A stretch of 64,000 bases of DNA from Chelonoidis abingdonii. Taxonomy: Eukaryota > Chordata > Testudines > Testudinidae. A model generated the notes under the pieces. That model had not been told where the DNA came from and ran no database searches. It was given only the letters and a program-made list of their open reading frames with translations. This document shows positions 1 through 64,000 of this stretch, piece by piece. The stretch covers positions 62,244,399 to 62,308,398 of the forward strand of contig NC_133773.1 in assembly GCF_003597395.2 (NCBI RefSeq). Reading direction: 5' to 3'. How positions within the stretch are numbered: position 1 is the stretch's first letter; every line of letters begins with the position of its first letter. Made by a program: the position numbers and the translations under genes.

Positions 1-139
1 GACACACTGGCCCTGGAGCCTCTTCTCCATATTGCCCACATGATCGCCTTGGTTTTCTAATGTTCTGCACTAGATGAAGAAAGAGGGTTGGAAACTCATG
101 TGGCAATGATGGGAAAAGAGAGGCTGAAACAGGAAGGTT

Positions 140-1125
140 CAAACATGGAAACTATGTTAGTGGCACTGATGGATGATCTCTTGCTGTGAATGGATTGTGG
201 ACAGATAATGTCATCCTTTGGGACAATTCTGCAGCATTCAATACTGTTGATGATGAGATACTGCTGTTCTACCAGAGAAAGGTAGCATGGATCCATGGGA
301 ATGTACTAAAAAGTTTTAAGTCTTTCCTGGAGTGATGCATCCAAAGAGTAGTGATAGGAATCTTTGCCACGAGACCTCTCACTTGTTGAGTCCCAAAAGG
401 ATCAGTTCTCTCTCTAGTCCTCTTCCATGTTTTCATGCAGACACCAGGTGAACTGGTCAGATGACATGGAATCAAGTGTCAAGCAATATACAGAAGACAC
501 ACAGAGCTCTACCGATCCTTCACAACATTTGACCACAGCATTACCATCAAAAATGCCTGGTGCTTGAACCAGATTGGTTCATGGATGAAGAACAGGTGGT
601 TGAAGCTGAACCTGAGCAAGATGGAGATGATATTGGTGGACAGAGGAAAGAACTTAGATTTTGCAGCTGCAGTGAAGTCTCATTTGGTTGAAGGCATACA
701 CCCACAATTGGTCTATTCAGTCTGTAAGTTAAGAGTGTTTTGTGGATTCCTTGGAAGCATCTGCAAATAACTCTTTCTACCATCTCTGTTCCCATGGTAA
801 TGGATGATGAACTTTGTAACCTCACAGCTGGACAATACCAGTGCAGTATATCTGGGCATGGAGTCAACAGCTTTAAGGAAACTCCAACTACGACAGAACT
901 CTGCAGTGGTTTTCCTCAGCAACACAGGTTGCCACAAGCACATCAAGACTCCTCCATCCTCTGCACTGACTTCCCACAGAATATTGAGTCAAGTTCAAGG
1001 TCTCACCTCTTTTATCTTCGGGTTGCTCAATGGCCTGGTTCAGGGTATCTAGCAGTTTCCATACAAGCTATTGGATGAAGACTATGATTGACATCTCTGC
1101 TCCTCAGGTATTGTGGAACTTCCTA
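140..1125 (+). mobile_element. L2-type LINE relic (reverse transcriptase C-terminal half)
   Basis: Conceptual translation of the + strand, across several frame changes, gives a decayed L2-clade reverse transcriptase. Recognisable blocks are METMLVALMDDLLLAV, then NSAAFNTVDDEILL (the palm block normally ending in FDTVDHEILL), then VPKGSVLSLVLF, then a thumb block with WMKNRWLKLNLSKMEMILV, then LGMESTALRKLQLRQNSA and finally FGLLNGLVQGI. The order matches the RT core through the C-terminus of L2 elements. Stops and frameshifts are frequent, so it is an old, dead copy. The part of the element 5' of the RT core is missing or unrecognised. Confidence 0.75.
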
Positions 1126-2495
1126 CTGTACAGGTAAAGTTTGTTTGTACAGGAGACAGAACTTTTTTGAGGTCTGGTCTGAAACTGTGGTCTGAGGTCC
1201 TTAGTTCCTGTGGGAGTTATCCCAAACGTCACCATCTTTTGCTCTAACTACAAGGTACACTTCTTCAACATGCCTTCTTTCATATAAACACATAACAGTA
1301 TGTATATTTAAAACAAAACCCCACCAAAAGAAAAATTCTAATTCCTCCTCTGGGGGAAGAGAAAACACACCACATGTGACAGATATTAGTCAGATTGCTT
1401 AATGCCATACTTGAAGCCGCTGAGATACCATGTTGATGAGGTTGGTCTAGGAACCCATCTGGAATGGAATGGAATTTTGAATGGAAAAAAGGACATAAAG
1501 CAGAAGTTCGTAGGCCAGAGAGGGAAAACAAGGAAAGAATTATTTAAGAAATTAATTAAAAATAATTAAAATTATGGAGTAAAGTATGAAAATAGAAGGA
1601 AAAGAGAACAAAATCTAAGAAAGGAGAGAAATGAAAGATGTTGGTAGAAAAAGTAATGAAATTTAAAACACTACAGAATTAGGGAAAATACAGATTAAGG
1701 TGTAAGACAGGAAAAGATGCACAAGAGTAAAAATAAGGAAAGTCAAATGAGTGAAAAGAGAGAGATGAACATACCAGACATAGGGGCGGCTGATTAGCGA
1801 CTGTCTTGCACCTCGTGTAGTCATTTGCCTCTATACAAAGTGAGTGTAAAAAGATTTAGAATTTGCCATTCATACTGGTATAGTGTTTTAAATCCACTTT
1901 TCACTCATTTTTCATTGCTGTAAATTACTACACAAGATACAAGGCAGTGGAGAATCAAGTTTAGTTCTGTTTTACAACATTTTTTATTTGATTAAAATAT
2001 TTGCTTACATACATTTCTGGTATGTTCAGTCTGGTTGGTAACATCATGAGTTACATTCTAGCATTTTATTGTTCAGTCTTTTAAACTTAAAACTCCTCTT
2101 GGTTTTTATTTTGGCACTATAGTAGACGTATGTCACTTTGAAAGAAAATACGTTTTGTGATATTTTGGAGTGCATTTTCTTGTTCCTCGTATTAAGTCTA
2201 CAGAATGTACCTGTTTTATTTGCCCACTTGTCTGCTGCTGGAGAGACATGCCCTGTTCATCACTGTTTGGCATCTGTGAATGCTAATTCTTGGCAACTGG
2301 AGGAGGAACAGGTCTGTACTTGACCAACTCTTTGATCCATGGTTTACATTCTTTGTGACATGAATTGCTTTTCCTCAACAGCTTTTGTTCGATTTCTGTG
2401 TTGGTATGACTGTTTATTTGAGTCCTCTGCTGCAAGCCTGTTGTACGCAATGCATGAGGCTGCTGCTCACAAGTATTTTTTTCTGGTCTGCTGGA
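1126..2495. other. No gene seen; AT-rich spacer
   Basis: No splice-bounded coding block, conserved protein match or repeat I can name. The A-rich stretch at about 1540-1760 is purine-biased. Short open frames here look random. Confidence 0.5.
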
Positions 2496-2499
2496 GATC

Positions 2500-2735
2500 T
2501 CTTAGAGTATGTCTTCACTACCAACGTTAAAGTGCTACCATGGCAGCTGTGTAGTAAAAAAAACCCCACTCCCGTGATGGGAGTAGCTCCCAGTGCTCTG
2601 AGCGCTGTAGCACTGTCTACAGTGCCACTTTACAGCGCTGAAACTTGCATCGCTCAGGGTGTGTGTTTTCACACCCCTGAGCGAGAAAGTTTCAGTGCTG
2701 TAAAGTGGCACTGTAGACAAGGCCTTAGTTTCTGC
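2500..2735. mobile_element. Palindrome-rich hAT-like MITE
   Basis: The segment runs from a GTCTTCACTACC-type end to a CACTGTAGACAAGGCC-type end, the terminal pattern of an abundant reptilian non-autonomous DNA element. Inside are two 32-nt inverted arms, 2615-2646 and 2687-2718, which differ at one position and flank a second inner palindrome (CGCTCAGGGTGTG / CACCCCTGAGCG). Short related CTTAG motifs flank both ends, which may be a decayed target duplication. Family assignment is from memory; the inverted arms are directly visible. Confidence 0.65.
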
Positions 2736-2739
2736 AGCA

Positions 2740-3960
2740 TTTAAGCTGCCATTTAAAGGGGGGTGGAGGGGAAGGCATTTCTAGCTCATGTGGTTGTGAA
2801 TGTGACCCAGATTGTGTGACTGATTTTGCAGATGCGTGGTTTCAATTAGCTAAGTTATGTCCTTACTCAGATGATCTGATCTGTATATATTCAGAATACT
2901 ATTTGATTCTTTTTCTTACAAAAATAAAATATTTCACACTACCCAGCCAGCATAACTGTGGGAGAGTGCAGTCTGGCTCTGACATCATCAATGGAATTGT
3001 TAACACAGTCTTCATTATGGGTGACAGTACATGAACTAGAAAGAGCAGAGCATTTACTTCTGATTTTGATAAGTTTTCTCGTAAAGTAGAAAAAGCCCTC
3101 TTCTTTTACTTGTAGACTGTGCAAATTTAATACGGAAGTTTATTGTGAGAAAGTAAACGTGGTGCTTCATAGTGACAATTTTCCAGAGTATAAGCAAAAT
3201 GTAAGGTTGAGATACTGTGCTGTGTCTCCAAGAGGTGCAGCGCAGACCTCCCAGTCTAAGGAGAGGGAGGCTGGGACAGTGCTAACATCGTTTTAAGCCA
3301 CCTTCATGCCCTCCTGATCTGGGGCTGCTCTGGGATTGGAGAAGACCCCAGTGTAATTTAGATGGTCTTGGGAGCCTGTCTAAGTGATAGCAGTCGCAGC
3401 ACTGCCTAGCCAACGTCATCAGCAATTTACGCGGCAGCCCTATCTCTGTTGCTACTCTCATCCATACCATCATCTTGAGTCCTTTTTTAGGACTTACTTT
3501 GGTTAGATGTTGCGTTGGTCATGAGTACTAGATTGGTGGCATTGACTTTGGTTTTGAGAAAATGTGCACACGTCCTTACCCCACAAATTGACCTAGATTT
3601 TGTGTGCAGTGTTGTTTTAGCCATCTTGATCCCAGGATGGTAGAGAGACAAGATGGGTGAGGAAACATCTTTCACTGGGACAACTTCTGTTGGTGAGAGA
3701 CACAAGCGAATAGATCATGAGAAATGGGGAGGTGAGAAGACTTCCCATTTTTATCCCATCAATATTATCTGTGTGTGTGTGTGGTTGGCCATATCTTGCA
3801 ACAGATTCGCTATGGATATAATCCTCAAAGGGATTGTTTAATGCTATCAGCGTTAGGAAACTTGGAAGGGAAAGTTGTAATTTTTAATCTACCATTGTAA
3901 GAACACACAAACTGGAAAGACCTACAGTTGGCATAATTAAAAACTGATTTAATATTAAGA
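2740..3960. other. No gene seen
   Basis: No coding exon recognised. The sequence includes a short GT run at 3770-3782. Open frames of about 60-70 codons have no recognisable homology. Confidence 0.45.
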
Positions 3961-3961
3961 G

Positions 3962-4460
3962 AGATTAATAAGACTGGGACTTTTCAGCTTGGAAAAGAGA
4001 CAACTAAGGGGGGATATGATAGAGACCTGTAAAATCATGACCGGTATGGAGAAAGTAAATAAGGATGTGTTATTTACTCCTTCTCATAACACAAGAACTA
4101 GGGGTCACCAAATGAAATCAATAGGTAGCAGGTTTAAAACAAACAAAAGCAAGTATTTCTTCACACAGTGCACAGTCAACCTGCGGAACTCTTTGCCAGA
4201 GATATTGTGAAGGCCAAGACTATAACAGGGTTCAGAAAAGAACTAGAAACATTCATGGAGGATAGGTCCATCAATAGCTATTAGCCAGGATGGGCAGGGT
4301 GGTGTCCCTAGCCTGTTTGCCAGAAGCTGGGAATGGGCAACAGAGGATGTACCTGTTCTGTTCATTCCCTCTGGGACACCTGGCATTGGCCACTTTTGGA
4401 AGACAGGATACTGGGCTAGATAGACCTTTGGTCTGACTCTATATGGCCGTTCTTATGTTG
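3962..4460 (+). mobile_element. CR1 LINE 3' end
   Basis: The + strand encodes the C-terminal block of CR1 ORF2 ([17 protein letters not shown], then [22 protein letters not shown] and [10 protein letters not shown]), followed by a typical CR1 3' UTR with GGATACTGGGCTAGATAGAC and TTCTTATGTTGTTAAATG as the terminal short repeat. It is a 5'-truncated copy, as is usual for CR1. Confidence 0.85.
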
Positions 4461-5930
4461 TTAAATGTTGTTAATTTTACCCCAGGATTTATTTCCCCAT
4501 AAATATTGTGGCGCAGTAAATGTTAACTTCCTAAATTTTGAAGAGAAGATACTGTTGTACTGCAATCGTTATGGAATGTCAAATGTCACAGTTTACAAAC
4601 AACTGGAATATGTCTCATGTTGGAATAGGTGCTTACTCAGCCCTTAACTGTATGGGGGCTAGCGGGAGAAGTGTGGAGGGGGTTTGAACCTTCCCAAATT
4701 GAGGAAGATTAAAACTTCGTATTCTTCGTATTTCTGTCTCTTTCTGTCTTATACACACACAAAGTCACTCACACAACAAGAGAGAACTGAGTGGGGGGAT
4801 ATACACAACTTTTCAGACATTCTTCATACATCATACAGAGTTACAAAAACTGTCTTATGGTGGTTGCATCTCTTTATGCTGTCTAGTGCTGGTCATTGTC
4901 AGAGTCAGGATACTGGACTAGATGGAGCATGGGTCCAATCCAGTCTACCAGTTTTTGTGTTTCCTACTTCTTCTTGCCACGTCCTCTATTTTACTAGTTG
5001 AAGGTTAGTGATCTCCTCTTACTGCTCTCCGAGCCTCATTTACAGCCACCACTCTTCCATCTTAAGATCACTAAATGCAGCTTCCTTTATAACCCAACAA
5101 CACTGCTGCTTTATTAGCTCAAGGGGTTCCTTGAGGCATCCCTCTATATGTTGAGTGCATTGCTGGCCCTTGCCAAACTGGTTTGCAATGAACAGTGGTC
5201 ACACATGTGGCAGTGCATAAAAAGCACTCATTTACATTTTAATAATCCTAATAGTTTAGGCTTCAATCCTGAATCATGATCTACTAGCATGGATTCCTGT
5301 ACCCATCCAGGATCCCGTCAATATCAGTGAGATTTTGCATGGATAGAGGTAAATGCTACTGGATTCTTATGCAGGATCATGGCCTCTATTTGGGTGTTGA
5401 TATTATGCTTAAAAAATAAAACCGAATAAAAACAGTACGTAAGAAAAAATTAAAGTCCAGATCTCATATTTAGCCACACCCTAGAGCAATCTTTTGCCAG
5501 TGGCAAAATTAGCTAATTTGCTTAGCTTTCCTTGTTGCGGAACAGAGGAGGAATTACTAGATTCTAAAGAAAGTAAAGTCTTGATGCAGTACCTTATTAT
5601 GGTATTTTTACTGAACTGATTTCAAAGTAGCCGAAGTTGACTTATGAGAGAAACAGTAATTTAAAAATATTAGCAAGAAGTTATTCTATTTAAGTATACA
5701 AATGTTAGCTTCTTAACTCAGGATGTCGCTGTCTGGAAGCTAAACTCTGGGGGTGGCAGCCCAGCCATGATATACATGAGTTTTTCAAGCAAAATAATGG
5801 AAGACATTTTGTTAACAGCTCTGTGGAACACTGCTTGTTTCATATGGTTCTGCCTTATTTAATAGCAGTGGGTTGCAGTATTCGGTGCCTTAGAAGAATT
5901 GGCTCTGTGAACTACTACACAAGGTGTAAA
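4461..5930. other. No gene seen; includes a CR1-like tail
   Basis: Apart from the CR1-like tail at 4885-4980, I see no coding exon. The 5260-5400 stretch has the GATCCTG / CAGGATCATGG wording of an old dispersed repeat that I cannot name. Confidence 0.4.
4885..4980 (+). mobile_element. CR1-like 3' tail fragment
   Basis: The phrase GGATACTGGACTAGATGGAG followed by CCAATCCAGTCTACCAG resembles the CR1 3' UTR, which has GGATACTGGGCTAGATGGAC and then a GGTCTGAC..AGTATGGC block. Only about 90 bases are recognisable. Confidence 0.5.
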
Positions 5931-5938
5931 CTGTGTAC

Positions 5939-6144
5939 CAGGGGTTCTCAAACTGGGGGTCGCGAGGTTATTACATGGGTGGTTGCAAGCTGTCAGCCTC
6001 CACCCCAAACCCTGCTTTGCCTTCAGCATGTATAATGGTATTAAACATATAAACAAATGTTTTTAATTTATAAGGGGGGGAGGGTCACACTCAGAGGTTT
6101 GCTATGTGAAAGGGGTCACCAGTACAATAGTTTGAGAAACACTG
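5939..6144. mobile_element. hAT-like MITE with inverted ends
   Basis: The ends CAGGGGTTCTCAAACTGGGG and GTTTGAGAAACACTG are imperfect inverted repeats of the hAT type. The flanks CTGTGTAC (5931-5938) and CTGTATAG (6145-6152) agree at 6 of 8 positions, consistent with a decayed 8-bp target duplication. There is no coding capacity. The interior (GCTGTCAGCCTCCACCCC, AGGGTCACACTCAGAGG) matches a family common in turtle DNA from memory. Confidence 0.75.
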
Positions 6145-6152
6145 CTGTATAG

Positions 6153-9100
6153 TGATGTCAGCAGACCCCAGATATTTTTGTAAGGATTTGGCAAATTTCT
6201 GCACTGACCCGTATAACTTTACTAATCCTGTTAATACAATCATTTTATTTTTTGCCAAATATTTCTGATTTGCTCTGGTGTAAGTTTTGTTCATACTGTA
6301 CATTTGTATTCTTTAACCGTGGAATTTCACAAAGTATAACAAATGCAGTCACACTTAGAGTAGGTCAAGAATATACTAGAAAAGGGCTTCTTCCTTTTAT
6401 GAATAGCACTAAATTGTGGTATTTTGTTTTTGCATACTATGACCATAAGTGCTGAGTGATGCAAAGCAGGCTCGCAAGCTACATATTTCAAAAGATGTAA
6501 CTAGAGAAATTCTCCCAGTTGCTTATCTCTGTAGTGTCCTGGTGTTAAAGTGGTTGACTTTCTTTGGGTTAGGATGTGGAAATGATCATAGCATGCAGCA
6601 TTCAGGATTTCCTCTTTCTGTGAATAGAAAAGAAAGGGGATGTACTTGGGCAGTATAATAAGAGGAGTGAGCTGGCTGTGTGTGGTGCATATAAAGAATA
6701 AATATTTGCTTTGAAAGTAGATAGACATTTGTTTGTGTGAGTATATAGTAGATGAAAACACACACAGCTGGGAAACAGTTAATAAAAAACATAAAAAATA
6801 ATATAGCATTCTGTAGTGGATCAAAACAATGTAATATTATTGTGATCGGTATTGGACTGTTTACTGTAAAATAGTGTAGAACTTCTATAAAGACCCCATA
6901 AAGAAAGCTCTTTGAATTTCTGTAGAAAATCACAACTGCAACATAAGGTATTATTAGTATGATTATAGTTGTAAATTAATTTATCTGTAGCATGATAATC
7001 CAGTGGGTTATTGTACCAAAATAAAATAAAAGCTTGGTTAAGCCACTTCTAAACTTTGGTTGAGAGAGAGCAAGGAACACACAATCCCATTTGAAAAAAT
7101 ACGGTAGTAAAGTGGAGTGGCGGGAGGGTTTTGGACCATGTCTGCATGGAGCATGATTACTACTTTCTGATATTTATGGCTTTATCTCCTTTTTTTCTGT
7201 GTGTCTTTCTCCTTTAGCGCTCCTTAAGATCTCACAGTGACACCTGCAGAGGAAGAGTAGCATTGTGTTCAAGCATAACAGCACTTTTCCCATGGCTCCT
7301 ATTGTGACTGAATTTGAGTAAGGTTATGTAACCATAGTCAATTTCACTCTGCAGCAGTGCTGCAAGTAAAGTACAAATAGGCAAAAGGGTAGCACTAGTC
7401 TTTCTCTGTGGATTTTGTTACTTGTAAATTTGCAATTACAGAAATACTATTTAATGATACGACATATGGAGTGTTATTAGAAACCTTATCTATGTGCTTT
7501 AAATTCTGATAAATCTTCATATGCCTTGAAATATTGTATTTAATTTCCTCTCTTGGAGAAGAGAATGAGTTTTAATAAACAAGGCAAGCTATAGTAGCTA
7601 TAAAATTTTTCTAATAAAAATGCAATTTCCATAGCATTGAGAAAACTGGATTTGTGGTAGTGATTTTTTTTTTCTCTAGCAAATATTTTGTGAAATGATT
7701 TTGGAAAAAGACAGCCATATGTTTGCTTAAGCTTTCAATAGAGACACTCTGTTTCCACTGTTTTGTAGGACTGTGAAATGCTTTTCTGCTTGGGTCCATC
7801 TGCCCAACATACTGGCAATATTTGCTTTTCTGTAGCTTACATAACATTAGACTCTGTTCCTCCTGAGAGAGAGTAAATAGCTGTGTGTAGTTTTGCATAC
7901 CTGTTTTTACATAATTGTGTAAACCAAAAACTGCATTTGAGATGTACAGAGATACTTAGCATTCCTTATTAGCTAATGCGTAAACATAATTAAAATAGTG
8001 GTTTTAAAGGTCTGATTGAAATATATAAAAGGCAGAAAATGCCAAGTCCAGGCTAAAACTCACGACTTCTGTGTCAAACAGTTGTGGCTGGATATTTCAG
8101 CTCATACGGTATGTGAAATCACCCAGTGCTCTGTGAGCCCCTGACAGGAGCCCGCTGTCTCAGATGCAACATCTAGACTCAAGGGAATAAGCTAAAGTTA
8201 GAGTTTGGGGAATAAGCTAAAGTCAGAGTGTGAGTCTGTAAGTCGTGGCTCTAGATTTCTGTCATTTCTTTAGTTTCCTTTTTAGTTAGTGTTCCTTTTT
8301 ATGTTAGTTTCAGGGGGAAGAGAGAGGGCAGGGGACTTTGTGAAGGCTTTAATATTTGCCAGATACCTTTGTAAAGCCTTCTCATGACCCATTAAGGTCA
8401 TGCAGATCTGCATATGGGTATTTCCAGGTCTGTACCCTTTCATTTTAAAAAGCAATTGAAAGGCCTGGATTATCTTAAAGCAACAGCAAAAAGCAACATC
8501 TGCAGGAAGATTATAAATGTTAATAATTAAATAGACTAAGTTTATACCTACTAGAGAATGTTTTAATACTCTTTGCTGAAGTGTTCTGGGTTAGCTTAAG
8601 ATGGCTTCTGTGAAGATGGAAATTTTTGGTTGCAGCTGTAGATAGAAAAAGGAAATGGTTGGGTGTAATGATATTTAACAAGAATGTAACTTCCTATTAC
8701 TCTGAGTTTTGCAGGCCCGTTGTGTTTCCTGTCAATAGCCTCCTCCCCCATTCTTTCAAGTGAGGAGCTAGTTATTGTGTGCAAGATGAATATTAAAATG
8801 CACTTATGCATGAAAGTGAAATACTTGAAGCAGGGCTGCTGAATTGCCAAAAATGGGCCGTTCTGCACAGGGGAAAGTTTTAAATAAACTCTGCTGATGA
8901 AAGACTTTTGATCAACCTTCCCCCAACTTTTGGTCAACCCTCCCCCAGTCACTAATAAAATTATGTAAAACTTATTGTAATGACCAGATGTTTCAACTCT
9001 GTCACCTTCTCATCTCTCTTTGATGCCAGTTTTCTTTTTCTTCTTCTTTTTTTTAACTTTCACCTTTTTTCTTGTTAACTTGTGTTTATTGTAGTGTTCA

Positions 9101-9375
9101 AGAGAATTTAACAGAGGCAGCCAGGATAAAATCAATGTTTATTTTGTCATCATTCTTTGGCTCTTTTTACACTAGAGTTCAAAGCATGTTAGACAAAACC
9201 GGGTTTAAAAAACACTCTAGTCTGAAACACAGCTTTCTTGGGCAGTGTAAACAGGGCTGAATAATGTTGAAATGTGTTATATTCTGGTTTAGAAAAATGC
9301 ACGTAGACCAGCATTAAGTACAACGTAGTCCGTGACTTGATCAATGATTCTGCTTCCTTAAGAATATATTTTCCT
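6153..9375. other. No gene seen
   Basis: AT-rich sequence with no splice-bounded coding block that I recognise. Open frames of up to 118 codons (8596-8952, minus strand) show no known domain and no coding-like composition. A segment around 9160-9260 begins TTTACACTAG and ends GGCAGTGTAAAC, a possible short MITE I could not confirm. Confidence 0.4.
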
Positions 9376-9460
9376 ATCTATTTCACAAAGATGTTGTGCA
9401 GTTTGGTTAATTTTTGTAAAGCACTTTGTTGTGAACTTTGGATGAAGAGGTACTATTGCA
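9376..9460 (+). mobile_element. MIR/CORE-SINE 3' fragment
   Basis: The text ATTTCACAAAGATGTTGTG, then TTTTTGTAAAGCACTTTG and GATGAAGAGGTACTATT follows the 3' half of MIR-type CORE-SINEs (rounded as TGTAAAGCGCTTTG...AAAGGCGCTAT). It is degraded and short. Confidence 0.5.
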
Positions 9461-10065
9461 GTTTGAAGTATTATTAAGACCCATAAGCAGGATGTCTTGC
9501 ATAGAATTTTAGCCTAAGAAAAGTGAATGCTGACATTGGAGAAGTGTGTTTTATGTACAGTAAGTATTTCACTTTTTTATAATTGGTTTTAAGAAACAGG
9601 TTAATAGTTCTCGAGAACTAGGCCAGCATTTTCAAAGCTCATAGCCTAAAATTAGGAACCTAAATAAACAGACTGGTTTACAGAGCACTTGGTAGCTCCC
9701 AGTGAAGCCAATGGGAGTTAAGATTGTTTAGCATTTTTCAAAATCAGACCAAGTTATTTATATTTTTGTTTGTATAGCATGTACCCAGGTTTGAATATTT
9801 TGATGTGAGATACTTCATATATGAATAACTCTCCAGAATTAACTTTTCAAAAGTAACGAGTGTTTTGTGGGGGGAACAGCTTCAGTCACTTTAAGTGGCC
9901 TGAGATTTCAGAGGGCTGAGCTACCTGTATTGCCAACACCAAGCATTTAAAATTCATTAATCGAGCCACTCTCTCCTCAAACCAGCCAGTAGTTTAAAAA
10001 CAATGATTTAGAAAATAAACAAAAAAAACTTGGAGATCATTTTATTTGTCTTCTCGTTTCTGAGC

Positions 10066-10750
10066 CTGTGATGGGATGTTAGATCGGATGGGATCTGAGT
10101 TACTACAGAGAATTCTTTCCTGAGTGCTGGCTGATGAGTCTTGCCCATATGCTCAGGGTTTAGCTGATCACCATATTTGGGGTCGGGAAGGAATTTTCCC
10201 CCAGGGCAGATTGGCAGAGGCCCTGGAGGTTTTTCGCCTTCCTCTGCAGCGTGGGGCATGGGTCACTTGCTCTTGGATTCGCTGCAGCTTGAGGTCTTCA
10301 AACCACAATTTGAAGACTTCAGTAACTCAGACATAGGTTAGGAGTTTGTTATAGAAGGGGATGGGTAGGATTCTGTGGCCTGCTTGCTGCGGCGGTTCGC
10401 TGGATGATCTTTGGTTCTTCTATTCATGCCTTAAGTCTATTGAGGTTTTGCGGGTTGACCAGGTGTTCTGGTTTTCGATCTGATGGCTCAGTCCATTCTT
10501 GACGGGTGCTTAACGTCGTGGGTTTGTCCAGCACTGCGCTCGGTGTCGGGCTGCGGGCTTCATTGCTGACCTTGCTAGCACGCTGATGTGTGTGTTTCCA
10601 TCGGGGAAGTACTGCAGCCTGATATCCCCCCTTCGTCTCTTTTGCGTAGGTCAGTCAGGGGGCTCACATGCTGCCCCTGCCCGAACCGCACCTCCATTTG
10701 GTGGTAACAACCTGGCTCCGCTCTGTGTAGGAGCCGGAGGAGGACATGTC
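10066..10750. repeat. Unclassified interspersed segment
   Basis: This 5' part of the insertion contains GGGTCGGGAAGGAATTTTCC and CAGATTGGCAGAGGCCCTGG, wording I associate with a dispersed reptile repeat but cannot classify. It has higher GC and more CpG than its surroundings. There are no long terminal repeats and no coding domain I can see. Confidence 0.35.
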
Positions 10751-11726
10751 AATGCTTCTGGAGCTGCTTGGGTAAGTGCCGCACTGAACTCTGCCCCCTT
10801 TCTTTGCGGCCTCAACCCCCTGCCCAGCCCTGCCTTTCCCGCCCTCAAATCCTCAATCCCAGCCCTGGGACTCTCCTGCCCCAAACATTCATCCCCAGCC
10901 CCCTCGGCCCGCCCCGACTGGTCTACTCACTGCGCCAGCCCCTGTCCTCAGATCCCTCTGCCTCGACCCTTGGTCCCTGCTGGACCCTCCTACGCTCCAA
11001 GCCTGGTCATTCTCTGCCTTACCCCTGTGGGTCTGCCACCCTGCCTGAGCTCAGATTTCCCTCCTGCCCTTGAACCCCTCATTCCAGCCTGGAGCACCTC
11101 ATGACCACTCCTCTTCCCCACCCCCCCAAGCCCGTACCTGCCGAAAGCCCTCACCCCTGCATGTCCCCACCCCGTACACAGCCCTGAACCCCTCTGCACA
11201 TTCGAAACCCTCGATCCCAGCCCAGATCTTCTCACCCGAACCTCATCCCCTCAGAGTCTTTCCCCCGCATTGAGTCTCACGGCACCCCCAATCATCCAAT
11301 CCCTTGCCCACGGCAGTTACTTCTCTGTCCACTCACCCTCCGTCTCGCCCAGAGCCCCTCTGCACTTCAAATCCTGAACCCCAGCCCCGTCAGTCCTGCA
11401 CCCTAGCCGGAGCCCTCCGCCCTTGTATTTCCAACCCTGCTGCCCCCCCCGCCCTCTGAACTCCTCATTTCTGGCCCCAGCCCGGAGCCTGCACCCCTAG
11501 CCAGAGCCCTCACCCCTTCCCTCATCTCAGCCTCCTGAACCAGCCTGGTGAAAATGAGCAAGTGAGTGAGATTGGGGAGAGCGAGCAACTGAGGGTGGGA
11601 GGATGGAGTGGTGGAGGCTGGGCTTTGGCGAAGGGGCGGGGCATGTTAGGACCTCGGAGGAGGAGTGGGGTAGGGGGCAGGGCAAGAGTATTTGGTTTTG
11701 TGCAAGTAGAAAGTTGGCAACTCTAT
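10751..11726. repeat. C-rich degenerate minisatellite within a dispersed element
   Basis: One strand is built from imperfect repeats of the type CCCCAGCCC(T)GAGCC, CTGCACCC and AACCCCTCAT. It ends in a G-rich unit (GGAGGATGGAGTGGTGG) and then TTTGGTTTTGTGCAAGTAG. The long open frames here (for example 10586-11104, proline/serine rich) are products of the skewed composition, not genes. The same wording recurs in other turtle loci from memory, so this looks like a mobile unit carrying a minisatellite. Confidence 0.55.
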
Positions 11727-11804
11727 CTTTAGGGTTCACGTTTCAAAGTTTTCTCAGCAACCATGAGGGCTGGAAACTTTTTTTTTTAAATGAAAGTTAA
11801 GACT

Positions 11805-12425
11805 GACACACAATCTCAGTACTACAGCAGCTAGAGTTTTAGAAAAAAAGGTTAAATATTGCAATATTGAAAGTATTGCTTACATTGAATGGGTTTGTTT
11901 TAGAGTGGTAAGAAAATAAACTGAAATTTCTGATATTTTTCTTGACATGGTTAGAAAAAATAAGACAGATGATTTGATATAAGACTTACAATTAAAAAGA
12001 AACTAAAAAAAAAACCCCAAACCCAACTTGATCTCAGAAAAGTTCCTAGTTTATGAGCACTTGCTTTTTAAAAAAAAATTATTATATATTAAGTTAAACA
12101 AACTACTCCATCCTGTGTAGACAAAAATGAAACTAGACCTCCAGCATTATGAGTTTGCATCAAGGCCTGCTGGCAGCGAGAAAGAGAGATTGCAGAGGAA
12201 ATTGTTAGATGTGTCTAGACTAATGAGTCAAATTTAAGCCATGGAGATGACTAAGTATCTGATTTGCAAATGTAGTCCTCTACTTCCGTATCTTAACTGA
12301 CCTTACTTGTGCCTACAGTTATTTGTGTCCCACAAATTGTTCACAGAAAAAGAATGCTAGGTTTAGAAAATCTGTTAAAACTATCTGAAGTGATAACTAA
12401 ACATTTTTAGAGTATCTCTTCTTTA
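11805..12425. other. No gene seen
   Basis: AT-rich sequence with short A runs. No exon or named repeat recognised. Confidence 0.45.
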
Positions 12426-12426
12426 C

Positions 12427-12618
12427 TACACCTTTACCTTGTTATAACATGACCCGATAAAACACGAATTCGTATATAATGCGGTAAAGCAGTGCTCTGG
12501 GGAGGCAGGGCTGCGCACTCCGGCGGATCAAAGCAAGTTCGATATAATGCGGTTTCACCTATAACAGGGTAATATTTTTTTGCTCCCAAGGGCAGCGTTA
12601 TATTGGGATAGAGGTGTA
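12427..12618. mobile_element. Tigger/mariner-type MITE
   Basis: A 192-bp unit begins TACACCTTTACCTTGTTATA and ends with the approximate reverse complement, TATATTGGGATAGAGGTGTA. Each end lies on a TA dinucleotide, as expected for a Tc1/mariner-superfamily insertion. The interior repeats CACGAATTCGTATATAATGCGG and GTTCGATATAATGCGGTTTC motifs. No transposase is encoded. Confidence 0.8.
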
Positions 12619-12709
12619 CTTAGCCCAAACAGTCTGTTTATTCAAACACCTAAAATTACTTACTCCCATTCTAATTTGTTATATTATTAGGGAATAGCTG
12701 TTAGAAGCA

Positions 12710-14262
12710 AGGTGGACAAAAATCAATGATTTAAAATAATACGTATTTTTAAACTGGATTTTTAAAATTTAAATAACTTTCTTTTTTAAAATAAACCTAT
12801 TTAAAATTTAAATTTGAAATTGACAACATATTTTAAGGCCTAAACTTAGTATAAATTTATTAATATTTAAATTAAATTTAAGACAAATATTCAAACAGTG
12901 TATGTTTGCTGCCAAAGTTTTAAAGAAAGTCAAACCACTGAACTAGTGGAAATCACTGGCTAAACACTGGAACCAGAGTTTGTTGAAGTGCAGTAGCCAT
13001 TTTTGACAACAATAACCTCTTCTACAGGTGCAGAGAGAATATTTTCTTAATTTTAGTTTATTCAAGTAGTTCAGTTCAGCGACTGTTTCATTCAGATTTG
13101 CAACACAGGGAGTTGAAAACACAGGAAAGCTTGTTTTCCTTTTCCAGTCTATGAATTAAAACTGTCTGTGAGAGGATGAGATCTACTAGTTCTACAATCC
13201 GAAGGAGACAGTGACCAGAAACAATCAGTTCAATTCACTAACTATGGATAATACTTCCCTTTGTAGAAGTCAGATTTAACTGCAAAAAATATCTTGATAC
13301 TTTTTTTTTTTACTTATGTATCCCAGCACATTTCAGATGGTTTTATTTAAGCAATTTTAAAATGCTGGTTTTATGCGTTTTTAATTGAATTCTAATTTCC
13401 ATCCAGCTGTAGCTTTGCACAAACCATGAGGAAAAAATTAATAAAACTAGCAAACAAGTAATGCATCATGATTTAAGCCCTACTTGAATTGCGTGATGAT
13501 TGTCAAATAATTGTGGCTGAGTTGCGGACAAGGCATGGAAAATCGCGGAAAAGTAATAATGGACCTTTATGAATTGCGAGAGTTTGGAAAAACCAGACAA
13601 GACCTTTTCTTTAAGAAAAATTTGCTGGAACAACGTAAACACTCAGTTTTATGTTATGTCTGTTAATTTTTTTGACAACCATAACTTTTTGCTGCAACTA
13701 TATTAGTCATTAATAAAGAGGGCTGACAGCCTGTTCCCCAGCCCTAGCCGCTATAAACTCCGATAAATGGGGTTCCACTGTACCAATGGGGAAAAATGTG
13801 TGTGTAGCAAACCTCAAAATGTATGCAAAATTGTGGATTGTGCAAAGTAAACTAATTAAAATCAGAACTGTGGTGGAAGTCTAATATTGCAGAATCCACA
13901 ATTTCCATAATATCGCAAATTAAGTAGCGCCTTAATCATGCTCCATTATCTAACGTAACATAAAAAAAACCCTATAAAAATAAGAATATGAGTTAGGATA
14001 TGTTAATCTATAAAAATAGCTTAAATAAATGTGTATAGTTATAGTATATCATCTTGGTTAGCCAAGAGAAGTATGAACTTATACCAAAAAATGAGAATTG
14101 GCCATTTGTTAGGAAAGTAAAAAGTGTGTGTGTATAATATAATATAAAATAAAACAAGATTAAAATTCATTATGAAAATCAAGGTTTCCTGCTTACTGAT
14201 TTAAATCATGATTAAAATCAGTGATTTAAATAACTTTAATTTAAATCACTCCACCCCGGGGT
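12710..14262. mobile_element. Long AT-rich non-autonomous TIR element
   Basis: The left end (AAGGTGGACAAAAATCAATG then ATTTAAAA) and right end (ATTTAAATCACTCCACCCC) are imperfect inverted repeats built on GGGTGGA and GATTTAAAT. The interior is very AT-rich without a transposase frame. A second element (13466-13940) is inserted within it. I recognise the AAATCAxTGATTTAAA wording as a common amniote DNA-transposon repeat but cannot name the family. Confidence 0.55.
13466..13940. mobile_element. Nested MITE with CATGATTTAAG-type inverted ends
   Basis: CATGATTTAAGCCCTACTTG at the left end and AAGTAGCGCCTTAATCATG at the right end are imperfect inverted repeats, followed inwards by AATTGCG and CGCAAATT. 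Near the middle, CCGATAAATGGGGTTCCACT resembles a mariner/Tigger terminus, so there may be a further insertion inside. Confidence 0.5.
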
Positions 14263-14264
14263 AA

Positions 14265-14960
14265 ATTGAATCATGCTGACAAAAGACTGTTTCAGAAGAA
14301 GAGATTTCAGGAAACGTATTTAAAATTACTTTTAATCTGTTTCTAAAGTCATAGTTTTTATTTTTATTTACTGACCGTCAGTAAATAATCTGTTTCAGAT
14401 GGTGGGGGTTGATTTCTGAGAGAGCTTGTAGTTGCATTGTGTTATTAAACATGTTTTACCTCTGTTGCTCTTCTTAAACAAACCTTGTGCATGTGTGCAC
14501 ATATAAAAATGTTTGGAGGAGATGGCTATTTTCTGTCACTGTCATACTTATTATAGAATTTAACATCTACCTCTAGGTCTTCAACACTAGGATTGTGTAT
14601 AATTCTCTTGATTTTTGTCAAATTAGGTATTTAACATTTTTGGCAGTTTTCTGAAGAGTGTTCATAATTATTTTTTCCTACAGGGGTGGAAAATGTCCTT
14701 ACATTTTGCTGATAGTTAAGCCTGGTGTTTATTAAGTTTGTTCTGCAAGACATTGAGTTTGATAATTACAAATCTGATGTAATTAGGAAAAAACATAATT
14801 GGCCACCGTTTAATGGTTTAGGTACCAGTCCTGCAAAGTGCTTGTATCAATGGTACTGCAAAGCTGTGCATAAACTTAACTGTTTGAGGAATTCACTCCT
14901 ACATGGTTGCCACCTCTTGCAGGTTTATCATGGATAATACAGCTTTGGCCTCTGCTGCAG
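14265..14960. other. No gene seen
   Basis: No recognised exon or repeat; one 70-codon frame at 14725-14937 without known homology. Confidence 0.45.
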
Positions 14961-14965
14961 GAGCT

Positions 14966-15345
14966 GTTGCTAGAGGACCCAGCTGAGATTGGAGCCTCAT
15001 TGTGCCAGGCACTATGCAAACACAAAGTAAGGATATGTCTACACTACAGCTGCTACAGTAAGTATGCCACTGTAGCATAGACACTTCCTACATCAATGGA
15101 GGGTTTTTTTCCTATGGATGTAGTTAATCCACCTCTCTGAGAAGCAGTAGCTAGGTTGCCAGAAGAATTTTTCCATTGACCTAGCTCCGTCTACGTTGTG
15201 GGTTAGGTTAACTTAACCACAGCACTAAGAGTGTGAAGTTTTTCACAGCCTTGAGTGACATAGGTTGGTTGATCTAATTTGTAAATGTAGACCAGGCCTA
15301 GGAGCCCTTGTTCCGAAGACATTACAGTCTAATGCAAAGCATAGT
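14966..15345. mobile_element. Dispersed amniote repeat split by a MITE
   Basis: The outer halves, GAGATTGGAGCCTCATTGTG then GCCAGGCACTATGCAAACAC at 14982-15024 and GTTCCGAAGACATTACAGTC at about 15311-15330, form a frequently seen amniote repeat once the 15030-15303 segment is removed. The class of this outer repeat is uncertain. Confidence 0.5.
15030..15303. mobile_element. hAT-like MITE (GTCTACACTAC family)
   Basis: The ends ATATGTCTACACTACAG and AATGTAGACCAGGCC are inverted, as in the widespread GTCTACAC / GTGTAGAC MITEs of turtles and birds. No open frame. It interrupts the repeat at 14966-15345. Confidence 0.65.
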
Positions 15346-15354
15346 AGTGAGTTT

Positions 15355-15640
15355 TTGACACAGCATTGACAACCCCGAGCATTCAAAAGTCATGGAATCA
15401 ACCCCTCTAAATCATGAGATGTTAAGGGGATGTTGGAACAGTTTGTATAGTGGGGGTGCTGAGAGTCATTGAACCAAACTGTAAACCCCATATACGATGG
15501 AAACGACTTCATTCCAGCAACCCTAGTTCCAGCACCTATGGATGTTAAAAATAACACATTGTGGATTCTTTTTATTTGCCTTCTTGGTTTTGAGCCTTTA
15601 GAATTCACATTTTCAAGTTTTTCTCCTTTTTCTCTCCCCT
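15355..15640. mobile_element. Dispersed repeat (second copy of the 9932/11727 family), MITE-interrupted
   Basis: GACAACCCCGAGCATTCAAA and AAATCATGAGAT at the left, and TTTGCCTTCTTGGTTTTGAG then CCTTTAGAATTCACATTTTC at the right, match the two halves found at 9932-10065 and 11727-11800. The middle holds the antisense MITE at about 15428-15540. Confidence 0.55.
15428..15540 (-). mobile_element. hAT-like MITE copy (GGTGCTGGAACTAGGG family)
   Basis: On the minus strand it starts AGGTGCTGGAACTAGGG, passes through GGTTTACAGTTTGGTTCAAT and ends CCCCACTATACAAACTGTTCC. It is the same family as the better-preserved + strand copy at 58845-58983, with a small internal deletion. Confidence 0.7.
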
Positions 15641-15654
15641 TTCATATGAGGGTC

Positions 15655-15845
15655 CTCTCGTTTCCCACCATGCCAGGGGCTCTGTGTGCCTCCCCATAAC
15701 CCATCTCCATACTCCATCTGCCACATGCCGGGGCTCTATAGGTCTCCATTCCCCATACCATTGTGTCACATTCATCACTTCCGTGCCAGGGGCTGTGGGC
15801 GTCCCCCATTTTCATCAAATGTGTTCTGCCCACCGATGCCTCGAA
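15655..15845. repeat. Degenerate tandem repeat (CCATGCCAGGGGCTCT unit)
   Basis: The motif recurs as CCATGCCAGGGGCTCTGTG, then ACATGCCGGGGCTCTATAG and TCCGTGCCAGGGGCTGTGG, separated by CCCATxxCCCAT stretches. This gives about three diverged units of roughly 60 bp. The small open frames over it are composition artefacts. Confidence 0.5.
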
Positions 15846-16386
15846 CATTCCTTGAAATGTTGGAACTCATTAGATGCTGTGTGCAAAAGCTATTGTATTA
15901 CAGAAAGACAGAGAAATGCCATCAGGTTGAATGTAGGGCTTTCTTTCATTTAGACAATTACTTAATGCAATGATATTCACCAATTTTACAAAGGAATTGG
16001 ACATCTTAAAGTAGCTGGACACCTAATTTGTTTTTATTGTTAAGTGGGATTTATAACCCTATTTCTTGTTTCAGAATTTCCATTATTCAGCTGATATTTG
16101 TGTCTCTCTGCCAACCCCTAACTTTTTGGGGGAAGGCCTTGTGCGCTTTTTGAGGCCCGTGATCTATGACCAGAAGAGAAGTTTTTGGCATAATTTGAGA
16201 TGAATCCATTTCTGAGACAGTTTTTTTTTGTTTGTTTTTTTAATGTATGTTACTGGTTTTCAGTGTTATATTTCAAAAACTGCTGGACTTGAAACTTATT
16301 GGAATAATAGAACTTTAGGACTGGAAGGGATCTCAATAGGCCATCTAGTCCAGTCCCCGGCACTTAGGCTGAACTAATTATTGTAG

Positions 16387-16926
16387 ACAAGCATTTCTCA
16401 AATGTGGCCACCAGAGACTTTTCTTGCGGCCAAGTCTCCTGGGCTGAGAGGGTGCAGGAGGCAAAGTAGCAGCCATTCCCCTCCCTGTTGCTCCTCGATG
16501 CCCTGCCTTGGTGTTGGTTGCTGGGGCTGCCAGCGGGGGTTGGGCCCTGTCTCCCTTAGGAGACACCTGGGGCACAATGCTGGAGAAGCAGTCACCCAGT
16601 GAATTTTCCACCTTTCGAGGGGCGATGGGGTTCAGCCCTGGGGTGGTGGGGTGGCAGGCTGCATTCCCAGGCTCTAGCTGTGCAGCTTCAGGCTCTAGCC
16701 CCCCACTGCCTCGATTAGTCCCCCATTCAGGGTTTAAATTGTCTCCAGGCTTGCCAGGGCTGAGTAAGTCTGCTGTGAAAAGTGATACTTGTACGTTTAA
16801 TATCACATTTCACAATGGACTTACTAGCTAGCAATAAATAAATTACAGTGATTTGTTTTTCCTAAGGCTAACTAAATATTTTAGGAAATAGTGTGAGAGC
16901 AGCCACCACCAAAAAAAATTTGCCCT
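16387..16926. mobile_element. hAT-like element inserted in CR1 (540 bp)
   Basis: Ends AAGCATTTCTCAAATGTGGC and TGCCCTGAGAACCCTTG are inverted hAT-type termini. The flanks TTGTAGAC and ATATAGAC are near-identical and match one site in the CR1, consistent with a decayed 8-bp duplication. The GC-rich core creates open frames on both strands (for example 16378-16806 minus and 16508-16831 plus) that I do not regard as genes. Confidence 0.65.
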
Positions 16927-17032
16927 GAGAACCCTTGTATATAGACCAGTCCTGACAAGTGTTTTGTCTAGTTTGTTCTTTAAATCCTCCAGTGATGGAG
17001 TTTCCACACCCTCCCTAGGTAATTTGGTCTAA

Positions 17033-17284
17033 TGTAGGGGTTCTCAAACTTCATTGCGCCACAACTTTCTGACAGCAAAAATTACTACACAACCCCTGGA
17101 GGGGGGACCAGGCTTCAGTCCCAGGTGGGGGACCTGTAACCTGAGAACCACCGTCTAAGGCTGAAGCCCTTGGGCTTTGGCTTCAGCCCCGGGCTCCAGC
17201 AAGTCTAATGCCAACCCTGGCAACCCCATTAGAACAGGGTCTTGACACACTTTGGGGTCCTAACCCACAGTTTGAGAACCACTG
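17033..17284. mobile_element. hAT-like MITE inserted in CR1 (copy 1 of a two-copy family)
   Basis: Begins GTAGGGGTTCTCAAACTTC and ends CACAGTTTGAGAACCACTGG, inverted hAT-type termini. Interior landmarks GGGCTCCAGCAAGTCTAATG and CAGGGTCTTGACACACTTTG recur in the diverged copy at 45256-45530. Confidence 0.7.
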
Positions 17285-17785
17285 GTGTAGTTCTTAACTA
17301 CCCTTGCAGTTTGGAAGTTTTTCCTAATGTCTAACCTAAATTTCCCTTGCTGCAATTTAAGCCCGTTGCTTCTTGTCCTGTCCTCAGTGGATAAGGAGAG
17401 AGATTTATCACCTTCTTCTTTATATCTTTTATGTACTTGAAGATTGTTGTCATGTTTCCCCTCAGTCTTCTCGTCTCCATACTAAACCAAACCCAGTTTT
17501 TTCAATCTTTTCATTGTAGTCCTGTTTTCTAGACCTTTATTCATATATATTTTTTTTACTCTCCTCTAGAATTCTCCAATTTGTCCACATCTTTCTGAAA
17601 GTGTGGTGCCCAGAACTGGACACAGTACTCCATTTGAGGTCTTGTGTGTTGCTTACAGTTCTCCTGCTAACACATCCCAGAACGTTTGCTTTTTTTTCCA
17701 ATAGTATTACATTGTTGACTCGTATTCCTAGGCAGTCATTTCCCATTTCGTATGTGTGCAACTGATTGTTCCTTCCTAAATGGGG

Positions 17786-17942
17786 TATAGAATCCTAGAG
17801 TATCAGGGTTGGAAGAGACTTCAAGAGGTCACGTAGTCCAATCTGCTGCTCGAAGTAGGACAACACCAGCTAAATCATCCCAGCCAGGGCTTTGTGAAGC
17901 CAGGCCTTAAAAACGTCTAAGGATGGAGATTCCACCACATCC
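17786..17942 (-). mobile_element. Second CR1 3' end inserted into the first CR1
   Basis: The + strand reads ATAGAATCCTAGAGTATCAG, then GGTTGGAAGAGACTTCAAG and ATCCCAGCCAGGGCTTTGTG, the antisense 3' end of a different CR1 subfamily. It interrupts the outer CR1 between CTTCCTAAATGGGGTAT and TTTGCATTTGTCTTTATTG, which are adjacent in an uninterrupted CR1. Confidence 0.7.
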
Positions 17943-18324
17943 CTAGATTTTGCATTTGTCTTTATTGAATTTCATCCTGTTCTATTTCAGACCATTTCTC
18001 CAGTTTGTCAAGATCATTTTGAATTCTGATCCTGTCCTCCCAAGTATTTGCACCCTCCCAGCTTGGTATTATCCACAAATTATAAGTGTATTCTCTGTAC
18101 CATTATCCAAAGAATTTATAAAGATATTGAATAAAACCGGACCCAGGGCAGATCGCTGTGGAACCCCGCTTGATATGTCCTTCCGGCTTGATTGTGAACC
18201 ATTGATAAACTAATCTCTAAGTGTGTTTTTCCAACCAGTTCTGCACTCACCTTATAATAGGTTTATCTAGGCAACATTTCCCTAATTTGCTTATGAGAAG
18301 GTCATGTGAGACAGTATGAAAAGT

Positions 18325-18585
18325 CTTAGCCCTGGTCTACTCTGGGGTGGGGGGGAGATCGATCTAAGTTACGCAACGTAGCTGAAGTTGACGTACTTAG
18401 ATTGACTTATCATGGTGTCTTCACGGTGAGTCGACTGCTGCCACTCCCCCGTTGACTCTGCCTGCGCCTCTCGTGACGGTGGAGTACAGTAGTCAATGGG
18501 AGAGCGCTCGGGGGCTGATTTATCGCGTCTAGATCGATCATTGCCTGCCAGTCTGATGGATAGTGTAGACATACTCTTACTAAAG
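18325..18585. mobile_element. hAT-like MITE inserted in CR1
   Basis: Starts CCTGGTCTACTCTGGGG and ends ATAGTGTAGACATACTC. The inside has AAGTTACGCAACGTAGCTGA, GAAGTTGACGTACTTAGATT and GATTTATCGCGTCTAGATCG. This is the GTCTACAC MITE family common in sauropsids. It splits CR1 wording ACAGTATGAAAAGTC / TAAAGTTGAGATATAAC. Confidence 0.75.
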
Positions 18586-18837
18586 TTGAGATATAACATA
18601 TTTGCTGCTTCCCTCCTAGACACAAAGCTTGTTATCATGTCAAAGAAGGATATTAGGTTGGTTTGCCATGATTTGTTCTTCACAAATCCACGTTCACTGT
18701 TATTTATCACTTCTTATCTTCTAGGTGCGTGCAAATTGATTGTTTGCATATTTGCTCTATTATCTTTCTGAGTACCAAAGTTAAGCTGAGGGGTGTGTAA
18801 TTCCCCAGGTTGTCTATATTCCTCTTTTTATATATAC

Positions 18838-18949
18838 TCTCTCTCATGCCCGTCACCCCAGTCGGGGTATGGACCGCCAACCACAGATCTCCAGAGTCCT
18901 CTATCCTGGGCCATTCGCTCTAGCTGGTTCCAGGTGTAGCCCATTTTTT
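18838..18949 (-). pseudogene. Frameshifted C-terminal tail of the RTE ORF
   Basis: After DLQADSKK the main frame reads WATPGTS and stops at 18920. The next frame, entered at the T6 run at 18944-18949 (A6 on the coding strand), reads [18 protein letters not shown] and then a VVGG..P block ending just before the TA-rich terminus. The W..L..MAQDR..W pattern is the usual RTE C-terminal ending, so a one-base slip in the homopolymer probably separates it from the body of the protein. Confidence 0.6.
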
Positions 18950-21913
18950 GCTATCAGCCTGAAGGTCGCGTCTCCAGGTGTTTCTTGGACGGCCTCTTTT
19001 CCGCTTGCCTTGGGGGTTCCACCGCAGTGCCTGTCTGGTGATGTTAGTTGGCTGCTTGCGTAGTGTATGTCCTATCCAACCCCACCTTCTCCTTCTGATT
19101 TCTTCCTCTGCTGGGAGTTGACGGGTCCTCTCCAAGAGGTGGATGTTACTGATGGTGTCTGGCCAGCGGATCTGGAGAATCCTTCTGAGGCAGCTATTAA
19201 TGAAGGTCTGGATCTTCCTGGTGGTTGTTTTGGTTGTCCTCCAGGTTTCAGCTCCATACAGTAGGACTGATTTCACATTGGAGTTGAACAGTCGAATTTT
19301 TATTGCCAAAGACAGCTCTCTGGAGCTCCAGATGTTCTTGAGCTGTAAGAAGGCTGCTCTTGCCTTACCAATCCTTACTTTGATGTCTGCGTCTGTGCCA
19401 CCCTGCTGGTCGATGATGCTACCTAGGTAGGTGAAGGACTGCACTTCTTCCAGGGAGCTTCCATTCAGTGTGACTGGGTCGTTGCTGATGGAATTAATCC
19501 TAAGGATCTTGGTCTTGTCCTTGTGAATGTTGAGGCCAACCTGTGATGACGTGGCTGCCACAGTGTTGGTCTTCTCTTGCATCTGCTCTTTACTGTGCGA
19601 AAGGAGTGCAAGATCGTCAGCAAAGTCCAGGTCATCAAGCTGGGTCCACAACGTCCACTGGATTCCATTCCTACGCTCGTAAGTGGATGTCTTCATAATC
19701 CAATCGATGACGAGGAGAAAGAGAAGTGGTGACAACAAGCATCCTTGTCTGACTCCAGTTCGCACCTGGAAGCTGTTAGTGAGCTGCCCTCCATGGATCA
19801 CTCTACAGTGTATACCATCATATGAGTTCTTGATCAGGTTGACCACCTTTGCTGGAATGCCGTAGTGCCGAAGGAGCTTCCAGAGGGTCTCTCGATCCAC
19901 GCTATCGAACGCTTTCTCATAGTCAACAAAGTTGATGTACAACGAGGAGTTCCACTCCACAGACTGCTCGACTATGATGCGAAGCGTTGCTATCTGGTCC
20001 GTGCATGATCTGTTCAGCCGGAAACCTGCCTGTTCATCTCGTAGCTGTGGATCGACGGCATCCTTCATTCTCTCTAAGAGAACTCGGTTGAAGACCTTCC
20101 CTGGCACCGACAGGAGTGTGATTCCTCTATAATTGGCACAGTTGCTAAGGTCTCCTTTCTTGGGGATTTTGATGAGATATCCCTCTTTCCAGTCTGCCGG
20201 AATCACTTCTTCTTCCCATATCTTCTCAAAAAGGGGGTACAGCATTTCCACTGAAGCATCCAGGTCTGCTTTCAGGGCCTCTGCTGGGATGTCATCAGGT
20301 CCAGCCGCCTTCCTGTTCTTCATCATGGTGATGGCTTTTCTGATCTCATCTCTGGTTGGTTTATCGCAATTAATTGGGAGGTCCTCGTTGGCTGGGTTAA
20401 TGTCTGGTGGATTTGGTGGTGCTGGTCTGTTCAGGAGTTCCTCAAAGTGCTCCGCCCATCTGTTCATCTGTTGTTCTATTCCTGTTATAGACTTTCCCTG
20501 CTTGTCTTTAACGGGACGTTCTGGCTTGCTGAACTTTCCAGACAGTCGCTTGGTAGTATCATACAGATGTTTCATGTTACCGCTGTATGCTGCCTGCTCC
20601 GCTTCTGCTGCCAGTTCATCCACATACTCTCTCTTGTCCTTCCTAATATTCCTCTTCACTGCTCTGTGGGCTTCAGCATACTCTTTTTGAGCTTTGGCCT
20701 TTGCAGCTCTAGTCCTGCTGTTGTTGACTGCTGCCTTCTTCTTCTTTCTGTCTTCTATCTTGGTCAAGGTCTCTGCTGTGATCCACTCTTTCTGCTGGTG
20801 TTTCTTAATTCCAAGCACTTCCTGGCATACTAACCTAAGTGTGTCTCTCACTTTCTGCCATCTGTTTAGTACACTGTCTTCCTCTTCCTCAGACCGATCC
20901 TGTAATACTGAAAACTTATTCTTCAGCATCAGTCCAAAATCTTCCTTGGTCTTACGGTCCTTCAGAAGGCTGACGTTGTACTTCACTCTTCTGTCTGACG
21001 TATCTATCCAGCTCTGCTTCAGCTTCAGCTTCAATCTAGCCACCACTAAGTGATGGTCGGACGCCGCGTCTGCTCCTCTTCTAACTCTAACGTCCTGCAA
21101 GGATCTTCTGAACTTCTTGCTAATGCAGACATGGTCGATCTGATTTTCTGTCGTACCTGCTGGTGATACCCAGGTACTCTTGTGGATCCGCTTGTGAGGA
21201 AAGATGCTACCTCCTATGACCAGGTTGTTAAGTGCACACAGATCCACAAATCTCTCTCCATTCTCACTCATCTCTCCCAGAGCGTGGGTCCCCATGACTT
21301 GTTCGTATCCTGTGTTGTCAGGTCCAATTTTGGCATTAAAGTCTCCCATAAGGATGATGATGTCTTTGTCTGGGAGAATCTCTAATATTTTCTGGAGTCT
21401 GTTGTAAAAATAATCTTTGTCCTCCTCTTCGCTGTCATTAGTTGGAGCGTAGCACTGAACAACATTCATCTTAATCCTCTTCATTTTAGTTCTGAAGGAT
21501 GCTGTGATGATCCTGGGACCATGTGCCTCCCAACCAATCAGTGCTCTCTGTGCCTGCTTGGACAACATGAAGCCTACTCCCTGTGTGTGGGGTGCGTCGC
21601 TCTCTTCATGTCCTGAATACAGCAACAGCTCTCCTGTCAACAGTCGTCTCTGTCCAGCTTGCGTCCATCTTGTTTCGCTAATGCCTAATAGGGTCAGGTT
21701 GTTGCTCCTCATCTCTGCTGCAACCTGCGCCGTCTTTCCTGACTCGTACATGGTCCTCACGTTCCATGTGCCTATGGTAATCCTCCTGGTTGCAAGAAGG
21801 GTAATCAGCTTAGTGGCTTCCTCATGGCTTTCACCACCCAGCGTCATGCATCTTCGAGTTGAAGACCCTTCTTTTTCCAGGGTAAAAGTCTCTGTTATCT
21901 CTATTGTTGGCAT
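18920..21913 (-). CDS. RTE endonuclease-reverse transcriptase (ORF2-like)
   Basis: Open without a stop for 1029 codons if read from 22009, but codons 1-32 lie in (TA)n and host CR1 sequence. I therefore place the start at the ATG at 21913 (codon 33 of the open frame); residue numbers below count from 22009. The APE-type endonuclease is at about 78-330: TWNVRTM (81-87), SETRW (111-115), [15 protein letters not shown] with D223/N225, and ASDHH (316-320). A basic linker follows, with RKKKKAAVN near 421-429. The reverse transcriptase is at about 555-860: [54 protein letters not shown] and the catalytic FADDLALL with D798/D799. The C-terminal region includes YGAETW and the RRRWGWIGH block. The product would nick target DNA and reverse-transcribe its own RNA. 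All core catalytic residues I can identify are present. The extreme C-terminus is out of frame (see the frameshift at 18944). Placement in the RTE clade is from motif recognition; the exact family is not known to me. Confidence 0.85.
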
Positions 21914-22195
21914 TTCTGTAGCAGGTTGATTTTTTTTATATATATATATATATATACAGGTACTATATGTGCCCTTTTCCAGTCCGCTGGGATCTCTCCT
22001 GTCCTCCACAAGTTCTCAGAGATAATCGCTAATGGCTCAGAGATCTCTTCAGCCAGTTACTTAAGTATTCTAGGATGTATTTTGTCAGGCCCTGCCCACT
22101 TGAAGACATTTAACTTGTCTCTGTAATTCTTAACTTGTTCTTCTCTTGTTTTAGCCTCACATCCTACCGTATTTACACTGATGTTCACTAGGTTA

Positions 22196-22322
22196 GGCTG
22201 ATGCAGATGTGCTGCTGTAAGCTCTCTAGTGTAGCTGCTCTAAGCCGACAGAGAGAGAGCTCTCATGTCGATGTAATCCATCCCCAACAAGCAGAAGTAG
22301 CTGTGTCAGCTCTGTTTCACAT
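22196..22322. mobile_element. hAT-like MITE fragment
   Basis: GCTGCTGTAAGCTCTCTAGT, GTAGCTGCTCTAAGCCGACA and the palindromic AGAGAGAGCTCTC belong to another GTCTACAC-type MITE family. The left terminus is truncated or merged with the CR1. Confidence 0.5.
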
Positions 22323-22329
22323 GTGTGGG

Positions 22330-22934
22330 TCCTCACCACTCCCTGTCCCCTTCTTTGAAGCAGGTGTTCAGGGTTACTGCCCTGGGAACTGCAGGGCACC
22401 CAGTGGATGTGGCTGGCTGCAGACAGGCGCGTGGGGCAGGACTAGCTGGAGGCAGGGGGTGTGGAGCTGGCTGGAGATTGATGTGAGGCTGGCTGGAGGC
22501 AGGGCAGGGGCTGACTGGAGATGGGAGTGTGGGGCTGCCTGGCTTCAGGCAGGGCCGCGGGGGGTGCAGCAGGATCTGGCTGCAGGCAGGGGGTGTGGGG
22601 CTGGCTGGAGGCGAGGGATGACTGTGGGCAGAGTGGCAGGTACTCACGGGGAGAGCGGCTTGGAGCAGCAGGATTCAGCCCAGGCCCAGCAGAACAGCTG
22701 GGGACCCACCAGGCAGCAGCCAGGGGTTGGGGGAGCAGCAGCAGGACCCATGCCCAGGGCCAGGCAGCAACCCACATGGCTCCTGCAGCGCCTCTAACGG
22801 CCGGAGGAAGAATTACATCACTTCCCAGCCTTAGACCATCAAAGCCTCAGCGCCCCCTCGCAGGGAAGTGGGCTCTAAAACTGCTTCAGAATTTAACAAC
22901 CGGCTCGCACGAACTGGCTCCAGCTCACCACTGG
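22330..22934. repeat. GC-rich segment with GGCTGGCTGGAGGCAGG minisatellite
   Basis: Between about 22425 and 22620 the sequence repeats variants of GGGGCTGGCTGGAGGCAGGG at 25-40-bp spacing. The right part, with AACAACCGGCTCGCACGAAC and AGCTCACCACTGG, looks like the end of a dispersed element. The open frames here (198 codons at 22201-22797 plus, 139 codons at 22521-22940 plus, and antisense ones) are Gly/Ala/Pro-rich composition artefacts. Confidence 0.5.
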
Positions 22935-24540
22935 TCATAATTGTGATTACTCACTAGTATTTCTAGTTCTTCCTGTTTATTCCTCATATGTTTTGCATTA
23001 GCGTACAGATATCTTAAGACAGTGATTTTCAACCTGTGGCCCACAAACCCTGCTGATTATGTCTAAGGAATCTGCGAAAGGTGACTATGAAAATAAAGTT
23101 TCAGATCCCAGAAAAGGCATTCAGTATTTCTGATCAATCAAAAGTATGTGAATAATCCTACATTATAGGTCAAAACCCTGTAGTGTTACCATAGAAGCCC
23201 AGTTTAATGCCCTTTCTCACGCTGCATCAAATGCCATGCCAAACATGTGCAACATTGATAGTTGAATTCTATTCAGTCAGTTTTCAGTCTAAGATGTCTG
23301 CGATAGGGGTCCATGGACCACAAGTTAAATTTCCAAAAGGGGCCATACCTCCATGTGAAACTTTTTAGCGGTCTGCAAAAGAAAAAGATTGAAAACCACT
23401 GGACTAAGATGTTCATAGATTTCTCCTCTATGTTCCCTCCTTTGTCCTTGCTATGATTGCCTGTGTTCCCCCCAGGTTCTGACCCTTCACCCTGGTCTCC
23501 ATGTTCTGGACTTACCCATGGGCTTTTATCTCCTGCCCCCATCGAACCTGGTGTAAAGCCCTCCTCAGTCTGCATCTGAAGATACTCTACTCCTTCTTCA
23601 ATAGCTGGACCCGATCTCTGCTCAACAGACCTTCTGAGAACAGCATCCCATCTTTAAAAAGCAGAAGCGCACCTCCAGGTTCTGTTTGTCTGTGCCTGGG
23701 CCCCATCCTTGATTGGAAGTCTGGATCAGCACACCACCAGTGCCTCCAGCTCCTTCACCCTCACATCCTGTGCCCGGTAGTCACTTCTGATCTGCTCAGG
23801 GTCATACCTTGCAGTATCATTAGTGCCCACATGGACGAGCAGCATGGGGGAGTAGTCAGAGGGCCAGATGATCCTTGGCAAGCCTTCCATAATGTCTTGG
23901 GTATGGGCCCCGGCAGGCAGCACACTTCCCAGGATGCCAGGTTAGTCTGGCAGAAGGATGCCTGCATCACCCTTAGAAGGAAATCACCGACCATCACCAC
24001 CACACTTTGTTTTCTTTTAAAAGTCAGGCCACGATCCTCATTGCATTAGGGGTACATGGTTTCTCCTCCTCCATGTTTGGGAGAGATTCCCCATCCCTCT
24101 TTGCCTGGGCAGCATACTCTTTTATAAATCTGTGTGGCTGGTGGGTTGGGAGCAGGCATTGTGCACTGTCAGCTGCCAGAAGTAACAAGCAGCAAGCTCC
24201 CTTTCTGTGAAGGAGCCATTTTCTCTTTCCCTGGTGGTGCTACTAAAGTCTTTTCTGGCTGGATTGTTTCCTCGGCTTTGGAGATTTCTATACGCATATT
24301 TTCAATGAATTCCTCATGTGCCTGGATATGTCTCTGCCTAGTTACTTCCTCTTGTAGCTCTCCCATGTGCTTCCTGAGAGATTCTGCAGGTAGGCACCTC
24401 TCTGCAAATCCACACCAGTACGTAGGTATAGGCATCCATAGTCGGGTTCTTTGTCTGGACAGAAGTGCAGCTGGAGCAACCAGGAGCAGTGTTGGCACTG
24501 GGGATGTGGCCTTTCCGAATTGTATTTTATCTCAAAAATA
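22935..24540 (-). mobile_element. CR1 ORF1 region, antisense relic
   Basis: On the minus strand, VVVMVGDFLLRVMQ and, in another frame, LLVHVGTNDTARYDPEQI are the GDS-like and HVGxND blocks of the esterase-like domain in vertebrate CR1 ORF1. Upstream on that strand, MGELQEEVTRQRHIQAHEEF and ENMRIEISKAEETIQP are the coiled-coil part. Several frameshifts break it. It is colinear with the CR1 RT pieces at 16302-22195, so it may be the 5' part of the same insertion, with ORF2's endonuclease region lost and replaced by 22196-22934. Confidence 0.7.
23019..23402. mobile_element. hAT-like element inserted in the CR1 ORF1 region
   Basis: Ends ACAGTGATTTTCAACCTGTG and AAAGATTGAAAACCACTGG are inverted Charlie/hAT-type termini. 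The flanks TCTTAAGA and ACTAAGAT share CTAAGA-like wording, consistent with a decayed target duplication. No transposase frame. Confidence 0.6.
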
Positions 24541-24544
24541 GAAA

Positions 24545-25850
24545 TAAGTGCTCTGCTGGCTTCCAGAAGATTTTTTTAAAAATGCCCAGAAATGGTGGAG
24601 AATTAAACATTTTCATATCCCTTTTCTTTGCAGGTAGTCCTCAGGATATAAACTGATTGATTGCATCAGAGGTTTGTCATGGTGCTTTTTTTCCCATTAA
24701 AAAACAGAATCAGAAAAAGCAGTGGATCTTTCTCTCCCTGTTCCTCCAGTCTCTCTTTTTCTAGTTGTACTCTTGGGCCTTGCTCTTGATAATTGAATAA
24801 TTGTTAAATGAAATGGTAGTATAGAACAACTGTAAGAACCAGTGGTGTAATATGTTTGCACAAATCATATCTTTTCAGTTGCGGCTTTGTCCTGTGTCCA
24901 TTCTTGAACACATTTGCAGTTGCACTAGCTTTTGGGAACTTATCCCACAGAGGGGATTGTGGGAAAAGTGGTCAGGATGCCAGAATTCCCAAGAAGAAAA
25001 TCATTAAGTCCCCCTAATTGGGTACCATTTTCTAGTCTTTAAAATTATATATATATATAGGGGCCAAGAAAAATGATGATAGTTTTGGGTTTAACTGAGT
25101 TGAAGTTGAGTTCTTGTAACAATGTCGTTGATTCTCTTTCCTATCAATATTGATTCTTTTTTTATTTATTTCAATTTGGAATATGAAATAAATAAATATA
25201 TATATCAAATTATTCAAGAATAACATTACAAGAATGCATTTTGAAATAGATGAACAATGAACTGTCCTACCATGCGCCATAAAGTCCATTTCCTGAGCTA
25301 ATTAAAAAGGTCACTGTCCTCTCTTTCTCAAGGCTGTTAATGATGTTTAGGCTGAATAGCAGTCAAGGATAGCTCGTATTTATTTATATTAAATTTCTAG
25401 AACCATGAAGATGTGGACCTAGCAAACCTATGTAACAATGTCATATTGTTATCACTAACTCCATCCTTCCACCTCCTTCCCTACTACTGTTTGTTACTCA
25501 CTTGGTGCACCTTGTTTGAAATCTGATAGTCCTTTGTGGCACAGAGTGTCTTTCTGTTTATTTGTACAGCTTGTAACACAGTAAGTCCCCTATCACTTTG
25601 TGTACTACTGTGATACAAATAATAGATACTGATTCTGAGGAGGATACTATTTGCAAATTTCCATTTTTAATCCCAACCTATTTCAAAACTGCAACAATTA
25701 AAATCACATAATTCCCAGGACCATTTCAGGTATGTGATATCTTCAGACTGATGCTACTCTTTCTCTGTCTGCACCCTCTGCGAAGTATCTGCCTTTTGCC
25801 CTATATGGCTGAACCTGGTCACTGACTGTGACTCAAAGGCCTTTTCTAGG
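24545..25850. other. No gene seen
   Basis: AT-rich, with short TA runs at about 25048-25060 and 25190-25204. No coding exon recognised. Confidence 0.45.
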
Positions 25851-25855
25851 CATTT

Positions 25856-26215
25856 AGGGTATGTGTAGCTACACACTGCAGTGAAAAGCAGGCTGTGACT
25901 ACACTGTAGTGTGTGAATGCACCTGCCATTCCCAACACAGTGAGCTGCTGGAACCTTCCTGGCTGGCTGCCCCCTGCCAGAGCTTTTCCCCACTGCCGGA
26001 GCCTTTCACTGTGGCGTGGGAAGTTTCCCACAATGGGGTATTACACTGTTAAAAATAGTGATGTAGACATGAGAGGCGCATGTATAGAGCTATGTAGGGT
26101 ACGTACCCAAAGGTTTTTATTGGCCTAAGCAGCACCATCTACATTGCTATGTATACCATGCTTGTGGGAGGGTAGGGGTGCGGTGTCCGTACTCTACATG
26201 AGTGTACACATAGTC
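25856..26215. mobile_element. hAT-like MITE (TATGTGTAG ends)
   Basis: The left end GGGTATGTGTAGCTACAC and right end GAGTGTACACATAGTC are short inverted repeats. The middle carries palindromic TGTGACTACACTGTAGTGTG and GATGTAGACATGAGAG. Non-coding; open frames on both strands are incidental. Approximate borders. Confidence 0.5.
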
Positions 26216-26907
26216 AAAGGCCGCATCAACAGTAAGGAACTTTTCTAAAACATATTTAACGCTGGGTGCATACCTATTGTAGACAAGACTCTGGGGTCCA
26301 TACCTGTTTTCACTGCCATTTGAATCTTCTTGAAAAGTTTAAACAGTGATGATAATGGGTCCAGGCCTGGAATCCCTGTCTACACCAGGTCTGTAACCTG
26401 CAGCTGAAGATATGTGAGAACTGGTGGGAATTTTTTTGTAAACTTGCCTAGTGCAGAGAAAAGTAAACAGACAACTGAAACATATGTTACTCCACTATTT
26501 CTTTGGTACACCTTTGGAGAAGAGATGCTAAAGCAGTATCTGTAAACCTAGGATTTGCTATTGGAAATAATTGTGGATAATGTAAGCATGGGTCAGAGTC
26601 CTTGTGGTGATTTCATCCAAATTCTTTTCTGCACATAAGAAATGTTTGAGCCTGAGTCATAATTTACTCGTAGTGATTGCCAGTATATTGCACACCATCG
26701 AAATCTTATAGAAGTGTGACTAGTGTAGCTCTACAGAGGAATGTATGAAAAGCCATGGAACAGTGTGCTTGAGATGTAAAGTTAGGAGAGCACTTCAGTG
26801 TTAGCACAATAACAAGACAAATGTCATGTTGTGCATTTTAGGTAAAAGTCTGCCTCAGTTTCAAAATAGCATGTCAACAAAATATTCATCATTTTTTTCT
26901 TTTTCAG

Positions 26908-26976
26908 CTTCTCAGCAAAGATACCTAATGGAAAGGCCTTACATTTTCATCCTTCGATTCTGCATTTTGGAACGCA
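26908..26976 (+). CDS. TMEM131L: TMEM131L local exon 1 (PapD-like domain start)
   Basis: Acceptor TTTTTCAG before 26908, donor GTGAGT after 26976. Reads [20 protein letters not shown] then GTQ across the junction, beginning at phase 1 and ending at phase 2. [13 protein letters not shown] is the first strand of the PapD-like fold. A second AG at 26914-26915 would shift the frame and is rejected. The preceding coding exon was not found in the window. Confidence 0.85.
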
Positions 26977-29900
26977 GTGAGTATCTGAGATTATTAAGTA
27001 TCAGAGGGGTAGCCGTGTTAGTCTGGATCCGTAAAAGCAGCAAAGATGCATCCAACGAAGTGGGTATTCACCCACGAAAGCTCGTGCTCCAAAACATCTG
27101 TTAGTCTGTAAGGTGCCACAGGACACTCTGCTGCTTTCTTAGATTATTGTTCTTTTAATTAATAATTAATGGGTGGGCTACCAAATTGAGGCAAGTTTGG
27201 AATGAAAGAGTATTAGCCCAGATCATTCCTTTCTATGGGAGATCCTACAATAAGAGGACTCGAAGGAAGGAAATCATCATAGTGATCTCCCTAGAAAGAT
27301 CCCCAGACGCAGTGACCTGTTGAGGCCATCGTCACACGGGGTCCAGGCTCCCAGCAGCCCTCTTTCTTCCAGATACGCAGCAGTGAGGCTCGGAGCAAGT
27401 TGTAGGGAAAACACTGACATCTTTGTATGCTAATATGCTGACTGTTCATCTCCCACTGGGGTAGCCAGGCTAGTGTTAACAAAGGGAATTTTGTCAGAAA
27501 AAAGAGTGGTATAGACAAAGTGCGTAGATACTCTTCTGTCATTGCTCCCAAATCACGAGACATATGACTCATCACTGTGACTGCAGTAAATTTGCTGGGT
27601 TTGAGGAGCATTGGTCATTGGGGGTCAGGTAAAAACGGTAGCTTCAGGGTTCAGGAGGAGAACAGATAATGTTAAAAAGAGCATGTGTGACTGTAGACAG
27701 GAAACCAGTGAACACTGAGTAAACAGTATTTGTAAGTGATTCCTGTAGCTGTACCAGTTGGGTTCTTAACATTTCATGCCTCTTAATGAGATAAGTTGCC
27801 TTATTATTAGTTATTGTAAGTTATTCTTGTTGTATTACAAGCCTACTCCCAGATCTGCTAAGGCTTAGATCTAGGAGTGAGCTTGTTATAGGACAAGAAT
27901 AACACTTAAAAGAAATCAACTCTCTGAAAAATCAAATACATTGCTAGAATCTGTAAGTGTTTCTTTGCTGCTTAAGTTTTGGCTAGAGGAAAGCTTTTAA
28001 AGAATGATTAGCAGCTTTATCCCATCAGTTATCAAAAAGCACAATCCCCTTGTGAGCTAAAGGAAAGTTCCAGAAGAAGCAGAGAATGTCTGCATCAGAA
28101 ACAGCTGTCAAACTTATTTCCAAAAATATATGATGTAAAAGAATCATTTTGTCAACTGACCAAGCAAGGCTTTTACTTCTCTTAAACATAATTTATTAGT
28201 TTCTTCAAAAATCTGTACCCAGCAAGTAAAAAACAAACAAACAAAAAACAAACAAAAAAAACAACCTGACCCCCCCCCTTCTCTCTCTCTCTCTCTCTTT
28301 CACAAACTGTTAATGACCGTATGTGGTTTTTGCTGTGTATAACCAATATGTTTCAATGTCATTTATTTTTCTTTATATTTTAAAGGGTCAAATTGGGGGT
28401 TGTGTAAGCTTAAAATATGTTAAGCTGATAAATTGTTACATATCAAAATGTTTTAATAGCACCAAAATGTGTTGATTTTTCTTGCAAATTACCAATGTTT
28501 ATAAAATCAGTAATACTTTGGTTTTTTTCCCCTTAGGTTACTGGGACTGCCCAGATCTAAAATGCTGTATGCTTACAACCCTAGTAGGGATAGAGAAGTT
28601 GTAGTGAATTCAGTGTTTACAGCTACTAGACATTTTCATGTGTCTCCTGTTCATAGCAGGGTGAGTGTTGATGTACTCTTGGAAACTATGCAGTGGCGGT
28701 GTGCCAATGCTTCATGTTTATTTTGGCCTAAAGTTTTTGTTCTGTGTTCTTTTTCCATGCTACCCCCAACTCATTCTTTCTCTGTGTTTGTTAGCTTGGG
28801 TTTTTGTTTCACTTATACCTGGATATATAAGGAGAAAAAATCCAAACTCCTACAATAAGAGAGGCTCTTTTTAACATGGCTCAGAAAGGAAAGAATTCAT
28901 TATTGTTAAGATACTTTGTTAAATCCCACTCTACTGTATGTACCATAGTGCTTCTGTGGAGTTCAGTAGTTCAAAGGCCTGAAGTTGTTTATATCCTTGG
29001 ATTCTCAATCTCTTGAGTATAGTCCTGCATTTTCCTTATAAAACAGATTTACAATTCAATGATTTTTTAAAAGATTTTGGATTGCAGTTATAAAAATAAC
29101 AAACTTCAGGACAATTGTTTAACTAAAACTCTCTTTGTGAAACTTAAGAACATCTGAAGTATGTAAAAAGTACACTGCGGTGCTCAAGTTGACAAAGCCC
29201 AGATTTAACCCTCTTCTGGTGTGCTGGTATTTTTTTTTCCCCATTTGCTTATATCCAATCACATTTTGACTAGGGCTGAATGAATGGTTCAGCAAACAAT
29301 CTTGAACTTGGCTCACATAAATGGGGAAGAGTTAGGATTTTCCAGACATAAACTTGATTTTGTTTTTATGAGTTAGGCTCAGATTTGGTTGCCAAACTGT
29401 ATGCCCAACCTTAACTGTGACTCAGTTCATGAAGCATCATATAGCTCATGCGTTGGTTCACTTCACAGTCTGTACTGAACTACAGAGAACCTATTGTTGG
29501 GCTGAAACATTTTTGGACATTGGTATTGTGTAGGTAGACAAGCTTTTAGAGCTTTCTGTTAAGTGTCTTCCTGACCATTTGATATCCTAAAAATTCTGGG
29601 CTCAACATTGCACATTGCTGAGTGCTTTCAGTTTTTGTCTTTATTGGGAGTTGAGTGTGCTCAGTACCTGGCAGGATGAGGCCCTGCATTTGTGGGGTTC
29701 ATGCATCTGGATTCATATATAGAAAGGTCTGATGATAGATGATGTCAAAGGGAAGGAGCTGCAATTAGCTGTATTGAGCAGCAGGCTTTTATGTTGTCTC
29801 TTTAGGTGATTCCAGCAATGGGAAAAATGTCTTTCAGAGTCCTCTTTCTGCCAACAGAAGAAGGCTATATTGAAAGTTCATTATTTATAAATACCTCATC

Positions 29901-32900
29901 TCATGGAGTACTTTCATATCAGGTAACTTTTCAATTGACTCATGCTTCAAAAATGACCTCTTAAAGACATTAACTTAAAAATATAACTTTGAAAATATGT
30001 TGAATTCCTGACATAACCAGGATAAAGGGAGCAAAGTTTGCTGTTGACTAAGACCCTGGTCCTACAAACATTTATGTATGTGCTTAATGTTACTGTCATT
30101 ACTGAGACTACTCATGGTAATCCGCTTAAGCACGTGTGGAGTGTTTGTAGGATGGGGGTCTCTGTCCACCTGCCACAAATAGCTGCTTCTACACCATGTG
30201 CCAGCATAGCATACGCTATGCTAGGATGTAACATGTATTAGAAGTGTTTAGGAAACAGACTTACTGAGTCCTGGGTAGGTGGTCTTTCAGCTACGGTGGG
30301 GTTCTTTTGTGATAGATGCAGTAGAGTCTCACAGGGTGGAAGGGGTAAGTTGTAGCAGTTTTAGGCTTCTTGAAAAATAAAACAAAAGGATAAGTGATGG
30401 CTGGTGACCTGAAGACTCCTCTTATTCTGGTTGCCTGAAGAATTCACCACGTATTTCTTGAGTTATTTGACATTGAAATATTTTAAAGGGGATGTTACAT
30501 ATTTGCTGTTTTTTTTCCTGCACTTTGATTAATTTTTAAATTAATTTCCTCTATTATTTAAAAAAACAACACCAACTTGAACCACATTGCCCACTCCCTC
30601 ATCTTGAGACTGCTATAGGAAAAAAAATCTCAAAATGAGATGTAGGTCAACTGACTTGAAAAATATACCTGATAATGCACACTATTGGTGTGTGGCACTG
30701 GAAGAGGCTCAGAAATGTGGTTGGGATTTTTCTTTTTAGGGAAGCTAGAAGAACAATATACTATATACTGATTTATCATCTCACTTTTATGTCCAGCTTC
30801 TCGTCTCATTCATTTAGCTTGTTGCTCTTCATACTTCTCATTTCACCTTGTCCTTTTGTGGACAAGTTTTAGGAAGGTCTTTTATAAAACGGCCAGTCAT
30901 TTCACTCACCACTGAGGCTGAATGTATTAAACCAAATTCATTCCTGGTTGTAATGTACAAATTTCAGCAGAGCTACTAACTTACAGCAAGATTTTACTAG
31001 TGTGCAAAGATTTTTATGGCAGTCATCTTTAATGGAATAAACTAAGAGCTTTAACTGTAACAGGGCCACAAACTCTAGCGTAAGCATAACTTCTGTGGTG
31101 CAGGAGGTGTTATAATGCACTGTGACAGCGTAAAGGATATAAAACACATTTGATGTTTCTAGACCATATTTATATTTCAGTGAGTATGTAAAAAAAAAAA
31201 TATATATATATATTTTAAATGTTCCTTGTGGAAAATCCACTGCTGTGATTTTGAGTTATGGGAAAATGAGGGTGAGTATACTTTTTCACCTTAAAATAAA
31301 GCAAAGACATCTCTTTGGACCAGTAAGCAAAATACGTTCCAAAGTTAACATGTGGCTCTTTCACTGAAAAAAGTTTTGGGGGTGAGGAATAAGAAAGCAA
31401 TAGAAGAGATTGAAAATTCACTTCTCAGCATGTTCAGTGTGGATCTAAGATTTTAGAAGAGACTAATGAACCCTCTGCCCTACCTGTGACATCACGGGGG
31501 TTGAGGAGAACTGCACATTTTGCCTTCTATGGTTCATGTAGGTTTTGGGGCTGCTGATAGGTTGGCACTGATGTACAGGCTGGATAAAGAAAACAGTAAA
31601 TATCTTATTGAAACACAATCAGCAAAATCATCTTTAAATAAAACCTGCCTTAATATTAGAGGCAGAGGATTATCCCAGATGTGGAAAAATTAAACTCTTG
31701 CAGCTTTATGGTCCTCTCATGTTTCTATTCCATTCTGCATTTCTCTGCAGATTTTAAGCTTGTTTGAAAAAGTCTTATTCTGTTGTGAAGATACAACCAT
31801 CACGTGTAATGTGCTACTGTTCTGTTAACGCAGCTTTGAAGAAAACGGTGTTCAGCCAAATAACAGTAGTAAAAGTATGAATTCACTGATTCCCCGTGCC
31901 ATTCTTCTCAGTGCTCTGTGAACAACAAAGCCTACTTCGTACATTTTAAAGATGACATGGAATTTTTAAAACAAGTTCCCTCTTTTGCTTCTAGGTAAAA
32001 AGGCGTGAAATGTGTGTTCTCCCTGAACATTCTTTTTGATAGAAAAGCTGTTGGCCAGAGGTGTCTGATATGGTGCAGTTCACAAGAATCAGCAGCAGCA
32101 TCCACATATATGATGTGTCTATTAAAATTGCCTGAAAGAGAATTTGTTTTTAATTGTTTGGAGACACTTATATGTTACATTGATGGGTGCCTTTTTATTA
32201 GGGATACATCGTAATGTCTGAATGAATGAATGCACAAAGGGACTTATAGTTACTTTTTAGAGTAGAACTCTCTGCACAAAATGCTGCATTACCTTTTTGT
32301 TTTTAAAGTGTAATTTTAAAATCTAGTTGATTTCCTGGAGTCTTACTAGCAAAATGAAGTTTCATGGTTTGTGATAATTACCTAAATATCAAATGTTGGA
32401 ATAATATACTGTTTTTACAACAGGTATTTGGAATGGGATCTGTAGGAACCTCTCCAGAAGATTCTGATAAGCAGCTAGTAAATACCTGTTTACTGCTTCC
32501 ACGTATCCAAAACATCCAGATTTCACCAACACTGGTACAGTATGCGTTTTTTTAAAAACACATTAGTAAACTTAGAAATACTTGCAAATAAAAATGTAAG
32601 TTCCTGTATGCAAATAAAGACACACATTAAAAAATCTTTACTTGTGTTACTAGCTAATTAATTTTTTTCAAAAACTGACTTCAGTTTGCATCACTTGAGA
32701 TTTTTAGATTTTTGCATTTCAGTAAGATTCACCCTCCTACAACATGGTCAATCTCACTTTCTCTTAATCTCATTTTCTGGTTTCTGTGCAGTGGCACAAG
32801 AATGTTATGGTAGGAATTACAGCATGGTGGGGAGGTAAAGTTTAAATTAAAAAATTGGCATGAACAGTTGTTTATATGGTTAACTTGTGTATATTTGTTT

Positions 32901-33150
32901 ACAGCTTGTTAAACTTCTTTTTTAACCGTGGTGCCTACAACTGGGTTGAAAGCTCCCCAGAACAGTTATTAATTTAAAGGTGACCCGCAGAGTTAAAAAC
33001 ATTGTGACCTTTTCTGCATGTCAATAATGTATAAAATAAGCCCATAGAGATTTTAAAAAGTTATTAGCCTGTTTGCCACTGCCTTGAATCTTGTGTAATC
33101 ATTTGTGCCTACACAAAGTTTGAATAAAATGCTGCTGTATCAGAGTGGTG

Positions 33151-33183
<33 letters not shown>

Positions 33184-36100
33184 CCTCCCCTTGTTTTGAA
33201 GGAGTTCAAGGCATTTGAGGGTCAGACCCATTGTCTCTTACTTTAGGGCTGGTGTACGTATGACAGTTATTCCAGAATAAAATGGTGTGAATTTAAAGCA
33301 GAGCAGCTATTCCAGAAAAACTCCCATGTGTAGATACTCTTATTCTAGAATCAGAATACCTTGTGCTGGTTTAGCGTAATCCATTTCCAAAGAGAGGAGA
33401 ATGGGAGTAGCTGTCAAGAGGCACAGCAGCTATTGAGGGAAGGGGAGACTCCCGGGGAGGAAGGTGGAAAGGAAAGTCAGCAGAAACCTATAGGCAGGGT
33501 GGGTAGAAGGAAGAAGGGGATCAGCAGCTTCCTGGGGAAGAGGCATGACAGTTTGGACATTAATAAAGTCCCTCCCCCGCTCCTTTTTTTTTTTTTTAAA
33601 CTATACTTCATCCCCCATTTTAAAGCAAATGTGTATTTTAATATAAAAAAACACAGCTCCCCCCCCCCCCCCCCCCCAGCCCTTCTCTAGTTTAAAAATG
33701 TGGCTTTCCTTCTGTGGTTTGTTTGTGCCTGTGACTTTTTCTTCTGGACCTGCAGTCTTCTGATTTGGGCAGGACCCTTCTGACTTTAGGGAGTGAGTCC
33801 ACCACATTCTCAGTTTCACTTTAAATAGTGAATGTATGTGCAGGGTCTGGTAGCTGTGGGATTCAACTCACTCTGCTTAGTTCAGATATAGAGAGAGCCA
33901 AGTCCACTAAAAAAAAAAAAAAAAATATATGGAGGTATACCTATCTCATAGAACTAGAAGGAACCTTGAAAGGTCATCGAGTCCATTCCCCTGCCTTTAC
34001 TAGCAGGGCCAAGTACTGATTTTTCCCCAGATCCCTAAATGGCCCCCTCAACGATTGAACTTACAACCCTGGGTTTAGCAGGCCAAGGCTCAAACGACTG
34101 AGTGATCCGTCCCGGACGCTGTGCATCCTTCTCGCCACTCCTCAGTTTACACATAGTGTGGGTAATTTTTTAGAGAGTTTTTTGGAATTTCACAGTAGTC
34201 AAAGCAGCATACGCAGCTTAAACTTCTCTAACAAGTCCCAAAATAATCTGAGGCTTTACAGCTTCTTCTTCTTTAGGAATTTTCTCAGGCTATGTAGATG
34301 CCTATCTATAAAAAAGGGAAATAAGGACAACCTGGGGAATTATAGACCAATCAGCTTATTTTCAGTACTCAGAAAGATAATGGAGCAAATAATTAAGAAA
34401 TCAATTTGCAAACACCTAGAAGATAATAAGGTGATAAGTAACAGTCAGCATGGATTTGTCAAGAACAAATCGTGTCAAACCAACCTACTTCTTTCTTTGA
34501 AGGGTAGCAAGCATTGTGGAGGGGGAGTGGGAGGAGGAGTGGTAGATGTAATATAGCTTGACTTTAGTAATGCTTTTGATGCTGTCTCGTATGACCTGCT
34601 CATAAACAGACAAGGGAAATACAACCTAGATAGAGCTACTATAAGGTGGGTGCATAACAACTCTCTGGGAATGGTTTTCCAACAGTTAACAGTGGTTCAC
34701 AGTCAAGCTGGAAGGGCATAACAAGTGAGGTCCCGCAGGGATCAGTTCTGGGTCCAGTTCTGTTCGATCTGTTCATCAGTGATTTAGATAATGGCATAGA
34801 GAGTACACTTACAAAGTTTTCAGATGATGCCAAGCTGTGAGGGATTGCAAGTGCTTTGAGGGATAAGATTAAAATTCAAAATGATCTGGACAAACTGGAT
34901 AAATGGCCTGAAGAAAATAGGATGCAGTTCAATAAAGACAAATGCAAAGTACTCCACTTAAGAAGGAACGATTAGTTGCACACATATGAAATGGGAAATA
35001 ACTGCCCAGGAAGGAGTACTGGATAAAGGGATCTGGGAGTAGTGTGGCCAGACAGAAAGTATGAAAAATCGGGACGGGGGTGGGGAGTAATAGGAACCTA
35101 TATAAGAAAAAGACCTCAAAATTGGGACTGTCCCTATAAAATCAGGACATCTGGTCACCCTATCTGGGAGTCATAGTTGATCGCAAGCTAAATACGAGTG
35201 AACAGTGTAACCCTGTTGCTAAAAAGCAAACATCATTCTGGGATGTGCCGAGGAGCTTCAGGGATGCGGAGCAGAGTAGGAAGCCCTGCCAAACCTCCTC
35301 TCCCACCCCATACCACCTCGGTCCGGTCCCCCACCTCCCTCATTACCAACAGGACCCCCGGACCTCTTTCTCCCCCCCCCCAGCACCGCGAGCCCCACCA
35401 GTTTTAGTCAGGGTAGGTATTTTTCATAAAAGTCAGGACAGGTCACGGCCCCGTGAATTTTTTGTTTATAGCCAATGACCTGTCCATGACTTTTACTAAA
35501 AATACCCATGACAAAAATATCCTTAATCATTGTGACAGGTACAGCTTGTTAACACCACTTTGGATAAAACAGGGAGAGTGTGTGTGTGTGTGTGTTTGTG
35601 GAGGGGGCGGGGGATTAGCTCTTTAGGAATAGGGAACTAGAGATTTAAGACAGAAGAAATCCTGGAGGAAAATCCCAGTTGCAGCCAAGATCACAGAGGA
35701 GGCTTATTGTATATTATTGTTTTATTTAGTATTAAAGCTAAACTCCTGGGAGGGAGAGGGTTTGAACAGTACGTTGCTGATCCAGCAAGCACGCTTGTGT
35801 GCAGATGTTTACAGAATCAGACTAATTGAGGCCCTATCTAGGCTAGGTTGTGGACACAGAGGGAAATTACACTCAAATTTACCCTCCACACAATCCCTCT
35901 GGTGCTGGTTGAACAATATTTTGAAAACAGTCCAGCCAGCAGTCTGTGATGTTTTCTCTGTTTGGATGGCTAAAAGTATGCTTCACTGATGATGATTATT
36001 ACTAAGAACCACCAGGCTGTTTGTTTTTTGTTTTGTTTTTTTAATGAATTATCAGAATGTAATAATATGAAGTAGAATCTTTGAACTTTTATGGCTGGAA

Positions 36101-39100
36101 AGGGAGGGAACGTACTAGCTCAGTTGGTCCAAGCTCTTGCTCTTTCTTTAAAGGTTTCTGTCTCTATGATCTCTACTTGGTGCGAACCAAGAAGTGACTT
36201 GAAGATTTGTAGTAATTTTGACACTTAGTCAAATCTGTTTTTTTTCCTCCCTTGGAAAATTAGCATTCTTCCTCTATTCCCACCCTGCACACTTCTCCCT
36301 CTATCCCCCCGGCCCACTTTCCCATTTATTTTGCCATTAAAAATGTGTTTTTTTTTAAGTAAACTGGGATTTTTGTTGGAAATTATCTTAATCATCAGAC
36401 CAATTGCTTCTTGCTTAATGGACAATTTTTACCCTTGTTTGTATCTACTATCCCTGTATATTCGGTACCATATTCAGAGCAAAACAAAATGTCCATAATA
36501 GCAAACCATGTAATCATACATTCATAATTGCCACTTTTGCCCATAGTAATTAATGAGATGAAATAGTCTCTAGTTACATTTTTACAAACTGATGGGAAGC
36601 TTAGAATATCCAAAATATACCAGTGTATAATGGCCCTGGTATTAAAGACCAGGGTGATTTTAATATTTGTGTTTGCATGTGTGTGTGTTAGAGCTGAATG
36701 GAGAATGGTAATTCTGTTTCATGGAAGATTTCAAGATTTGATTTCTTTTCAATTCAGAAGCAAACCAAAAGTTTCAGAATTCTCCATGGAAGGGAATTAC
36801 CATTTTCTACCCAGTCCTACTGGAAGTCCTAACTCTGCGGCCCCTCACTTGGCAAGCTGCCCATGAGCCCAGGCTGCTGAAGAGCTGTAAGCCTAAGATC
36901 TTGGGAGCCAGGACTCCCAGGGCTTTGCAGGAGCCCATCATGTGTGTTGCTCAGGAGCCAGGCAGGCAGGAGCAAGCAGGAGCAGAATTTTATCAGAATT
37001 GAAGCATATCTACAGAACCTTTCAGCTTTGGCAAATCCTGATGAAAAACCATTGAGCTGAAATTGTGTGTGTGTGTGTGTGTATACAATATAAAATATAT
37101 AGAGAAGCTACTGTAGATTTGTTAATAGGTGAAGGGAATCAAAATAGGTCCATTATTCCTGTCACACAGGGCTCATTCTAGATTTTTTCGTTATGGGTCT
37201 TTGCTTTTTCATTTTGCTGCTTATGAGAAGAAGGCGGCACTGTATAATTTCACATTCTGTTATGATTCATATGCCATAGCAGTTTTCTGTGTTATAGGAC
37301 AAAATACTTACATGATCAAGAAGTGAAGATGAAGGTGGTGAAGCTTTTTTTCATGGAAATGTAGTGTAGTGATTCTAAGATTCCTTATTTTGTCCTCTCT
37401 TTTGTGATATATGCATCCTGTCAATTATGTAAGACACCTGGCTTGACAGGCGATGTATATTGTCTGTCATAGCACAGTGAAGAACTCTTTTCTTTTCTGA
37501 AGTTGCCTTTGTATATTTAAAAAATCCCTATAGACAGCAGATGAACATAAAATACAGCTGTGTTTTGGAATTTTTCTTTCCTTTCTTTTTTTTAGTAGCT
37601 TCACTCTTTTAAAATACCAAATTACAGCATCCAGGGCATTCAAAACAAAACCATTATGATTGGGATTGGTTAACTGGTGCACCAAATTGGCTACTTGACT
37701 ACTGCGCTCCTAGCAATTGTGGGCAGCAAAAGGAAGGCAGGAAACCCCTGATCTAAGGCATTTAAAATCTAGGCTGGCCAGAGTGCAATTCAGAAATATA
37801 GTAATCACCATAAAAGTTGGGGGAATAGAACTCTGTTGATAGGTCATTAGGATCCAAAATCTGGGACAATAATAAATCATCTTGTGAATCCTCCTCTTAT
37901 TAAGGATAAAATTTTCTCAAAGCATGTAGGGCTTTCATAAGGCTTGCCTCATCACGTAATCCATGATTTAAGGGTTTAAGATAAACTTCATCCTATAAGA
38001 AGTTGTTAAATCACATTTGATACATAAGGGGGAGGTGACATGAGAAATGAAACATGACATGAGAAGCCTCCAAAATAGCAGTGAGGGCCAAACTGAGAAG
38101 CAAAGGTATACGACTAGGAGACAGAATAGCCTTCACTCCAAGCAGAGAGAGAAGTGGCTCAGACAACGCTATAGAGTCAGAGCATTACATTTAGTTGACC
38201 TTTATCAGGAGAAAATCTGAAGAGTCTTACCTGACCAAGCACTTTGAGCAAAGGAAAAGAATGCATGAAGTAGTGGTGTATAGGCTAGTGAAAAAAATAT
38301 AGTTCTTTCCAGGAAGGTTCAGAAGGGAAATCTATGTTGGATAAGGTTTATCAGACCAATTAGCTGACTTGAAAGTGGTCTGCTCACATATGCCCATTTT
38401 CTTGTTGAAACTCCACTGCCAGTAATAGCTGTGGAAGGTTAATTAATGATACACATATTGGATTTAAGAGCTTGATCTACTTGCATAATTTGATTAGGAC
38501 AAAATAAAAGTGAAATTGGAAAAAGAGGTGAATTGGTTGAGACTACCATTCCTCGACAGTGCTGTGCTAAAAAAGGAGTTCTTTTAAATTGTTTTTTAAA
38601 TTATGTGATTAATCTTTGGAGGTGTTAGAACTCCCCCTTGTGGGATTCTGCAATATTTGCTATATAAACTGATTTAATACCAAAGAAATCATATTGACTT
38701 TTTGTTTTGTTGTGCTCTTACACAATCACACATCATGTTATAAAAAAAGCTTTATGCATGTGGTGAATTTACTGTGTGATAAAACCACCACCACCCCCTT
38801 ATCTGTAGAAAAAGGCTTCAAAGCATCCCCTCCTGATTGTATTTCTTTCAGAATTTTAAATGCATGTCTCTTCCCTGAGCAAATGTTGGAATGGATTTCC
38901 TGTGAAGTATTTATGCAAAGGGTCATGAGAAATAAAAAATATGCATTAGGGTATGGCACCCTTTAACATTGCTTTCACAGTTCTGCCTCTTTCAACTTCA
39001 AATTTTTTTATTTTTTTTTTTTTAAAGGAAAAGATTGAGTAGATTACACTGGTTCCTTGCACCTTTGGAGACCTTGATTCAAATTTGAGTGAGGTCACAA

Positions 39101-42100
39101 ATGAAAAATTAACTGTGATCTTAAATTAGTCCCCAAACCATCACGTAATTTGGCATAATTGACAGTCACTGATAAGGAGAAGCACAGAATTATTATGGAT
39201 CGTTGGTATGACAAACCATGTGTGACAGTATTTCACATAGCTTGCATGCATTGTCTGACTTTAGACAGTGCTACTGCATGAACATTTTATAAGCTTGCAA
39301 AATAAACACATTCAGTTTTTTTCTTTCAAATTAATAAAAAGGTGAAGCAACGGAAAATAATTTCTCTGTTTTGTGTTATTTTATTTCTTTGTTTTAGTCT
39401 GAGGCCTGAACATCAGGGCTGCATCCAGGAAATCTAACCAGAAATTTAGCCTACCAGCAGTTTTTTTAAAATATGTGATTCAAAGAAAATATACAGGAAA
39501 ACAAGGAAAGAAGCCTTTATTGTATGTAAAAAAGGCATTATAGGAGAAAATCAAGTAGGAGTTTAAGATTTATAAAGGTCCATCATATGTTGCTGCTGTA
39601 TAAAATGTTTAATAATAGTTTGACATGAAAGTAGAAGTGGAAATGATACAATTTCTCATTGAGCAGTGATATTGGCTGCCATATTACCCTAAAATAATAG
39701 TCAAATTTTAAAAAAAAACATACCACCGTATCTCCTTGCTGATGTTACTGTCAGGGATTACATTTTATTGAAATTGAAAGAATTGACAACATTGCCATTT
39801 GTTTTTCGCTATTTTGTTTGTTTGTCTTTTGCTTTTCCTACAGCTAGTACAATGAAAATAACGAAGTGAACTTCACATTCATTTATAGTCAGTTTTCACT
39901 GGGAGGTTCTCAGTGATGCAATGTTTGGGTGGCATATATTGAACAAAAACATGTATCTAAAACCAGTGATTTAGATTTATGGATTTCAAAAACAAATGAA
40001 ACTGTTAGATTTTGTGTAAAAGCTTGGCCTTCAGAAGCCTACATTTTGGAGAAAAAACACTGTATCTTTTGCAATCTCAATAGAAATGTAATGGGAATAG
40101 TTTTTATTGGCCTTACAAAATGTAAACTGTGGGCCAAATTTGACTGGATAGAATCTGTTAAATCAAACTCTTTGAACTATTGTCTTAATTTTTACTTTTC
40201 TAGGCAGAAACTACGAATGCCAGTCTCTTACAAGTTCATCTTGAATGCAGTTTACACAACAATATGTGCCAACAACTTAAGGTATGAATGTACATTTCAT
40301 TTTAGGGCTGTCAATTAATTGTAGTTAACGCATGTGATTAACTAAAAAAAAATTAATCGCAATTAATCGCAGTTTTAATCACACTACTAAACAATAAAAT
40401 ACTAATTGAAATGTATTCAGTATTTTGGGTGTTTTTCTACATTGTCAAATATGTTGATTTCAATTACAACACAGAGTGCGAAGTGTACAGTGCTCACTTT
40501 ATATTATTTTTATTACAAATATTTGCACTGTAAAAATAACAAAAATAGTACTTTTAAGTTCACCTCATAGAAGCACCATAGTTTGAAAGTCCAATTTACA
40601 AATGTAGATATTTTTTCTTTGTTACTTAACTGCACTCAAAAACAAAAACCATGTAAAACTTTAGAGCCTACAGGTCCACTCAGTCCTCCTCCTTATTCAG
40701 CCAGTTGCTAAGAGAAACAAGTCCGTTTACATTTACAGGGGATAATGCTGCCTGCTTCTTATTTACAGTGTCAGCTGAAAGTGAGAACAGACGTTTGCAT
40801 GGCACTTTTGTAGCTCGCATTGCAAAGTATTGTCAAGTGATTAAAAAAATTAATCACTATTAGTCACACTGTTAAACAGTAATAGAATACTATTTATATA
40901 AATATTTTAGATGTTTTCCACTTCTGTCTTTTGGAATCTCAAGGCTGTGAGAAGTCTGGGATCCAGATTGCTTCTCTTACCTTGTACCTTACCATACTAT
41001 TTAAGGTCTGCTGGATGCTCTTTCTCTCAGTCCCTGAGCTTGGATACTGTTTGTTGCACATCTGAAGGTTCTCCATCTTTGGAATTCATTCCGCTAGTCT
41101 GTTTATAGCACATCTCATTCAGAGTGAAGGATTTTACAAATGAAAATGTTTTACAGTCCCTAAGGCCAGACCTTCCAGTTGAAACTAATGTTACATTGGG
41201 ATTCTTTTGAGGCTTAACCCTTAGTGTCTGTTTAAGGTTTTTTATTATTTATCACTTGTATCACTATGGCACCTCGGAGTCTAAGTCATGGACCAGGACC
41301 CCATTGTACTATGCTTTGATTTTACTTTTTTGTGTAGGTGTGTGTGTGAATGGAGTGTTTGCAGAATATGGCCTGGAGACTGCAGCTTTCTGTTTATCCA
41401 GAAAGAGGCGCAGCATTGCCAGGGAAGGCTTCCCCATGCTGCCCCCAGAAAATGCCTATTTGAGTGGAATTTGCTCTCTGTACCTGTGCAGTCCTTTGCC
41501 TCTACTGAGAATTCCATCAAAAGTTCTAATTACTGCCCCGGAATTGCTACCTTTGTGATGCACGTAGAACATTTGTCCATTAGAAATTGGCTGAGACCAT
41601 CAATTCAGTATGTTTTATTCAAATAGGATTATTTTATGAAATTTCTCCTCCTTTTTTCCACCACCTTTCCCCCTCCTTTATGTCACTCCAGAATTGCTGT
41701 TTTATGTCTGACAATCCAGTGCTGCTAAAAATGAGCTTAGTACTAAGAATGGAAAACTCCCAACAGGAATTTGTGGATCACAGACAGTACTTACTGGAGA
41801 ATCTTTTTGTAGTTTATGTAGCAGTGGACAAAACTGAGACCTCAGGTAAGTGCAAGACGTGACTGTTAATTTTAATAGAAATTGTTTCTATATTCACTTC
41901 AGAATCTGCTTTCACAAATATATTGATCTCAGTGACATCCTCTTTATTTTGCTGTTTAATGCGAAGGCCACATTAGTGAAGTGAAACTGTTTAACATTTT
42001 GTGTTTAATGCAGAATTATTGTGGTGTTTCTTAATGAAAGAGGTAGCAATTCTCTGCCATTATAAACTACATTTGTTACATTCTTTTCTTTTTTCCTTAA

Positions 42101-45100
42101 GATTTGTCTGTGGAACAGAAACATCCTTTTCTTAGGTGTCTGTTTAAATAGTACAAAATATGTGGTGTTGATGATTGCTTTTGTTTTCACCTTTCAGCAA
42201 AAGTGCAATTAATGAAAATTGTAGTATTCTAATTTCTAAGGAATTAGATTAACAGAACTAGGCCTGCAAAGAAATCAGGACTTAAAAAAAGCAGGCTTTG
42301 TGGAAGTTACTGTAATAATATAATACAAAGGATCTTCATATCATCATTTTTGGAGGCTAGAATGCCACATGCAAAGTAAACATCTACTTAAATTTTTTGT
42401 ATCATTCATTTGTTGGGTAAATAGATAATTTTTCTCCAAATCCAAGGGGTGAGATATCTTTGATTTTTAATTATTTATAGTGCACCATCACCTTTATAAT
42501 TGTTTAGGTTTTTTGGAACATTAGAACAAAAATATAGTTTTCTGCCAGTTGTACTGTCTGGTAGAAGAAAAAATGACTTGTGAAAACAGATAAATGATTC
42601 AATTATCACTTTTACCACATTTCAAGTCTGGGTGCAAAACACATTTACCGTTCTTCTAGAGCCTGCTATGTAGTAGGAAGGATTGGTAATTGACTGGAGT
42701 GATACTTACATTTGACTGATGGAGCTGATATATCCGCAGTAAATCTATTTTCCCTCACGTCTGAGATAGCAGTGTTTTGTTGCACTGAGTTGTGAAAGCG
42801 TATTTATTCTTACACTTGTGGATAAATGTTCACATCTGTTATGTCCATAGGTATGGCTGTAATATCCTTTTTAATGGATTCAGGTGATAGAAGAGCATTT
42901 TAAGAAAGCTATACACTTCCTCAATATAATGCAAATCATAAATCCCTATACACTAGGGTAAAGGCCTGTCATAATTCCTTTTATGATTCTGGCAATGGGA
43001 AGTTATAGATCTTTTGCCTTGATGATCCTGTGGGCAGCTTTTCAACTTCAGATAATAATGTTTAATTTTCTTTTTGTTGATATGCTTAATTAAGAGAGAC
43101 TTGGAGTCTGCGTCTCTTCTCACTACACCAATGTGAATCGAGAATAACTCTTTTGAAGTCAGTAAGCTAGATCATGTGTACTGTGGCCTGCAAATTTGGG
43201 GAGGAGGCTTTAGAGCACATTTGTGAATCCCTGATCTTGGGATTACTTTGGCCCCTACACTGACTTAGTGCGGTTTTAGCCACACTCCTCTCCAGCAGCC
43301 ATACTTCGTATTGTTTCATGATCTATTGATTTTGCATTAATTATTTTGATTGCTTAAGAATGCCTAGTTAGCACTTTGAGACTTGGCAGGTTCTTGTCCC
43401 AAGATCATGCCCACTATTTATTAAAATTACTGTTCAGTTGGGAACCTCGATGTGCATGGTTACATCATTCACATACAACACTGGAAGAACCTTCTGTTTT
43501 TGTAATAGTTTTATTAACACAGTGAGAAAAGTTACAAACACTCCAGCCCAGCAAGGTGGATAGAGATAATTCAGAATATATCTCTGAGCATTCATATACT
43601 TACACCGTCCCTTGCAAAAGGACCTGAAGTGTTTGCTATCATCCTCATCATCAGACTTATCATCACCGCCAGTGGTCACCACCCTGAGGTCTCCCAAGAG
43701 TTACATCTCCCACACAGGCCAGAATGCAACTTTTATAATGTGTTACACTGTCACTATGCCTAATGCGTATTTTCAGTAGGGGTTTTTCCTCTTTTCCTTA
43801 TTTGTATTTCCTCACCCTACTAATGATGGGGTGCCTTTCTCCCTTAGGTTACTAGCCTATTTATCTCAAGCTTGTTAATTACCATGGTACTCTTGTGGTC
43901 AGACCTCTGCTGATGTACCTAACTTAAAATATCCCAAGCTGGTATAAATTGGCATCTTGTGGTTACCTGTCAGCAGTTGAGTTATTACTGCATTCTGTCT
44001 TGTGTCTTTTATAATCTAGGGTTACTCCAAGTTAAGTGCGTATGCGAAGGCTTTTGTACCTTATGCTTTGTTACCTAAGCTATTGTTTTACAGGCCTTGT
44101 AATGGTTCTGCCTTAACTTATACCCCTGTCTTACTTGGCAAATACCTATTCCTATGGACTACACTATAACATGGCCTGGAAAAAGGGAGGTAAGGCTGGC
44201 TCTGTGGATAAGGCTGTGAGCCAGCTGGGGATTTAGGAGCTGGTGGTAATGCCAGCTTTCCAGCTGATTTTTGCCATCATAATTAGGGCCAAAGATATGA
44301 TGTGAGAGGAGAGTCAGGCCCAATGTGTGATTAACTTCTGATTTTTACAAGAGACATATTTTTGCATAGAATTATTCTATCTTCTAATTTTCATTTGAAT
44401 ACGTTAGATATTGTTTCTCATATTAATGTCTGACAAAGCAGTGGTACTTTTATCTTTGGTACTTATCTGGATGTTCATTTTTTTGGACAGATGATTCCAC
44501 AGTAAACATGTATGTATTGCATTCAGGGAACAGCGTTTTACATATACAGGTAATTATGTTCTTAATGCAATCATATTTGGAGGTATTGAATTTAATTAGG
44601 ATATTAACTAGCTTGACTACTTACTTTTTGCTGTCGCCAAATAGCACACTTCTTTATTTTAAGATGCATTTAACACATTTAAGTTTGTATAATGTCCAAC
44701 AGAATTTGTAGGTTGTAAGCTACAGCTCAGATAACGATTTTTTATGTGCACGTTAACCTAAATAAAAGCCACAAAACTATTATCACATATGATAAATGAC
44801 AGTTCCTTCTAAGTTTGTCATGAAGATGAATTAAACAAATACTAAAAATATAATAATAATGGTAATAGTGCTACAGGGATTGGTAATATATCATTTTAAT
44901 GCAGGACATACAGCGTTTCTCACAAAAAGATACATCATCTGTGCAGTTTGAGCCAATACAACTTCCTTCTTCAACCACAAATTTTACAAAAGTTGCTTCC
45001 ATTGTTTGTAAAGGTACAGTATGTATATTTTTTGTATGTAATATGATTACATGAGGTACATATTTACCTTATAAGATACTCTGAAAAGGATCAAGACCAA

Positions 45101-48100
45101 CTTGTCTGTACAGCTTTGCTTTCTTAAAACATACTGGGCTAGGGCGAGAGAGAATTCTTTGTACTTATTTTGTTTCTGTTTTATTTCATAATCATTCTGT
45201 CACTCTCACACACACATGCTCTCTCTCTCTTCCCCCCTCTGCACCTAGACCATGTCCATGAGAACCTCTGCATAGATCAGACTTCATTGCACCATGACCC
45301 CCTTCTGACCACCACAATTACTATACAACTCCAGGAGCGGGAACTGAAGCCTGAGCCCCACCACTCAGGGCTGAAGCCCTCAGGGTTTTACTTTGACCCC
45401 GGGTGGTGGGGCTCAGGCTTTGGCTTTGACCCTGGGCTCCAGCAAGTCTAATGCCAGCCCTGGTGACCTCATTAAAACAGGGTCACGACCCACTTTGGGT
45501 CCTGACCCAGAGTTTGAGAACTGGTGATCTACTGTATTATTTAGTTTCCCTGACTTGGATCACTGTTGTCATGCAAACTTCGTCACTTACGTACTCAGTA
45601 GTGCCCTGCACATTTTTGTTACACTTTCACCCTTCTGATCAGTGCTTCCAAATTCTTTTCTCTGCTTCTTAGTTTTGTTTTGTTTGTCTTTTGTTTTGGG
45701 AGTGGTGACAGGGACAACAAAATACATTTTCTCAAAGAATTTACTTCATAATGAGTGTGGGACTCGTCCTTCTAAGAAAGAGAAGGCAAAGACGGTAGAG
45801 GAGTAGAGTGAGTTTTTTATTTTCCCAGGCATGCTTTTATTTATTGAGGGTAACAGCTTGGGTCAGTAGCTAAGGTAGCGGACGGCAGTCAGGAGACTTG
45901 AGCTCTGCCACTGACTCCCTGTCTGATCTTGGACAATTCAGTTTTATGGTCTGATTTTCTGAAGTGCTGAGCATCCCTTTTAAGTTGATACTAAGCACAT
46001 CTGAAAATCAGAATATTAACGTTCACGTCCCTTGATTTTACCCTCTGTAAAGTAGAGCTGTTGATACAGACTTTTCTTTGTAAGGATCTTTGAAATCCTT
46101 ACATGAAAAGCATTATTTTTACAAAGATTTTGTTCAAATATATGTTTACTTTTCATTTATACAGCTGCATCATGTGACAGTGAAAGCCATTATACTAATA
46201 ATGTGAAGATGCATCCATTAAAAGGCACCACAACACTAAAAGCATGTCTTTCCCATCCTGTGATGGAACGGTAGGTTGATGGTGGGATTATTTTAAACAT
46301 TCGCTAGAATTGTAAGGAGACTGTAAAATGTGCCCAAATATATGCTGTAGAGTCAAAGCAAGCTAACTTTCTCACTTCATGGTAGTAAGCACAAGTGCCC
46401 AGACTGCTGCATATTGTTTCTGTGTCTTTCAACAAAATAAAACCCTGCAGCATTTCATATTTGATACGCACAAACTTCCAAGATTCAGTAAGAAGAAATC
46501 TGAACAGTTAAGGTCACGCAGGCCTTATTTAGAATCTGAGATAAATTTACATATCTCTCTTTCCAGCTTTATGGGAACAGTACTCTAATGGAAAACTGGA
46601 AATTGAACATTTTTTCTAGTCTTGACTCAGTAGTGTTATCACAGCTACCACATTATAAGAGGGAAAGCACTAGGCAGCATTGTACTCTAAAGTAGTGAGA
46701 CAGTAATATGACTAGCTATCCATCCCTCTTAGAGTTGCACTTTGTCTTCTGATTTATACTGTATTTTTAATAAAATAAGTTGTTCTTCATCCAGAGTCCT
46801 TAAAAACACTCATTTCCCAACAGTGATACTTTTGTCTCTGTCTGTCTGTCTGAATTGCTTTGCGTGTTCAAGGACCCTTGCATTTTTAATCTGTGTTTCT
46901 CTACAGGTATTTTGGCGTTGACCCTTCTGCAGCGTTATTTCACATAGAGCCACATCACAATACTTCAGGATTTTGGTCTATATGGTTTACAAACAAATTT
47001 GACTTTAGCATTGAACTAAATGATGTCTTTGTAGCCAGAGAAACTAAGAACATTTTAAAGGTAAGTTTTATTTTAGAATCCAATAATGCCTTTTCCTTAA
47101 TGTAAAAGGGTTCAGTCCTTCAAGATGCTGAGCAGGTTCTTTGAGGAGCTGAGTGTCCTCAATGCATATTGGATTCAGTGGGAGTTAGTGCAAAGTACTG
47201 TGTGCCTTTATCAGGGTCCAGAAGGCTGTGGTCCATTATTCAGTGTGGTGATGGTTTTAATATATGTTAGAGTAAATTCTGGCTGCAGTAGCAGTTGTAC
47301 GTGTGCATTAAAGTACAGAATTTTGCCATCATAGTCAATGTTCTCACAATTGCTGCTTGTGCTATTGGTACGTTAGGAGTGACTCTCTCTTCATAGGCTA
47401 TACTGGAAATGTTTTGGTGAGTGGTCGAGCTTTGTGTAAAGTTATTTAAGATTTTACAAAAGAGAGGCCTTATTTTTAGAAGTTTAGGTAAAAAAAATTA
47501 TGTAATTGCTTCATTAGAACAAACAAAACTGATCCGTGCATGTTCAAGTGACAAACTAGGCATTGAATTGGCCATTTGTGCACTCAGATCCCAGATTCAT
47601 ATGTGCAATCACAATAGTTGCAAAGATAAATTAGGTGTGCAAATGCATGTGCCTAGAATTTTTAAAAATCAAATGCAGTTGTATTTAAAAAGGTACTTTA
47701 CAGTGTCCTGATAAGTTTACCCTCATGACCAATATTTTTTACGTATGTGTGTATAGGAGTTAAGAATTTCATGATAGTAGAAGCAAAACAATTAGGAGAA
47801 AATATCACTTTAGTATATAATTAATATCCAAAAGTACACTTAAATGATTCTTACGGTTTTGATTAAAAAACAAACAAACAATTTTTGGCCAATATGATCT
47901 GATCTGATTGTTTCCTTCTAGATTCTGAATTTCACTGAACCCTTGACTCTACCTCCAGGCTGTTGGAATGTATTTTCTTTGAAGCTCAGTGTCAAAGACA
48001 CTGTAATAAATGTATTTTCTAATGTATTTTTGGCTACAAATGTAGGAGTGATGTTTGCGATACCGCTACAGATTTATTCAACTCTGTCCAAGGTACTGTA

Positions 48101-51100
48101 TTCCACTGACTTGTATGTATATTACATACAAAAAAACTATGTTGGCGTTATTTAGCTTGCAAAGCCAAGTGCTCAGAAGTGGGGAAATGACAGATTTACA
48201 GTTGCCCATGCCACCGAAATACATCCCCTTGATATGTCCATCCTATGCACTGAATGAAGTAGGGGCCCAATGGAAAAATAGTATATGATCTTGTAATTAA
48301 AGATTGTATCATATGTATGCACAAAGGAGCATAATTAAGGTTCTGGGTTTTTTAGATCTTACTGTTTCTAGAGCCTAGTAATCTTCATTAATAGATATTA
48401 GACTTTTTGGAATAGTAAATCATAGAATAGGGGATGGGGAGGATCTACTGGGCCATGTTTTTAAAGGGAGCTCAATCCAACCGCTGTTCATGCAGAATCA
48501 TAAAGCAGTGTATCATCCATCCAAAACAAAGGCTACAACGCTTCAGACTTACTATTCTTAAATAAATTTGATTGAAGTTTGTAATGTTCATTGGTTAAAT
48601 GTATCTAGATTTATTTTATTTATAGTGTTGCTTTGTCAGATATTCAAGCATTGTTTTTCAGCAGGGGGATCTTCACTTTGAAGCCATAGCACATTGTGAT
48701 ATACACTGTTACTTGGGAAAGTCTGATACAGGTAGGTTTATTTTATTTTTAGCCTCTATTAGCAGTTTGGTACTGTAAAAAAAACTATCTAGAAAAATTT
48801 TTGTATTTATTGCTGGATTTGTAGTGCAAATATATATGTGATTAGTACGAGTAAGTTTTACATCATTTAAGAATATCCTGATTTCTTAAATTGTTGCTCC
48901 TCTGCATGGATTTTAGTAACTTGTAGCAAACACAATATTCCAGATTTTTAATTCCTGCTCACAGAACTCAAAAATGTTTGAATGAGTTCTAACTTTCAAA
49001 ATATATTTTTGACTTTAATGGAATTTGTTTGTTCAAGAAAATTATCACCAATTGGAAAAGGGGAGCTAAAATGGAAATGATTATTCGCAACTAGCGGGTG
49101 CTATAACATAATTTTGCACCATTTTAGAGATATTGAACTATGATATGTATATCCCATTAACATCCGTTAAGAGTTCTGCTTAAAAATCTGTGATGAAATA
49201 TAGCCCTTAAATTCCAAATGTAAGATACAGCAAAAAAAAAAAGTCCTACTTGAACAATTAGTTGTACACATTCCAATTTACACACGCATGTACCTATTTT
49301 TTTTTTTAAATAACTTTGTTGATACCAGTTCTTCAAGTTATGGGACAGAGTGATAAAGGTAGTAAATGTTGTTTTAGTAAAATATGGGAAATCTGTTATC
49401 ATTTTAGCAAATCTGTTTTGGAAAGGGAGTTTGTCTCTGGACCAGTCTACGTGGAATGTGGATTTTGAACTTGCAAGTGAGCTTTATGAAAGATGGCAGA
49501 AAATAAAACATGGGGAAGCCTGCAGGTTTGTACAAAGACTATTCATGTAGTAAACTTTAAATTGTGTTATAAGAAACACGTCTTGCTGTGCTATACTAGT
49601 ATACTTGAAAATAAGAGCAAAAACTTTCACACTCTGGTGCCTTAAAGTTAGTCTTCTCATTAGGTGTCCTAAGATTCAGAGCAGCTGAGCACCTCATCTC
49701 CCATTTAACTCAGTGTCAATGATTGTTTTAAATACCTGAACATTGAGTGTACATAATATTTTGATTGTAGTAACTTCACCACTTCTACTTCACTCTGAAA
49801 GAAAACAAAGCGTGTTACACAGGATCAAATATGGAAGCTGCACAAATCTTCTCTGTCAACAGGTTGCACAGTAGTCTTTTCAGGGTCCTTTACCTAGTGG
49901 ATGCGACACATTGGGGACATGGGGAAGGGAGAAGTGTGTGTCTGTGCATGAGCATTGACATCAGCCCCTTTCCAGCACAAGAAAATGGGGCTGTATGAAC
50001 AGGGAGTCGTTATGTTACAGCTATGAAAGCAGAGGTGTAAGGGACAAATGGATGGTTAATGCAGAGTCGCAGTCCTATGGGCATTATTTTGTTAAAGACC
50101 TTTTTTCCCCCCAAGAAGAGGTTCTCTGCCATAATGAAGTGCTCCTGGAAAATTGATGTCAAGAGACTAAAATCAATTTCTTTTGGTTTTAACAAAGCTT
50201 TCTGTTTTCACCAATTAAACAGGAGGAATTTTTTGGGAATGACTCGCATTGCTCACCAAAAGAAGGCTGAAGAGGAGGAGTCATTTGCTTTCTTTTTGCC
50301 ACGTTTGATTACAGAGCCTGGCCTGACGCTAAACTTCAGTGCAACTGCACTTAAGAATAGTATGGTAATGATAACTATTTTCAAGCTTTATCAAAGTTTA
50401 TATATTTTTAGCTAGATTAAATTATGAAGATTCCAGTTCAACAGTACTAAGACACAATGTTTTTATATTGTTTTCAAACTGGTTTTTAAAAAGGTTTTTG
50501 GAAAACTCCATACCAGTACATCTCAAGACACCAGTTTCTTATACTTGATTGGCTCCAGTTTAAATTGTTGAAATATCTAGTTTAATACATTAAGATAAAT
50601 TGAGGATTTAGCAATATACTGTAGATCTCACCTTCTGAAATGTTTATTAAAGCATTCATCAGCTAGAGTGGAGTAGCTTATTATAAAACTAATGAATAAC
50701 ATGCAACAGTATGTTTGGATGTGCTGTGATCAGGGCCAGATCTAGGGGCTGGCAAACAGGGCAGTCACCCTGGACACCAGCTTTCAGGGAACACTGAACT
50801 GCTGTCCCACCTTTTCCCTCCCCCCCTTCCCTCCTGATTAGCTGTTTGTTTTGTTTTACTTGACCCTCGGGGGCCGGAAAATATTTTCTGTGCTGGCCAG
50901 CAAAACATCTAGGGCTGCTCCCGGCTGTGGTGATCTTTACTATTAGTGATGTTTATAATTCCACATTAATCTTTATCACACCATGCATACATCTTTTTAG
51001 AGTGAATATTGTGCTTGTGAAATGTCCCAGATTGGGACTATCAGATGACGTATGTCTTCTTGGAACAGGACTGTCCCCAGCAACTCAGTTGTCGTTGGGC

Positions 51101-54100
51101 AACTTTTGGTCACTACTAACCTGGCCTTCCTTAGAACCTGGCATATGGAGATGAAAGGCTTCATATGCAAATATTATTTATTATCTTAATATTCAATGTA
51201 TGTATGTTAAATTATTAAGCAATAGCATGAGCCAGCTAGTCCCCCATCATTCATATTTCTAAGTGAGGAAGAATAATGTATTACACACTTTACCTGTTTC
51301 TTGGGGTAAACTTTATTCCTGTCTACCAGTGTGATCTGATAATAAATCGAAATAAAAAGGATCTATCTTGAAAAGAGAGCCTCTCTTTTTGCATGTGTAG
51401 TTCTTCAGGCACTATCATTTGCTTTTGCATATAGAAACATTGTACACGCTTGCCCGGCTTTTGCGTGTCGTTTTGTTCATGTAAAATTCTAATGTGCAAA
51501 AAGAGAAGTCAGGTTGAGCCTCCTTTGAAAATGAGGCCAGTATTACCAATGCAGAATTATTTTATCTTGTTTTAGAATTCTAGCACACAAGTATGTAGTT
51601 CTAACTTTTTTCCCCCAAACTGTTTAGGTAAAATATTTTGTGCTAAGAAACCCCTCATCTTTCCCAGTTACGCTACAACTTCTGCCTCTGTCTTACTATC
51701 CTGATCCGCAAGCATCACTGAGTCTGCTGAACAAATGGTAATGAATATAACATTATCTCAGAATACTGATATTCCTTATTAGTGATCTGTTTCTATCCCT
51801 TAGCATTGTTACTCAGCACTTGTTTTAACATTTTAAAAAAATCATAAGTTACCTGGAGGTATGGTTCCCCATAGTCTTAAATCCCATTTTTGATGGTTTA
51901 TAATCATCATGTTTAATCGACCTTGGTTGTATGTTATATGACTGTCTTTGTGGATATAGCTATTATATGATAAACCCTAAGGCATGGATTCAACAAGTAC
52001 ATGCCTGTCAGAGGCTGAGGTGGTCTTTACTGGGGGTTGGGACATAGCCTTCACCTGGGGAGGTAACGCTATGCATCAACGGTTCTGTGATGGGGGCATG
52101 TGACTCAGAATTAGGCCTTCTGGGAGAAATAAAGGCAGCCTGAATTCAGTGAGGGACCGTTTAGGGGCACTCAAAGGAGTAGGAGGATTATGGGAACTGC
52201 TCTACACAGACAGACTCTCTACTTTAGTTTACACTTCAAAGGGTTTACTACTATAGCTGCATTGGCAAAGCCCGCAAATGAAGATGCTGCCTATATCACC
52301 AAAATGAGTTCTTTTCTCAGGATAGTTAAACCAATTCCCTGAATGACATGAGAGTTCTTTGACTGGTATAAGCTGTGTGGAGGGACGGGGAAGAGATGGG
52401 AGAAAGGGACCAACTTTAAGTCAGTTTGGCTACTCACTCTCATTCTTATAATCATTAGGATTAATCACATGCTTAAAGTTGGTCACTTATTTAAGTACCT
52501 TGCTGAGTCAAGGCCCAGATCTTTATTTAATTGCTTCCTCAACACCATAATTCTTTTGAATGTACTCAAACCAATAACTATATTTGTGTGAATCCTAGAA
52601 AAGAATGTCCGCAAATATTCATTCCAATTTTTTAACAAATGTTCTTTGCATTTGCATCCTTTTGTATTTACTTTCTACAAATTTTCTAGCAAGTGTTGGA
52701 AGTAATGTTCACTGAAGTGATTTCATTTAAGCAAATATTGCAGAATTGCATTAAAAGTGAGCTTTGAATTCATATTTACGAATATTCAACACGAGATGCT
52801 TACATCTAGGAGCAGTGTTTACCCTCATCAAACAAAAATTTGTTTGGTATGTCCTTTCCAAACAGCCTGAGTAACAAATATCAAATATTTGCAACTGAAT
52901 TGTTCACAGACAGGTCAAAAATTGGTTGCAAATTTTTTTTGCAAATTAAAAATAAGTTAGAGAAAACCACAGTCTATTCCTGGGCAATTCATGAACGGAA
53001 AGAGGGACAACATTTATTGAATAAATTATTCATTCTGAATTTTTCACTGATCTCTGATATGAAATGTTTCCTAAAGATTATATGGGTGGCCAAGGATGTT
53101 CTGCTTTTTGTTTACATCTTACTTAGGAATTTCAGTTGTTGATTCTTGTATAATCTTTGATTATGATATTTCACTTGGGGAGAGAAAAATCTGACCTTGC
53201 CCAAACATCACCTTGTTTTCTGAGTGAGCAGCACATTCATGAAACTTAAGTTGTAATGCAGTCCATTAATATGCAGATCTTTGTTTCCATAATATTCCAC
53301 ATCTGCCAAAATGCAATAGTAGAAGTATTCTTGCACTAAGAATAAGTGCCGGCTGTAACAATACTGTAGTTTCTCCAAAAACGTGTGCAATGATGTTTTG
53401 ACAAACTGGGTTTAAATACTTAAATTCTTGTCTTGATTTATTTAGGTTTGGCACAAATGTGCAGGCTATTAATTTCACAACCACTGAATTTAGGCTCATG
53501 GAGGAGTATGCACACAGGGTAAGATGTCTAAGTTTGACAGAAAAAAATATCTGACAAATTAGAAAAATAAACATATATTCCTAGCTGCATTATATTTAAA
53601 TTTGCTTCTGAGTGCTGTTTATAGTCATTCAGTCATAAGTTCTTTTGTCTTGCATTCGATCATATACTAAACTTGTGTTTATCTTTAATGTTGATCATGT
53701 ACTTGTGGGGTTCTGCCCTGTAGAGCTGGCTGATAATTTTATAATAGAAGAAAATTGAATTGGTGTAGTAATTGGAACAGGGGACTAGAAATCTGTATTT
53801 CTGATTCCCTATCTCAGGCCCCCAGCTTGCTGAGAGACCTTGGAGAAATCATTTAACTTCTCTGCCTTAGTTTCCATTTGTACTTAGGAGTTGATTTTCC
53901 CCATATACTTCAGAAGTAACTTTTGAAAGGGTGGAGGGAGCATTTCTCGGATCCTAGTCATTGAAAAAGAGAACATAGCTGTAAAACAGTGCATTTATTA
54001 TTAAAACTCCAGATAGAGTTGTAGCATGAAATCCTGGCCACACTGAAGTCAATGGCAAAAATCATATTGACTTCAATATGGCCAGGATTTCACCTAGAGA

Positions 54101-57100
54101 TGTTAAAGCCAGAAGTATGACCTATGGCCTGACACAGGCCAGATAATTTCACCCAGCAAAACTCTATATAAACTAGGGAGCAGATTTTAATTTGACCTTT
54201 CCCAGTCATTAATTATGTACACACAAAGTTTGAATGTGTCATAATGTGCCTAATTACTGTGTTTATGTAACCAGTTATTAGAATCACACCTGGGTACGTG
54301 CACACAGTTGCATGTATAGAATTATAGGCTATGTTTGAAAATGTGCCCCATTTGTTTTTCTTCTCATAAATGTTAGCTGTTAATTGTGTGTCTTGTAGTT
54401 TGTAATTTAGGTTTGTAAAATATTACAAATCATAAAAACACTTTGAACCAAAAAAAAAGAAAATTGGCCAGGTGCGATCTTTAACCCAGAAGCCATTTCC
54501 TTACTATTGTTTCTGTATCTTTTAGTTCTGTAGGTGGCTAAATGTTCTCTTTGTCAGAGGAGAGGCCCGATTCTGGCATAGAAAGCTTTTAGGATGTGTT
54601 TTGTTCTGTTTTTGTTTAAATAGTGAAAAAGAATAAATGATCCTACCAATAAAACCCCCAAACTTGATAATATTTCCAGCCTTACTGCGGTGGTGGTGGT
54701 GGTGGTGTTACAATGTTAAGGAGTTCTCTGTGGTGTGTTTACAGTGGCTCAAATAATTGTACTAATTGCCAACAGTCAATTAAATCCAGTTCTAAAATCC
54801 AGTGCTGTGTGCATAATGGTTGCCACATTTTCCTATATAGTCAGAGCACACTACCACGCTTCCTGCTTTGTAAAGTAGTTCGGGGATTCCTTTAATATGA
54901 AAGCCACTTCATAAAAATAAATACTTTTCCATATTAGCAAGTAAAATCTGATTTAAAAGAATAAAGTAATACATTCCTCATAATAAAAGAAATGCTGTCA
55001 TGTGAACTTTTGATCAAATAAACAGCTTTATATGATGGGATTTATGCTGTCAAATGGCAGTAATTGCACCTTACCCAGAGATTTTTTACACAGTGCTGAG
55101 CAGCGATGTAATGTCTGCTTTATTGGGATGGGGTTTTTTTTAAATGTGTTATGCCAAATAAATAAATAAATGCATGTTTGTTTTCAGGAGGCACATCAGG
55201 AGGACCTTACTAACATGAAATCCAGTTCTGAGGTGCTTCAGTTACATTTACAACCATTGGAAACCCGAAGGATTGGTGTAGTTTTTACACCAGTTGACTA
55301 CAGAAGAGTAGCATCCCTTATATTAATCAGGTAGGCCAGCTTCTGAATTTAACCTAGCTTTTGTAAGCAATAAATAAACAGCTTCAAGAAAATAATTTTG
55401 CCAAATACTGCAGCAGAGACAAATACACCACATTTCCATTTTATATACCTCCATTTCACTTAAAAATATTTTCAAAATCTGATCTACACTTTGCATCTGT
55501 GTCTCGTGGAAGTGGACACTGTAATAAATAGAGTTCTAACTGAAGTGATTTTTTGTACATAAGCATATTCAAACACACAAAAACATATAGTTCCAGTGGT
55601 TGACATTGCAGAATAATACCTTCCATTTCCCATCAGTTTTGTTCTGAAGAAGAGGTTTATTAATTTGGTTCTTATCACTAAGACATGATTTTCATCTAAC
55701 TCCTTGATGTTAGCAGTGTGATCAATTAGACTACATTGGCTCTTAAGGGACCAAATCCAGGGACCCAGAGCCCAGCCTGAATAGCAGACCGTGTACTAGA
55801 ATCTCTACAGGAAGAGAGTGCTGGTAAGGGAGGAATTTTTCCCACCCCTCTCACCAGCTGAGACAGCTGCTATCCAGTGGCAGACCCTCTGGCTCCCAGC
55901 TGCTCTGTGCGCACTATCTTGGAGACAGTCTCCATGGAATTTGGCTCTGCACTGCACAGGGGGTGAAAATCATCTCTGCTCAGAAAGCCTAAGTGGGACT
56001 TCAGTGGTGTATAGGCCTTGTGCTGACCTGCTGTATGGGCATGAATTTGATCCACAGTGTGCACACTGATTCTGCTGCTGTGTGACCTCTGCAGCTGCTG
56101 AGGTGGGAACTGTGATGGACTGGCACCAAGATTATGATAGAAGTGGGATGGTTTTGCTGAGTTATCTTTTCTGTACCAAGAGCTCATTGCATGGTTTTCC
56201 TGTTATGACAGAAATAACTTGACTGTTCTGGATGTGGTCAATGTAGAAGGCTTTGGAGCCAGAGAATTATTAAAAGTAGGTGGAAGACTGCCAGGTGCAG
56301 GAGGGTCACTTAGATTTAAGGTGCCAGAAGCTACACTCATGGACTGCAGACGACGTGAGTAACAAAATCAGGTGTCTGATCCTGTAGCAATGCATTACTG
56401 TGCTCCATATAGTTTGTGACTGTAGTGATGCTGATGTTATACAGGAATAGCATAAAGGGGAAAAATCATGACCTGGATCAGCTGTGATGGCTGAAATGGA
56501 TTATGTAAATTACATGTATAGACATCAACAAAAAACCCCAAATGGTCAGGAAATCATCTTTAAAAAGCATTTCCATCAAGCTTGCCCCCTACTACCTTCC
56601 TGTAATTCAGAAATCACCTCCATATATAGTAGTGCAGACAGTAGACGTAATGATAAAGAACACTTCATGTGTTGAGTAAAAAGCATTTTGGATAATATTT
56701 TGGTATTAGTAAAAAGAATGTGCAGCAGCGTAGAAATTAATTTGTTTTTTGTTATTTTTTTTTCCTATTATTAATACTTCTACAGCATTTAATGAAATCG
56801 AATTTGTCAAAGTAAAGAAATTTGTCAAAGCCCAGTAGTAAAACAGATGCAGGTTCTGTTTTGTCATGACACAAGGCTGATGATCTTACAAATTCTGTAG
56901 TGGGTTACTGCAAAATGCAATTTATCAAATGAAAAATCTAACTCTCACTTTTGGAACTTTTTAAAAAAAATGTTAACTATAAGCAGTAATTTCTAAAATA
57001 ATATTGAAAGTAAAATTACACTCTGTGCTGCGTAGTTACTAAATGCTAATTTTCTTTCCTTTAGAACTGAAAGACAGCAAGCAAATTTTATCTATCACAA

Positions 57101-60100
57101 AAAATTTCAAAGTGGAGAATATTGGGCCTCTTCCTATAACTGTATCATCTATGAAGATTAATGGGTACAGTTGCCAAGGATATGGGTTTGAAGTGTTAGA
57201 CTGTCAGGAATTTTTCCTGGCTCAGAACTCTTCGCGAGAGCTCAGCATTGTGTAAGCATTGATTGTTAACTGAGAAATTAGTTTATCTTAAGCGTGAATT
57301 TGAAATTGCAGAAGAACCTCACCTCATTAGTCCACAGAAGCTGTCTGTTTTGAATGAACAGATAAAGCTCTCCTCTTTTCCGTGACTGTTACATTAAAAG
57401 CAAGTGCTATAGTGAAGTCTCATATTAGTAAAATTAGATTATTTTTACAAAGCATACTATGGTATTTTTTATTACTACATTATGAAGTATTAATAAATTA
57501 AAGTTGAATGGTTGAACAGGACAAATGAGCAACTTATAGTTGCTTTTTTTTTCATTGTTTTATCATTTGTTCGCTGATTTTCTATGCGTATCACAGTCAT
57601 TAGTACCAGTTAGTCAGGTGCTTCTACCAATACGTATTTTAAGTATTGTTTCTGATGTCCATGCAAGTGTAACTCAAGATTTTAAACACAAGGAAAAAGG
57701 GGTATGATTGTAATGCAGTGATTGTGCTTGTACATACAGCAAATACAGTGCACTCTCAACTGTTTGAAAAGGTCTGTACGTTTTAGCACTGTAGCATTTA
57801 GTATTTGTTGATTATCCATTTTCCTTTTCCAGGAGGAAACATCAAAATGAAATAATACCTTATATTACATATCACATAGAGAATGCCAACACAATTACAG
57901 TTGTAAAGCAGGCAGGCAAGTGCTTCTCTTAGGTAGATGTTAACATCACTACATAAACTGGTCAGCAGGGGGCAGTCTTTAAGCAAGTAGCTGTCATTGC
58001 TTAGAAAATTAGAAGCTGTTTATGATCACTGTTTAGTATTTTTAAATCAATGACATCTTAATAAAACTAAATCTTACTATAGAAAAATAACACTGGCCTC
58101 ATTTATTTTGCTGACAGGTTTACACCTGATTTTACTTCTTCGTGGGTAATCCGTGAGCTTACTCTGGTGACTGCTGCTGATGTAGAGTTCCACTTCACAC
58201 TCAACGTAACCCTTCCTCACCATTTGTTGCCCTTGTGTGCAGATGTAGTGCCAGGACCTATCTGGGAAGAGTCTTTCTGGAGGCTCACAGTTCTCTTTGT
58301 TAGGTAATGTACTTGCTTCTTGCACCATGCACGCCTCACCCAAATTCAAAAGAAAATAAAATCAATCTATCAAAGATTTATAGTTGCTTTTGGTTCTTTG
58401 AGTTACATTTCAGCAGCTGCCACCTTTATATAAAATGTCAGTTTTAGAGAAATGCGTAATGTCATGGTGTATAATTAGGGTCTGATCCTTCAAAGACCTA
58501 GGTACTGAACATAGAGGATGTTCAGACTTTGCAGGATTGGATTTGTAATAAGTTTAACCTGTTTGTTGGGCAATGAGCATGTTTTCTCCTGCCTGGAAAG
58601 TGCCATGCACACCTATGGCAGTGTTTTATTAGATAACTATAGATGGTTAGCATGGATGCAAATAAAAAGTTTTTTAAGCTATTAGTAAAGTCATACATTT
58701 TATGGACAGATTCTCTGTAGCATCCAAATGTTCTAACTTCTGCCAGGTGAATATGAGCCCTATGGGCCCATATGTCACCTGGGGATACTTAAGAGCAGAG
58801 TAAGCATTAGCCATTTCCCCTTCCTGCTTTGTTTATGCCCCAGGCGTAGGTGCTGGAACTAGGGATGCGGAGAGGGTGCTGCTGCACTCCCTGGTTTGAA
58901 GTGGTTTCCATCATATTCAGGGTTTATAGTTTGGTTCAATGGCTCTTACCACCTCTACTATACAAATTCTTCCAGCACCCCTGGCCCCAGGAGTGACTTT
59001 ATCCCACTGAGCACTCCTCCGTGCCATGGAAATCCTCAGCAGTAGATGTGGGTGGTTTCTGTCAGTATCTGAGCAGCCCAAAAGGAACTGAATGGACATA
59101 TAATCTACCCTAAGCATTTCTGGTAGGTTTACATCGTTTTAGTGACATTGCTTAAAACAAATAAAGAGGCCCTCTTTTTATTAACATGCTCTTGTTTAAT
59201 GTGGTTTTTTGTTAAGAAATTCTGTTGAAGAGGCTGTGGTGGAAAGGTGTCTCAGCATATGTAAATTAGTTAATTTTGTGTCTCAGATTCTCAGTGGGTG
59301 TAAAGCGGCCTACCTCTGAAGTGAGTAGACCTATGTCAGTTTACAACAGATGAGGTTCTGGGTCTGTAATGTGTTTGTGTGTGTGTTCACATACACACGC
59401 TATTCTACCTTTTATATTATATAATATAACTGAGAAACTATTCTCAGTGTAGGTGATTTCTGGGGCCATTTTCATACACATCTTTAAATCCTAATAGTTT
59501 CACTCCTTCTTTTCAGAATTGATAGGATGTGAATGTAAATGTCATGTTAAGACTATAACATGTCAGTGCATGCTTATTCTGTGGCCTGGAAATCCAAAAT
59601 ACTTCTGTTTGCACTGTATACAAACTAAAAGTATTTCAATGAAAAAGCCTGATTACTAGATGCTGCAAGAACATAGGAATAGAGCCATTTTCCATTAGTT
59701 TACATATTTTGCTTTCTGATGATAGTATATAGACTACTTCTGGAGGAAGCAAAAAATTACCCATAATTCACCCTTGCTATAATATACCATACAGAAAAAA
59801 TCCTTTATGACTTCAAACATTGACCCCCAAAGAATGAAGGTTGATGTTTCTAGTAAATTTGATGTTAGCGTCCTTTCTAGAAAGGCATGAGAGTAGGTTT
59901 TTGTTCATTTGTTTGTTTTTAAAAAAGAGGGTTCCCCCCCCCCGCCCTCCTGGGGCCTCCAGTGCAGTTTGTCTCATTGGTGTTTATAGTTTAGCTTGTT
60001 AGCTGCTTGGGGGAATGACTGTGTTTATATTTGTATATTGTGTAGCAGTGAGTGCATTATTAGTGCTTGAGAAATAATAACATCACAGAATCATAGAAGT

Positions 60101-62260
60101 TTGTGTAAGAGGGGATCTAAGAGATCATCCAGTCTGTCTTCCTGAAAATACATGTACATATCCTATACATGTGAAGTATATGGTTTATTACAATATGCCC
60201 TATTCATCTTGCATTGTTATGAGATCTCTGCAATAGCTAAGCAAAATGAAATATGTCTGTCCTCAGTTTAGCTTCAATCTTCAAATTATCTTGTTTTTTA
60301 GGTTTGATTTTTGTTTTTGTTGTAAAACTAATAGTTCAGTTGTTTTACCAGAAAATAATCATAGCTTCCAGGAACATAAAAATAAAACACTAATAATTTT
60401 TACTTCTAGAAACTTTTTGTTTGTACCATACCCCATTCAATGTTAGGTATCTTTGTGTTTGGAATTTACCAACATATAGTCTGAAAAACAGTTCTTGCTA
60501 TGGAATTGGTCTGTTTTGTTCATTTGTCTAGAGACATGCATGTAGTGAAACCTGTTGTTTTCTTTTGCAGTTTGTCCCTATTGGGTGTGATTCTAATAGC
60601 CTTCCAACAAGCACAGTACATTTTAGCAGAATTCATGAAATCAAGACAGAGACCAAATCACTGTTCTTCATCACAGCAAAACAGCAACCCTGTGGATATA
60701 ATCAGCTCTGATTCCTACAAGTAAAAATTCTTCTTCTTCTGAAGTGCTGTCATTTGCACTCTGTTTAACATAGAATAGCCTATTCTAAATCTTTGTACTA
60801 TGATATTACTGTGAACTCCCTTAGAAAGATACTGTTCCAAGAAACTTCTTTGTTTCAGTGAGTTTTCAGCATTCTGACATAATCAGGTGCACTCTGGTGT
60901 TTTAATCTGTACAGATGACAGATGAACAAAACTGAGAATAACTAATCTTGTGTTTGTTAGTAATACCTAGATAATGAAATGTAAGGTGGGTAATGTAAAC
61001 ACACTACATAGCTCCTGTGGTCCTGTTACTACTATGTGATGGGAATTACATGTAGATATTTAACAGTCACAGAAGTTAGAAATGGAAAGCACTTGTAGGC
61101 CATCAAATCTTAATCTCTGAACCTAGGTCCTAGTTCAGTCAAGCATTTGAGCATGTATTGGAGTTGGTCAAAGCACTTAAACTCATGCTTAAATCACAGT
61201 GAAATTGTAACATTGAATTAAATATCAGGGTGCCCAGAGCCTTTGTGTAGGGATCATTGCTATTATTGAAATCTAGATGTAATTAAAAATGCAACTCCCT
61301 GTGCGACCAAACAAGATGCACATACCTCGGGCTTGGAAACACATTTGTGGGTGCCTTTGAAGACAGTAGGAGTCATGTATGCAACTTGGATGAGAATTTA
61401 ACCCATAGCCATTAAGTGAATCTTTCCACTGTAAGCACTCACTTCTGTTAGGACAGAAGATAGCTTCAGGTAAATTGTCCCTTCCTGAGTTTTATACCGA
61501 AAGAAGGTAGAAATCCAGTTCTTATGTTTCATTAATATTTCTCTTTGCCTCTCACTAAATACTTTTTTAAAAGATATAATTTAATGATGGCTTTACATAT
61601 ATTTAAAAAACACCTTAAAAATTCTTTATTTCATATCCAGGGGCAGCTGCAAGACGTTTATCGATTCCTGTAGCACCTCTGATAAAGGCAAAGGAAAAGG
61701 CTTCCTTTCTGTAGGCACTCCATCCAGCCGAAGCCAGAATGCTGCAAAGAGAAGTCCAGCAACCTATAGCCACTCTCAGAAGAAACATAAATGTTCTGTT
61801 TACTACAGTAAACAAAAAACAAACACAGTAACTGGCAGTGCCATTACAACTACTGATGAAAAGCAGAATCACACTGTAGAGAACCAAATCTCAGCACCAA
61901 AAGAGGACATTTGCACTGATATTGTTAGTCAGAACTGGCTACACCTAAAATATGCAAATAGCATAAATGTAAACATGCAGAAGAATTTAACTCTTCCAGG
62001 AAACTTTCTGGATAAAGAAGAAAGTGCACTAAAAAATACAGTTCTCATAAAAAGTACTTCTTCAGAGTGTGATTTGAAGGAGGATCTTCAAGCATGTATG
62101 TTTCCTAAGGAAACTAACCTTAAAACTTTAGAAAATATAACTGAGCTCAAAGAACAGGAGTTCTGTCCTCTGAAGACATCTAAGAAGCTACCCGAAAGTC
62201 ACTTGTCAAATTCATCTCAACAACAGCCAGAATTGCAAGATCTTTCCAGGAAAAATAATG
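26908..62260 (+). CDS. TMEM131L: TMEM131L (transmembrane protein 131-like), internal 22 exons
   Basis: Joined coding exons: 26908-26976, 28537-28660, 29806-29922, 32424-32534, 40204-40281, 41692-41845, 44491-44549, 44905-45013, 46165-46270, 46907-47060, 47922-48092, 48665-48731, 49408-49525, 50223-50364, 51628-51737, 53446-53518, 55188-55330, 56212-56354, 57065-57251, 58118-58303, 60571-60720, 61641-62260. All phases join in frame without stops. TMEM131L is a type I membrane protein; the family binds procollagen for ER export, and TMEM131L has been reported to dampen canonical Wnt signalling through LRP6 degradation in thymocytes (known, not visible here). The window encodes a PapD-like domain, the long luminal region with ten N-glycosylation sequons, one membrane helix and the start of the cytoplasmic tail, about 1,060 of roughly 1,600 residues. 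The 5' exon(s) with start codon and the 3' exons are outside. Identified by remembered similarity to the human protein; paralogue TMEM131 is the alternative but fits less well. Confidence 0.93.
26996..27140. mobile_element. Dispersed turtle repeat with perfect 8-bp target duplication
   Basis: AGATTATT occurs at 26988-26995 and again at 27141-27148, flanking a 145-bp unit that begins AAGTATCAGAGGGGTAGCCG and contains GTGTTAGTCTGGATCCGTAA, then CACCCACGAAAGCTCGTGCT, and ends ACACTCTGCTGCTTTCTT. The 5' wording is a very common turtle/crocodile repeat. The inner segment after GCAGCAAAG appears inverted relative to the form I remember. The element starts 20 nt after the exon 1 splice junction. Confidence 0.75.
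27821..27903. repeat. Short near-palindrome
   Basis: The left arm TTATTCTTGTTGTATTACAA plus GCCTACTCCCAGATCT pairs with the right arm AGATCTAGGAGTGAGCTTGT plus TATAGGACAAGAATAA, with a loop of about 10 nt. It could be a small MITE or an intronic hairpin; there is no clear target duplication. Confidence 0.6.
28220..28300. repeat. Low-complexity CAAA / C / CT tract
   Basis: An A-rich run with repeated CAAA is followed by nine or ten C and then (CT)n. Simple repeat within an intron. Confidence 0.8.
28537..28660 (+). CDS. TMEM131L: TMEM131L local exon 2 (PapD-like domain)
   Basis: Acceptor CCCCTTAG, donor GTGAGTGT. Encodes [20 protein letters not shown], then [15 protein letters not shown] and SPVHSR. 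YAYNPS is the family signature in the PapD-like fold (N-P-S in place of N-P-T). Enters at phase 2, leaves at phase 0. Confidence 0.92.
28661..29805. other. Intron sequence; no exon seen
   Basis: AT-rich; around 29600-29690 there is TGGGAGTTGAGTGTGCTCAG then CAGGATGAGGCCCTG, wording of an old dispersed amniote repeat. No other feature. Confidence 0.45.
29806..29922 (+). CDS. TMEM131L: TMEM131L local exon 3 (PapD-like domain end)
   Basis: Acceptor TCTTTAG, donor GTAACT. Encodes [20 protein letters not shown] then [19 protein letters not shown]. Phase 0 at both ends (39 codons). [16 protein letters not shown] is the conserved C-terminal strand of the PapD-like domain and contains one sequon (NTS). 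Confidence 0.95.
30048..30161. repeat. Palindromic dispersed repeat (GTCCTACAAACA family)
   Basis: CCTGGTCCTACAAACATTTA and GTATGTGCTTAATG on the left are matched by GCTTAAGCACGTG and GTGTTTGTAGGATGGGGG on the right, forming imperfect inverted halves. Matches a very abundant amniote palindromic repeat from memory. Confidence 0.55.
30165..32423. other. Intron sequence; no exon seen
   Basis: Holds a (TA)n run at 31199-31214 and short A/T tracts. Open frames of about 70-100 codons have no recognised homology. Confidence 0.45.
32424..32534 (+). CDS. TMEM131L: TMEM131L local exon 4
   Basis: Acceptor TTACAACAG, donor GTACAG. Encodes [20 protein letters not shown] then [17 protein letters not shown], 37 codons, phase 0 at both ends. 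It follows the PapD-like domain and matches the LPxxQxIQ segment of the family. A 7.7-kb intron follows, the longest complete intron between recognised exons in the window. Confidence 0.92.
32535..33245. other. Intron sequence; no exon seen
   Basis: AT-rich; nothing recognised apart from the CT tract at 33151-33182. Confidence 0.45.
33151..33182. repeat. (CT)n microsatellite
   Basis: About 15 uninterrupted CT units followed by a C-rich stretch. Confidence 0.95.
33246..33400. mobile_element. Possible MITE (ATTCCAGAATAA motif)
   Basis: AGTTATTCCAGAATAAAATG, GCTATTCCAGAAAAACTCCC and TCTTATTCTAGAATCAGAAT recur within 150 bp, resembling a sauropsid MITE whose interior has repeated TTATTCCGGAATAA-like words. 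Ends not resolved. Confidence 0.35.
33659..33678. repeat. Poly-C tract
   Basis: About nineteen consecutive C residues on the + strand, about 60 bp after a T12 run. Such homopolymers are prone to assembly error. Confidence 0.9.
33940..34113 (-). mobile_element. Cry-type tRNA-derived SINE (tortoise Pol III SINE)
   Basis: On the minus strand it begins GGGACGGATCACTCAGTCGT, continues TTGAGCCTTGGCCTGCTAAA, CCCAGGGTTGTAAGTTCAAT (B-box region), GAGGGGGCCATTTAGGGATC and ends in GACCTTTCAAGGTTCCTTCT, a tail shared with the CR1 3' end. This is the known tRNA-Lys-derived SINE of cryptodiran turtles, mobilised by CR1 machinery. The promoter boxes are partly mutated. The A17 run on the + strand next to its 3' end is at 33908-33925. 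Confidence 0.88.
34285..35240 (+). mobile_element. CR1 LINE reverse-transcriptase relic
   Basis: The + strand translates to [23 protein letters not shown] text (here [20 protein letters not shown]), then [38 protein letters not shown] and, after frame changes, [30 protein letters not shown] and FSDDAKL-like blocks. These are consecutive CR1 RT motifs. A MITE interrupts the C-terminal part at 35041-35161. The copy is truncated at both ends and inactive. Confidence 0.88.
35041..35161. mobile_element. MITE inside the CR1 relic, with exact target duplication
   Basis: ATCTGGGAGT lies at 35031-35040 and again at 35162-35171. Between them is a 121-bp unit that starts AGTGTGGCCAGACAGAAAG and ends AGGACATCTGGTCACCCT, short inverted ends of AGGGTGACCAGA type. 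Excising it restores the CR1 wording GGGATCTGGGAGTCATAGTT. Confidence 0.85.
35410..35535. repeat. Palindromic dispersed repeat (GTCATGGACAGGTCA type)
   Basis: GTATTTTTCATAAAAGTCAG then GACAGGTCACGG is mirrored by GACCTGTCCATGACTTTTAC and TAAAAATACCCATGAC. The arms are imperfect. A C-rich stretch (35280-35405) precedes it. Likely a MITE. Confidence 0.55.
35578..35599. repeat. (GT)n microsatellite
   Basis: About ten GT units with one TT interruption, followed by a G-rich stretch. Confidence 0.9.
35600..40203. other. Long intron; no exon seen
   Basis: 4.6 kb of mostly AT-rich sequence with a (GT)n at 37063-37082 and T/A homopolymers. I find no splice-bounded coding block and no nameable element. 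Open frames up to 90 codons (for example 38694-38966) show no recognised homology. Confidence 0.45.
37063..37082. repeat. (GT)n microsatellite
   Basis: Ten GT units, followed by ATACAATATAAAATATATAG. Confidence 0.9.
40204..40281 (+). CDS. TMEM131L: TMEM131L local exon 5
   Basis: Acceptor TTACTTTTCTAG, donor GTATGA. Encodes [20 protein letters not shown] then MCQQLK, 26 codons, phase 0 at both ends. Contains a sequon (NAS) and matches the family text LLQVxLECSLHN. Confidence 0.92.
40304..40925 (-). mobile_element. hAT transposon remnant with transposase C-terminal (hATC) fragment
   Basis: Begins AGGGCTGTCAATTAATTGTA just 22 nt after exon 5. On the minus strand, about 40880 to 40680, the translation gives [20 protein letters not shown] then [20 protein letters not shown], the C-terminal dimerisation domain of ZBED/Charlie-like hAT transposases (normally VPCERLFS...P.....L..L..N). 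Frame and most conserved positions survive, but the rest of the transposase is deleted. At 40844 the left-end sequence (AATTAATCAC then ACACTGTTAAACAGTAAT, AATACTATTTATATAAATAT) starts again in direct orientation, so there is a partial second copy or tandem rearrangement. Confidence 0.7.
41692..41845 (+). CDS. TMEM131L: TMEM131L local exon 6
   Basis: Acceptor ATGTCACTCCAG, donor GTAAGT. Encodes [20 protein letters not shown], then [20 protein letters not shown] and [11 protein letters not shown], ending at phase 1. Matches the VYVAxDxxETS segment of the family. Confidence 0.92.
41846..43430. other. Intron sequence; no exon seen
   Basis: AT-rich with no recognised element before the LTR-like segment at 43431. 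Confidence 0.45.
43431..44171 (-). mobile_element. LTR-like segment (possible solo LTR)
   Basis: The segment starts TGTTCAGTTGGGAACC and ends CACACTATAACA-like on the + strand, giving TG...CA borders. On the minus strand there is AATAAAACTATTAC, a polyadenylation-type signal, about 80 nt before the inner end, preceded by a pyrimidine-rich TTTTCTCACTGTG. No 4-6-bp duplication is visible at these borders, and no gag/pol sequence lies nearby. The 87-codon minus-strand frame (43434-43697) is Asp-rich without homology. Borders and class are tentative. Confidence 0.35.
44491..44549 (+). CDS. TMEM131L: TMEM131L local exon 7
   Basis: Acceptor TTTTGGACAG, donor GTAATT. Encodes [20 protein letters not shown], entering at phase 1 and leaving at phase 0. 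Nearly identical in layout to the family text VNMYxLHSGNS. Confidence 0.93.
44905..45013 (+). CDS. TMEM131L: TMEM131L local exon 8
   Basis: Acceptor TTTTAATGCAG, donor GTACAG. Encodes [20 protein letters not shown] then [16 protein letters not shown], leaving at phase 1. One sequon (NFT). Confidence 0.93.
45256..45530. mobile_element. hAT-like MITE (copy 2 of the 17033 family)
   Basis: Shares ACTTCATTGCACCATGACCC, GGGCTCCAGCAAGTCTAATG, CAGGGTCACGACCCACTTTG and the end CAGAGTTTGAGAACTGG with the copy at 17033-17284. It also holds a longer inner palindrome with GCCTGAGCCCCACCAC and GTGGTGGGGCTCAGGC that the first copy lacks. Preceded by CACACA/CT-rich simple sequence at 45195-45235. Confidence 0.7.
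45866..46120 (+). mobile_element. MIR-like SINE with internal insertion
   Basis: AGGAGACTTGAGCTCTGCCA, CTGACTCCCTGTCTGATCTT and GGACAATTC match the MIR core, and ACCCTCTGTAAAGTAGAGCT then AAGGATCTTTGAAATCC match its 3' half. Between them (45951-46018) is TCTGATTTTCTGAAGTGCTG ... ACATCTGAAAATCAGA, a short inverted-end repeat. Confidence 0.55.
46165..46270 (+). CDS. TMEM131L: TMEM131L local exon 9
   Basis: Acceptor TTTATACAG, donor GTAGGT. Encodes [20 protein letters not shown] then [14 protein letters not shown], entering at phase 1 and leaving at phase 2. KACxSHP matches the family. Confidence 0.9.
46907..47060 (+). CDS. TMEM131L: TMEM131L local exon 10
   Basis: Acceptor TTTCTCTACAG, donor GTAAGT. 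Encodes [20 protein letters not shown], then [20 protein letters not shown] and [11 protein letters not shown]; phases 2 to 0. One sequon (NTS). The WSIW.TN.F.FSI.LNDVF text is a second immunoglobulin-like/ASH-type unit of the family. Confidence 0.94.
47922..48092 (+). CDS. TMEM131L: TMEM131L local exon 11
   Basis: Acceptor TTTCCTTCTAG, donor GTACTG. Encodes [20 protein letters not shown], then [20 protein letters not shown] and [17 protein letters not shown]; 57 codons, phase 0 at both ends. One sequon (NFT). [15 protein letters not shown] and [10 protein letters not shown] are highly characteristic. Confidence 0.96.
48665..48731 (+). CDS. TMEM131L: TMEM131L local exon 12 (NAGNAG acceptor)
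   Basis: The acceptor reads TTTTTCAGCAG, so splicing after the first AG (start 48662) adds one Gln codon and after the second (start 48665) does not. Both stay in frame. Encodes [20 protein letters not shown] then DT, donor GTAGGT, leaving at phase 1. The shorter form aligns best with the remembered human length. Confidence 0.88.
49408..49525 (+). CDS. TMEM131L: TMEM131L local exon 13
   Basis: Acceptor ATTTTAG, donor GTTTGT. Encodes [20 protein letters not shown] then [18 protein letters not shown]; phases 1 to 2. TWNVDxELAxxLYERWQ is diagnostic of the family. Confidence 0.94.
50223..50364 (+). CDS. TMEM131L: TMEM131L local exon 14
   Basis: Acceptor AATTAAACAG, donor GTAATG. Encodes [20 protein letters not shown], then [20 protein letters not shown] and TALKNSM; leaves at phase 0. 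One sequon (NFS). Confidence 0.94.
50365..51627. other. Intron sequence; no exon seen
   Basis: Between 50740 and 50920 there is a GC-richer patch (CAGGGCCAGATCTAGGGGCT ... GACCCTCGGGGGCCGG), probably an old dispersed repeat that I cannot name. Nothing else. Confidence 0.4.
51628..51737 (+). CDS. TMEM131L: TMEM131L local exon 15
   Basis: Acceptor AACTGTTTAG, donor GTAATG. Encodes [20 protein letters not shown] then [16 protein letters not shown]; leaves at phase 2. [21 protein letters not shown] marks another ASH/PapD-like strand set. Confidence 0.95.
51738..53445. other. Intron sequence; no exon seen
   Basis: No recognised exon or repeat. The 100-codon frame at 52840-53142 has no splice sites or homology that I can identify. 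Confidence 0.45.
53446..53518 (+). CDS. TMEM131L: TMEM131L local exon 16
   Basis: Acceptor TTTATTTAG, donor GTAAGA. Encodes [20 protein letters not shown] then YAHR; phases 2 to 0. One sequon (NFT). Confidence 0.92.
53780..53900 (+). mobile_element. MIR-like SINE fragment
   Basis: GAGACCTTGGAGAAATCATT and TAACTTCTCTGCCTTAGTTT then CCATTTGTAC match the MIR core (ACCTTGGGCAAGTCACTTAA, CTCTGTGCCTCAGTTTCC). Degraded. Confidence 0.6.
54027..54093. repeat. Palindromic dispersed repeat, copy 1
   Basis: TGAAATCCTGGCCACACTGA then AGTCAATGGCAAAA is mirrored by TTGACTTCAATATGGCCAGG then ATTTCACC. A second copy is at 62308-62378. Matches a common sauropsid palindromic repeat from memory. Confidence 0.7.
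54688..54706. repeat. (GGT)n microsatellite
   Basis: Six GGT/GTG units. Confidence 0.9.
55188..55330 (+). CDS. TMEM131L: TMEM131L local exon 17
   Basis: Acceptor TTTGTTTTCAG, donor GTAGGC. Encodes [20 protein letters not shown], then [20 protein letters not shown] and VASLILI; leaves at phase 2. [19 protein letters not shown] is diagnostic. Confidence 0.95.
56212..56354 (+). CDS. TMEM131L: TMEM131L local exon 18
   Basis: Acceptor CTGTTATGACAG, donor GTGAGT. Encodes [20 protein letters not shown], then [20 protein letters not shown] and TLMDCRR; phases 2 to 1. One sequon (NLT). [14 protein letters not shown] is the most conserved loop of the TMEM131 family. Confidence 0.96.
57065..57251 (+). 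CDS. TMEM131L: TMEM131L local exon 19
   Basis: Acceptor TTTCCTTTAG, donor GTAAGC. Encodes [20 protein letters not shown], then [20 protein letters not shown] and [20 protein letters not shown] plus SI; phases 1 to 2. ENxGPLPI.....I.G..C.GYGF is an ASH-type domain signature. One sequon (NSS). Confidence 0.96.
58118..58303 (+). CDS. TMEM131L: TMEM131L local exon 20 (end of luminal region, start of TM helix)
   Basis: Acceptor GCTGACAG, donor GTAATG. Encodes [60 protein letters not shown] and FV; phases 2 to 2. One sequon (NVT). The last eight or so residues start the transmembrane helix, whose second half is in the next exon after a 2.3-kb intron. Confidence 0.96.
58845..58983 (+). mobile_element. 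hAT-like MITE with perfect 8-bp target duplication
   Basis: GCCCCAGG is present at 58837-58844 and 58984-58991. The 139-bp unit starts CGTAGGTGCTGGAACTAGGG and ends CAAATTCTTCCAGCACCCCTG; AGGTGCTGGAA and TTCCAGCACCC are inverted ends. A second, antisense copy is at about 15428-15540. Confidence 0.88.
58992..60080. other. Intron sequence; no exon seen
   Basis: Short GT/CA alternation at 59373-59400 and a poly-C run near 59935. The segment 59970-60070 (TAGCTTGTTAGCTGCTTGGG ... GTATATTGTGTAGCAGTGAG) resembles an old amniote repeat read in reverse. No exon. Confidence 0.45.
60083..60145 (-). mobile_element. CR1 3' end fragment, antisense
   Basis: ACAGAATCATAGAAGTTTGT then GGATCTAAGAGATCATCCAG and TCTGTC match the antisense CR1 3' terminus (AGAATCATAGAA...GGACCTxxxxGGTCATCTAGTCC). 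Confidence 0.6.
60571..60720 (+). CDS. TMEM131L: TMEM131L local exon 21 (TM helix end, cytoplasmic start)
   Basis: Acceptor TTTCTTTTGCAG, donor GTAAAA. Encodes [40 protein letters not shown] and VDIISSDSY; phases 2 to 2. Together with the end of exon 20 it completes a hydrophobic helix of about 18-20 residues, followed by the basic KSRQR stop-transfer sequence, as expected for type I topology. Confidence 0.97.
60721..61640. other. Intron sequence; no exon seen
   Basis: The stretch 61125-61245 (CCTAGTTCAGTCAAGCATTT ... TAAACTCATGCTTAAATCAC) resembles the palindromic family at 30048-30161 in degraded form. Otherwise nothing. Confidence 0.4.
61641..62260 (+). CDS. TMEM131L: TMEM131L local exon 22 (cytoplasmic tail)
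   Basis: Acceptor TTTCATATCCAG, donor GTAATC. A 620-bp exon, open throughout; phases 2 to 1. It starts [20 protein letters not shown], continues [20 protein letters not shown] and [20 protein letters not shown], then a less conserved Ser/Lys/Glu-rich part with [15 protein letters not shown] and [13 protein letters not shown]. No domain is visible in this tail. Downstream exons for the rest of the tail and the stop codon are beyond the window or not recognised before its end. Confidence 0.96.
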
Positions 62261-62307
62261 GTAATCTTTCCATTTATATAATTCATTTTGAAATTATTGG
62301 ACTTGGG

Positions 62308-62378
62308 TGAAAATCTTGGCCCCACTGAAGTCAATGGCAAAACATTCCTTCACTTCAATGGGGATAGGATTTCACCCT
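62308..62378. repeat. Palindromic dispersed repeat, copy 2
   Basis: GGGTGAAAATCTTGGCCCCA then CTGAAGTCAATGGCAAAA is mirrored by TCACTTCAATGGGGATAGG then ATTTCACCCTG. Same family as 54027-54093. It lies 47 nt downstream of the exon 22 donor. Confidence 0.7.
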
Positions 62379-63176
62379 GTGTGTGAGGATATTTTACTCA
62401 TGCCTCTTGATTTTGATATGTTTATGCAGATTTGCAAGAAAGAGGATCTGGCCAGAAAAATTCCTTTGTGTTGTAAATCAAAATTGCGGCTAAGATGCAA
62501 CTTCAAGGATATTTCTGAAAGTTTGAAACTGAAAGCAAGTTTCATATAATATGGATATGATAAAGTTTTAAGACTTCACAGTTGCTTCAGTGCATAAATT
62601 CACACCATAATATTTATAAAGGTTAAAACAAAGTTTAAGAGACAAACATATTTTCATCATAGATATGATTAAAATACAATCTGTCCTTGGTCAGATACTC
62701 AAATTATTTAAATCTTTTAACTTTTTTTTTTTTTTTTTTTTAAACTGTGGGACGGGTAGCTGTACCTGTTTACTATTTAGGCCCACTGAAAATCTGGGGT
62801 CTGATTGCTGACTTGATAGTGATCCCACTGACTTCATTTGAAGTTGTGCTTAGCACTTCTGAAAGTTAGGCATCTGGCTTTTGTAATAATATTGTAACCT
62901 AAAAGGGCCAGAAGCTGCCACCAGGGTATTTGGAAGTTCTCACATTATTAGGAATTTTCAAGTTGCCATTTCTATCAGAGACTCGAGATGTTTAGCTCAT
63001 GACTTTAAATTGAGAGACTAGCCTTGGGGAAGAGGCACAAGAACACTTAAAATGTTGGTTAGGAAGTCAAAGGAATATTTCTTGTGAACTGTTTTCACTG
63101 AGAATGTGGCAAAAGCAAATCCATTGATTGAATCCCAAATATTCAGTTGATAAGTCCGTTTTTGTTGGATTGAGAA
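62379..63176. other. Intron sequence; no exon seen
   Basis: Contains a T20 run at 62722-62741. 62800-62885 (CCCACTGACTTCATTTGAAG ... CTTAGCACTTCTGAAAGTTA) has the wording of an old dispersed repeat. The 80-codon frame at 62307-62549 lacks an acceptor-bounded match to the family. Confidence 0.4.
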
Positions 63177-63360
63177 TACGGAGATCTGGGTTCTGTTCCT
63201 GGCTCTGCCACAGACTAACTATTTGACCCTGAGACAGTCAGTTATCCTGTGTATTCCCTCATCTGTTAAATGGATTTACAGTACTACTATTTACTCATTT
63301 CAGGCATGTTGACAAACTAATTAATATTTATAAAGTGCTTTGAAATCCTTCAGATGCTCT
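63177..63360 (+). mobile_element. MIR-type SINE
   Basis: ATCTGGGTTCTGTTCCTGGC, TCTGCCACAGACTAACTATT, TGACCCTGAGACAGTCAGTT, CCCTCATCTGTTAAATGGAT and ATTTATAAAGTGCTTTGAAA follow the MIR consensus in order, including the CORE region and the 3' GTAAAGCGCTTTG block. Confidence 0.75.
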
Positions 63361-63569
63361 AGAAGTACAGTGTTGTTGTTAACCTACTTTATATTTTCAA
63401 AGCTGCTAAATAAAATTTAAAAACATTGATTACACTTTTAAACAATATTTTGTTACAGTTCAGAGAGATCATGCATTATAGCTAAACCAAGCTGCTTCCT
63501 ACTGTAAATGGCATTGCATTCTTAACAAAAGTAAATGATTATTTATAGAGTCATTTTTAGTATCACAAA

Positions 63570-63900
63570 ATAGAGAGTCACAGAAAAGTAGGGCTGGAAG
63601 GGACCTCAAGAGATCATCTTGTCCAGCTCCATGCATTGGGGCAGGACCAAATATACCAGACCATCACTGACAGATGTTTGTCTAACCTGTTCTTAAAATC
63701 CTCCAGTGATGGGGTTTCCATCCACAGTCTTCCTTGGAAGCTTAACTATTCTGATAATTTGAAAGTTTTTCCTAATATCTAACCCCAGTCTCCCTTGCTG
63801 CCTTGTCCTATCTTCACTGGACATAGAGAACAATTGATAAGTCCTCTTTATAACAGTTCTTAAGTTATCTGATGATTTGATATCAAGTTCCCACTGTGAT
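63570..63900 (-). mobile_element. CR1 3' end, antisense
   Basis: GGGCTGGAAGGGACCTCAAG, AGATCATCTTGTCCAGCTCC, TTGTCTAACCTGTTCTTAAA, ATCCTCCAGTGATGGGGTTT and TTTTTCCTAATATCTAACCC reproduce the antisense CR1 3' UTR/ORF2 end, as in the copy at 16302. About 330 bp are present before the match fades near the window end. Confidence 0.85.
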
Positions 63901-64000
63901 ACAGCATGGCCAGAGGGCAGCATAAGAGTGTTAGCAGGGGGCCTTATTCCCTGCCAAGGGAGGAAGGTTTGCTTTAGATTAACTAGAACAGCTGTGGCCA

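What the first reader, a model, noticed from the sequence alone, without database searches (positions are those of the whole stretch)
18838..21940. Nearly intact RTE-type LINE in otherwise dead repeats
A minus-strand frame of about 1,000 codons keeps every endonuclease and reverse-transcriptase motif I can identify ([42 protein letters not shown]). The CR1 and MITE sequences around it are riddled with stops. The contrast implies a much younger insertion. RTE elements are known for horizontal transfer (BovB), and the protein wording reminds me of RTE elements described from schistosomes and other parasites, so a lateral origin in this lineage is possible. That last point is inference.
Basis: partly seen in the sequence, partly recalled or inferred. 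Interest (0 to 1): 0.75.

Follow-up and report, generated by a model that had tools for sequence, protein, structure and literature searches.

The report
Young RTE jumping gene in tortoise
This is one copy of a young, many-copy jumping gene (an RTE-type LINE) in a turtle genome, probably a tortoise's; relatives in snails, fish and schistosome worms suggest its family has moved between animals, which is already reported for this group, so the find is real but mostly of a known kind.

Summary
The minus strand carries an endonuclease + reverse transcriptase frame open over 997 codons (18920-21913), between 12-nt target-site duplications inside an older LINE. It is not intact: the frame slips near the 3' end, losing a conserved tail of ~33 residues; ~93 nt of leader are missing; and the family's start is at 21847, not 21913. 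The host is a turtle, nearest Chelonoidis over 16 TMEM131L exons. In its genome 40 near-full-length copies, picked by likeness, differ by a median 0.7%; none share flanks, 37 have end repeats, 21 are open through the C-terminus. A 3'-end pattern has 344 matches. Of 20 copies taken in map order 15 are 5'-truncated, and 18 usable ones diverge 0-3.9% at non-CpG sites. So this is an ordinary LINE family, recently and perhaps still active, with an older layer. The 120 listed relatives are 60-87% identical (periwinkle 82%, bichir 79%, schistosomes 66-69%), and the tree conflicts with host phylogeny. Transfer is likely at family level, but a 2026 paper already reports it for Perere-3/Sr3 RTEs and lists turtles and a tortoise. 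Youth of this copy is no evidence for recent transfer; entry into turtles could not be tested.

The parts
18837..21932 (-). RTE-type LINE insertion (5' end uncertain by ~5 nt because the target ends in A's and the element's homology begins with A's); lacks ~93 nt of the 5' leader that full-length copies have
   Evidence: In 38 of the 39 other scored copies homology starts at query 2-7 of 21940-18838 and ends at 3098-3103; target-site duplication on both sides; conservation of the leader drops sharply ~90 nt upstream of CCACC in 36 copies, where the direct repeats lie
21933..21944 (-). target-site duplication, copy 1 (TATATATAAAAA)
   Evidence: 12-nt exact repeat
18825..18836 (-). target-site duplication, copy 2
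   Evidence: 12-nt exact repeat
18920..21847 (-). ORF from the family's conserved start (MTLGGES) to the premature TAG; 975 aa of about 1002 in the family
21053..21772 (-). apurinic-type endonuclease domain (Exo_endo_phos)
   Evidence: Pfam PF03372, E 9e-9, residues 80-319 of the 1029-aa frame
19415..20167 (-). reverse transcriptase domain (RVT_1) with FADD
   Evidence: Pfam PF00078, E 8e-35, residues 615-865
19256..19354 (-). DUF6451
   Evidence: Pfam PF20049, E 2.8e-16, residues 886-918
18944..18949 (-). A-run at which the reading frame slips relative to the family
   Evidence: one alignment column missing relative to most copies, also missing in L015 and L025; the next frame continues the conserved tail
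18837..18848 (-). short 3' tail (CATGAGAGAGAG); other copies carry a (GAGT)n-type repeat here
   Evidence: 3' ends of 40 copies
   Evidence: reads ...[48 protein letters not shown] in one frame; weak RT similarity at 21955-22200
17949..18836 (-). older LINE, downstream half; contains a ~298-bp foreign insert at about 18324-18621; further pieces down to ~17671
   Evidence: 82% and 75% identical to the second copy at 34303-34948
34303..35247 (+). second copy of the older LINE, used as a yardstick
   Evidence: RVT_1 hit in 34062-34553
26915..62265 (+). coding stretches of TMEM131L (residues 83-1090 of the Mauremys protein); the LINE lies upstream of these, antisense, probably in an early intron
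   Evidence: tblastn of P0228 against the window

Best explanation
This is a recent, slightly 5'-truncated and now probably dead copy of an RTE-clade non-LTR retrotransposon of the Perere-3/SR3 group. The family moves by target-primed reverse transcription: one protein nicks a target site, primes cDNA synthesis there and leaves a target duplication of some 8-15 nt (anatomy shown; chemistry inferred from the known families). In this turtle it has left several hundred 3' ends, most of the sampled copies cut short at the 5' end, over a period long enough to give 0-4% divergence, with a strong young layer and many copies still open. The family as a whole has very probably crossed between animal phyla; when and how it reached turtles is not shown here.
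For: Domains and motifs. Own-genome DNA search: 40 scored matches of 589 candidates, 98-100% identical, on 11 contigs. Among the 40: pairwise K2P mean 0.0090, median 0.0072, range 0.002-0.026; median 0.36% from the majority letter; star-like tree, 218 of 318 variable sites carried by one copy only; private coding changes pN/pS 0.81, shared ones 0.68. Separate insertions: 37 of 40 have an exact direct repeat of 8-15 nt (by a rough estimate of mine an 8-nt match would arise by chance in about one in six such searches; three of the 37 are only 8 or 9 nt long), in 33 of 40 placed 81-98 nt above the start of homology to the window copy, and no flank matches another at E 1e-5. 21 of 40 are open through the conserved C-terminus. 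344 matches of a 29-letter 3'-end pattern against 0 for the reversed control; a 3' 500-nt query scored 40 of 527 candidates at 98-100%. Of 20 copies in map order 15 are 5'-truncated, and 2 (L068, L074) have an inverted 5' part. The interrupted older LINE reads on across the two flanks. The SR3 description gives 3,211 bp, 10-12 bp duplications, AT-rich sites and a (TAAG)n tail (PMC1291365).
Against: The 40 copies were picked by likeness to the window copy, so they overstate youth; the less biased 20 reach 3.9% non-CpG divergence, mostly measured on short fragments. The 46 scored protein matches included one at 96% and one at 89% with stops; at DNA level these are 96.5 and 97.6% identical. CpG retention is not a clean clock here: the LINE has observed/expected 0.43 against a mean of 0.22 (maximum 0.41) in 36 other blocks, but the older LINE's downstream half with its insert has 0.54. 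The frame slip sits in an A-run and could be an assembly error; L064 and L074 show stretches dense in 1-3 nt indels in this assembly. RTE clade membership was not tested in a tree with other clades. Three of the 40 copies (L025, L041, L048) showed no end repeat.
Confidence: 0.9

Rival explanations
1. Recent horizontal arrival: the family entered the tortoise or turtle lineage from an aquatic or parasitic source within the last tens of millions of years and then burst.
For: Young star-like cluster; among named relatives covering 94% of the query the nearest are a periwinkle (82%) and a bichir (79%); the path WINDOW-Littorina (0.247) is like three paths within the genus Schistosoma (0.238-0.287); holding five vertebrate rows together is rejected (AU p 1e-6). 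Brann et al. report a patchy distribution including turtles.
Against: Nearest sequence found is only 87% identical (unnamed source P0001), so no donor is in sight. The 4 vertebrate rows of the nearest clade can almost be held together (p 0.048). Older copies exist (0-4%). Fast rates in schistosomes weaken the path comparison, and the closest schistosome pair (S. curassoni, S. haematobium) is only ~0.04 apart. No other turtle genome could be searched.
Confidence: 0.35
2. Long vertical residence in turtles with repeated waves, this copy belonging to the latest wave; the cross-phylum transfer is ancient or happened in other lineages.
For: Divergence spread 0-3.9% in the map-order sample; Brann et al. 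list Chelonoidis abingdonii, Trachemys dorbigni and Cuora mccordi with 78, 104 and 692 hits over 1 kb, so the group is in several turtle families; turtles evolve at about one third of the human rate (PMC4054807, passage), so 4% may be tens of millions of years (inference).
Against: No copy more than ~5% from the majority was seen in 18 usable ones, though the pattern used (up to 3 mismatches in 29) would miss many older ones.
Confidence: 0.5
3. The open frame is kept by selection because the copy serves the host (domesticated gene).
For: 0 of 225 near-invariant columns changed.
Against: 21 other copies are open further than this one, and private coding changes run near neutral; this copy has lost its conserved tail and its leader. 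Its integrity is explained by youth.
Confidence: 0.02
4. Contamination of the assembly by parasite or snail DNA.
For: Similar ORFs do occur in records labelled as bacterial MAGs (P0020, P0036).
Against: The copy is nested in an older repeat in the same 64 kb as 20 coding stretches of a turtle gene, and 40 copies with distinct flanks lie on contigs of 42-374 Mb.
Confidence: 0.01

Closest known systems
SR3 / Perere-3 RTE elements of Schistosoma (Laha 2005 PMC1291365; Brann 2026 PMC13155389)
   Same: EN and RT (and DUF6451, Brann Fig. 5 legend) in one frame, ~3.2 kb, target duplications of about the same size (10-12 bp reported for SR3), tetranucleotide 3' tail; schistosome proteins 66-69% identical
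   Different: Turtle copy groups with snail, bichir, Garra and lungfish elements, outside the schistosome clade; tail is of (GAGT)n type instead of (TAAG)n; the SR3-right ORF is reported as 922 aa, with the note that likeness extends beyond it, against ~1002 aa here. Which schistosome proteins are SR3 or Perere-3 was not established by accession
Perere-3/Sr3-like RTEs of turtles (Chelonoidis abingdonii, Trachemys dorbigni, Cuora mccordi; Chrysemys picta; Brann 2026 Table 2 and text)
   Same: Same host group; maximum hit length 3,189-3,199 bp and 78-692 hits over 1 kb for the three in Table 2
RTE-like proteins of Littorina saxatilis (P0002, P0003) and Erpetoichthys calabaricus (P0006)
   Same: 82, 81 and 79% protein identity over 94% of the query
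   Different: Different hosts; copy number and age there not examined
BovB, AviRTE, sea-snake RTE-Snek
   Same: RTE-group LINEs with reported horizontal transfer (PMC13155389, PMC7846101, passages; PMC4844689, listing)
   Different: Brann et al. place Perere-3/Sr3 apart from BovB and AviRTE; not compared by sequence here

Membership tests
[quoted passage not shown]
[quoted passage not shown]
   my trees hold only close relatives; the clade name rests on 66-69% identity to schistosome proteins and on PMC1291365 / PMC13155389
[quoted passage not shown]
   19 of 21 endings of open copies were printed: 16 end GHE*, 2 RHE*, 1 runs on; the stop lies within the (GAGT)n-type tail. The repeat is not AT-rich, as PMC1291365 states for the clade
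[quoted passage not shown]
   37 of 40 with 8-15 nt repeats of different sequence; 15 of 20 5'-truncated
Perere-3/SR3 group | EN, RT and DUF6451 in order, ~3.2 kb | tested here: met
   about 3097 nt shared plus ~93 nt of leader
Perere-3/SR3 group | nested with named SR3/Perere-3 sequences rather than SR2 in a tree | tested here: inconclusive
   S. curassoni row lies 0.61 changes per site from the window, but no row was confirmed as SR3 by accession and no SR2 row was included
Recently horizontally transferred into turtles | absence in related hosts or element divergence below host-gene divergence | not testable with these tools
   of eukaryotes only the window's own genome was open to DNA search
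CR1 clade | CR1-type RT | tested here: inconclusive
   the LINE copies in the window called CR1 share only 24-42% over 55-147 aa with four RTE proteins; no named CR1 reference was compared

The most novel reading that the evidence does not exclude
A land tortoise lineage received this RTE separately from other turtles, from an aquatic or parasite-borne source, and the element is still jumping in a slow-evolving, long-lived reptile, with internally deleted derivatives (such as L070, L072) travelling on its machinery.
Probability: 0.15. Interest if true: 0.6.

Novelty: new member of a known kind. Interest (0 to 1): 0.3.

Why it matters
Brann et al. say that transfers beyond schistosomes and their snail hosts still need work that contrasts element and host-gene distances. 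A turtle genome with dozens of near-identical full-length copies, a measurable older layer and TMEM131L as linked host sequence is a good place for that test. It also shows that youth of a copy and recency of a transfer are different claims.

Tried and rejected
DNA relatives in public collections: genome contigs gave two Maribacter MAG contigs at 23-24% identity and viral contigs none, so no synonymous divergence against other hosts could be computed. Rfam had no match in the window at gathering scores. Searching a truncated query for annotated partial turtle copies gave no turtle name among the best 120 of 2642, nor did the full query among 120 of 684; names are given for only part of the proteins and annotation often masks repeats (recalled), so this says little. 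Domestication and contamination were rejected (see rivals). The CpG clock was dropped because the older LINE's downstream half with its insert has a higher value than the RTE. A pair of pattern counts meant to size the older layer did not complete; the layer was judged from 20 copies instead. Using the 89%-protein copy as query and other RTE proteins as queries also did not complete.

Full report
What is there. On the minus strand the window carries one open frame of 1031 codons, 22015-18923. The insertion is bounded by TATATATAAAAA at 21933-21944 and 18825-18836. A second copy of that older LINE from 34303 onwards differs from the first by K2P 0.226 over 701 sites; it begins at about the same point, so it does not itself show the whole empty site. 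The first also carries a ~298-bp insert at about 18324-18621.

How intact. In the protein alignment with 120 relatives the window copy has 0 mismatches at 225 columns conserved in at least 98% of the others (other rows: median 2, maximum 11); under neutral change this bounds divergence since its last active ancestor at about 0.6% (at the 95% level 3 of 322 columns differ). But the frame slips in an A-run at 18944-18949, so the conserved C-terminal tail is encoded in the next frame (94 of 120 relatives match that tail), and ~93 nt of leader are missing. The copy is probably dead (inference). The same out-of-frame end (WATPGTS) occurs in one other relative, P0021, and the same alignment column is missing in L015 and L025, so the A-run seems slip-prone, or error-prone in assemblies.

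Host. Twenty stretches of the window match Mauremys TMEM131L (P0228, residues 83-1090). The single-exon search listed 120 of 172 proteins, turtles first at 91-98%. Over 12-16 shared exons identity is highest with one Chelonoidis isoform (880/902; another 846/890), then 857/902 with Gopherus and 857/903 with Mauremys in their better isoforms, 643/764 with Alligator; isoforms differ, so this is a guide. The host is a turtle, most likely a tortoise (inference). No match for residues 1-82 was found in the window at E 0.05, so the LINE probably lies in an early intron, antisense to the gene (inference).

The family in the host genome. The whole assembly (2.256 Gb, 3849 contigs) was searched. The DNA search scored 40 of 589 candidates: all 98-100% identical (L049 97.999% by my realignment), 39 of 40 starting within the first 7 bases of the query, L050 at base 142. 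I fetched all 40. Pairwise K2P is 0.2-2.6%, median 0.7%; non-CpG median 0.5%; copies differ from the majority letter at a median 0.36% of sites. The window copy has 15 differences and one indel, 5 of the 15 seen in no other copy. 21 of 40 are open through the tail. Thirty-seven of 40 have exact direct repeats of 8-15 nt at the ends (none in L025, L041, L048; unusually placed in L031 and L038; only 8-9 nt in L014, L027, L044), and no flank matches another: these are separate insertions, not segmental duplicates. A protein search scored 46 of 29,856 candidates, most at 97-99%, with one at 96% and one at 89%; those two are 96.5% and 97.6% at DNA level. A 29-letter pattern with up to 3 mismatches found 344 3' ends (0 for the control). 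15 of 20 start far inside the element or lack at least its first 170 positions, 2 are internally deleted with different junctions (L070, L072), 2 have inverted 5' parts (L068, L074), and 2 (L064, L074) are so dense in 1-3 nt indels that I suspect raw-read sequence. Leaving out L064 and L074, non-CpG divergence is 0-3.9%, median 1.2%. Turtles evolve at about a third of the human rate (PMC4054807, passages); with a recalled rate of 0.3-1e-9 per site and year the young layer is some 4-12 million years old and the oldest sampled copies some tens of millions or more. These dates are inference.

Mechanism. Nested insertion, target duplications of variable length and sequence, 5' truncation and inversion, a short 3' repeat tail and a single EN-RT protein are the marks of target-primed reverse transcription. 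This is read from anatomy and from what is known of the clade, not shown biochemically.

Relatives and lateral transfer. Of 684 proteins found, 120 were listed, 60-87% identical: best 87% (unnamed, P0001), Littorina 82 and 81%, Erpetoichthys 79%, Garra 78% over 77% of the query, Protopterus 75%, Schistosoma 66-69%. In a 40-row tree (39 of the 120 relatives) the window lies in a 12-row clade (100/100) with snail, bichir, cyprinid and lungfish rows, while other Littorina and Batillaria rows lie in other clades. In an 18-row tree the AU test rejects one clade for all five vertebrate rows (p 1e-6) and for all six snail rows (p 2e-86), but only marginally for the four vertebrate rows of the nearest clade (p 0.048). 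Old paralogous lineages could explain part of the conflict; the short path to Littorina (0.247, like three paths within Schistosoma at 0.238-0.287, though S. curassoni and S. haematobium are only ~0.04 apart) is harder to explain vertically, with the caveat that schistosomes may evolve fast. So transfer somewhere in this family's history is likely; its entry into turtles is not dated.

What is known. Brann et al. 2026 (PMC13155389; abstract, passages, sections 10 and 11 read) report Perere-3/Sr3 LINE-RTEs with patchy distribution and tree conflict, name Chrysemys picta, and list Chelonoidis abingdonii (78 hits over 1 kb), Trachemys dorbigni (104) and Cuora mccordi (692); they say transfers beyond schistosomes and their hosts need further work. 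Laha et al. 2005 (PMC1291365; passages and the first of three parts of Results) define SR3. Sea-snake RTEs are in PMC7846101 (passages; one of them is likest to a Chrysemys RTE in Repbase). A DNA transposon transferred into turtles is in PMC11008031 (listing and passages). Searches on turtle, Cuora, Chelonia or tortoise together with RTE or Perere-3 showed no closer paper in this library. I therefore file it as a new member of a known kind.

Noticed in passing
26915-62265 +: Twenty coding stretches of TMEM131L on the plus strand; the window's long ORF at 61588-62307 holds the largest of them.
   Followed up: yes
18324-18621: A ~298-bp insert in the older LINE that also hosts the RTE, absent from its second copy; looks like a MITE (recalled).
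   Followed up: no
22410-22731: GC-rich stretch with seven imperfect copies of a ~22-nt CTGGCTGGAGGCAGGG unit.
   Followed up: no
L070 (27-338 and 3028-3224 of the element), L072 (27-97 and 2478-3222): Copies that keep the 5' end and the 3' end but lack the middle, with different junctions: possible non-autonomous derivatives.
   Followed up: partly
L064, L074: Element copies dense in 1-3 nt indels, suggesting unpolished read sequence in this assembly.
   Followed up: partly
P0020 (Cetobacterium MAG), P0036 (Kangiellaceae MAG): RTE proteins 71% and 69% identical to the window's ORF sit in records labelled as bacterial MAGs, probably eukaryotic contamination.
   Followed up: no
P0021 C-terminus; L015, L025: The same out-of-frame ending WATPGTS occurs in another relative, and the same alignment column is missing in two genomic copies: the A-run near the 3' end may be a recurrent slip site.
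   Followed up: partly
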